Positions 1 through 36,216 of a stretch of 36,216 bases of DNA are shown here, in pieces (the first letter of the stretch is position 1; each line of letters begins with the position of its first letter). A program made the translations under genes and the position numbers. The notes beneath the pieces were generated by a model that did not search any database, had not been told where the DNA came from, and saw only the letters and a program-made list of their open reading frames with translations. This DNA comes from Bacillota bacterium. Its GTDB lineage: Bacteria > Bacillota > Bacilli > Alicyclobacillales > SLC66. The stretch spans positions 1 to 36,216 of the forward strand of contig JAJZEE010000031.1 of NCBI GenBank assembly GCA_021805735.1, read 5' to 3'.

Positions 1-45
1 TATTTGCTCTGTCAACACAATTCGACAAAATAATAAACATAACGT

Positions 46-75
46 TTTACAAATACACATAGCGATGTATATAAT
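46..75 (+). promoter_or_regulatory. Sigma-A type promoter for the small HTH gene
   Basis: A TTTACA -35 box (46-51) is followed after 18 bases by a perfect TATAAT -10 box (70-75). A strong AGGAGG ribosome site follows at 84-89, directly before the HTH gene. The surrounding leader is AT rich, unlike the rest of the element. Confidence 0.7.
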
Positions 76-92
76 GCCGTTATAGGAGGTGG

Positions 93-359
93 ATGAACGT
101 GGTGAGCACTATTGAAATCGATATGAGGGATACCGACATTAAGACGGCCATCCGCCAAATGATTGCCAGATCGGGCGTTCGAAGTTTGGCTTCGGTTGCT
201 CGGGGTATGGAAATCAATGAAACCACGCTGCGCGTAGCGGTGAATAACGGCCAGATTCGGTTAAAGGACTTCCTGCGCATCGCGGAATTATGCGGGTTTC
301 AGGTCGTGGTGAGAAGCGGCGACTCTCCAAAATCGGAGAGCGGGAATGTGGACGCCTAG
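93..359 (+). CDS. Small helix-turn-helix DNA-binding protein of the mobile element
   Basis: An 88-residue protein. Residues about 25-75 read like a Cro/CI-type helix-turn-helix: a SLASVARGMEINETTLRVAV segment followed by LKDFLRIAELCGF. This is the layout of small phage repressors and antirepressors. It is a probable transcription factor of the element, transcribed rightward from its own strong promoter, opposite to the ImmA module. The start is uncertain. ATG 93 lies only 3 bases after AGGAGG, while the in-frame GTG at 99 has a better 9-base gap and would give 86 residues. The exact family cannot be named from sequence alone. Its target sites are unknown. Confidence 0.65.
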   Translation: MNVVSTIEIDMRDTDIKTAIRQMIARSGVRSLASVARGMEINETTLRVAVNNGQIRLKDFLRIAELCGFQVVVRSGDSPKSESGNVDA

Positions 360-667
360 ATTCAATCGAGGGCTCCGCAAAATTGGTGAGTGAGCATGCG
401 GACTCCTGTTCTCAAAACGGGCGCACAGAATGCCTCGGGAGCCGCACGGCGGTTCGGGAAAGCCTATGGGAGCCAAAACGTACAGAGAAGGCTCGCAGGT
501 GCCATTCTGTGCGTCTGGTGCGGGCTAAGTTGAATTGAGGGTGCGAAACACGCGGATTGGTCTATCGGAGGGGGTCTACGCGAAGTTTAGACCCTGGAGT
601 GCGGGTTCGTCGGGGACCACGTACAAAATGACGGCGGTCTTGCTGACGGTCAAGTACCCTTACGAAG
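360..667. other. Non-coding stretch with one perfect hairpin
   Basis: No convincing gene lies between the HTH gene and the end of the membrane-protein gene. The only clear structure is a 7-bp perfect inverted repeat, GGGTCTA (572-578) and TAGACCC (588-594), with a 9-base loop. No T-tract follows on either strand, so it is not a standard intrinsic terminator. It lies where the two convergent genes meet and could still stop or process transcripts. Confidence 0.4.
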
Positions 668-1141
668 TCATCCAGTGCCATCGCCGCTTTGTTGAGAATA
701 CGGCATTTGTGTGTTCTCTTGGATAGCTCTTGATATCACAGTCTCCATCAATCGCAGCGTATCCGTGCCACCCGACGGGAACAAATACTTGGTGATCGTC
801 GCCGCCATGATCGCCACCTGAGCGAAAACGCCTACAAAAAAAGCATCCGCTTCCCATGGCGAAATGTACCACCAACCGAAACCGAGGGCGGTGAGTGCTA
901 AACAGGCGAATGCTGTCTCGCCAGCGAACAACCAAAGTGTCCATTTCGCATATCGCCTTCGTGCATCCGCCGCGTCCATCTGCTGCGTTTCCCACGCGGA
1001 TATGACAGCTTCCAACATGCGAGCGCTCCGCGAATGCGCCTCGTCGTTTTCCCAGGCTGTGCTGACTTCGATGGCCTCTTTGCCAACGGTATAGGACTGT
1101 AGAATAACTGGTCTTTCTTGCGGCCTTTGCACGTTATCCAA
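668..1141 (-). CDS. Two-helix membrane protein paired with ImmA/IrrE peptidase
   Basis: A 157-residue protein with a polar, probably helical N-terminal part (1-64) and two hydrophobic segments (about 66-90, KWTLWLF to GWWYI; about 98-120, AFFVGVF to KYLF). A short tail contains LRLMETVISRAI. The start is TTG 1141, with GAGGT eight bases upstream; that site lies across the end of the upstream immA-like gene, only 6 bases away, so the two are probably co-translated. No enzyme motif is visible. The two-helix layout and pairing with a regulatory peptidase recall small membrane effectors of conflict or lysogeny modules (for example SLATT-type proteins), but the resemblance is topological only. Confidence 0.7.
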   Translation of the reverse strand: MDNVQRPQERPVILQSYTVGKEAIEVSTAWENDEAHSRSARMLEAVISAWETQQMDAADARRRYAKWTLWLFAGETAFACLALTALGFGWWYISPWEADAFFVGVFAQVAIMAATITKYLFPSGGTDTLRLMETVISRAIQENTQMPYSQQSGDGTG

Positions 1142-1147
1142 TCCGTT

Positions 1148-1648
1148 CTACCTCAATCCGAGATTCAGCACACGGTAACCCATAGCTTCCTGCGAGACCG
1201 CAAACAGACGCGCGAGTGCCGAAATGTCTTTGACCGACTCGTAGGCGGTCCGTACCGCATTCTCCGGCATGAGCAATTCTGCCGCGAACAGATTGGCTTC
1301 CTTCTCCTGCTCTTTGTCGCCTGCGATATTACCGTCGGTGCGAAGAAAGTTCAAATCGTCGTCGAACATACCTTCGGGATGTCCGTCCCGATGCAACACG
1401 TAATGACCAAGTTCGTGTGCCACTGTGAAGCGCTGGCGGCGTGGATTGTCGGAAGACCGGATGAATACCGTCCATTCGCCCTCCTGCGGCAATAGCGCCC
1501 CCACAATTCGGGGGTCAGCAAAGGTAGCCACCTTAACCGTAACGCCGAGTTCGTGCGCCATGGCCACCGGGTTCACCGGCGTGCGGGCACGGGTTTTTTG
1601 CAGAAGTTTGCGCGCTTCTTCAATTGGCCGATTCACCACTGTCGCCAT
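1148..1648 (-). CDS. ImmA/IrrE-family zinc metallopeptidase
   Basis: A 166-residue protein with the family zinc motif HELGH (H78, E79, H82) inside RFTVAHELGHYVLH. A downstream EKEANLFAAELLMP segment supplies the usual third zinc ligand Glu. Characterised members such as ICEBs1 ImmA cleave a cognate phage-type repressor to induce an element, and IrrE/DdrO acts similarly after DNA damage. Here the likely role is control of the element, perhaps by cleaving a repressor encoded outside the window or the small HTH protein at 93-359. It is the first gene of a two-gene leftward operon with the two-helix membrane protein. The ATG start at 1648 has GGGG and GGAG upstream. Confidence 0.9.
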   Translation of the reverse strand: MATVVNRPIEEARKLLQKTRARTPVNPVAMAHELGVTVKVATFADPRIVGALLPQEGEWTVFIRSSDNPRRQRFTVAHELGHYVLHRDGHPEGMFDDDLNFLRTDGNIAGDKEQEKEANLFAAELLMPENAVRTAYESVKDISALARLFAVSQEAMGYRVLNLGLR

Positions 1649-1984
1649 GCACTCCGCCCCTTTTGTGAGTTTCCCGTTGCATCTGGTTGCATTTAGTTTA
1701 TCACAGTTGACTACTGTCCATCACAAGAAAAAACTCGCGCGGATTGGCGATGGGTTCAGTTGAATTGAAGTCGCGCGGTTGCTTTGAGCCGTGAGGGTCA
1801 GCAAAATTGCTGAGGGTATAGGCAGTGGTCCTCGGTTTGAGGAGTGTAGAGCAGGCTTGCTCGAAGTCTTTCGGTATTCGGTTATGGCATAACCTTATGA
1901 AACGTATCACCCCTCGATTGTTCTTTTCGGCAGGTCCACTTATACCAAAGTTGCGCGCAGTTTGTTTCGAAACCGTGCTATGGA
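1649..1984. other. Non-coding stretch with immA promoter and palindrome
   Basis: This 336-base stretch separates the ImmA pair from the tape-measure operon. On the minus strand, TTGTGA and GATAAA with about 18 bases between (roughly 1695-1726) form a weak promoter candidate for immA. The same area has an imperfect palindrome CAGTTGACTACTG and a direct repeat of TGCAAC (minus strand), both possible repressor sites. No credible gene is present. Confidence 0.4.
1880..1894. repeat. Perfect palindrome, possible operator
   Basis: GGTTATG and CATAACC are perfect inverted copies around a single G. There is no T-tract, so a protein-binding site is more likely than a terminator. It lies between the end of the late-type operon and the immA promoter. 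Confidence 0.45.
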
Positions 1985-2968
1985 TCAGTGTGCCTGAGTC
2001 AAATCTCCAGGGAAGAATGAATCAATGATGGTGTTGATTGTTGGTTGCCATTGAGCACGGAGCGTTTCGGGTACTTTCACATCCACTTCATCTGAAGACT
2101 GCAAGTTTGCGGATCCCGCTACAATGCTTTCGTCGAAAATGGTGACCCCATTCGCCGACTGGAGGTCAGTATAAATAAACGCTGGATAACTTCCAATTTG
2201 CACGTTCTTCAAGACGTGTGCTGAAGCGGGGGTATAGGCGCTTGGAGACTGATTCTCGATGGTGTTCGATCCGAACGCGGTTATCGTGATCTGCGGATTC
2301 ATTGGATCTGTAAAAGACCTACCATTGCCATCCGTGGGGCGAACGGACGGTATCCAACCATATGACACGCCGTTTGTCGTAAGAGTCGGGAGGTCAACGG
2401 TAACGCCAAAACGTTGGTTCATGTACGAGCCTGTGAAGCCAATGCTACCTGATGGAGAAGGAACGACGGACGCCCTTACAGTAATCTGCTTGCTGTTAGG
2501 TGTCAGCAATAGTGCATATATGCGGGCGCCGATGGGTTCCCGTTCAACAAACGCTTGGACGTCTAGGTTACTCATAACGCTGCTATTTTGCAACTCATTT
2601 GCCGTTGTCGCCAAAGCGATGATGTCGTATTTGCCTCTGACCGCTTTCCAGCCATCGGCGATCAAGGGATACGCGGGATACGAACCAAGATCGGTCCTTA
2701 GTCTGCGCCCTTCTGTTTTTTCTATGACTCGTTCCAAGGAAAGAGCCTCTTTTGTCCGGTCGTAGCTTACGGCCTTTCGTACATCGATGAGAGCTGCTAC
2801 CAGTTGGCTAGAGTGAACCTTATCAACCGCAGCCGATAGCCATTTGTGATAAGCGACAATGGTTTGCTGATGCTGTTCATACAAAATCCAACGCCACGCT
2901 CCAGCAGCAACGGTCAATATAATAATTACACCGGCTGCCGACGATCCAAATCTTTGGTAGCGATTCAG
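1985..2968 (-). CDS. Membrane-anchored protein of unknown function (apparent CTG start)
   Basis: The first ordinary start codon (TTG 2917) lies inside a hydrophobic run. Extending upstream in frame to CTG 2968 gives a full N-terminal membrane segment (about residues 11-30, SAAGVIIILTVAAGAWRWILY) and places the start six bases after the strong AAGGGAGGGG site. CTG is rare as a start, so this is inference. The roughly 327-residue product would have one N-terminal anchor and a large outside domain rich in Thr, Ser and Asn, without a motif I recognise. It is the last gene of the leftward operon, just after another single-anchor protein, suggesting a pair acting at the cell envelope. Confidence 0.6.
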   Translation of the reverse strand: MNRYQRFGSSAAGVIIILTVAAGAWRWILYEQHQQTIVAYHKWLSAAVDKVHSSQLVAALIDVRKAVSYDRTKEALSLERVIEKTEGRRLRTDLGSYPAYPLIADGWKAVRGKYDIIALATTANELQNSSVMSNLDVQAFVEREPIGARIYALLLTPNSKQITVRASVVPSPSGSIGFTGSYMNQRFGVTVDLPTLTTNGVSYGWIPSVRPTDGNGRSFTDPMNPQITITAFGSNTIENQSPSAYTPASAHVLKNVQIGSYPAFIYTDLQSANGVTIFDESIVAGSANLQSSDEVDVKVPETLRAQWQPTINTIIDSFFPGDLTQAH

Positions 2969-3016
2969 TGTAAGCCCCTCCCTTATGTGCGAAAAGCCGA
3001 TGTCGTGGTCGCGTTC

Positions 3017-4123
3017 TCACCCCAGCACGTGCACTTCTAACTCCGTCTGCTGATTCATGCTGATTTGCTGATTTGTTCCCGTCAGCAAAAACGTATACAA
3101 TCCCGGCTTCATATTCTCAAATACCGGCGTTCGGGCCACCAAGGTGTCAACCGCTTGTACTGGCCCCGGTGGGATTTCGTACACGTTACTGTAGATCATG
3201 TACCCCAAAGACAGTGTTCCGTAAAAAACTACGCCCTCGCCTTTCTTGATCGTGATCTCCGTGAGTCCCGTCGAAAAATCGCGTGTAATGCTGTCGAACG
3301 ATCCCGACAACTGCGCAATTCCAGTCAGATTGCTCGTCATTGAGATCCCTACGTAAGAACGCTTGCCGAACAAGAGTGGAGCGATAGATTGAGCGCCGCT
3401 GACCTTGGCAGATGCCACAACCCTATCCTTGGGATCGTACCAAATCGCCCCCACACTATCTGATCCAGGCCACATAAGTGCCTTATCTCGCGTTGGCACA
3501 GTGTACCCATCTTGAAGAGATACAAGCTTAGAAAGAGTCGCGTTATTGACCTGACGTAAACCGGACATGTCGTACGTCGAATATTTCGATTGGTAAATGA
3601 CTCGACCTGTTTTCGGATCCAAAACCAAGCCATAAATCGTACCGCTGTTCGCGCCAGATCCATTCCCACCGTAGTACATATACAAACTGATCAATTCGTA
3701 CGGGCCGAAGGAGCGTGTGTTACTTTGAACGTAAACTGCCGAATCGCTGATCTGATACGTTTCGTGCCAAGTCGGTCGAGAATCAAATATCTCGACAATA
3801 TCGGAGGTTGGTCCGAAGCCGGATTTGGACACGCTTTGATATTCAACAATAGCATCTGTGTTCGAAATGCGAACGACCTTTGGATGGGAGTATCCGCTAA
3901 TGATCTTCGGCTGAAGCGGCCTCGATGCAGCGGGCGCGGATACGAATTGCTGAACAATACCGCGCCCCGCATAGCCGACAGCAAGCGAAAATACCCCGAT
4001 CAAAATAGGCAGTGCAATTTTTCGAATAGCCACCATGGAACTGCGCCCCCAAGCGTCTACGGATGCTCGCGATGCAAGGGTATACCGTATAGCCTGAGAA
4101 ATCAATACCACATACCACTTCAT
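3017..4123 (-). CDS. Membrane-anchored protein of unknown function
   Basis: A protein of about 368 residues with one hydrophobic segment (IRKIALPILIGVFSLAVGYAG) about 35 residues from the chosen start. The remainder is soluble and probably beta rich, with many Gly, Ser and Tyr residues. ATG 4123 was chosen because GGGG lies six bases upstream; ATG 4129 abuts it, and ATG 4036 directly before the hydrophobic segment is also possible and would give a cleaner signal anchor. The gene begins about 20 bases after the tape-measure stop, so the two are probably co-transcribed. No family is recognised. A receptor, adhesion or DNA-transfer role is only a guess from its neighbours. Confidence 0.6.
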   Translation of the reverse strand: MKWYVVLISQAIRYTLASRASVDAWGRSSMVAIRKIALPILIGVFSLAVGYAGRGIVQQFVSAPAASRPLQPKIISGYSHPKVVRISNTDAIVEYQSVSKSGFGPTSDIVEIFDSRPTWHETYQISDSAVYVQSNTRSFGPYELISLYMYYGGNGSGANSGTIYGLVLDPKTGRVIYQSKYSTYDMSGLRQVNNATLSKLVSLQDGYTVPTRDKALMWPGSDSVGAIWYDPKDRVVASAKVSGAQSIAPLLFGKRSYVGISMTSNLTGIAQLSGSFDSITRDFSTGLTEITIKKGEGVVFYGTLSLGYMIYSNVYEIPPGPVQAVDTLVARTPVFENMKPGLYTFLLTGTNQQISMNQQTELEVHVLG

Positions 4124-4142
4124 TTCCATCCCCGCTTCTTAA

Positions 4143-7100
4143 TCAAGGAAAACCGCCCGCCGACATCGCCCTCTGCTCTACGCTCCATTGTTCCAAGCCT
4201 AAGTTCGTGTGTGCGCTGGGCGGCACATGAACATGAATGTGAACCGAACCCTTCTTCGACAGCGCCCGGTGGACGCCTTCCGCAAGGGCCTCGGCAGTTG
4301 CTGCGTCCGCCCGAACACCCGCGCCATACACTCCCGGCGCAGTCGTGTCATAACCGCCATTTGTCAAATTGTACCCAAATTGATACGGGCTGATCTTGTG
4401 CTTGATGGCCGCCGCGTATTGTTTCTGCTTGATTACTTGTGCGTAATTATTGGCAAACTGCGACAGCGAAGAGTATCCAGCATAAGATGTATCTTTTCCC
4501 GCGCTGATTCCGCGATTAGGGCCAATTCCGCCGAAGTTCAGGTTTTGCGTTGCAGCCTGCGACAATCCCCACTTTGATTCAAAGGCCCATTGCCCGATGA
4601 TGTCATTCGCCGGAACGCCTGTTTTTTTGCTGACCGATTGCGCGTAAGGAAGCATCTTTTTGACGAACGCCTGTTGCGCTTGCGTTGTAACGGCGCCGCC
4701 AATCGCTCCCTGCTGTTGCGTTGACGATTGCCCGAACATCCCTTTGAGCGAGGTTGGGTATGCGGGGTTCTTGTATCCGAGAGCCTTCCCAATCGCATTA
4801 TTCAAATTGTACAACTCATTTACCAGCGGAGTGAGCTTCTTCCCGATGTTCACCCAAGTTGCGCTGTTGTTGTTCGTCGCCTTGATCAGTTGATCCTCCG
4901 CCGTCAGCAGTTTCCCGTTTTGCATCTCGTGTCCAAGCGATAGACTCAACTGTTTCATGGCGCTCTTATTTCCGGTTTTCGCCAGCGCCAGCAAATGTTC
5001 TTGGTGCGTCGAAATCGTGAAGCCGCCACTTTTCATCGATTCCACAACCGATGTCAACCCTTTGGCGGATTTGCGCGAATTAAACAACTGCGCTGCGATA
5101 ATCGCCATACTTGTCGATTTGGGCATGCCTCCGATATTGCCCCACCACTGCGACTCCGCGTTCATGTTCGACATGCTGAACTTGCCGTTGTGTACAAACT
5201 GCGCCATCAGCGCCTGCGTCTGCGGCATGGACATCCCGAACACGCCCGACACATACGCCAACCCTGTGAGTTGATTCTGATTCGTCGGCATGCCGATGGA
5301 CGCCTGACCGTTTTTGTTTTTCGTGATGTTGAGATGTCCGAGACTCGGAAACATCTTTGTCGCGTACTGCATGACCCGCTGCAGGTTCGTCTGACCGCCG
5401 TATGAGCCAGTCAGACCCTGCTGCGCGAGGTACATCTCGCCAAACGGCGACAGGTTGGTGCCGGATGTCAGCGCATTGTACATAAAGAGTTGACCCGCCG
5501 GTCCGCCTCCTGGGTTCGTGAGGGCGCTGTTGAATGTCGAAAGCATGTTCGCCCCGCGCGACCCTTGCAGCGCTTGCAACCCGCTCTTTGACATCGTGGT
5601 CATCATGCCAAGAAGTTTGGCGAAGTTCGGTGCGGTTGTCCGCTGCTGGTCGAGCGTTTGGATCAGGTTTGTGATGCCCGTCAAGAGCGAGTTGGAACGA
5701 CCCTGCATGCCGCCTGCAATCGTCGCGTTGCCAAGACCGAAGATGGCGCTACGGTTCGTGGCCGTTGCTGACAATCCCGATGTGATGCCGAGTCGTTGTA
5801 GCTCTGCGAGTTGCTGTGCGAGCGTCGTCGCCCCGTTGGCCCCGTAGCCAAGCCCGACTGCGCCCCCGAATAGTGCGCTAAGGCTTCCGTTGCCAATCGC
5901 CGCATTGCCGCCTGTGGCCGCCAGCGACTGTGCAGATTGGATCGCCTGCAGGTTCGAGATGCCCATGCCTCGGCCAAGGCCCGTGATGCGACTGTACATC
6001 GCATTGTAGCCGCCGCCTGATGCGAGAGTATGCCACAGGTTGCTCGCTGCGGGCGCGGACTGCTGGTACGTGTTGTAGCCGCCCATGATGTTCTTGGACA
6101 GATAGCTTGCAACCAGACCGACGCCTGCCGTTGCGCCACCGATCGCCAGCATGTCGCCCATGCTCATGCCGGACGCCGATAAGATCGACGCGCCTTCATA
6201 CCCTACGCCGCGAACGGCGACTGCATGCGCAACGCGCCCGAATAGACCGGATGAAGCGCGAGGTTGCGCACGGGATGGCTGCGCTATATTTGGCGGCGTC
6301 GCATTCTGGCGCATCTTTGCTTGCAGATAGGCAGGTGTCATGCCTGCCGAGTAACCGAGAGTCCGGCCTGATCCGCGCACAACGCCGGGCGGATTCATCA
6401 TGTTGTTGATGAGCGCTTCGTACGCCGTTCCTATGCCCGCGCTCGCACTGACGGATGCAGGAAGGTTCAAGTTCTGCGCGATGCGCCGCGCATACTGCGG
6501 ACGTTGCGCCAAGGCTTGACTCAGTCGCTTGTGCATTCCGCTTGGCGATGCAGTCACAGCCTGTAGCGCCTGCAACTCCCCGGACTGCGACTGCAGCGTC
6601 ACAAACGGATTGAGCGCTGCTGTGGCGGACGTTGGCGATATGGTTGTCGTCTTCGGTTTCGTTAGCGCCGATGTCAGGCGGTCGATGGCTGATGTGAGCC
6701 TCGTAAAGGGGTTCGTCGCGGTCGCAGACGTTGTTGCGGCTGCTGCCGTTGGTTTCCCTTGCAATTGCGCCAGAGCCGCCGCAGCGCCCGTCTGGTGCGC
6801 ATAGTGGCCCGGCATCATCTGGTGCATGCTCGCCCGAAACGCGGGACCCCACATGACGGGCGACGAACCGCTTCCCGCACGTGAGAGCGCCGCCGGGGGC
6901 ATGCCGCCTTTTACGTGCGACAGAGCCGCAAAGGGGGTTGTCGTGCGCGGCGGAACAATCGACCCGGCGAGCGGCATGTTGCCGTAGGGAGTCGGAATGG
7001 CAGAAGGCGCAGAACCGGAAGGCGAACGTCCGGACTGTTTTTGCAGGTCGGCGAATTTCTTTTTGATGTTATCGACTTCTCGCCCTAGTTCCCTGAATTT

Positions 7101-7154
7101 GTTGATCGTCTGTTGCGCGTCTGTGTGTACGCCAATCCTGATATCGCCAGCCAT
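4143..7154 (-). CDS. Tape-measure-like protein with C-terminal glucosaminidase domain
   Basis: A 1003-residue protein. The N-terminus (IRIGVHTDAQQTINKFRELGREVDNIKKKFADLQKQ) is a coiled coil of the kind that begins phage tail tape-measure proteins. A long low-complexity Ala/Ser/Thr/Gly/Gln-rich middle follows, with a hydrophobic patch near residues 330-355. Residues about 830-945 match the glucosaminidase (FlgJ/Acm-type) fold: KTGVPANDIIGQWAFESKWGLSQAATQNLNFGGIG, with Glu859 as the expected catalytic acid. Such domains in tape-measure proteins open peptidoglycan during DNA entry. The start ATG has AAGGAGAG nine bases upstream. No capsid, portal, sheath or baseplate gene is nearby, which is odd for a true tail protein; a surface- or transfer-related muralytic protein is the alternative. 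Confidence 0.75.
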   Translation of the reverse strand: MAGDIRIGVHTDAQQTINKFRELGREVDNIKKKFADLQKQSGRSPSGSAPSAIPTPYGNMPLAGSIVPPRTTTPFAALSHVKGGMPPAALSRAGSGSSPVMWGPAFRASMHQMMPGHYAHQTGAAAALAQLQGKPTAAAATTSATATNPFTRLTSAIDRLTSALTKPKTTTISPTSATAALNPFVTLQSQSGELQALQAVTASPSGMHKRLSQALAQRPQYARRIAQNLNLPASVSASAGIGTAYEALINNMMNPPGVVRGSGRTLGYSAGMTPAYLQAKMRQNATPPNIAQPSRAQPRASSGLFGRVAHAVAVRGVGYEGASILSASGMSMGDMLAIGGATAGVGLVASYLSKNIMGGYNTYQQSAPAASNLWHTLASGGGYNAMYSRITGLGRGMGISNLQAIQSAQSLAATGGNAAIGNGSLSALFGGAVGLGYGANGATTLAQQLAELQRLGITSGLSATATNRSAIFGLGNATIAGGMQGRSNSLLTGITNLIQTLDQQRTTAPNFAKLLGMMTTMSKSGLQALQGSRGANMLSTFNSALTNPGGGPAGQLFMYNALTSGTNLSPFGEMYLAQQGLTGSYGGQTNLQRVMQYATKMFPSLGHLNITKNKNGQASIGMPTNQNQLTGLAYVSGVFGMSMPQTQALMAQFVHNGKFSMSNMNAESQWWGNIGGMPKSTSMAIIAAQLFNSRKSAKGLTSVVESMKSGGFTISTHQEHLLALAKTGNKSAMKQLSLSLGHEMQNGKLLTAEDQLIKATNNNSATWVNIGKKLTPLVNELYNLNNAIGKALGYKNPAYPTSLKGMFGQSSTQQQGAIGGAVTTQAQQAFVKKMLPYAQSVSKKTGVPANDIIGQWAFESKWGLSQAATQNLNFGGIGPNRGISAGKDTSYAGYSSLSQFANNYAQVIKQKQYAAAIKHKISPYQFGYNLTNGGYDTTAPGVYGAGVRADAATAEALAEGVHRALSKKGSVHIHVHVPPSAHTNLGLEQWSVEQRAMSAGGFP

Positions 7155-7178
7155 AGTAAATCACTCTCCTTGTTTTAA

Positions 7179-7769
7179 TCAGGTCGGAAGACCGGGGATT
7201 ATACTTTGAAGTTTCCGGCGAATCTGTTGCCTCTTTTGCTTGCTGGCGCTCAGCAACTGGCGAACAATAGCGGCCTGTACCTGTTGGACCAGTGCCGGGT
7301 CGCCGAGATTCGCGACCGAGAGGATGGTGAGTAAGTCATGCTGAGGTTCGCGTTTCATCTCTACGTTCCAATCGCGGAGCGAAATGGTCAAGGCGGCCTG
7401 CCACTCGCGGGGCGAAAGATGGACGTGCGCTCGCTCCAATTCCTCAGACAAGATCAGCAGCTGGCCGCCTGCCGCAACTCGCATCTCCCGAACAATGGAT
7501 AGCTGGCTGCCCAAGGAGCGGTATTCTTCTTCGTGAAATAGGAAGTCGCCCCATTTACGTCGCTTTCGTTCGATCCCACTTCGAGCATCCCGTATGCGTT
7601 GATATTCATTCTCAATCCACCTGGCTTGAATCTTGCACAGAATCAGGATGCTTGTAGCGAGTTTGCGCAATTGGCGACGGTATTCCAGGTCGTCGCCAAT
7701 TGTAGCCTGTTCAAGCGCATCGGCCCGCCGCATCAGCAGGACGCGGAACCGATCGTCTGACTCAACCAT
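7179..7769 (-). CDS. Hypothetical protein upstream of the tape-measure gene
   Basis: About 196 residues, highly charged and helical, with no recognised motif. ATG 7769 was chosen because it overlaps the TGA of the preceding gene by 8 bases, a typical coupling arrangement; a longer form starting further upstream would overlap that gene heavily. The position just before a tape-measure-like gene is where tail assembly chaperones usually lie, but neither the sequence nor a frameshift signal supports that assignment. Confidence 0.65.
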   Translation of the reverse strand: MVESDDRFRVLLMRRADALEQATIGDDLEYRRQLRKLATSILILCKIQARWIENEYQRIRDARSGIERKRRKWGDFLFHEEEYRSLGSQLSIVREMRVAAGGQLLILSEELERAHVHLSPREWQAALTISLRDWNVEMKREPQHDLLTILSVANLGDPALVQQVQAAIVRQLLSASKQKRQQIRRKLQSIIPGLPT

Positions 7770-8037
7770 GGTGCGCGCCCACTTTCTGCTTACGCGCCGC
7801 CTGCCCGGCCTCCAACAACCGATTTTCAAGCGTCGGATCGGCTATCAATAACTGCCCATATGCCGTCTGCGGGTCCTTGGACGATAGCGCCCGCGTGATC
7901 TGACGCCATGCCTGCTTGCCGCCTTTTTGGGCCAATAGCGCGTCACGAAGGTGATGCGTCGGTTCTTCCGTCGCTCCCGGTGTGCGGATTGTGGCTTCGA
8001 GTTTTGCAATTCGCGTTTCCAGATTGTTGCTCGCCAT
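7762..8037 (-). CDS. Small hypothetical protein
   Basis: About 91 residues, beginning MASNNLETRIAKLEATIRTPGATEEPTHH. It has an N-terminal coiled-coil-like stretch and a helical C-terminus. ATG 8037 is preceded by AAGGGGGA and lies one base after the TAA of the upstream terminase-like gene, so translation is probably coupled. The family is not recognised. It may be a partner of the HTH protein upstream or of the 196-residue protein downstream, with which it overlaps by 8 bases. Confidence 0.65.
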   Translation of the reverse strand: MASNNLETRIAKLEATIRTPGATEEPTHHLRDALLAQKGGKQAWRQITRALSSKDPQTAYGQLLIADPTLENRLLEAGQAARKQKVGAHHG

Positions 8038-8038
8038 G

Positions 8039-8437
8039 TTAAGCAATCCCCCTTTTTTGACCCTCCGCAATCAATCGTTCGAGCTCCGTGACTCTGACCG
8101 CCAAGTCTTCCACCTCTGCCGCTTTGATGGCCGTGTCGAGTACCGCTTTGGCTGCCGTAACCCGCGCAGAAGCCGGTGCGTCTGCGTCTCCCATCACCGA
8201 GCGTAGCGTCTCAACCGCTTCACCCGATATGGTAGAAAGGCGACTGATTGCCTGTTCTAGCGCCGCTCGTTTGGCTGCCCGAAACTGCGTCTGAAACTCA
8301 GAGTCAGCAAGCCAGCGGTACAACGTCGTCTCACCAGCACCGCACGCCTTTGCAGCCTCTGCGATCGTCTGAGCCGTGAGTAACGCGGCAATGGCTGCCT
8401 CCCATTTACGCTCCATTTTTCGGTCGCTGGCTTTCAC
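8039..8437 (-). CDS. Small-terminase-like helix-turn-helix protein
   Basis: 132 residues. The N-terminal part (KWEAAIAALLTAQTIAEAAKACGAGETTLYRWL) is a clear helix-turn-helix. It continues into FQTQFRAAKRAALEQAISRL and a C-terminal coiled coil (EDLAVRVTELERLI). This layout is common in phage proteins often labelled small terminase subunit or phBC6A51-type HTH, and is also found as stand-alone genes on plasmids and islands. The GTG start at 8437 has AAGGAGG nine bases upstream and overlaps the preceding nuclease gene by 32 bases. There is no large terminase in the window. If it is a true TerS it could redirect a helper phage's packaging, as satellites do. The assignment rests on pattern alone. 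Confidence 0.6.
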   Translation of the reverse strand: MKASDRKMERKWEAAIAALLTAQTIAEAAKACGAGETTLYRWLADSEFQTQFRAAKRAALEQAISRLSTISGEAVETLRSVMGDADAPASARVTAAKAVLDTAIKAAEVEDLAVRVTELERLIAEGQKRGIA

Positions 8438-8711
8438 TCGCTACCACCTCCTTCCACTTTTCCAATGTCATCACGATCAGCCACGGCTTTCGATCCGCTT
8501 TGACCGCCAGTGCATCGTTGCCGTCCAGCCAGGTGTACAGTTGCCGGAATCCATCGCCGCGCACCTTCGCTTCGAACCGCAACCCATGCGCAACCACATC
8601 ACCCGTGTACGATCCGCCCGCTGCACCCGATAACGGCACTCGTTCGCCGTCAAGCAATTTCGCAAGCTCACGTTCCGCACGTAACCCTTTGTCTCGCTGA
8701 CTTTTGGCCAT
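8406..8711 (-). CDS. Holliday-junction-resolvase-like PD-(D/E)XK nuclease
   Basis: 101 residues. It shows the short nuclease core of Hjc-type resolvases: an early Glu in KGLRAERELAKLL, then SGAAGGSYTGDVVAHGLRFEAKV, carrying the GD and E-x-K metal-binding pairs, and a final helix LIVMTLEKWKEV. Phages and plasmids encode such proteins to resolve branched replication or recombination intermediates. It fits the replication block made by the primase, DUF3987 protein and helicase upstream. ATG 8711 is preceded by GGAGG. Confidence 0.7.
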   Translation of the reverse strand: MAKSQRDKGLRAERELAKLLDGERVPLSGAAGGSYTGDVVAHGLRFEAKVRGDGFRQLYTWLDGNDALAVKADRKPWLIVMTLEKWKEVVASESQRPKNGA

Positions 8712-8723
8712 CTCTCCACCTCC

Positions 8724-9014
8724 TCAGTGCAGTAAGTCGTCCGATCCCGGTATTGCTTGACGCCCAATCCCAAACGCTTGCCCGGAGAGTACAGCCGCAT
8801 CGTGAACGCGCTCCGCCATCTCCTCTAGCAGCCGTCGCGTCTCATTGATGTCGGCCTCCGCCTCCGGGTTGTCCATAATTCTCGTGCGGCTCAGAACTTC
8901 AGCCATCCGAGACAGCGCCTTTTCCATGTTGGACAAATCCCGGGCCTTGCAGAAGTCTTCGAATCTCCGATAGTGCTGCAAGAATTCCGCTTCCAGTTTG
9001 TGCAACTCATCCAT
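8724..9014 (-). CDS. Small hypothetical protein
   Basis: About 96 residues, acidic and helical, beginning MDELHKLEAEFLQHYRRFEDFCKARDLSNMEKALSRMAEVLSRTRI. ATG 9014 was preferred because AGGGG lies nine bases upstream; the longer GTG form at 9053 has no ribosome site. It resembles the next small protein in size and helical character, and both lie between the HAD phosphatase and the resolvase. No function can be assigned. Confidence 0.6.
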   Translation of the reverse strand: MDELHKLEAEFLQHYRRFEDFCKARDLSNMEKALSRMAEVLSRTRIMDNPEAEADINETRRLLEEMAERVHDAAVLSGQAFGIGRQAIPGSDDLLH

Positions 9015-9068
9015 GTTTTTTATCCCCTGCACCCCCCTTTGTTTGACCGCCACGGTCAGTTGTGTGCG

Positions 9069-9377
9069 TCAGGCGTGTCGCCACTTGCGGGCCTGTCTGC
9101 GCGTACGCTGAAACGCGGTTTGCAGATCGCCAAGAAAACAACGGAATGCGGCGGCTTCCTCTTCATACTTTGAATCCTTCCCGCGTTCCACCAAGGCCGA
9201 TAGACGGCGCAGATTTGATGCCATCTTGAACACCAGCACACCATGCTCGTGCGCAATGCGCTCGTAGTCCTCCGGCGTGCCTTGGGCGTGGTCTTCGGCG
9301 AGTTCGTCGATGCGCTGTTTGAGCGCGCGGAATTCGGCATGCAGTGATTGAAATTCCTGGTAGTCTGTTGGTTTCAT
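9069..9377 (-). CDS. Small hypothetical protein
   Basis: 102 residues, helical and charged, starting MKPTDYQEFQSLHAEFRALKQRIDELAEDHA. The start ATG has a clear AAAGGAG site. Two long amphipathic helices suggest an oligomerising or adaptor protein. No family is recognised; it is likely a mobile-element accessory gene. Confidence 0.6.
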   Translation of the reverse strand: MKPTDYQEFQSLHAEFRALKQRIDELAEDHAQGTPEDYERIAHEHGVLVFKMASNLRRLSALVERGKDSKYEEEAAAFRCFLGDLQTAFQRTRRQARKWRHA

Positions 9378-9429
9378 AGTCTCATCTCCTTTGTCGGTTC
9401 GTCAGGGGCGTCGTTTGAAGCTACCCCCG

Positions 9430-9792
9430 TCACGGCGGCTCGACACACATCTGCGTGACTCGTTCACGAGCCATACGCCACAACTCCACAGGATCGGAGG
9501 GAGCGCGATCGTCGATATACAAGTCTGCGCTCACTTTCCTGGTGCCCGATCCACCGTAGAACGCGACACGCTCCGGTAGGTTGCAATTGATGGCGTCATA
9601 CGGTACACCATTCGCGATTAGCCACTGTTCGCAGGCTTCGAGTTCCTTCCCAGTTCTGCATGTCCAGATGATGATGTGATGGCCTGCATGGTGCCATTGG
9701 CGAAGCGTCTCTAACGCTGTCGGTACAAGCTCGCCGATCTCTGGCCATGCCGAGTGAACAAGTGTTCCGTCAAAATCGCAGGCGATGATCAT
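9430..9792 (-). CDS. HAD-superfamily phosphatase, small phage type
   Basis: 120 residues. The HAD motif I is MIIACDFDGTLVH, with both aspartates. IIIWTCRTG supplies motif II, and YIDDRA near residue 95 supplies the acidic motif IV. There is no large cap domain. Small HAD proteins of this type occur in phages and act as nucleotide or polynucleotide phosphatases, though the substrate cannot be read from sequence. ATG 9792 lies two bases after the helicase stop, with GAGGTG upstream. The frame runs further upstream, but that part overlaps the helicase and is not coding-like. Confidence 0.75.
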   Translation of the reverse strand: MIIACDFDGTLVHSAWPEIGELVPTALETLRQWHHAGHHIIIWTCRTGKELEACEQWLIANGVPYDAINCNLPERVAFYGGSGTRKVSADLYIDDRAPSDPVELWRMARERVTQMCVEPP

Positions 9793-9794
9793 AC

Positions 9795-11438
9795 TCACAC
9801 CTCTTTCCCGCGTCGGAATTTCGATGCTTTGGCGCGTGCTACGGTGATCGTGAGAAGATCCGCCGCTTGTCCGGCGGTCACGTGTTCCGGGATATCGACA
9901 TGCCACTGTTCCAGCGCTCGCAACTGCTTCTCGGTGGCGGGTCTGTTGCGCCAAAAGGCATCAGCTTTCACAATCCCGGTGACGTCTGCGCGCCTCGCGT
10001 AATCTTCCGCCAGCCCTTGCGCCAATTCGAGCGATGCACCCTTTCCGGTGAGCTTCAATGACGCCTCGTTCTGACGTGTCACTCTCACATGCCAACCATC
10101 GGCGCGCTCAATCAGGAGCACCGTGCCAGCAGGACCGGCGGACAGCGCGTATAATCCGGCGTCGGCTTCGAGCCAGCGAAGCGCAATCTTGAGATCGGGC
10201 ACCCGCTCTGCGGCTTCCAAGATGCGTTCGGCGACGGATCGACGGTTGACAGCTTCTGCTACGGCCTCTGTCAGTGGGCGTCCTTCCGCTTCCTTGGGTT
10301 CGACACCGAAGAGCAGGGGAGCCTGAATGAGAGAATGCGCGCGGGTCGCTCCAACCACGTCGAGTACCAGGCAATCCGTTTTGCCGGGATGTCTGCGTAA
10401 TCCGCGTCCGATGCACTGGAGGTATAGCGTCTTACTGCGAGTCGGTCTCGCCATGACGATGCAATCAACACTCGTTTCGTCGAACCCTTCCGTGAGCACA
10501 CTGCAGTTTGCGACGGCTTGCAAGTCGCCTGTTTTCAGACGGCGTAAGATGTCCGCGCGCTCGTCCGGCGGGGTATCGCCCGATAACCACGCAGCCGCCA
10601 CATCGCGCTTCTGAAGGGCTTCGGAGGTCAACCGGGCCTGTTCCACAGAAGCAGTAAACACGATGCTCTTGCGGTCGCCGGCGTGCGTCAAGATGGCATC
10701 CACTACAGCTTCGGCAACACCCGCTTCGAGCAGTGCATCGGCCAGCTCGTCCTCGTTGTAGTCGCCTCCGCGTCCGACATGCACGTTCGACAGATCAACG
10801 TGAAGCGGAACCGCGCGTGGCACAATATCAACCAGGTAGGCATCCTGGATTGCCTGTAACAGTGGCAGCTGATAGGCGATGGACTGGAACACGTTATCCA
10901 GCCCTATGCCGTCTGCCCGCTCCACCGTGGCTGTGAGACCGAGGAGGGGAGGGCCGTCGGGTCGGAAGCATCCGAGATGCTCCAGCAGAGAACGGTACGA
11001 CGGCGCGCTTGCATGATGGCTTTCATCGACCACCACGAAATCGAAGCCTTGCAGATCGCGTCGACGTTTTTCATGAATGGCCGACTGGACACTGACGAAA
11101 ACCACATCGGCGTTCGGCTCATGTCGATCCGCCATGACCACGCCTTGCGTAGCCTCTGGCCATACGGTTGAGAATGCTTCCGCCGGTTGCGTGATCAACT
11201 CTTGACGGTGAGCGATCCAGCAACATCGTCCGCCGATTTCGCGAGCAACGTATGACCCGGTGATCGTCTTGCCTGCGCCTGTCGGCAAGTTAATGATTGA
11301 GCGCTTCACGCCGTGAGAAATGCCAGAGAGAAAAGCATCCGCCGCCTCGCTCTGGTAGGGGCGCAGTGCTATACTGACTTTATCATTCGTCCTCAAACCG
11401 CCCGATTGCGCCGGGCGGTTTCGTGTTGCCGTGGTCAT
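9795..11438 (-). CDS. SF2 DNA helicase (DEAD/DEAH-like)
   Basis: 547 residues with two RecA-like domains. Motif I is PTGAGKT (residues 52-58), motif II is VVVDESHH, motif III is LTAT, and the second domain has SVLTEGFD and motif VI QCIGRGLRRHPGK. A C-terminal extension (about 390-547) includes repeats resembling a DNA-binding adaptor. Members of this group in phages and plasmids unwind branched DNA during replication or recombination. The start overlaps the preceding stop as ATGA. It belongs to the replication block with the prim-pol and DUF3987 proteins. Confidence 0.9.
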   Translation of the reverse strand: MTTATRNRPAQSGGLRTNDKVSIALRPYQSEAADAFLSGISHGVKRSIINLPTGAGKTITGSYVAREIGGRCCWIAHRQELITQPAEAFSTVWPEATQGVVMADRHEPNADVVFVSVQSAIHEKRRRDLQGFDFVVVDESHHASAPSYRSLLEHLGCFRPDGPPLLGLTATVERADGIGLDNVFQSIAYQLPLLQAIQDAYLVDIVPRAVPLHVDLSNVHVGRGGDYNEDELADALLEAGVAEAVVDAILTHAGDRKSIVFTASVEQARLTSEALQKRDVAAAWLSGDTPPDERADILRRLKTGDLQAVANCSVLTEGFDETSVDCIVMARPTRSKTLYLQCIGRGLRRHPGKTDCLVLDVVGATRAHSLIQAPLLFGVEPKEAEGRPLTEAVAEAVNRRSVAERILEAAERVPDLKIALRWLEADAGLYALSAGPAGTVLLIERADGWHVRVTRQNEASLKLTGKGASLELAQGLAEDYARRADVTGIVKADAFWRNRPATEKQLRALEQWHVDIPEHVTAGQAADLLTITVARAKASKFRRGKEV

Positions 11439-11830
11439 GTGTCACTCTCCCTCCGAGATTTTAGCCAACTCATAAATTCACACGCTTTTCGCACTGCCGC
11501 CTTATAATCCGGTCCTTTGTACAGTGTTTTGTACGTTTGCAAGCGGCCATCCTCGTGCCAGCGAATTCGGTATGTGTGCCACTCGTTGGCGTCCTGCTCG
11601 ATGATCACAGAGGAAAACTTACCGATCTGCGCCTGAGCCTCACCCGTCTCCCACGTCGTGAAACCGGACTGCCGGAGTTTGGTATATTCCGGTGTATCGG
11701 CGAAGGAACGCACAACGGGCAATGTGACAACGGCAGACGCGGCAGGAGTACTATCATCTGCGAGCGTTGGCGGAGACCAATTGCGCCAGTATTCCATCTC
11801 TTGCTCGACCGTCATCCCATCGGTTAGCAT
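11435..11830 (-). CDS. Hypothetical protein between iteron array and helicase
   Basis: 131 residues. The N-terminus is acidic and low complexity. The C-terminal half (IGKFSSVIIEQDANEWHTYRIRWHEDGRLQTYKTLYKGPDYKAAVRKACEFMSWL) looks like a small alpha/beta domain. ATG 11830 has AGGAGGAGG upstream and the stop overlaps the helicase start. It is the first gene after the iteron-like repeats. Function unknown; a helicase partner or DNA-binding accessory protein is possible. Confidence 0.65.
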   Translation of the reverse strand: MLTDGMTVEQEMEYWRNWSPPTLADDSTPAASAVVTLPVVRSFADTPEYTKLRQSGFTTWETGEAQAQIGKFSSVIIEQDANEWHTYRIRWHEDGRLQTYKTLYKGPDYKAAVRKACEFMSWLKSRRESDT

Positions 11831-11848
11831 CGTTGACCTCCTCCTGCA

Positions 11849-11963
11849 GTGGCACTTGTGGCACTTAGTGGCACTACAATTTCTGATCCGCGGATTTCAT
11901 TCGAAAAACCCTGCCACAGCGCGGGTTAGAATAGAAGTGGCACTTGTGGCACCCGCGGCACTT
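11849..11963. repeat. Iteron-like array, candidate replication origin
   Basis: Two clusters of three 9-base units flank 60 bases. Left: GTGGCACTT (11849-11857), GTGGCACTT (11858-11866), GTGGCACTA (11868-11876). Right: GTGGCACTT (11937-11945), GTGGCACCC (11946-11954), GCGGCACTT (11955-11963, overlapping the upstream stop codon). An inverted partial copy lies at 11912-11919. This 131-base gap is the only sizeable one between replication genes that otherwise mostly overlap. Iterons next to a primase/ATPase pair are typical of plasmid and satellite origins; operators for operon control are the alternative. Confidence 0.6.
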
Positions 11964-13524
11964 ATAGATGAACATTTTCGCGTGTTGCCGGGTTGACTCT
12001 GAGCACGTATACATCACGCCCATTTTCGGCAATCTGCGCCTCGATTCGCACCCATCCCAAAGGGGTTAACGAGTCGATTGCCTTAACCACCGCTTGCTTC
12101 GTTGTCAACTCGCCCCAATGCTTGCGGTACAGGTCACGCAACAGCATTCCATCAATTACGTCGCCAGTTTTTATACGATGTGCCAAAGCGTGTGCCGAGC
12201 TTGTACCGTCGTCAAGTTCGCCGCGATATACCTTTCGAGCGTGGGCGTCCAGGTAAGTGCACCAACTTGCCGCGCGTTTAACCGCGTCCAGAGAAACATC
12301 CCCCTTTTCGCCATCGCCCAGATGTAACATCAGCGCCAGTGACGGCAGCAGGCTTCGAAATTTGCTGATGTGCGCCTCGTATGCTGGGGTGTCCGCGAGT
12401 TGTCCGCTGCGCAGGCGTCGTTCAAGCGATGCTCGCCACTCATCGTGCATTATTTGCGCATCTGGTGAAAAGTGCAGATAAGGAAGAGCCTCGGCATCTT
12501 GCTCATCACGGTTAACACGGAATGCGTCAACGCCCACGGTTGCCAAGTCTTCAAGGCACGCGAATGCTTTTTGTCTCGCGTTATGGTCCGGTCGCCCTGG
12601 GGACGTATACGCTGGAACGTCATCCGGCCACACGAGCAATTGAAAACGTGAGAGCAATCCGTCAGCGCCGCCATCCGATACCGCCTCATCAATGTAGCGC
12701 CTAAGTTTTGCAGGTTGAATTCCACCGATGATCGACAAACAGAGCGTTGGCACCCATAAGCTCCCGCGCCCGATACGGTCCACGCTATACCCGTCAGAAC
12801 CGTTCCATGCATTGAGAAAAAATCCACGATCCGTCCTGTGATTTTCTTGCTCCATACCCGCTAACCATCCAGCGAGTTCGTCACGCACCATCACAAGTCC
12901 GTGAGTATTTCGGATTAGTAGGTCTGCGATTTTCTCCTGGGTGGCGTCTCCGATGATGTAGCGCTTGGGTCCGGCAGGGAGTTCGTTCAAGTCACGCATC
13001 AAACCAGTCATCGAAATTTCAAGTGCACCCACGTCTTGTCCCTTTTTCGCGGCCTGCTGGATCGCCTGCTTGCATCCGGTAATGCGCGCCTGAAACGATT
13101 CACGCTTTGCGGTGGTCTCCTCTGCTATCGCCTTCCACTTTTCGCGCTCCTTCGCCTCAATTCTGGTCAGTGGCTGAAGTCCACTGGATACGGCGTGCGA
13201 TTTCATGAGGCCCGGTCGTCCTACAACGGCACCGTAGAGATTGCAAATTACGTTATAATCATCGAGCCGCGATGGACGGATGCCGACTCGCCGAGCGAGA
13301 ATCGCAGCCAGACTGACCATCGCGGGCACGGCCACCATCTCCAACGGGAGCGATGCGCGCATGGCAACATCTACCACCCACGCGCGCAATCGGCGGGGCA
13401 ATAGACTCTCCTCCAAATGCGGGGTTGCAAACATCTGCATCTTGTCCGGCAACGCTTGGGGAGTGGGCCATGTTTTTTCAGCAACGGCCAAGTGGTCAGT
13501 GATACTAGTAACTTTTGCGACCAT
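11962..13524 (-). CDS. DUF3987-family replication ATPase
   Basis: About 520 residues. The family pattern is visible: an N-terminal LPRRLRAWVVDVAMRASLPLEMVAVPAMVSLAAILARRVGI segment, a Walker A variant GRPGLMKS, a VRDELAGWLAGM segment typical of the family near the Walker B region, and NAWNGSDGYSVDR. DUF3987 proteins are RecA/helicase-like ATPases usually found beside prim-pol proteins, probably acting as the replicative helicase. ATG 13524 overlaps the primase stop as ATGA, so a longer upstream form is unlikely. The C-terminus (residues about 440-520) looks like a winged helix, which could recognise the iterons just downstream. Confidence 0.85.
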   Translation of the reverse strand: MVAKVTSITDHLAVAEKTWPTPQALPDKMQMFATPHLEESLLPRRLRAWVVDVAMRASLPLEMVAVPAMVSLAAILARRVGIRPSRLDDYNVICNLYGAVVGRPGLMKSHAVSSGLQPLTRIEAKEREKWKAIAEETTAKRESFQARITGCKQAIQQAAKKGQDVGALEISMTGLMRDLNELPAGPKRYIIGDATQEKIADLLIRNTHGLVMVRDELAGWLAGMEQENHRTDRGFFLNAWNGSDGYSVDRIGRGSLWVPTLCLSIIGGIQPAKLRRYIDEAVSDGGADGLLSRFQLLVWPDDVPAYTSPGRPDHNARQKAFACLEDLATVGVDAFRVNRDEQDAEALPYLHFSPDAQIMHDEWRASLERRLRSGQLADTPAYEAHISKFRSLLPSLALMLHLGDGEKGDVSLDAVKRAASWCTYLDAHARKVYRGELDDGTSSAHALAHRIKTGDVIDGMLLRDLYRKHWGELTTKQAVVKAIDSLTPLGWVRIEAQIAENGRDVYVLRVNPATRENVHL

Positions 13525-14354
13525 CAGCCTCGCCCCTTTTGCTGTCGACGGCGAAGTTCTCGGGTGGCGATTGATTGCCATATCTTCTGGATCTGCTTGT
13601 CGTCAAGGGGAGGGTCGCACATCTCGCGGCCATAGGCGTAAACTAGCGCCTCAGCTAGGTGGGGCTCTACGCGTCGCGCAAGTAGATGTCCGCATACGCT
13701 CGTTAACGAGACGTCTCGCATTCCATCAGGTGCGCCATTCGCCAGTCGGGCGATGTCCGTGTTACCGGGTTGCGGGGCCTTCTCATACAACCACTGGGGA
13801 ACGGGTGGCAATGGTATATCCCACAAACTGCGACCCGGCGCCCATTCGTAATGTCTTCCTGAAGGGTGGACACTCGGAGGGGCAATTACATAACCACCCA
13901 TTGCTCGTACATCCAACCCAAGGAGTACTCCTACACGAGACTGAAGCGGTCTGCGTTGATCGGCGGAGCAGTAGAGGTGCCAACCCGCATTTGTGCGTGC
14001 ATGAGGTGCTTGGGGGAGCCCGAGCACTTTGACTGCTTGCAGCGCCTCTGAACTATCCAGGTCGATTACCACGATGTTAGATGGTCCACACGCTATTCCG
14101 ATATTCGCGTCAGGCCATTTAAGCCACCAGTCGCGGATGATGTCCGGGTCCGTTGTTGCGTCTTTCCAACCGTGTTCGGTCAGTGGTTCTTTTTTGCGCG
14201 CGCGGCAGGGAAACACGTAATGTCCAATCGCTGCGTATGCAAGCGCCCACTCCGGCAAAATATCTGCGCCATCGTTTTGCAGATGTGATATAATGGTACT
14301 AGGTGATTTTTCGGATGCGGCCACCTTGGCGAGGGTGGCCGTTTTGTTGTCCAT
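13524..14354 (-). CDS. Prim-pol type DNA primase/polymerase
   Basis: About 276 residues. The bifunctional primase-polymerase N-terminal domain is clear: AIGHYVFPCRARKKEPLTEHGWKDATTDP, GIACGPSNIVVIDLDS with the catalytic D-x-D, RTNAGWHLYCS with the catalytic His, and LDVRAMGGYVIAPPSVHPSGRHYEW. A short C-terminal helical domain (ANGAPDGMRDVSLTSVCGHLLAR, DPPLDDKQIQKIWQSI) is of the primase C-terminal type. It would synthesise primers for element replication. ATG 14354 has AAAGGAG eight bases upstream; the ATG two codons earlier is too close. Confidence 0.9.
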   Translation of the reverse strand: MDNKTATLAKVAASEKSPSTIISHLQNDGADILPEWALAYAAIGHYVFPCRARKKEPLTEHGWKDATTDPDIIRDWWLKWPDANIGIACGPSNIVVIDLDSSEALQAVKVLGLPQAPHARTNAGWHLYCSADQRRPLQSRVGVLLGLDVRAMGGYVIAPPSVHPSGRHYEWAPGRSLWDIPLPPVPQWLYEKAPQPGNTDIARLANGAPDGMRDVSLTSVCGHLLARRVEPHLAEALVYAYGREMCDPPLDDKQIQKIWQSIATRELRRRQQKGRG

Positions 14355-14377
14355 TGCCATTTCTCCTTTCGCAAAGC

Positions 14378-14424
14378 AAAAAGAGCGCGGCTCCCCGGCA
14401 TCTGCTGCCATTGGGCCGCGCTCT
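14378..14424 (-). terminator. Intrinsic terminator or attenuator before the primase
   Basis: On the minus strand, a 10-base stem (AGAGCGCGGC at 14424-14415, paired with 14391-14382) with a 23-base loop is followed directly by TTTTT (to 14378). It sits between the excisionase-like gene and the primase, so it would separate or attenuate expression of the replication block. Confidence 0.7.
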
Positions 14425-14457
14425 CGCGCGTGTCGTGCTATACGGGTGTGACATGGT

Positions 14458-14649
14458 TCATTGCGCCCGCACCAGCGCCCGCTCCACCTCGTCCAGGTCG
14501 AACCGGACCAGCCGTCCCACCTTATAACTCGGGATGATGCCAAGTCGCGCGGCGCGGCGCACACTCTCCACGCTCATCCCCCATTTTGCAGCTATCTGCT
14601 CCGCCCCCACCTTGGGCCGCAGATCTGAAACCGTGGCGTATCCTTGCAC
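14458..14649 (-). CDS. Excisionase-like MerR-type helix-turn-helix protein
   Basis: About 63 residues. VGAEQIAAKWGMSVESVRRAARLGIIPSYKVGRLVRFDLDEVERAL is the typical HTH_17/excise fold: helix-turn-helix, then a wing with GRLVRFD. Proteins of this size next to replication genes act as excisionases or early regulators. GTG 14649 lies nine bases from AGGAGG, whereas TTG 14658 abuts it. It is the first gene of the leftward operon, separated from the primase by an intrinsic terminator. It could bind the repeated sites near the att end, but no integrase is in view. Confidence 0.8.
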   Translation of the reverse strand: MQGYATVSDLRPKVGAEQIAAKWGMSVESVRRAARLGIIPSYKVGRLVRFDLDEVERALVRAQ

Positions 14650-14673
14650 GTAAATCAACCTCCTAGTGTTTAG

Positions 14674-14702
14674 TTGCCGTCATATATAGTTAGCAGTATA
14701 CT
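14674..14702 (+). promoter_or_regulatory. Promoter for the zinc-ribbon protein gene
   Basis: TTGCCG (14674-14679), 17 bases, then TATACT (14697-14702). The region between the two divergent genes is AT rich (TATATA, TATACT, ATTATC) and must also hold the leftward promoter of the excisionase-like gene, for which no good -35 box is seen. Confidence 0.65.
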
Positions 14703-14742
14703 ATTATCAGCGTTTTTGCGGTGTACAAAGGGGGTACATTAG

Positions 14743-16056
14743 ATGGATAGCACTCAATGGTTGCCGTTTCAAGCTGTAGAGGGTCTTCTGTGGCATCGCG
14801 GAGGATACCATATCGGAAAGACGTGCGGCGACTTCGAAGAAACTGCCTCGATAGATGAAAATACCTTCATTCCTGACCGCAACATCCCCAATCACGAAAA
14901 ATCCTTTGAAGAGGGGTGGTTTGAACCCGATCTTCATAACGACCAGAAGTTCTATGTGGACGATCCGCTCAAAGTCTTTAAAGCCTTGGCGCAGACGGGC
15001 GCGGGGTACGGACTCCGCATGTACAAGCCTAAATTTCTACGGGACGGCATTCTTGTTGCTAAAGGAAGAAGCGATAGCCGATTGCTTCGCTTCATTCGGG
15101 ACTATGGTCTCCCTGTTGATGGCGAGTTAACCCGGCACCTCAAAGCACGAATGGACTACGTCCAACGTGCAAAGAAAAGCGATTGGGCATTTGAATATGG
15201 GGGTGTTCTTGGCGATGCGGACATAGGGCGCGGCGACGCAGATGGGGGAATGCGCACCACAGCGTCCTTGGCGCATCTGTGCTGGACCCTGTGGATGTTG
15301 CTCCGGGAGATGGATGGAGGAGACAAAGAGAAGCGATTTAAGGCCATTGCCGCTCTCAAGAAGCGTCTATATCTTGTCGATAGTCGGGTCTTAGAAATGA
15401 GCTTCGAGTCTAACCATGACTTCCCCGACGGAGCGGATTTCAACGTATGGACTTTTCTTCCCGGAACGGGTCTACCGCCCCACCCCAAAAAGAAAGACCA
15501 AGATTACAACTTGGCTCATATGCCTATGATAAAACGCGAGTCGGAGAATATGATGATGAGCGTAACTGGCGAAGAGGGGTCAGGAGCGCCAATGACAAAG
15601 CGTGGTCCTTGCTATTGGTCCCTTTTCACTTCGACGGACGCGACTTCCGATGAAATCATGCTCCGAAAAGGAGTATACACCACATGCAGCAAAGTGGCGC
15701 AATGGTATTTGTCGCATTCCATAGAGGTTGGCTTGGCTGCACTCAACGGAGAAGCATCACCTCCGCAATTTATAGTCCGCACCAGAGGCCTTCGCAGTTA
15801 TTTATGGCTTCACTTCATGGCGGCAGTTGCGGGTCAAGGAATACCGAAGTTTTATCTGATCCGGTGCGATGACCACACGAACGGATGCGGCAGATGGTTT
15901 TATTCCGATAGCTCAAAAGCCAGCCGGTGTCCAGACTGCGAACGATTAGTCAATCGGGTTGAACAACGGATCAAAAGACACCCGGAGTTAAAAGGACGGA
16001 GAGCCGAATTGATAGAGGACGAACGCAATCGGACGTCACCAGAATCACACTCTTGA
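14743..16056 (+). CDS. Unknown protein with C-terminal zinc ribbon
   Basis: 437 residues. Near the C-terminus (about 383-410), LIRCDDHTNGCGRWFYSDSSKASRCPDCERL holds two Cys pairs, C-x6-C and C-x2-C, typical of a zinc ribbon like that in CGNR-type proteins. The rest (RAKKSDWAFEYGGVLGDADIGRG and later) has no motif I recognise. ATG 14743 has AAAGGGGG eight bases upstream and a good promoter. It is divergent from the replication operon and next to the att site, where element control or stability genes are usually found. It is not an integrase: no tyrosine or serine recombinase motif is present. Confidence 0.75.
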   Translation: MDSTQWLPFQAVEGLLWHRGGYHIGKTCGDFEETASIDENTFIPDRNIPNHEKSFEEGWFEPDLHNDQKFYVDDPLKVFKALAQTGAGYGLRMYKPKFLRDGILVAKGRSDSRLLRFIRDYGLPVDGELTRHLKARMDYVQRAKKSDWAFEYGGVLGDADIGRGDADGGMRTTASLAHLCWTLWMLLREMDGGDKEKRFKAIAALKKRLYLVDSRVLEMSFESNHDFPDGADFNVWTFLPGTGLPPHPKKKDQDYNLAHMPMIKRESENMMMSVTGEEGSGAPMTKRGPCYWSLFTSTDATSDEIMLRKGVYTTCSKVAQWYLSHSIEVGLAALNGEASPPQFIVRTRGLRSYLWLHFMAAVAGQGIPKFYLIRCDDHTNGCGRWFYSDSSKASRCPDCERLVNRVEQRIKRHPELKGRRAELIEDERNRTSPESHS

Positions 16057-16075
16057 CTCTGATCGAGCGTGGACG

Positions 16076-16096
16076 GGTCTAGTTTTCGGTCTAGTT
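16076..16096. repeat. Direct repeat near the att end
   Basis: GGTCTAGTT occurs at 16076-16084 and again at 16088-16096, a 12-base periodicity just inside the element end. This is the sort of place where integrase arm-type or excisionase sites occur. Confidence 0.4.
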
Positions 16097-16233
16097 CTCT
16101 CAGTCGGTGTCCTGTGTCGGGGAAAGCGTACATACGTTCTGTGTGTGAACAATCCGCGCCAATTCAGGGTTTATAGCCGTTTCGTCGTGCGTAGAAATGT
16201 GTCCTATGTTATGATGAATGTCATTTTTTGAGC

Positions 16234-16278
16234 CTTGGGAGCAGGAGGTCACAGGTTCAAATCCTGTAACTCCGACCA
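16234..16278 (+). other. att site: 3' half of a tRNA-Pro gene
   Basis: From the anticodon loop onward the sequence folds as a tRNA: loop CTTGGGA (anticodon TGG, proline), stem strand GCAGG, variable loop AGGTC, T-stem ACAGG/CCTGT with loop TTCAAAT, acceptor strand AACTCCG, discriminator A, and CCA. The 5' side (TTTTTGAGC) does not pair, so there is no complete tRNA. This is the duplicated target left by an element inserted in a tRNA-Pro gene; the intact tRNA should lie at the other end, left of the window. Confidence 0.8.
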
Positions 16279-16289
16279 CACAAAAACCC

Positions 16290-16430
16290 GCGTCATACGA
16301 CAGATTGAGTACAGCCGGATGTGTAAATGGTTCGCAGCATTTCTTAAATTTCTTGCCGTTACCACATATGCTTGGTTGCGGTAGGGCAATTTGTGGCCAC
16401 TGGCGTTGGAGTTTCTTAGTTGTACTTTGT
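16290..16430 (-). pseudogene. Remnant of a SEC-C motif gene
   Basis: Read on the minus strand without a start codon, this stretch gives LPQPSICGNGKKFKKCCEPF, close to the SEC-C metal-binding motif (CPCGSGKKFKKCC) usually found at the C-terminus of SecA or of small SEC-C proteins. The first Cys of the usual set and the SG are altered, and the frame ends upstream in a stop. It appears to be the decayed tail of a gene next to the integration site. Confidence 0.4.
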
Positions 16431-16470
16431 GAAAAATTGCACGAATTCCTGCTTCAATGATACCACTGCG

Positions 16471-17616
16471 TTATTTCGCGGGGGCTGTCGAATCGCCAAT
16501 CACTAACTGTCCGGACAACATGTGTGAAACGGCCTTAACAGGTTCTTCTCTGTTCATGTACTGCATGAGAATCTCAACGGCCATCTTTCCCATAGTCTGT
16601 TCATCCTGGCGAATGTGGGTAAACGTCCAGCCCATGCATCCGTTTGAAGGGCCGTCAAAACATGCGATGGACAGGTCGGTCGGCACATTTTTACCAAGCC
16701 TTTGCGCGACCATAAATATATGCGACGCAACCTGAAATTCGGTGGCGACAACAGCCGTGATTTCAGGGTTGGAAGAAAGAAAATCGGCGATCATCTCGTG
16801 GTGTTGCTGACTGTAACCGGAATCTTTGTCAGTCGGAATGTCACTGGGCAGACTCGTCAGCGACCATTGGGGTGAGAATGGAATGTTTGCGTCCTGCAGA
16901 GCTGTGAGGAAACCTGTCCAGCGGTCTTCGAGGGTAACGGTATCTTTTGTCGGCGGAGAACAAAACGCGATCTTCGTGTGACCTAACGAAATAAGGTGTT
17001 GCGTCAAAGAATAGGCGGCGGTTGTGTTGTCGGACGTAACTGCGGACACAGGAACGCCAGGCAGGTGTTTGTCGACCAAAACGATAGGGAAACCGTTTAG
17101 ATGCAGTCGTAAAATCTCCGGATTGTAATGTTCACCGTTGACCGGAAAGACGATCAGTCCTCCAACGCCGAGTCGAATAAGCTTTTGGATCGCCTGTTCC
17201 TCGGTCTCCTGACGCCCATATGACCGGCAAATGGTCAGAAAGACATCGCTTTCGTCCGCCGTCCGTTCAATGCCCGAGAGCAAGCGCAGCCCATAGCTCT
17301 CTCCAAGTTCCGGCAAGACCAGCCCAATCAAGGTTGGGAGGCCGACTGTGGCGGGCGACGGTTGACCAACGCCGCTTTCCATCGCGCTGGGCGGGAATTG
17401 GTTCATGACAAATGAACCCTTTCCGGGTCGGCGTGAAATCAAACCCTCATTGGTCAACATCTCCAGAGCTCTTTTGGCCGTTATGCGGCTCACCTTAAAA
17501 TGATTGGCCAATTCCCGTTCCGTTGGCACGCGGTCTCCTACTGCCAATTGCCCGGATTCGATTCTGGCATGCAGGTACTCATATATGATTCCATATAAGG
17601 GATTAGAAGCCGTCAT
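16471..17616 (-). CDS. GntR/LacI hybrid transcription regulator of the mannan locus
   Basis: About 381 residues. The N-terminal GntR winged helix is clear (GDRVPTERELANHFKVSRITAKRALEMLTNEGLISRRPGKGSFV), followed by a LacI-type sugar-binding domain (TLIGLVLPELGESYGLRLLSGIERTADE; GGLIVFPVNGEHYNPEILRLHLNGFPIVLVDKHLPG; LSIACFDG). This hybrid layout is known from the Bacilli arabinose repressor AraR, so the ligand here is probably a mannooligosaccharide or mannose. It is divergent from the mannan transporter and enzyme genes. ATG 17616 was chosen; an ATG five codons upstream (17631) is also possible because the ribosome site AAAAGG abuts it. Confidence 0.9.
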   Translation of the reverse strand: MTASNPLYGIIYEYLHARIESGQLAVGDRVPTERELANHFKVSRITAKRALEMLTNEGLISRRPGKGSFVMNQFPPSAMESGVGQPSPATVGLPTLIGLVLPELGESYGLRLLSGIERTADESDVFLTICRSYGRQETEEQAIQKLIRLGVGGLIVFPVNGEHYNPEILRLHLNGFPIVLVDKHLPGVPVSAVTSDNTTAAYSLTQHLISLGHTKIAFCSPPTKDTVTLEDRWTGFLTALQDANIPFSPQWSLTSLPSDIPTDKDSGYSQQHHEMIADFLSSNPEITAVVATEFQVASHIFMVAQRLGKNVPTDLSIACFDGPSNGCMGWTFTHIRQDEQTMGKMAVEILMQYMNREEPVKAVSHMLSGQLVIGDSTAPAK

Positions 17617-17672
17617 GATTTTAAAGCACATCCTTTTCCCGATAAATTACTCAACGCGCGTTTCCATATACC

Positions 17673-17700
17673 ATTATATCATTATAGACCAAATTATCAA
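17673..17700 (-). promoter_or_regulatory. Promoter of the GntR/LacI regulator
   Basis: On the minus strand, TTGATA (17700-17695), 16 bases, then a perfect TATAAT (17678-17673). It lies about 57 bases before the regulator start. Confidence 0.65.
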
Positions 17701-17788
17701 ATCAGCTGGCGTAAGCAAGAGTTATTCTCAATTTAACCGCATAGGATAAGACTGTATGAGGCTTTGATATGAATATTATATTTATATA

Positions 17789-17817
17789 TTGACAAATAGA
17801 ACAAACTGTTATATACC
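17789..17817 (+). promoter_or_regulatory. Promoter of the mannan operon
   Basis: A perfect TTGACA (17789-17794) is followed after 17 bases by TATACC (17812-17817). The long AT-rich stretch between the two divergent promoters probably holds the regulator's operators, though I could not define a convincing palindrome. The leader to the first permease is about 120 bases. Confidence 0.7.
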
Positions 17818-17944
17818 TATCTTGCGACAGTGGATACGGACCAATACCCTATTTGATAGGATCTTGGGATTTTTTCGATATGTAAGGGCTTACTGGCCAG
17901 GCGTAGAGACTAAATGAAGAAGTATATCGGAGGAGGCGAAGTGA

Positions 17945-18868
17945 ATGCCGTCGTCAGCCAAGACGAGAAGTTCGTGGCGGAGTTTGAGAATGCGGGAAGG
18001 GATCGCCGGCTATCTGTTTATTCTTCCGTCGATCATTGGATTTTCTACGTTCGTTGCCTATCCGTTAGTATCTTCGGTGTACTACTCTATGACGACATGG
18101 AGCGGTTGGAATACGCCGCAGTTCGTCGGACTGAAAAACTTTGTATATATGTTTACAACGGACCCGTCAATTTGGCCTTCGCTGCGCGCCACGGCGCTAT
18201 ACGTCCTGATGAGCGTTCCGACGGGGCTCATGCTTGGCCTGTTTCTGGCCGTACTCCTGAACCGGCAACTGCCCGGCATCAAAATCTTGCGCACTCTCTA
18301 CTATCTCCCAGTGGTTCTGCCTTCCGTAGCCAGTCTCACGCTTTGGGATTTTATCTACAATCCCCAGTACGGTCTGGCCAATCAGTTGCTCAATCTCGTC
18401 CATTTACCCGCAAGCCAATGGTTGCAGGGCCAATCGACGGCAATGCCGTCGATTGTGATCATTGGCTTGTGGGGGGTCGGCGGAACGATGATTATTTTCC
18501 TGGCGGGATTGCAGTCTGTTCCGATGGAACTCTATGAAGCGGCGCAGGTTGACGGCGCGACGCGGTGGCGAAGCTTCTGGAGCGTCACCATGCCAATGAT
18601 TACCCCGATTTTATTTCTGCAACTTATCACGGGGATGATCAGCTCCTTCCAAGCGTTTAATCCGGCGCAGATTCTGACCCTTGGGGGGCCGAACTTCGCA
18701 ACCGACCTATTCAATTACAACATCTGGAACAATGCGTTTAATGGTCAACAATTCGGGTACGCAACAGCCCAGGTTTGGGTTTTGTTCTTCATCATCATGA
18801 TTTTCACGATTGTCGTCTTTCGGATATCCAATAACTTTGTGTATTACGAAGCGGATCATTCGAAGTAG
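17945..18868 (+). CDS. Sugar ABC transporter permease, MalF type
   Basis: 307 residues with six predicted membrane helices and the permease-ATPase contact loop YEAAQVDGATRWRSFWSVTMPMITP. This is the first of two paired permeases of a CUT1-type oligosaccharide importer. ATG 17945 lies eight bases after AGGAGG, and the ORF continues 15 bases before the second permease. Neighbouring mannosidases imply alpha-mannooligosaccharide cargo. No ATPase gene is found in the window, so a shared MsmX-like ATPase encoded elsewhere is expected. Confidence 0.92.
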   Translation: MPSSAKTRSSWRSLRMREGIAGYLFILPSIIGFSTFVAYPLVSSVYYSMTTWSGWNTPQFVGLKNFVYMFTTDPSIWPSLRATALYVLMSVPTGLMLGLFLAVLLNRQLPGIKILRTLYYLPVVLPSVASLTLWDFIYNPQYGLANQLLNLVHLPASQWLQGQSTAMPSIVIIGLWGVGGTMIIFLAGLQSVPMELYEAAQVDGATRWRSFWSVTMPMITPILFLQLITGMISSFQAFNPAQILTLGGPNFATDLFNYNIWNNAFNGQQFGYATAQVWVLFFIIMIFTIVVFRISNNFVYYEADHSK

Positions 18869-18883
18869 AGGGGGTGCGTTACG

Positions 18884-19798
18884 GTGATTGATTCCCATGC
18901 GACAGAGATAGAGCGCATTCCCGCCGTGCAAAGGATGAAGCCAAGAGTAGGCAAGCGGCATGGCCGCAGGCGGTACACCGCAGGAGATTCAGTACGCTTC
19001 ATCGTGCTGTGCATCGGGGCGGTGGGGATGGTTTTTCCCCTGCTCTGGATGATTACGGTTGCGCTCAAAAGCAACAGTGAAGTGTTTGCCATCCCGCCAA
19101 CCTGGATTCCGCGTCAGTTCGTTTGGTCCAATTTCATTACGGGAACGGTTCAGATTAATTTTTGGCGGGTATTCCTGAACTCTGTCATTATCGCTGCGCT
19201 GCACACGCTGGGGGCGGTCGTGAGTTCTGTGCTCGTCGGTTATGGAATATCGCGCATAAGGTTCCCGGGGCGTAAATTGTGGTTTTACCTGTTTATCGGA
19301 AGCATGATGTTGCCGGGCATGGTGGGAATGATTCCGGTGTTCCACCTGTTTGCGAGCCTTGGTTGGTATAACACATGGTACCCCTTGATTGTTCCCGCAT
19401 TCTTCGGCAACCCATTTTTTATATTTTTGGCCCGCCAATATTTCAGCACCATATCTCTTTCGTATGACGAAGCCGCCAAGATTGACGGAGCAAGCCATTT
19501 GCAGATCTTGACGCGGATCATTGCCCCAATGTCCAAACCGATGATTGTAACGATGATCATCTTCGCCTTTCAGGGTTCGTGGAACGACTACTTGCAACCG
19601 CTCATCTACCTTATGAATCCCAAACTGTGGACATTGTCCGTGGCCATGGCTTCCTACATCGGAACATATGGAACGCCGTGGAATCTCTTTATGGCGGCTG
19701 ATCTCATCTATATGCTGCCAATGGTCATCGTGTTTTTTGTCGCGCAGAAGTACTTTATGCAAGGGCTCGGAGCTTTGAATGCTTCAGGCCTGAAGTAA
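18884..19798 (+). CDS. Sugar ABC transporter permease, MalG type
   Basis: 304 residues. After a 45-residue cytoplasmic tail come six helices and the ATPase contact loop YDEAAKIDGASHLQILTRIIAPMSKP, ending QGLGALNASGLK as is usual for MalG-type partners. It starts at GTG 18884, with GAGGGGG upstream and only 15 bases after the first permease, so the two are co-translated and form the membrane channel. The basic N-terminal tail (RRRYTAGD) is long but not unusual. Confidence 0.92.
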   Translation: MIDSHATEIERIPAVQRMKPRVGKRHGRRRYTAGDSVRFIVLCIGAVGMVFPLLWMITVALKSNSEVFAIPPTWIPRQFVWSNFITGTVQINFWRVFLNSVIIAALHTLGAVVSSVLVGYGISRIRFPGRKLWFYLFIGSMMLPGMVGMIPVFHLFASLGWYNTWYPLIVPAFFGNPFFIFLARQYFSTISLSYDEAAKIDGASHLQILTRIIAPMSKPMIVTMIIFAFQGSWNDYLQPLIYLMNPKLWTLSVAMASYIGTYGTPWNLFMAADLIYMLPMVIVFFVAQKYFMQGLGALNASGLK

Positions 19799-19909
19799 AG
19801 CGCTCTGGAGCAGAAGGGAGGGGATGGCCTGTCGGATACATGAAACATACGCGGTGAGAACTTTTTTGCAATACAGCCGTCATCTACCATACAGAGGGGG
19901 AAATGAGTC

Positions 19910-21229
19910 ATGGGCAAGTGGAAAGTGGCCAGTCTCACGGGTGTGTCGCTGTTATGCGCGGGGGCAATCGCGGGACCCGCGTTCGCCAGCGGGGTGCATG
20001 CAAGCAAAGTAGCAAAAAAGGACTCTCAACCTGTCACTGTTACCTTGTTGACGTGGGAAAACCCACAAACGAATCACCAGATCATGCTTTCTCTGCAGAA
20101 ATTTGAGAAAGCGAACCCCGGCATCAAAATTCAACTTGTTCCGAGTCCGTTGCAAAACTACGGCACCAAGTTGAACTCCATGATCGCTGCGGGGCAAGCG
20201 CCGGATATCTTCGAGGTCGGCAATGATATGGAACAGCAGTGGGGCGCTCAGGGACTGCTGTACAATTATTTGCCTTTAGCCCGTTCCATTAAAGGATTTC
20301 TGCCTCACTTCTTTCCGGGCGCAATTCCCAACTGGTTGGAAAATGGGAACTTATTCGGTTTGCCATCGTTGATGAACGTCTATGGAATTTTCTACAACAA
20401 AACACTCTTTGAGAAAGCGCATGTTCCTTTCCCGAAAGTGGGATGGACCTATCAACAGATGATGAACGACGCACAGAAGCTGTCGAGCAATAAAGGCGGC
20501 GTACACCAGTACGGCTTGTACAATACCGCCGATTCGCCGTTCAATCTCTCTGTCTATTCCGTATCCGCAGGCGGCATGCCTTTTACCAACTCCATTACCT
20601 CGGCCACGATGGTAACGGCCGGCCCGCAGTTTGTTCAAGGGGTCGAGCTGTTTAAAAAATACATTCAGAGCGGCGCCATTACACCGCCAGCTTTTGACAA
20701 CTCCAACGACGAAAGCCTGTTCCTCGAAGGGAAGCTTCCGATGTGGGCGGCAGGGCAATGGAATGCGGAACAGATGATCGGACCGGGATCTCCAAAGAAT
20801 CTGCAATGGGGTTATGTGCCAAACCCAATCGTCAAAAAGGCTTCTACCATTTTTGACAGTGTTGGTTGGGCAAGCCCGAAAACCATGAAGGATCCGGCGG
20901 TAGTCTTCAAGGTCATCAAGTATCTCGATACGACGCAATATGCGCAATCATTGCCCGGAGCGCCGGTAGCTCCACCCGCCTATCAGCCGTCTTCCCTGCC
21001 TTACTATAACACCCTCAAGGCAGCTGGACACTCCGGAATGATTACAGGGCTTAATTGGATGCTGCACTCGCCGAACAAGCAGGCGGTACGGTTCCTGGAA
21101 ACGTGGGCAACTCAGGCCAATCAATTCATCACCGCCGACTGGAACAACGTACTTACAGGTCAGGCGCCGATATCGACTTTGCAGCAAATGGTGAAGCAGA
21201 TCAACAGCATCATTCAGTCGAGTCATTAG
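19910..21229 (+). CDS. Extracellular solute-binding protein, family 1
   Basis: 439 residues. A signal peptide (residues 1 to about 27, ending AFAS) is followed by the family 1 binding-protein fold (VTVTLLTWENPQTNHQIMLSLQKFEKANPGIKIQLVPSP; MIAAGQAPDIFEVGNDMEQQWGAQG; GNLFGLPSLMNVYGIFYNKTLFEKA). The LLC in the signal region is not a canonical lipobox, so lipid anchoring is uncertain. It should capture mannooligosaccharides for the two permeases upstream. ATG 19910 has GAGGGGG upstream. A strong hairpin follows the stop. Confidence 0.92.
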   Translation: MGKWKVASLTGVSLLCAGAIAGPAFASGVHASKVAKKDSQPVTVTLLTWENPQTNHQIMLSLQKFEKANPGIKIQLVPSPLQNYGTKLNSMIAAGQAPDIFEVGNDMEQQWGAQGLLYNYLPLARSIKGFLPHFFPGAIPNWLENGNLFGLPSLMNVYGIFYNKTLFEKAHVPFPKVGWTYQQMMNDAQKLSSNKGGVHQYGLYNTADSPFNLSVYSVSAGGMPFTNSITSATMVTAGPQFVQGVELFKKYIQSGAITPPAFDNSNDESLFLEGKLPMWAAGQWNAEQMIGPGSPKNLQWGYVPNPIVKKASTIFDSVGWASPKTMKDPAVVFKVIKYLDTTQYAQSLPGAPVAPPAYQPSSLPYYNTLKAAGHSGMITGLNWMLHSPNKQAVRFLETWATQANQFITADWNNVLTGQAPISTLQQMVKQINSIIQSSH

Positions 21230-21243
21230 GCCGTACGAAGTGT

Positions 21244-21275
21244 GGGGTTGGTGAGAGTTTCCAGGCGCCAACCCC
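21244..21275 (+). terminator. Hairpin after the solute-binding protein gene
   Basis: GGGGTTGG (21244-21251) pairs perfectly with CCAACCCC (21268-21275). There is no T-tract, so it is more likely an mRNA 3'-end stabiliser or partial terminator than a full intrinsic terminator. The 179-base gap to the GH76 gene also holds a T-run with TATAAT (21365-21370) lacking a good -35 box, which could be a weak internal promoter. Confidence 0.5.
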
Positions 21276-21408
21276 AACTCACTTGATCCCATATAGTTAT
21301 CGACAGAACTGAGCGCCGTGACGGCTTAGAACGGTATGGCCACAGTGCAGAGAGCGTGTTTTTTTATAATTATACATGACCGTTATCCGATAGAAGGGGG
21401 TTCAATGA

Positions 21409-22515
21409 GTGAGCGCGTCGCGGTGGAACCGTTTATTCGGAGGAATGTTGGTCGGTCTGTCCGTGAGTTCGTTAACCATGTCTTACACCCTGCCGGCTTA
21501 CGCTGCCACCAGTAAAGCGCAGGCGATGGCGCAAGCCAACCTCGTCATGCAAAGTTTTGTGACTCATTATTGGCAGGCGGACAACAGCCTATTCTATAAC
21601 AATTACCCGTTTCCGCAAACGGGCAATAACTACTGGTGGGAAGCCAATGCGATTGACGCGTTGGCCGAAGGGGCGCAACTCCACCTGAAGATCGACTGCG
21701 CAACGTATATTCAGGCCATCTATCAGCGCATCGCCGCAGATGGCAGCGCGATAACGGCGTACTTCGATGACGAGAATTGGATGGGTCTCGGATTGTTGCA
21801 CGCCTATCGGGCGACGGGGCAAAAGGAGTATTTGGCGTCGGCTGAGCAGTTGTATCAAGACATCTACACACACGGTTGGCAGAAGCAAGGAGGCATTATT
21901 TGGAACCGCATTGGGTCGACGTACAGAAACACCCCGGCCAATGCTCCTGCCGCTCTCTTGGGAGCAGAACTATTTGCTGTCACTCACAACAGAAAGGATC
22001 TGGCGATTGCGCAGAAGATCTATGGCTGGGAGTGGACCCACCTGGTGGCACGTAATGGAACGGTCTTTGACGGTTTGCAGGGCAGGACCCTGAACAAATC
22101 GGCGTACACGTACAACTATGGAACTGTGATTGGCGCTTCCCTGCAGCTATGGAGAGACACGCATGATGCGGTGTATTTGCATCATGCAGAGCTTGTCGCC
22201 AACCGCTCCATCGCCGTGTTCACGAAACCGCATTCGCTTGTTCTGACCCCTACCGGACAAGGAGACGGCGGGTTGTTTAAGGGAATTTACGTACGCTACC
22301 TCGCGTGGATGCCCGCCTATTTTCCCAAGGATCCGATCTATCGCCAACTGCTTCTTGCCAATGCACGGGCGGCGTGGTCGCACGATCGCACAAGTCAGGG
22401 GCTGTTTGACAGCAACTGGGCGCGCAAAAGTTCCCCTCCTCCGGGCAGCGTCATCGGTCTGAGTACAGAACTCAGCGCTGTTTTCCTGTTCAATCAGATT
22501 CCTGGTCTTTATTAG
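21409..22515 (+). CDS. Secreted GH76 endo-alpha-1,6-mannanase
   Basis: 368 residues. A signal peptide ends near AYA-A (about residue 33). The GH76 catalytic Asp pair lies in YFDDENWMGLGLL (D120, D121). Other family segments are GGIIWNR, NTPANAPAALLGAELF, YTYNYGTVIGASLQLW and DGGLFKGIYVRYLAWM. GH76 enzymes cut the alpha-1,6-mannan backbone of yeast and fungal cell walls outside the cell. GTG 21409 follows GAAGGGGG; the ATG four bases earlier is in another frame. It is expected to feed the adjacent ABC importer. Confidence 0.93.
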   Translation: MSASRWNRLFGGMLVGLSVSSLTMSYTLPAYAATSKAQAMAQANLVMQSFVTHYWQADNSLFYNNYPFPQTGNNYWWEANAIDALAEGAQLHLKIDCATYIQAIYQRIAADGSAITAYFDDENWMGLGLLHAYRATGQKEYLASAEQLYQDIYTHGWQKQGGIIWNRIGSTYRNTPANAPAALLGAELFAVTHNRKDLAIAQKIYGWEWTHLVARNGTVFDGLQGRTLNKSAYTYNYGTVIGASLQLWRDTHDAVYLHHAELVANRSIAVFTKPHSLVLTPTGQGDGGLFKGIYVRYLAWMPAYFPKDPIYRQLLLANARAAWSHDRTSQGLFDSNWARKSSPPPGSVIGLSTELSAVFLFNQIPGLY

Positions 22516-22571
22516 AGCGAGTCACCATCTATTCGGTCTGTTGCGTGTTACTTCCAAGCGAGGTGTCAACC

Positions 22572-25500
22572 ATGTTGAACGTGCGCGATTTGGACATAAA
22601 AATTGAACGCCGATTGGAAGAACTGTGGAAGCGGTCTATTGTACGCACGATGCCGATCGAGGACTGGACGCTGTCGGCAGGAACGGCGCCGGAACGCGCG
22701 CGGGGCGCTGAAGCTGATGCGAAGAAGGCCGGACCAGAGCAGCAGGGGCCGTTGCGTCCTCTGGATCGCTACTGGGATCCGAGAGTTTACAGTGCGCCTC
22801 CAAGTGTGCTCTATTTCACGACTCGACTGCGCATCCCCCGCGCAAATGAAGGGGAAACGGTGTTTCTGGCGTTGGACTTTCAACACGAAGGGCTGGTTTT
22901 GTGGGACGGAGCGGCGTTGCAGGGGATTGACCGCAATCACGTGGAGGTTGCCGTGTTGGAAGCGGACGCCGGCGAGCATGATGTGCGCGTGGAGGTAGAC
23001 CTTTATACCGGGTGGGCCGACCGAAACAATCCATTTGAAATCAAGGTGAGCGAGTGGCGTCTTGTGTCTCCTGTTGCGCGCGCCGCCTATTATGACATGT
23101 GGACTGTCTTGCACGGCAGTCGCTTGAATTCGTTGCGGACGGAAGAACGCGTCGCCGTTTTGCGTGTGCTTGACGCAGCGTGCAACCGCGTGCAATGGAA
23201 CGCGCATGACCGCGAGGCGTTTATTGAAAGCGTCGCGTCGGTGCAGGGAAATTTCATGGACGACGTCAGAGCGCTTGGCATCCCTGCGCGCGGCGAGGTG
23301 TTCGCCATTGGCCACTCGCACATTGACGTGGCCTGGCTGTGGACTCTGGAGCAAACGCGTCGCAAGGCGCAGCGTACGTATGCGACCGTCATGCATCTGA
23401 TGAGGCAATACCCGCATTACCAATTCGCGCAATCAACGCCGCAACTCTACGCGTTCTTGCAAGAGGAACGTCCGGAGTTGTTTGAGCGGGTGAAGGCCGA
23501 GGTCAAGAACGGGAGATTCCAGCCTGTCGGGCCGATGTGGGTCGAGAGCGATTGCAATCTGACAAGCGGCGAATCGTTGGTCAGGCAAATCGTATACGGG
23601 CGACGGTGGCTGCGCAAAGAGTTGGGTGTAGATTCGCATGTCGCGTGGTTGCCCGACGTATTCGGGTTTAGTTACTCTTTGCCGCAAATCTTGAAACTGG
23701 GAGGCCTCAACTACTTCTATACGATCAAGCTCAGCTGGAACGATACGAATCAGTTTCCCTACGACCTGTTCTGGTGGGAGGGCATAGATGGAACGCGGGT
23801 TCTCGCCCACATGCTGTCTTCGCCCGGCAGCGGCTACAACGGCTCCATGAAGGTTGGCGAGGCCTACCAGTTTTGGGATAGTTACAAGGCGAAGCCTGAT
23901 CACGGTGAGATTCTGTATCCGTTTGGATTTGGCGACGGGGGCGGCGGACCGACTGCGGAGATGTTGGAAGTGCAGTTCCGGTTGCTCCATGTTCCGGGCG
24001 CGCCGCAGGTGCGTACGGGCAATGTGGAGGAATTTTTCACGACTCTTCCCGCCGACGTCAAGCTTCCTGTTTGGAACGGTGACTTGTACCTTGAATTGCA
24101 TCGTGGCACATACACGTCGCAAGGCCGGGTCAAATGGCTGCACCGGCGGGCAGAAGGCGCATTGCACAGCGCGGAAGCGCTGATGGTCGCCACGGGCAAT
24201 GAAACCATCGCGCGACGACTGTACGACAGTTGGATCACACTCCTGCGCAATGAGTTCCATGATATTTTGCCTGGCTCCGGCGTGCGCGGGGTGTACGAAG
24301 ACGCCGAACGGGAACTGCAAAGTGTCATTGACGCGGCAGAACACGTATCGCTGGAAGCGCTGCAAGCGCTTCATGAGGTTCCGGGCGCCGCCGCAATGGA
24401 AAGTAAGCGGTCTTGGTGTGTCTGGCAACCCAGCCCACTGGCCCGTCGGGACTTGCTGCAGTTGAAGGGTGTTCATTTTTCGCGCGGGGCCAAAGTGGTC
24501 TCAATTGCAGGGGAGACGCTTACCACGCAGGACGCGGCAGAGGGCGCGCTAGTCCAGTTGGGCGATAGGAATCCTTATACGCTTTCAACCATCTATGAGA
24601 TTGTGAACGGCGCCCTGGCGGACGCGGACGAACACGCGCAAGGGAACGGCGTGCAGGTGTCGCTTACCAGCCTGGAAAATGCCTTCCTGCGCGCGGAGTG
24701 GAGTGCACGCGGCGTATTGCGCCGCATCTACGATAAGGAAGTCCAGCGCGAAATCCTTACGGACGCGTCCAATCGCTTGATGGTGTATCTCGACAAGCCG
24801 CATGACTGGGATGCGTGGGAGATTGACGCGGATTACGGGAGTGTCGCCAGGCAACTGCTGCCCGCCCGCGTGTCTGTGCTGGAGCAGGGGCCCCTCCGGG
24901 CGGCGCTGGAATTTGTGTATGAGTATGGCGCGTCACGCATTACGCAGACGGTTCGGTTGGAAAGCGATTCACGCTTGCTTGAATTTGCCACGGACATTGA
25001 GTGGCGCGAACACTCGACCATGCTGCGCGCCGATTTTACTGTTGGGGTTCACGCCAGGTTCGCGACTTACGATATCGCGTTTGGCAATGCCGAACGCCCC
25101 ACTCACTGCAATACGTCATGGGAGCAGGCGGCGTTTGAAGTTCCTGCGCACAAATGGGCGGATCTCTCGGAGGATGATTACGGGGTAAGCCTGGTCAACA
25201 ATGGCCGCTATGGACACAGCGTGAGAGGCTCCCGGATGGGATTGTCTCTGCTTAAGTCCGCTGTCTGGCCGGATCCCGAAGCCGATCAAGGCGCGCATCA
25301 TGTTGAATACGGGTTGTACTGTCACAAAGGAGACTGGCGACGGGGCAATACCATGGCGGTCGCATATGCGCTGAATCATCCGTATCTGGTCGCACGGTTG
25401 CCGGATGGGGCTGGGGTGGATCTGCCGAGCGTCGTTGAAACCGACAGAGAGAATATCGTCATCGAGACGATCAAGTGGGCTGAGGATGACGCGCGCTCGA

Positions 25501-25700
25501 TCATCATCCGCTTTTACGAGGCTTACAATCGTCAGACCAGCGTGACGCTGTCCTTCTCCAGGGTGGTGCAAAGAGTGCTTAGAACGGACCTGATGGAAGA
25601 AGAGCAGATCGTCTCGGAAGTGCTGTGCGATCATCCGACAACCAAGGTGTTGATTTCGGTGCGACCGTACGAACTGTGCACCTTGAAGATCGTTCTGTAA
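22572..25700 (+). CDS. GH38 alpha-mannosidase
   Basis: About 1042 residues, without a signal peptide, so cytoplasmic. Family marks are HSHIDVAWLWTLEQTRRKAQRT (zinc ligands His and Asp, near residue 250), AWLPDVFGFSYSLPQIL (catalytic Asp near 361), and EFHDILPGSGV. The C-terminal half is the usual beta-sandwich region. GH38 enzymes hydrolyse alpha-mannosides, often alpha-1,2, -1,3 or -1,6 side chains. ATG 22572 has AGGTG six bases upstream; a GTG at 22545 would give nine extra residues without a ribosome site. It likely trims imported mannooligosaccharides together with GH125. Confidence 0.95.
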   Translation: MLNVRDLDIKIERRLEELWKRSIVRTMPIEDWTLSAGTAPERARGAEADAKKAGPEQQGPLRPLDRYWDPRVYSAPPSVLYFTTRLRIPRANEGETVFLALDFQHEGLVLWDGAALQGIDRNHVEVAVLEADAGEHDVRVEVDLYTGWADRNNPFEIKVSEWRLVSPVARAAYYDMWTVLHGSRLNSLRTEERVAVLRVLDAACNRVQWNAHDREAFIESVASVQGNFMDDVRALGIPARGEVFAIGHSHIDVAWLWTLEQTRRKAQRTYATVMHLMRQYPHYQFAQSTPQLYAFLQEERPELFERVKAEVKNGRFQPVGPMWVESDCNLTSGESLVRQIVYGRRWLRKELGVDSHVAWLPDVFGFSYSLPQILKLGGLNYFYTIKLSWNDTNQFPYDLFWWEGIDGTRVLAHMLSSPGSGYNGSMKVGEAYQFWDSYKAKPDHGEILYPFGFGDGGGGPTAEMLEVQFRLLHVPGAPQVRTGNVEEFFTTLPADVKLPVWNGDLYLELHRGTYTSQGRVKWLHRRAEGALHSAEALMVATGNETIARRLYDSWITLLRNEFHDILPGSGVRGVYEDAERELQSVIDAAEHVSLEALQALHEVPGAAAMESKRSWCVWQPSPLARRDLLQLKGVHFSRGAKVVSIAGETLTTQDAAEGALVQLGDRNPYTLSTIYEIVNGALADADEHAQGNGVQVSLTSLENAFLRAEWSARGVLRRIYDKEVQREILTDASNRLMVYLDKPHDWDAWEIDADYGSVARQLLPARVSVLEQGPLRAALEFVYEYGASRITQTVRLESDSRLLEFATDIEWREHSTMLRADFTVGVHARFATYDIAFGNAERPTHCNTSWEQAAFEVPAHKWADLSEDDYGVSLVNNGRYGHSVRGSRMGLSLLKSAVWPDPEADQGAHHVEYGLYCHKGDWRRGNTMAVAYALNHPYLVARLPDGAGVDLPSVVETDRENIVIETIKWAEDDARSIIIRFYEAYNRQTSVTLSFSRVVQRVLRTDLMEEEQIVSEVLCDHPTTKVLISVRPYELCTLKIVL

Positions 25701-25754
25701 CAGCAGGAAAGAGGCACATCAAGTTGCAAAACACTATCGACAGGGGGAATTTTT

Positions 25755-28700
25755 GTGATTCGATCACGCCACAAACGGATGAGCGCCGCCGCGGTCATTT
25801 CTCTTGCGCTCGCTTTGCCGGCATGGACGCTCGGCGCAGCGGCCAAGCAAGTTGATCTGCGCGCGCCCCAAGAACAGGGGTTTGGGATTCAGGCACAGCC
25901 AATACAACTGGTTGGAGCGGATCCGACCTCCTATCTGACGCACGATCAGGCAGCCTTAGCCTATATCCTGGCAAAGATTCTTCCCACCGGCGAACTCCTC
26001 AGCAGTTCAGGGCAAATGGCGAGCACGCAGACGACGGCTTATACCGCGGTCGCTCTGGCGCTGGCAGGGGAGAGCGGACCAGCAGCCAGCCTCGCGCAAT
26101 GGCTTGTATCCAAACAAAATGCGGACGGCGGTTGGGGAGCCTCGTTGGCAGCCGCCGCAGGATCGTCCACCTCCGATCTGCGCGATTCGGCCCTGGCCTT
26201 GTGGGCGATCGCTGAAGTTGGGCATGTAGGCGCGTCGACGCAGAGCGCCAGTCACTTTTCTCAGATTGAGCTTGGGGTCAAGTACCTGTTCAGCCTACAG
26301 TCGACGTCCAATGCGACGTTTTCTGATGCAGGCAGCACCCTGGCGCCTGCAGAGAGCAACGCGATAGCGATACGGGCGCTGCAAGTCTGCGCATACGCCG
26401 CACAGCAACTCGGACATTCGAACGAAGCGCAACAGTGGTTGCAAGCGTCCTCGCAGGCGGCGCAAGCGCTTAACGCAGATACTGGAATCGCCCGCTCCGT
26501 TACCACGGACTTCCTCGCCAGCGCGCTGTGGGGGCTTGCCCCTTCTACGCAAGCGGCGCGGCGGCAAGTGGGCGCCACGAATGATCTCGGGTTCGCCTAT
26601 CTCGGATTTGGGGCCAAATCCGGCCCTGGTTACTATTCGGGCATGGATTGGATTGATGGAGTCAGTACGTTCAATTATGCGATCGCCGCCGCGCGCGCCG
26701 GATTGCAGAATCTGGCGATCGCGCAGTACAACTATGGTCTGACGATGCAGAATTCGGACGGGGGCTTTGGCACATCGGCTCATCCGCCGATGGGGCCTGA
26801 AACGGGTTCGTTTGCCAAGGGACCAAACGCTTCAAGCGTCCTGGTGACGGCGCATTATCTTCTTGCCACACACGCATTGCTTGCGCATGGGATGCTTGGC
26901 TTTGGCTGGAACTCTGCAAACGTCACGATAAACGGCAATGCGAGCACAATCGCGGCGGCGCCGCCGGCCCTGGATCCCCGGATCAAGATGCGGCATGGGC
27001 CGCGGATCGCCGTGATCATCGGCAGCCCCTCTGTCCAGGTGAACGCCAGTCAACCCGCGACTTCCGGCGCCTCCGAGCAGAACCTGCAAATGAATGTCGC
27101 TTATGAACTGACCCAAATGGGTTATCGCGTGACTTTATTCTGGTACAAACCCAATCAGGCGCAGCAGTTTTATCCGTTGAACGCATTTTGGGCTTCGCTT
27201 GGCAGCTTTCAGGATGTCATCGCCGCAAACAACTCTTTTGCCTATAGCAATGGTTACAAAGCGAGTTTCACGGCGCATCAGCAACAGTTTCTCAGTTGGT
27301 TGCAGCAGGGCGGACGTTTTATCGACGCGGGCGACAGCGGGGCAGTTCCCTTGCCGTCCCCCTTGACCGTTCAAGTTTCCGGCACGCCAACGCCGATCTC
27401 TGCGATCCGTTTATCCGCGGGTTTGGCGATGGAGAATAATCCAGGCGGCGTTGGACAGGGAGTCTCGCAGAATTGGCCTAATGCGGCCAATGCTTACTAC
27501 GGTGTTGGCTCCGCTTACAAGGTCTTTGCCTATGGACAAACGGGAAGCGACCAGTGGCAACCCGTCATGGTCGGCGCGCACTACGGATTGGGACGTGTCC
27601 TGCTTTCCACTGTGGCGGTGGGTTCGACCGCTCAGGACCATGCGCCGCTATTATCCGCGATGCTGGGCTGGGCCAATCGCGGCGTACAAATTCCCGAGTC
27701 TGTTCCAGTCTCCTATACGGGGGCGGCCCAACAACTGTATCAGGCGATGCAGACCGTCTATGCGGTTTCCGGAACCAATCTGTACCGGGAGCACAACATG
27801 CCGGCCCAAGGGGATCGGTCGTATTCCTATCTGTGGCCGTTTGGTCAGGCGTTTGCAGGCATTGCCGCCAGCGCGTCAGCGCTTCGTCCGATAACGGACT
27901 ACCCGACTTTGCTCAACAATCTCGCCGCAGGGTTGCAAATGTATAACGATCCCACCTCGAATCCACCTGGGTACGATTCCTATGTGTTGAGCCAGGGCGG
28001 CGGGTTACAGTATTTTGACGACAATGGATGGATTGCCCTCGATTTGATGCGCAGCTATGCAAACACAAATAATCCCCAGTTTCTGCGCCTGGCCGAGAGT
28101 GACTTCACATTTTTGCAGAGCGGCTGGAGCAAGTCAAAAATCCCGCCTGGCGGGGAATATTTTAACGAAAAGCGAATCGGCCGCACGCAAACAGCGACCG
28201 GTTCAGTGATAGACGCGGCGTTGCGTTTGTACCTGGCGACGCGCAATCCGCTTTATCTAACGTTTGCCAAACAGGCGTACAACTGGGATCGCACTTATAT
28301 CAAAGGGGTGAACGGCCTCTACAACGACGGCGTCACTGCGACGGGGCAGGCAAACGGTACGCCGTATACGTACGATACAGGGGTCATCCTGCAGGCCGAT
28401 GTTCTCTTGTACCGAGCTACGAATGAGGCGAAGTATCTGACGCGCGCAGAACAGCTGGCGACGGAAGGACTGTCTCTGTACACGGATCCGCTGACCGGTC
28501 AGATGATCAACAATGCAGGACAGTCGAACGCGCCGTTTAACGAGATTTTCTTGCGTGGGTTGCTCATGCTCTACGGGGAGGATCAGAACCCCGCGTATCT
28601 GAGCTACATCGAACGGCAAGCGAATACCGCCTATCGCTACGACAGGTATGCCAATGGCATTTACGGAATCAACTGGAGTGGCGTGAATGATCCGAGTCAG

Positions 28701-28775
28701 CCCGTGGATCTTTTAACGCAAGGGGGAACTCTGAGGCTGTTTGGCATGCTTGCGAATCTCCAAAAAACACCTTGA
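25755..28775 (+). CDS. Secreted multidomain protein with C-terminal GH76-like domain
   Basis: 1006 residues. A signal peptide ends near residue 30. Residues about 60-390 form an alpha-toroid-like domain with two prenyltransferase/squalene-cyclase type motifs, QNADGGWG (121-128) and QNSDGGFG (about 333-340). Residues about 410-640 (RIAVIIGSPSV; YELTQMGYRVTLFWYKP; FLSWLQQGGRFIDAGDSG) look like a Rossmann or ThuA/GATase-like fold. Residues about 650-1003 resemble GH76, including YFDDNGWIALDLM (Asp pair 755-756) and GSVIDAALRLYLATRNPLY. A mannan-active secreted enzyme is likely, but the roles of the first two domains are unknown. GTG 25755 follows AGGGGG by seven bases. Confidence 0.8.
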   Translation: MIRSRHKRMSAAAVISLALALPAWTLGAAAKQVDLRAPQEQGFGIQAQPIQLVGADPTSYLTHDQAALAYILAKILPTGELLSSSGQMASTQTTAYTAVALALAGESGPAASLAQWLVSKQNADGGWGASLAAAAGSSTSDLRDSALALWAIAEVGHVGASTQSASHFSQIELGVKYLFSLQSTSNATFSDAGSTLAPAESNAIAIRALQVCAYAAQQLGHSNEAQQWLQASSQAAQALNADTGIARSVTTDFLASALWGLAPSTQAARRQVGATNDLGFAYLGFGAKSGPGYYSGMDWIDGVSTFNYAIAAARAGLQNLAIAQYNYGLTMQNSDGGFGTSAHPPMGPETGSFAKGPNASSVLVTAHYLLATHALLAHGMLGFGWNSANVTINGNASTIAAAPPALDPRIKMRHGPRIAVIIGSPSVQVNASQPATSGASEQNLQMNVAYELTQMGYRVTLFWYKPNQAQQFYPLNAFWASLGSFQDVIAANNSFAYSNGYKASFTAHQQQFLSWLQQGGRFIDAGDSGAVPLPSPLTVQVSGTPTPISAIRLSAGLAMENNPGGVGQGVSQNWPNAANAYYGVGSAYKVFAYGQTGSDQWQPVMVGAHYGLGRVLLSTVAVGSTAQDHAPLLSAMLGWANRGVQIPESVPVSYTGAAQQLYQAMQTVYAVSGTNLYREHNMPAQGDRSYSYLWPFGQAFAGIAASASALRPITDYPTLLNNLAAGLQMYNDPTSNPPGYDSYVLSQGGGLQYFDDNGWIALDLMRSYANTNNPQFLRLAESDFTFLQSGWSKSKIPPGGEYFNEKRIGRTQTATGSVIDAALRLYLATRNPLYLTFAKQAYNWDRTYIKGVNGLYNDGVTATGQANGTPYTYDTGVILQADVLLYRATNEAKYLTRAEQLATEGLSLYTDPLTGQMINNAGQSNAPFNEIFLRGLLMLYGEDQNPAYLSYIERQANTAYRYDRYANGIYGINWSGVNDPSQPVDLLTQGGTLRLFGMLANLQKTP

Positions 28776-28894
28776 ATGCGTGAATGCTTGCAGGCATGAG
28801 ACGGAGGATCAGGGGCGGTTTGATCGGTGGCCAGATCAGCAATAGTCGATAGTGAAGCAGCGATCCACAGGGAGCACGTCAAAGGAGGATGGCG

Positions 28895-30214
28895 ATGACC
28901 GCGATCAAGTCCACTGCTGTTACATCTGTGATCAAGGATGTTTTTGGCAGGATTCAGGATGATAAGCTACGCCGTGTTGCGACCAACTGTTTGCTCAGCA
29001 CTCTTGATACCACGATTCAGTGGCCAGACGGTAATGATCCGTTTGTGATCACGGGGGATATCCCTGCCATGTGGCTGCGAGACTCGTCGTGCCAGTTGGA
29101 ACCGTACATTCGTTTTACGGGCGAAGACACGGTATTGAAGGAGTTGATCATGGGAGTTATTCGCCGGCAGGTGTTTTACATTAACGAGGATCCTTACGCG
29201 AATGCGTTCAATCCTGAACCAAATAACGTGCAGGGCTTCCCCCACGACTGCACCGATAAGAATCCGTGGGTGTACGAAAGAAAATTTGAGTTGGATTCTC
29301 TTTGTCACCCCATTCGTCTGTGGTGGCTGTTTTGGCAGACGACGCATGATCGGAGAATCTTTTCCCCGGATGTGTTAAGTTCTATTTACAGAATCATAGA
29401 CGTGTTTGAAACGGAGCAGGATCATGACCGATCCTCGTATCTCTTTGAACGCCCGGACGCGCCATTGACAGATACGTTGACGTTTGGGGGAAAGGGCTCT
29501 CCCGTTGCGGCTACAGGTCTGATATGGTCGGGATTCAGACCGAGTGATGACGCGTGCACTTACCATTATCTGATTCCCGCTCAGATGTTCGCGGTGGTCA
29601 GCCTGCACATGTTGCGTGAACTTGTGAAAATGGGATTTTCCGACGACATTCTTGTCAGACGGATCACCGATTTGATAACACTCATCCAAGGGGCCGTTGA
29701 TCGCTTTGCAACGGTTCCCCATGCACTCTATGGAGATATCTGGGCATATGAAGTGAACGGTCTGGGGCACTACAATTTGATGGATGACGCAAATGTGCCC
29801 AGTTTATTGTCGCTTCCTTTCCTAGGCTACTGTTCGTTGGACTCTCCTCAATACAAACGGACCCGGCGGTTTGTCTTAAGCAAGCACAATCCATATTTTG
29901 TTGAGAGCGAACTGGGCTCTGGCGTGGGAAGTCCGCACACGCCTGCCGGCTACTTCTGGCCTATTGCCGTAATGATGCAGGCCCTGACGAGTGACTCTGA
30001 AACGGAGAAACTGTCCTGTGTCGACATGCTTTTACGAACGGACGCGGACACAGGATTCATGCATGAGAGTATTGATGCAAAGAATCCGCAGCGCTACACC
30101 CGTTCGTGGTTCGCGTGGGCGAATTCTCTGTTTGCGGAACTGATATTGCGTCTAATGGATGTCAAATCCATTCAGGCTTCTCCGCTGCTGAGTGAAACGG
30201 AGGCAAGATTTTGA
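28895..30214 (+). CDS. GH125 exo-alpha-1,6-mannosidase
   Basis: About 439 residues, cytoplasmic. Family segments are FVITGDIPAMWLRDSSCQ, YERKFELDSLCHPIRLWW, WSGFRPSDDACTYHY (Asp pair near 218-219, including the expected acid), MDDANVPSLLSLPFLGY and FMHESIDAKNPQRYTRSWFAWANSLFAEL (Glu near 391, the expected base). Characterised GH125 enzymes remove terminal alpha-1,6-mannose. ATG 28895 lies six bases after AAAGGAGG; ATG 28889 abuts the ribosome site. With GH38 it would complete cytoplasmic breakdown of mannooligosaccharides. Confidence 0.95.
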   Translation: MTAIKSTAVTSVIKDVFGRIQDDKLRRVATNCLLSTLDTTIQWPDGNDPFVITGDIPAMWLRDSSCQLEPYIRFTGEDTVLKELIMGVIRRQVFYINEDPYANAFNPEPNNVQGFPHDCTDKNPWVYERKFELDSLCHPIRLWWLFWQTTHDRRIFSPDVLSSIYRIIDVFETEQDHDRSSYLFERPDAPLTDTLTFGGKGSPVAATGLIWSGFRPSDDACTYHYLIPAQMFAVVSLHMLRELVKMGFSDDILVRRITDLITLIQGAVDRFATVPHALYGDIWAYEVNGLGHYNLMDDANVPSLLSLPFLGYCSLDSPQYKRTRRFVLSKHNPYFVESELGSGVGSPHTPAGYFWPIAVMMQALTSDSETEKLSCVDMLLRTDADTGFMHESIDAKNPQRYTRSWFAWANSLFAELILRLMDVKSIQASPLLSETEARF

Positions 30215-30233
30215 TCATTATGGGGGTAAAGCG

Positions 30234-31604
30234 ATGCGCGTAATCTACATTGATATCGATAGCTTGCGGCCAGATCATCTCGGATGCTACGGGTATGCTC
30301 GTCCGACGACACCGAATATCGATCGGTTGGCTCAACAGGGAATACGATTTACGCAGTGTTTTTCGTCTGACAGTCCGTGCATGCCTTCACGGGCGGCGAC
30401 GATCAGTGGAACATTCGGCATCAAAAACGGCGTCGTTACGCACGGCGAACGCGCCTCAGAACTTCAGGGGCAACAGAGCACACTGCCTTACGTGCTGCGA
30501 CAGCACCGGATTCCGGCAGTGGCAATCAGCAGTTTCGGTCGACACCCGTCCCCCTGGTTCTATGTCGGTTGGAACGAATTTATCGATCCGATCGATCGGC
30601 CGGAACTAAGCTTCCAACAAATCGCGGGCGAAGAAGTCGTTGATCGGGCGATTCGCTGGTTGGACGAAAATCGCGCTCTGACCGATTTTTACCTGTACGT
30701 GCAACTCTGGGATCCGCATGCAGTCTACGAGGCTCCGCAGTCGTTTGTGGATGCGGCGCGCAACGACAATTATCCGGCGCGCCCCACGCCTGAGGATGTG
30801 GAAACCGATCAGAGGAACATGTTCTGGCATTCGGCGAAAGGGATGGGAATCGCGTCATATGAAGATTGGCAGCGAATGATTGACGAATATGACGGAGAAA
30901 TTCGTTATGTCGACAACCAAATAGGGCGTCTGCTTGCCGCACTGGAGGAGCTTGAACCAGAGGGCGACATGGTAGTCATTTTGTCAGCGGATCACGGGGA
31001 AGAACACGGGGAACATGGATTATACGTGGAACACTGGAGTGTGCATAACGGTACGCAGCACATTCCCCTGATCATTCGCGATTCGCGCAGGCGGGATGCG
31101 GGTACGGTGTTTGATGGATTGGTCTATCAAATGGATATTACGTCCACCGTCTGTCACGCGTTTGCTGTTCCTGCTCCAGCGCGCTGGGATAGCAAATCCC
31201 TGCTTAAACAGCGCGATGGCGTGGAGAGCGTCCGTCCCTATCTGGTTTGCGGGCATGGACTGTATACGGCGCAGCGAACGGTGATAACTACCGAATGGAA
31301 GCTGATCCGCACTTATCACCCCGGGATGTGGGAAATTCCCAAGTTGCAATTGTTCCGCCGCGCGGATATATGGGAGCAGGACAACGTGGCTTCCATTTAC
31401 CCGGAGGAGGCAGATCGACTGGACGGTTTGCTGCGTGCATGGGAAGAGGAACATCGTGTCGGTTGCGATCCCATGATGACGAATGTCGCGCAACGACCGC
31501 ACGGTTCTGTGTATGCCAAAGGGTGGACGGATCAGTTTCTGACAGACGGGGTACACATGCCCGTTGTGCGATCTCAGAGAAAGCGGGAACCGGAGGCGCG
31601 CTGA
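30234..31604 (+). CDS. Cys-type sulfatase
   Basis: About 456 residues with no signal peptide. The sulfatase signature SPCMPSRAATISG gives Cys49 (C-x-P-S-R), normally converted to formylglycine. Metal-binding segments are IDIDSLRPDHLGCYGY and LSADHGEEHGEHGLY. ATG 30234 follows GGGGG and lies 19 bases after the GH125 stop; a GTG at 30192 would overlap GH125. No formylglycine maturase is in the window. The substrate is unknown: sulfated mannan or mannooligosaccharide is inferred from the operon. It is the last gene, converging 34 bases from the LacI repressor with no obvious terminator between. Confidence 0.88.
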   Translation: MRVIYIDIDSLRPDHLGCYGYARPTTPNIDRLAQQGIRFTQCFSSDSPCMPSRAATISGTFGIKNGVVTHGERASELQGQQSTLPYVLRQHRIPAVAISSFGRHPSPWFYVGWNEFIDPIDRPELSFQQIAGEEVVDRAIRWLDENRALTDFYLYVQLWDPHAVYEAPQSFVDAARNDNYPARPTPEDVETDQRNMFWHSAKGMGIASYEDWQRMIDEYDGEIRYVDNQIGRLLAALEELEPEGDMVVILSADHGEEHGEHGLYVEHWSVHNGTQHIPLIIRDSRRRDAGTVFDGLVYQMDITSTVCHAFAVPAPARWDSKSLLKQRDGVESVRPYLVCGHGLYTAQRTVITTEWKLIRTYHPGMWEIPKLQLFRRADIWEQDNVASIYPEEADRLDGLLRAWEEEHRVGCDPMMTNVAQRPHGSVYAKGWTDQFLTDGVHMPVVRSQRKREPEAR

Positions 31605-31638
31605 AGCCGGGGGAGAGGGATGTCTCCAGATCCGCGCC

Positions 31639-32685
31639 TCATGTCATCTTTCCTGGAGTAGAACCACGAACGATCAGTTCACCTGGGAGTTCCACAATTT
31701 CCGGAGTCAGTCCGTCCTCTTGGCCAATTCTCAAAATGATCCGATTCATCGCAGTGACCCCAATTTGGTAGGTGGGTTGAGCGATTGTCGTAATGCCAGA
31801 TCCTACGAGGAGAGCCCACTCCGGATCGTCGAACCCCAGATAGGAAACACTCTCGGGAACCCTGATGCCAAGTCTCTGAAACGTCCGGGACAATTTTAGC
31901 AAGAGTACGCCGTTGCCCGCCAATATAGCGCGGAGTTGCCCTCGAGAGTCGTACAGAAATTGCAGGAGGCTTTTTTCCAGGTGCGCCTGATTGTGAGCAT
32001 CGACCACATACACATCGGACGTGCTGACGTGTCCATTTTCAGCCAGAATGCGGGAAAATGTCTCCAATCTCTCAGTGCGGGAACTAATCCCTTCGACTGG
32101 TTCCGTAAACAGGGCGACTCGTTCGTACTCCTTCTCCAGAAGATAATGGAGCGCTGTTTCCGTCGCGGACCGGTTATCGGTGCAGACAGTGTCAAAATTG
32201 AGATCCGGAACCTTTCGGTCTACCAGAACGATTGGCGTCTTCTGACCCCCTAAGTCACGCAAGAATGCGTTATTTTGACCCGTCGTGTTGATAATAAGGC
32301 CGTCGATTTTGTGCGATTGAGCTATGAAAATGTAATCGCGCTCTTTTTGCGCGTCGTTGTCTGTATTCCAGACCACGATACTGTATCCGTGAAACTTGGC
32401 CACATCTTCCACACCGCGCATGATTGCCGTCGAAAACGGATTGGAAATATCGGCCAGAATTACACCGATCAGGTTGCTTCTTCCTCTCTTCAATCCACGC
32501 GCAAGTTGGTTCGGGCGATAGTTCAGCGCCGCGATCGTCTCTTCAATTCTCTGCCGGGTAGAGTCAGCCAACGCCTCGTACTGACCCGAAATATAACGGG
32601 AAATGGTGGTCTTCGAGACGCCCGCCGCCTGAGCTACCTGACCTATCGTGACGTACGCCGCATCCTTCTGACGAGAATGGCTCAT
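31639..32685 (-). CDS. LacI-family repressor, KdgR-like
   Basis: About 348 residues. The helix-turn-helix is YVTIGQVAQAAGVSKTTISRYISGQYEALADSTRQRIEETIAALNYRPNQLARGL, followed by a LacI sugar-binding domain (LIGVILADISNPFSTAIMRGVEDVAKFHGYSIVVWNTDND; VSYLGFDDPEWA). Its N-terminus closely resembles that of B. subtilis KdgR (2-keto-3-deoxygluconate regulator), so it may sense a keto sugar. ATG 32685 follows GGGAG by eight bases; a TTG five codons earlier is less likely. Operator-like sites lie in its own leader, at the kinase promoter and before the binding-protein gene. Confidence 0.9.
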   Translation of the reverse strand: MSHSRQKDAAYVTIGQVAQAAGVSKTTISRYISGQYEALADSTRQRIEETIAALNYRPNQLARGLKRGRSNLIGVILADISNPFSTAIMRGVEDVAKFHGYSIVVWNTDNDAQKERDYIFIAQSHKIDGLIINTTGQNNAFLRDLGGQKTPIVLVDRKVPDLNFDTVCTDNRSATETALHYLLEKEYERVALFTEPVEGISSRTERLETFSRILAENGHVSTSDVYVVDAHNQAHLEKSLLQFLYDSRGQLRAILAGNGVLLLKLSRTFQRLGIRVPESVSYLGFDDPEWALLVGSGITTIAQPTYQIGVTAMNRIILRIGQEDGLTPEIVELPGELIVRGSTPGKMT

Positions 32686-32725
32686 GGACAACGCTCCCAA
32701 TCAGACTGCCAAAACAGCGAATTTA

Positions 32726-32739
32726 CGGAATCGGTTGCA
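32726..32739 (-). promoter_or_regulatory. Diverged LacI operator in the repressor's leader
   Basis: CGGAATCGGTTGCA matches 11 of 14 positions of the reverse complement of TGAAACCGATACCA. It lies between the repressor's promoter and its start codon, as expected for self-repression. Confidence 0.45.
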
Positions 32740-32763
32740 GAAACCAGTTCCTGCAATGCCTTG

Positions 32764-32791
32764 ATCATAACCCGAAAATCGAAGATGTCAA
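32764..32791 (-). promoter_or_regulatory. Promoter of the KdgR-like repressor
   Basis: On the minus strand, a perfect TTGACA (32791-32786), 16 bases, then TATGAT (32769-32764). It gives a leader of about 70 bases containing the diverged operator. Confidence 0.7.
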
Positions 32792-32905
32792 GTGATTCGC
32801 CATAACTTCGGTAAAATGAAGCGAATTCGATTGCATCTAGACTAGCTGAATGGTCTGTGTTACTCTCACTCATAGGTATCTGACCGACGAATCGCGTCAC
32901 TTTTA

Positions 32906-32919
32906 TGAAACCGATACCA
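32906..32919 (+). promoter_or_regulatory. LacI-type operator at the kinase promoter
   Basis: TGAAACCGATACCA, with the central CG and half-sites typical of LacI-family operators. It overlaps a weak promoter (CTGACC at 32880, 18 bases, TATGAA at 32904) and lies 40 bases before the kinase start. The sequence also fits the CcpA cre consensus at 13 of 14 positions. Confidence 0.7.
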
Positions 32920-32959
32920 GTCAGACTGCTATCCTGACATAAGGGAGGGGAGGGAAGGT

Positions 32960-33919
32960 ATGCCTGCTTTTGATTTGGTGACATTTGGAGAACCGTTAAT
33001 TTCGTTTATCGCCGGAGAGACAGGTCCGCTGCATGGAGTTAGACACTTCCTGCGCAGTTTGGCTGGAGCTGAGATCAACGTCGCGATTGGAATGGTTCGG
33101 CTGGGATACAAAGTCGGATATGTGTCCCGGGTTGGAAACGACGTGTTTGGGGAGATGATTCTCAAGACCCTTCGAAGCGAAGGCATAGATACGAGACTCA
33201 TGGGCATTGACGAACAACGTCCAACGGGGTTTCAGTTAAAGTCCAGAGTCGTCATTGAGGATCCGGAAGTGTTTTATTTCCGTCGCGGTACGGCTGCCAG
33301 TTCGCTCGCGATCGACCCGGCGCACGGCGCGTACTTTTCCAGCGCTCGCCACGCGCATCTTACTGGCATTCCGCTGGCTCTCTCGCAGTCGTCATATGCC
33401 TTCGCCGAAGGGGTGGTAAGCATATGTTCCGGAACTGGAACTACCGTGTCCTTTGACCCTAATCTGCGTCCGAAACTGTGGCCAAATCGGCAGGAAATGA
33501 TTGACACGGTTAACCGCATGGCCTGCAGAGCTGATTGGGTGCTGCCGGGTCTGTCTGAGGGAATTCTGTTGACTGGACATTCCTCTCCTCACGATATTGC
33601 CGAATTCTATCTGGAAAGAGGCGTCAGCGTCGTTGTCGTCAAGTTGGGGCCTGTTGGCGCCTATTTCCGGACAAAGGATGAGGAGGGGTACGCAGACGGA
33701 TTTCCTGTTCAGTCGGTTGATACCGTTGGCGCGGGAGACGGGTTTGCGGTGGGTCTGATAAGCGGGATGTTAGATGGGCTCTCCCTGCGGGACTGCGTGG
33801 AACGGGCCAATGCCGCTGGAGCGATGACCGTTATGTCACAGGAGGATTTTGGACTGACGGGGTTTTCCGAACTAAGCCACTTCATGCAGACAAACAGAAG
33901 AGACGCGACGATGTCGTAG
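32960..33919 (+). CDS. PfkB-family sugar kinase, KDG-kinase-like
   Basis: 319 residues. PfkB marks are GEPLISF at the N-terminus, GAEINVAIGMVRLG (signature 1), and DTVGAGDGFAVGLISG (signature 2, catalytic base Asp260). Its overall shape resembles 2-keto-3-deoxygluconate kinase. It is divergent from a KdgR-like repressor and directly before an HPS-like gene. No KDPG aldolase is present in the window, so the substrate may instead be another keto sugar that feeds the downstream enzymes. ATG 32960 lies after AAGGGAGGGGAGGG. Confidence 0.88.
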   Translation: MPAFDLVTFGEPLISFIAGETGPLHGVRHFLRSLAGAEINVAIGMVRLGYKVGYVSRVGNDVFGEMILKTLRSEGIDTRLMGIDEQRPTGFQLKSRVVIEDPEVFYFRRGTAASSLAIDPAHGAYFSSARHAHLTGIPLALSQSSYAFAEGVVSICSGTGTTVSFDPNLRPKLWPNRQEMIDTVNRMACRADWVLPGLSEGILLTGHSSPHDIAEFYLERGVSVVVVKLGPVGAYFRTKDEEGYADGFPVQSVDTVGAGDGFAVGLISGMLDGLSLRDCVERANAAGAMTVMSQEDFGLTGFSELSHFMQTNRRDATMS

Positions 33920-33966
33920 TCGGTGGAGCTGAGCGGATTTATTGTTCAGCGGATGGGGGGTGGAGA

Positions 33967-34599
33967 ATGAAACTTCAGTTGGCTCTTGATCGAATGACGT
34001 TGGATTCGGCTGTCGCCGTCGCGCGTTCCGTTCGAGACAGCGTGGATTGGGTGGAAGTGGGGACCTCCCTGATTAAGGAATACGGCACAGACAGTGTTCT
34101 CGCGATGCGCAAAGCGCTCCCTGATAAAACGATTGTTGCTGACGTCAAGACCATCGACAGTGTCAGATATGAGTTCGAGCTATGCTTTCGCGCGGGAGCC
34201 GATGTCGTAACCTTGATGGCAGTCGCGCCTTCCACGACTGTCGAGTTGGGCGTCGAGATCGCCTCGGAGTACGGAAAAACAGTGATCCTGGATCTTCTCA
34301 ATTGCCGGATGGAGGAGGTCGGGCGGTACGCCGACAGACAGAATGTGATTTTGTGCTGGCACCGCGGCAAAGATGAACAGGAAACTTCCGGATTGCAGGC
34401 CAGCTCCTTCACGCATCCAGCGTTGAGTTATCCGGGCGCGCGATGGGCGTTTGCAGGGGGATTGTCCCGTGAAAACCTGCATAAGGTCGCCGCTCTCCGT
34501 CCGTATCTTGTGATTGTGGGATCAGCTATAACGTCTGCGCAGGATCCGGCGCAGGCTGCTCGAGAGTTTCACCGGATCGCCCGGGAGGTAGAGACATGA
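33967..34599 (+). CDS. hxlA: 3-hexulose-6-phosphate synthase-like (HPS/KGPDC family)
   Basis: 210 residues, single (beta/alpha)8 domain. Family segments are LQLALDRMTLDSA, VDWVEVGTSLIKEYG, VADVKTIDS (catalytic Asp, Lys, Asp), FRAGADVVTLMAV and AGGLSRENLHKV. Two features are unusual: the usual DAG after the Lys is DS, and the HTG/HAG-x-D-x-Q loop is HRGKDEQ, nearer the HRSRD of keto-gulonate-phosphate decarboxylase. HPS joins formaldehyde with ribulose 5-phosphate, or does the reverse; KGPDC decarboxylates 3-keto-L-gulonate 6-phosphate. The gene overlaps the isomerase start (ATGA), supporting a hexulose phosphate role. The HPS call is more likely than KGPDC. Confidence 0.78.
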   Translation: MKLQLALDRMTLDSAVAVARSVRDSVDWVEVGTSLIKEYGTDSVLAMRKALPDKTIVADVKTIDSVRYEFELCFRAGADVVTLMAVAPSTTVELGVEIASEYGKTVILDLLNCRMEEVGRYADRQNVILCWHRGKDEQETSGLQASSFTHPALSYPGARWAFAGGLSRENLHKVAALRPYLVIVGSAITSAQDPAQAAREFHRIAREVET

Positions 34600-35144
34600 A
34601 TGAGGCGGATGCCATAGTTCGGGAGATAGAAACGGTGCTGCAGGGCCTTCGTGATGAAGAGCTGGATCTGTTCGTCCAAACCATTTTTGCGGCCGGGCGC
34701 ATTTTTATCGTTGGTGAGGGCCGGACGGGCTTTATGATGAAGGCGTTTGCCATGAGACTGATGCATATGGGTATTTGCGTGTTTGTAGCCGGTGAAACTA
34801 TAACGCCTGCCATGATGACAGATGATCTCCTGATCGCGGGATCGGGTTCCGGTTCCACCCAGAGTGTTCTGCATGTTGCCCGTACCGCTGTCGACTTGGG
34901 CGCGCGTCTAATTGCCGTGACTGCGCATCCGGAGTCTCCTTTGGGGGAGTTGGCCGAGGCAGTGGTCCATATCGCCGCGGCTACAAAGGCGCGGTCAGAA
35001 GGTGAGGCAACCAGCGTACAACCTCTGAGCTCTCTTTTCGATCAATGCCTGCATGTTGTGCTGGATGCGACTTGTCTGCGCTTGCTGTCGCTCCTCAATG
35101 AGCAGTCCGAGAATCTGCTGAGAAGGCACACAAACATTGACTGA
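34596..35144 (+). CDS. hxlB: 6-phospho-3-hexuloisomerase
   Basis: 182 residues, one SIS domain. The isomerase pattern is strong: GEGRTGFMMKAFAMRLMHMGICVFVAGETITPAMMTDDLLIAGSGSGSTQSV, then GARLIAVTAHPESPLGELAEAVVHIAAATK and SLFDQCLHVVLDA. PHI interconverts D-arabino-3-hexulose 6-phosphate and fructose 6-phosphate, so the pathway product enters glycolysis. Its ATG overlaps the HPS-like stop. In RuMP methylotrophs and B. subtilis the pair detoxifies formaldehyde; here the sugar kinase, sugar-type repressor and binding protein point to sugar catabolism. Confidence 0.92.
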   Translation: MNEADAIVREIETVLQGLRDEELDLFVQTIFAAGRIFIVGEGRTGFMMKAFAMRLMHMGICVFVAGETITPAMMTDDLLIAGSGSGSTQSVLHVARTAVDLGARLIAVTAHPESPLGELAEAVVHIAAATKARSEGEATSVQPLSSLFDQCLHVVLDATCLRLLSLLNEQSENLLRRHTNID

Positions 35145-35491
35145 GCGCCCGATTCAGCGGATTCATGCGTCGATTCTGAAACCGATACCAGACATGGCGA
35201 TCCTGATCTAGCAAAGACTGCAGCTCTTTCAGAAATTTATGCTTGACACTTGATTTGAAAAGTAGTAGAAAGTGTTTATCAGTACTGAAACCGATACCAT
35301 TGAACAATTGGACAATGCTTGGCGAATTTGCATTCCAGTGCTGATTCCGATTGTTTTCTTGGTTAAATTGAAAACGGTTCCATTTGGGGCAAGTTGCCGG
35401 ATGATGGGAGTGATGCCACGGTAGTGGAACGAAGGAAGAGCGTAGCATTGTATGTTTCAGACAAGATCAATCATGGTTGAGGGGGATATGT
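35145..35491 (+). promoter_or_regulatory. Control region of the sugar-binding protein gene
   Basis: TTGACA (35243-35248), 17 bases, TAGAAA (35266-35271) form a promoter. Copies of the operator TGAAACCGATACCA lie at 35177-35190 (upstream of -35) and 35286-35299 (downstream of -10), 109 bases apart, about ten helical turns. This layout suits repression by a looped or bivalent LacI tetramer. No gene is seen in the stretch. Confidence 0.75.
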
Positions 35492-36216
35492 ATGCGATTG
35501 ACAAAACGGAATCTGGCCCTGGCGGCGGTAGTGAGTTTCACGGCCTTAAGTTCTCTTTCATGGACCTCTGCGGGATTCGCGAAGAGTCATAGTTTCAAAA
35601 CGTCGCCCGCGAATCTGCTGCAATCCATCAAGCGGCAGGTCGCAGCTATGGAGGGACCTGACACGGTCTGGACGGGTCCGACCACCGGCCCGAAAGCTGC
35701 GAAAGGCAAGTTTATCGTGTATCTATCCGGAATGGCGGGGAACAATCTGTCCCGTGACTATGGCATCTTTATGGCGCAAGCGGCCGCGAAGATCGGTTGG
35801 AAGTTCAAAGTGATCAACGCGAGCGGGAGCGCCTCCAGTTGGCTGAATGGATTGAACGAAGCCATTGCCCTTAAGCCAAACGGAATTGCCATGTTTGCAA
35901 ACGCCGCGACATTGCAGGGACCTATCCGCAAGGCTGTCGCGCGCGGCATTGTGTTGATCGGTCTGCACGCCTCTGCGGAGCCGGGGCCGAGACCGACGCG
36001 GCATTTGTTCACCAACATCGAGTCCAGTCCTGCACAGATAGGTCGCGCGGAGGCTGACTATGTCATTGCCAATTCGAATGGCAAAGCCAACGTCGTGGTG
36101 TTGACGCATAACGAATACGCGATTGCCTACACAAAATCCATGGCGACAAAGAACCAACTGACTGCGCTTCCCGGCATCCATGTCAAGGGGTATGTCAATG
36201 TTCCGGCGGCCAACTC
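35492..36216 (+). CDS. Sugar ABC transporter substrate-binding protein (partial)
   Basis: The frame is open to the window end, so only the first 241 residues are seen. A signal peptide (MRLTKRNLALAAVVSFTALSSLSWTSAGFA) precedes a ribose-binding-like fold: GKFIVYLSGMAGNNLSRDYGIFMAQAAAKIGWKFKVINASGSASSWLNGLNEAIALKPNGIAMFAN, then IVLIGLHASAEPGP and NIESSPAQIGRAEADYVI. The fold belongs to the periplasmic binding protein 4 type used by monosaccharide importers. ATG 35492 follows GAGGGGG. It should deliver the sugar that the kinase, HPS-like and PHI proteins process. Permease and ATPase genes probably follow beyond the window. Confidence 0.85.
   Translation, partial: MRLTKRNLALAAVVSFTALSSLSWTSAGFAKSHSFKTSPANLLQSIKRQVAAMEGPDTVWTGPTTGPKAAKGKFIVYLSGMAGNNLSRDYGIFMAQAAAKIGWKFKVINASGSASSWLNGLNEAIALKPNGIAMFANAATLQGPIRKAVARGIVLIGLHASAEPGPRPTRHLFTNIESSPAQIGRAEADYVIANSNGKANVVVLTHNEYAIAYTKSMATKNQLTALPGIHVKGYVNVPAAN

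Follow-up and report, generated by a model that had tools for sequence, protein, structure and literature searches.

HPS and PHI, the HxlA and HxlB proteins of the RuMP pathway, are enzymes of formaldehyde fixation, in which PHI interconverts fructose 6-phosphate and 3-hexulose 6-phosphate. UlaD (KGPDC), a homologue of HPS in the same superfamily, decarboxylates a β-keto acid, 3-keto-L-gulonate 6-phosphate, to a pentulose 5-phosphate. A 2-keto to 3-keto shift, phosphorylation and decarboxylation are also combined in the D-erythronate and D-threonate pathways, where they are carried out by the isomerase OtnI, the kinase OtnK and the decarboxylase OtnC; these pathways deal with four-carbon acids, employ other protein families and isomerise before they phosphorylate. 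For 2-ketogluconate, the described system is the ptxS-kguEKTD operon of Pseudomonas and Klebsiella. The Klebsiella operon is annotated as PtxS (in two pieces), KguE, a kinase, a 'tartrate transporter' and KguD, and an Enterobacter operon has the same order under generic names. The PtxS operator is TGAAACCGGTTTCA (PMC11678583). The one characterised KguK, that of C. necator, works best on 2-ketogluconate, prefers 2-keto-D-gluconate 60-70-fold over 2-keto-D-gulonate, does not take 2-keto-galactonate and phosphorylated none of 11 neutral sugars, including fructose, psicose, tagatose and ribulose (PMC6651773).

The window, i.e., the whole stretch of 36,216 nucleotides that was analysed, is an entire contig of a Bacillota bacterium (JAJZEE010000031.1) and ends inside the last gene of an operon that combines elements of these systems. 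With a probability of about 0.65, this is an inducible operon by which a 2-keto-hexonate, likeliest 2-keto-D-gluconate, is converted to ribulose 5-phosphate through a kinase, a C2-to-C3 keto shift and a decarboxylation. On the forward strand, an exact operator copy, TGAAACCGATACCA (32906..32919), lies upstream of the gene for a KguK-like PfkB kinase, the predicted 2-ketogluconate 6-kinase (32960..33919). The next genes encode an HPS-like protein of the HUMPS family, predicted to be a 3-keto-6-phosphogluconate decarboxylase (33967..34599), and a PHI-like SIS protein, the predicted 2-keto/3-keto-6-phosphogluconate isomerase (34596..35144), with a 4-base overlap between the end of the HPS gene and the beginning of the PHI gene. 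Two more exact operator copies (35177..35190 and 35286..35299, both forward) and a weaker operator-like site, TGAAAACGGTTCCA, with 3 mismatches to TGAAACCGATACCA (35369..35382, forward) precede the gene for the binding protein of an RbsB-type ABC importer, presumably for a sugar acid (35492..36216, forward), which is cut by the contig end. A LacI-family repressor gene (31639..32685, reverse strand, with the first ATG taken as start; PF00356 and Peripla_BP domains), for which a PtxS-like role seems likely, diverges from the operon. The first-pass annotation had described these five genes as sharing operators; the genes and three identical operators are indeed present. It had also taken the kinase, HPS-like and PHI genes for a single catabolic unit under the repressor that probably does not serve formaldehyde metabolism, and the present analysis agrees.

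At up to 3 mismatches, TGAAACCGATACCA matches 8 sites in the window where 2.78 would be expected, a count reached in none of 100 shuffles, and the exact 14-mer occurs in the organism's own genome only at the three places in the operon. Of the congeneric loci, L069 shares all three sites and L070 has one exact copy, and TGAAACCG[AG]T[AT]CCA is found near the LacI gene or the operon start in 10 of 16 loci that were chosen because they have a LacI of the window type. The operators of the window and of relatives (TGAAACCGGTTCCA and similar) are near the PtxS-type TGAAACCGGTTTCA (PMC11678583), but not identical to it. A wider regulon was considered and dropped: with one mismatch to TGAAACCGNTNCCA, 24 matches genome-wide compare with 18 in a backwards control, and beyond the operon the pattern shows no clear enrichment. 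Of 80 relatives (the best 80 of 365), 79 have a LacI-family gene, 27-99% identical to a reference LacI, next to HPS/PHI. The repressor had earlier been called KdgR-like; its LacI-family membership holds, but the narrower name is not specific: among curated models, RbsR, CytR and CcpA fit best, each with a score under its cut-off.

The kinase belongs to the PfkB family (PF00294, 182.5 bits). Its best NCBIfam match is KDG/KDGal kinase at 182.9 bits, far under the cut-off of 400, and it is 51.5% identical to the annotated 2-ketogluconate kinase of K. aerogenes and 53% to the E. hormaechei KguK. R108 and R170, which we take to be the carboxylate-binding arginines of KDG/KG kinases, align to R105 and R167 of the T. 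thermophilus KDG kinase and are kept in all 117 copies of the kinase, a count that takes in duplicates and KDG-type enzymes. In the kinase tree (where L010-L012 duplicate L047-L049, L018 and L023 are one gene, and all of these are labelled 'other'), 41 of 42 HPS-linked kinases share a branch of 53 rows (SH-aLRT 99) with two KguD-linked KguK proteins. The same branch also holds kinases from an altronate-type (L180), a KDPG-aldolase/Eda (L061) and a KDG-permease (L058) locus and thus does not tell 2-ketogluconate from KDG. The kinase family is not exclusive to 2-ketogluconate, and kinase identity alone was rejected as proof of this substrate, since the L180 kinase is 49% identical and the HPS-linked kinases do not form one group (9 changes in the tree).

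The HPS-like protein resembles RuMP HxlA in family, in its neighbouring PHI gene and in the catalytic residues: by alignment, it keeps the HPS set D8, E30, D59, K61, D64 and H132 (equivalent to H134), and D8, D59, K61, D64 and H132 are conserved in 80 of 80 relatives. It differs in having the signature R9/S34/K135 instead of the canonical L9/P34/Y135. In a published spatial alignment, r139 of KGPDC stands opposite l137/y137 of HPS (PMC5980557, Table 1). At this place, the window protein has no non-basic residue as HPS does but K135, which aligns with R139 of UlaD. The residue is Lys in 79 and Arg in 1 of the 80 relatives (the canonical hxlA copy of L079 left out of the count), whereas in 35 sampled HPS of the canonical P34 type it is Tyr in 33, Leu in 1 and Ala in 1. 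Position 135 was outside the search patterns, and the Lys had been noted in the window protein before the relatives were aligned. That this position, within the HxxKD/HxxRD motif, is basic as in UlaD is one of the points against the first-pass scheme, in which the HPS-like enzyme had an undefined side role. Nevertheless, the protein is only 30% identical to UlaD, it has the HPS-like residues D109, A163 and S186 where UlaD has E112, T169 and R192, and its isomerase partner is PHI. One relative, L046, whose HPS-like gene has an in-frame stop, is represented by the second part of that gene.

The window protein scores 195.1 bits with TIGR03128, just under the cut-off of 200, and 11 sampled S34-type relatives, drawn from above the cut-off, score 203-239 bits, so that the two types cannot be told apart by this threshold. 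The S34-type proteins form one clade of their own (support 99/93) in a tree that, like the kinase tree, took in one third of the 80 loci. Their sister group (13 members, mostly K135, two without a basic residue) occurs in TRAP-carrier and uronate loci, and three of its genes directly follow that of ribose-5-phosphate isomerase A (RpiA), in line with ribulose 5-phosphate as the product. In three annotated Lactobacillales records, the PHI partner is named hxlB and the HPS-like gene only 'HUMPS family', and the Leuconostoc plasmid matches among those listed are annotated hxlA. The PHI-like protein scores 210 bits with TIGR03127, over the cut-off of 160; its nearest solved relative is YckF (1m3s).

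The surroundings of the pair in relatives are largely those of a kgu operon. The relatives are the best 80 of 365 loci fetched by the HPS sequence, and they are akin to one another and hence not independent. PHI adjoins HPS in all 80, a KguK-like kinase is found in 73 (median 56% identity to whichever of three reference kinases is closest), a KguT-like MFS carrier in 68 (62-71% to the Enterobacter carrier or that of L044, with 100% in L044's own species) and a KguE-like TIM barrel in 65 (30-40%), and most relatives have the gene order KguE-KguK-KguT. Unlike in ptxS-kguEKTD, the reductase KguD is present in none of the 80 loci, its place being taken by HPS and PHI. In 29 loci there is an Eda-like gene, for which the proposed scheme has no need. 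Seven of the 80 have no kinase within reach; one of these (L127) is cut at a contig end and another (L082) has only HPS and PHI. A separate search gave a non-random sample of 59 loci, consisting of 25 listed rows of about 263-203 bits and 34 hand-picked higher rows from a listing of matches of at least 194 bits; four loci already in the analysis, two rows at 269 bits and L239, which has no HPS gene, were dropped. In this sample, the 11 S34/K135-type loci have PHI and LacI in every case, a KguT-like carrier in 10 and a KguK-like kinase in nine, and the 35 P34-type loci have no kinase, Eda or KguT-like match. A link to α-mannan genes upstream was rejected: L041 has three, but L042 has the operon and no mannan gene matched on a 20-kb stretch.

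The window itself differs from ptxS-kguEKTD in having an ABC importer and neither KguE nor KguT. Its binding protein (Peripla_BP_4, PF13407, 41.6 bits) is complete in two congeneric genomes (L041/L069 and L042/L070), where ABC ATPase, permease and HbpS-like genes follow. Of two binding-protein relatives examined, one (39.6%) comes from a Deinococcus locus that also encodes an idonate dehydrogenase, a 2-hydroxyacid dehydrogenase and a gluconolactonase, and the Leisingera locus of the other gave no indication of acids. The importer varies, being of the ABC type in the window, MFS in most Bacillaceae loci and another carrier in L047-L049; in three Paenibacillus loci, the carrier is replaced by a PTS gene (sucrose-like as typed on L108) and an uncharacterised protein of 546-547 aa. 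The KguT-like carriers of the relatives are nearest the D-galactonate-transporter model, below its cut-off. The top four records in the carrier search (63.6-64.8%) also hold the best kinase matches, and two are full kgu operons with KguD; close behind are carriers from Spirosoma (64.1%), with no sugar-acid gene in view at its locus, and a Pantoea hexonate locus (63.4%). The carrier family is therefore not exclusive to 2-ketogluconate, and its likeness alone was rejected as proof, as other hexonate loci hold carriers of nearly the same identity. Still, the sugar-acid type of these carriers and the grouping of the kinase with 2-keto-acid kinases speak against the neutral keto-hexose, and its conversion to fructose 6-phosphate, of the first-pass annotation.

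The substrate, order of steps and chemistry that we infer are as follows. The ABC importer would bring in the 2-keto-hexonate, most likely 2-keto-D-gluconate, and the kinase would form 2-keto-6-phosphogluconate. As this compound differs from fructose 6-phosphate in carrying a carboxylate at C1, the PHI-like protein could move its keto group from C2 to C3, yielding 3-keto-6-phosphogluconate, from which the HPS-like protein would release C1 as CO2, not as formaldehyde, leaving D-ribulose 5-phosphate; the decarboxylation is modelled on UlaD. The earlier proposal of import, phosphorylation and then a PHI step fits this order. The logic is that of the Otn pathways, which differ in substrates, families and step order. 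The net reaction would equal that of KguD, which consumes NAD(P)H, and 6-phosphogluconate dehydrogenase, which produces it, taken together, with need for neither. It is rather probable that 2-ketogluconate is converted here to ribulose 5-phosphate by a route not described before, which needs no cofactor and in which HPS/PHI homologues replace these two enzymes, and that the wider R9/K135 group comprises decarboxylases for the 3-keto-hexonate 6-phosphates of several sugar acids. A literature search, mainly outside subscription journals, found nothing joining 2-ketogluconate with hexulose-6-phosphate, no similar operon and nothing usable on growth phenotypes, and the novelty is provisional.

The same logic could apply to another 2-keto-hexonate, such as 2-keto-L-gulonate or a ketoaldonate from idonate or galactonate, and give a different pentulose 5-phosphate. 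This is unlikely, even though carrier and binding-protein relatives adjoin genes for gluconate 5-dehydrogenase, idonate 5-dehydrogenase and an RspA/enolase-like dehydratase, and the importer type differs between loci: kgu-linked records come first in the carrier search, albeit with Spirosoma and Pantoea close behind, the HPS chemistry yields D-ribulose 5-phosphate, which also agrees with RpiA beside three sister-group genes, and C. necator KguK strongly prefers the gluconate over the gulonate (PMC6651773). That a neutral keto-hexose is imported, phosphorylated and converted by PHI to fructose 6-phosphate, with the HPS-like enzyme acting on a related sugar phosphate, would suit the PHI and HPS scores over and near their cut-offs and the Paenibacillus PTS genes, but is very unlikely, given the invariably basic position 135, the sugar-acid affinity of the carriers, with TRAP carriers in the sister group, and the inactivity of C. 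necator KguK on 11 neutral sugars (PMC6651773).

The absence of KguD from the loci may leave room for an unlinked reductase. A KguD-like reductase or an aldolase elsewhere might take 2-keto-6-phosphogluconate or KDG phosphate, with HPS/PHI making pentose phosphate from fructose 6-phosphate and releasing formaldehyde. The archaeal reverse RuMP route is a known precedent, and 6-phosphogluconate dehydrogenase, present in the own genome, could be fed by such a reductase. However, HPS/PHI are tightly linked with kgu-type genes, the cell would have formaldehyde to deal with, and no TIGR01182 match to an Eda-type aldolase was found in the own genome (96.75% complete), which also disfavours a KDG kinase with its aldolase elsewhere. 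Such unlinked handling with release of formaldehyde by HPS/PHI is highly improbable. Searches of the same genome gave no gluconate 2-dehydrogenase subunit 3, and one match to cupin-type phosphoglucose isomerase, irrelevant to the operon. Least probable of all is formaldehyde fixation or detoxification under a sugar repressor, for which the kinase would provide ribulose 5-phosphate or fructose 1,6-bisphosphate. The homology and the intact catalytic residues would allow it, and in L079 a canonical hxlA/hxlB pair lies at a distance of about 6 kb; yet Lys replaces Tyr, the constant neighbours are kgu-type genes, 6 of 15 genomes with an S34-type protein in the second-search listing already have a canonical Tyr-type HPS, and ribulose is no substrate of C. 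necator KguK (PMC6651773).

If the 2-ketogluconate route is real, many genes of Bacillota that current models assign to formaldehyde metabolism would have another role, and genome-based prediction of formaldehyde fixation would be too high. The operon would offer a natural test of how aldolase (HPS) and decarboxylase (UlaD) interconvert within one superfamily, with position 135/139 as the marker. Moreover, 2-ketogluconate, a product of microbial glucose oxidation, would enter the pentose phosphate pathway without Entner-Doudoroff enzymes.

At the right end of the window, the kinase, HPS-like and PHI genes are co-directional and are followed by a binding-protein gene truncated at the end of the contig. 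The HPS and PHI genes overlap by 4 bases, and a LacI gene is divergent from the operon. Identical 14-base operators (TGAAACCGATACCA) are found ahead of the kinase gene (one copy) and of the binding-protein gene (two copies). In both congeners available (2/2), the operon extends with genes for an ABC ATPase, a permease and an HbpS-like protein. The source genome (3.76 Mb, 170 contigs, 96.75% complete), of which the window is a single contig (C148), contains a 6-phosphogluconate dehydrogenase gene, and at this completeness the aldolase Eda was not found in it.

The ketogluconate hypothesis, and the match between a Lys in the HxxKD motif of the HPS-like protein (K135) and Arg139 of UlaD, a residue with a role in catalysis, both arose from the window sequence before any relatives were aligned. 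In a 20-row alignment, UlaD itself has Arg in this column, and Lys is present in all 13 operon-type rows, one of which (L046) represents a gene with an in-frame stop. The column holds Tyr in three hxlA-type HPS proteins of the same order, Leu in a Corynebacterium plasmid HPS, Thr in a Salmonella plasmid HPS and Ala in a ulaG-linked HUMPS protein. In a published spatial alignment, this column shows r139 and r144 in KGPDC, and l137 and y137 in HPS (PMC5980557, Table 1). A Salmonella plasmid locus (L065, 4413-5636) carries, among PTS genes and next to an SgrR-type regulator, an hxlB-hxlA pair whose residue 135 is Thr; this further HPS/PHI pair may serve something other than formaldehyde. At 5001-5639 of the Salmonella plasmid locus L067, a HUMPS protein with Ala at the UlaD R139 position is encoded beside UlaG and PTS genes.

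A species-level genome collection scanned with the operon-type HPS alignment yielded 390 pattern matches, including 365 relatives, which carry R9 or the GTSL motif of the search patterns and may include the G34 sister group discussed below. In the best 80 of these 365, position 135, which lies outside the patterns, is Lys in 79 and Arg in one, and R9 and S34, partly forced by the patterns, are present in all 80. Neighbors were sought by tblastn (E ≤1e-8, reference coverage of 50% or more), using KguE, KguT and KguD references from Klebsiella and Enterobacter operons. Among these best 80, a PHI match was adjacent in 80, a LacI family gene was present in 79, the kinase in 73 (34-97% identity, median 56%), the MFS carrier in 68 (62-100%, median 67%), a KguE-like gene in 65 (30-40%) and an Eda-like gene in 29 (31-44%); KguD was found in none. 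Their hosts include Neobacillus, Fictibacillus, Paenibacillus, Heyndrickxia coagulans, Anoxybacillus, Geobacillus, Alicyclobacillus pomorum and Clostridium acidisoli. Kinase, HPS-like and PHI genes also occur together on four Lactobacillales plasmid records; the three examined each additionally encode a TIM barrel protein, Eda, LacI and a carrier, annotated as gluconate:proton symporter, SLC13 permease and hypothetical protein, respectively. In Paenibacillus abyssi, an acetamidase/formamidase gene directly follows the PHI gene (L126, 8240-9181).

A second search, for TIGR03128, covered 398 genomes of the class, and 59 loci, partly hand-picked and not a random draw, were analyzed. Of the 35 P34 loci, 33 have Tyr at position 135, one Leu and one Ala; PHI is present in 33, and no kinase, no Eda and no KguT-like carrier at ≥50% was found in them. 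The 11 S34 loci all have K135, PHI and LacI, with a KguT-like gene in 10, a KguK-like gene in nine and KguD in none. Position 135 in the 13 G34 loci is Lys in 11, Ile in one and Leu in one, and these loci contain Eda-like genes (8/13), PHI (8/13) and a more distant kinase (5/13). Across the 59 loci, presence versus absence of a kinase, Eda or KguT-like gene was 19/3 with K or R at position 135 vs. 2/35 without (Fisher p 2e-10, kinship ignored). In a 104-row HPS tree, the S34 and G34 types each form a clade of their own (99/93 and 98/96, respectively), and a third clade (100/100) contains 38 of the 41 canonical rows, with the remaining three (L065, L066 and L238) placed elsewhere; UlaD and the ulaG-linked protein have long branches. 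A canonical HPS, each time of the Tyr type, is also encoded in six of the 15 S34-type genomes in the 398-genome list (G008, G101, G107, G241, G320 and G341).

The G34 sister group (L181-L186, L189, L191-L195 and L197) comprises HUMPS proteins with R9 and G34, and K135 in 11/13. Their neighbors are TRAP carriers and Eda-like, uxuA-like or rpiA genes, and 5/13 loci lack PHI. Large-permease genes belonging to a single cluster, of which the tested member is DctM, are present in 12/13, uxuA-like, SDR and Eda-like genes together in 6/13, and rpiA immediately before the HUMPS gene in 3/13. These proteins are probably further 3-keto-hexonate-phosphate decarboxylases; the absence of a basic residue at position 135 in 2/13 argues against the acid-decarboxylase scheme.

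Within the order, an HPS-like match was found in 17 of 59 genomes, and the operons of the window type and its variants resemble the kgu operon of Pseudomonas minus the reductase gene. Unlike in the window type with its ABC importer, an MFS carrier adjoins HPS-PHI in L043-L046, with the kinase seen in L043 and L045, LacI in L043 and L044, and a TIM-barrel gene in L043. Loci L047-L049 contain genes for LacI, a TIM barrel protein, another carrier, a hydantoinase-like protein, the kinase, HPS and PHI. Between LacI and the kinase, this variant encodes a hydantoinase A-like protein, a protein of 218-236 aa and a 422-aa carrier, the latter two without a Pfam match in L047.

Several observations speak for an acid as the operon's substrate. 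The window kinase aligns with the KDG kinase of T. thermophilus across its two arginines, both kept in 117/117 copies. In a study of C. necator KguK, 2-ketogluconate was the best substrate, KDG was slightly less than half as good, and none of 11 neutral sugars was converted (PMC6651773). The closest curated model for the MFS carrier is a D-galactonate transporter, at a score below cut-off. Among its 25 plasmid relatives, nine of which were examined, Klebsiella and Enterobacter kgu copies come first (63.6-64.8%); Spirosoma and hexonate loci follow, the lowest at 53.8%, and identity then drops to 36%. The G34 loci point the same way, as does one of two loci examined with binding-protein relatives, a Deinococcus sugar-acid locus; the other, from Leisingera, was uninformative. 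The best guess is 2-keto-D-gluconate, since this is the sugar acid that kgu operons catabolize, since its 6-phosphate shares the C3-C5 configuration of the PHI substrate fructose 6-phosphate, and since loss of C1 leaves D-ribulose 5-phosphate, the HPS partner.

In the scheme we favor, with a probability of about 0.65, the kinase would convert 2-keto-D-gluconate and ATP into 2-keto-6-phosphogluconate, and the PHI-like protein would then form 3-keto-6-phosphogluconate by a C2-C3 enediol shift. The latter compound is the intermediate made oxidatively by 6-phosphogluconate dehydrogenase. The HPS-like protein would yield ribulose 5-phosphate by metal-assisted decarboxylation via an enediolate; K135, perhaps along with R9, would contact the carboxylate or the enediolate. 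As 6-phosphogluconate dehydrogenase is encoded in the source genome, a reductase encoded elsewhere could instead feed this enzyme by the usual route. The decarboxylation scheme also has its misfits: the Eda-like genes at 29 and the lack of a nearby kinase at seven of the best 80 of 365 loci, the presence of KguE in most relatives and its absence from the window, and kinase and carrier families that are not exclusive to 2-ketogluconate. The reaction of KguE is described as unknown even in Pseudomonas (PMC11678583). A further misfit is a PTS, of the sucrose type in L108, with a 546-547-aa protein in three Paenibacillus loci. This protein is encoded beside the PTS gene (L108, 3967-5607; L129, 4223-5863; L136), and its L108 copy has no Pfam or NCBIfam match.

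The window also contains an alpha-mannan type locus (16471-31604) with a GntR-type regulator carrying a LacI-like sensor domain, a pair of ABC permeases plus a binding protein (17945-21229), and GH76, GH38 and GH125 enzymes together with a GH76-domain protein of 1006 aa. Its sulfatase-fold enzyme adjoins the LacI gene. The sulfatase, GH125 and 1006-aa genes are also present in the congener locus L041 and have no match on the 20-kb stretch of L042. A phage- or plasmid-like block occupies 668-14564 on the minus strand and encodes an M78 metallopeptidase, a ResIII/DEAD helicase, DUF3987, a Prim-Pol primase and a 1003-aa protein that has a glucosaminidase domain and, by eye, resembles a tape-measure protein.

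A literature search, with most subscription journals outside its scope, retrieved nothing joining 2-ketogluconate and hexulose-6-phosphate, and only an unrelated review for ketogluconate and hexulose; given this scope, the pathway may already have been published. A term search found neither ketogluconate nor hexulose in the accessible text of a LacI regulon survey. We class the operon as a variant of the known 2-ketogluconate pathway rather than assigning it to the RuMP pathway.
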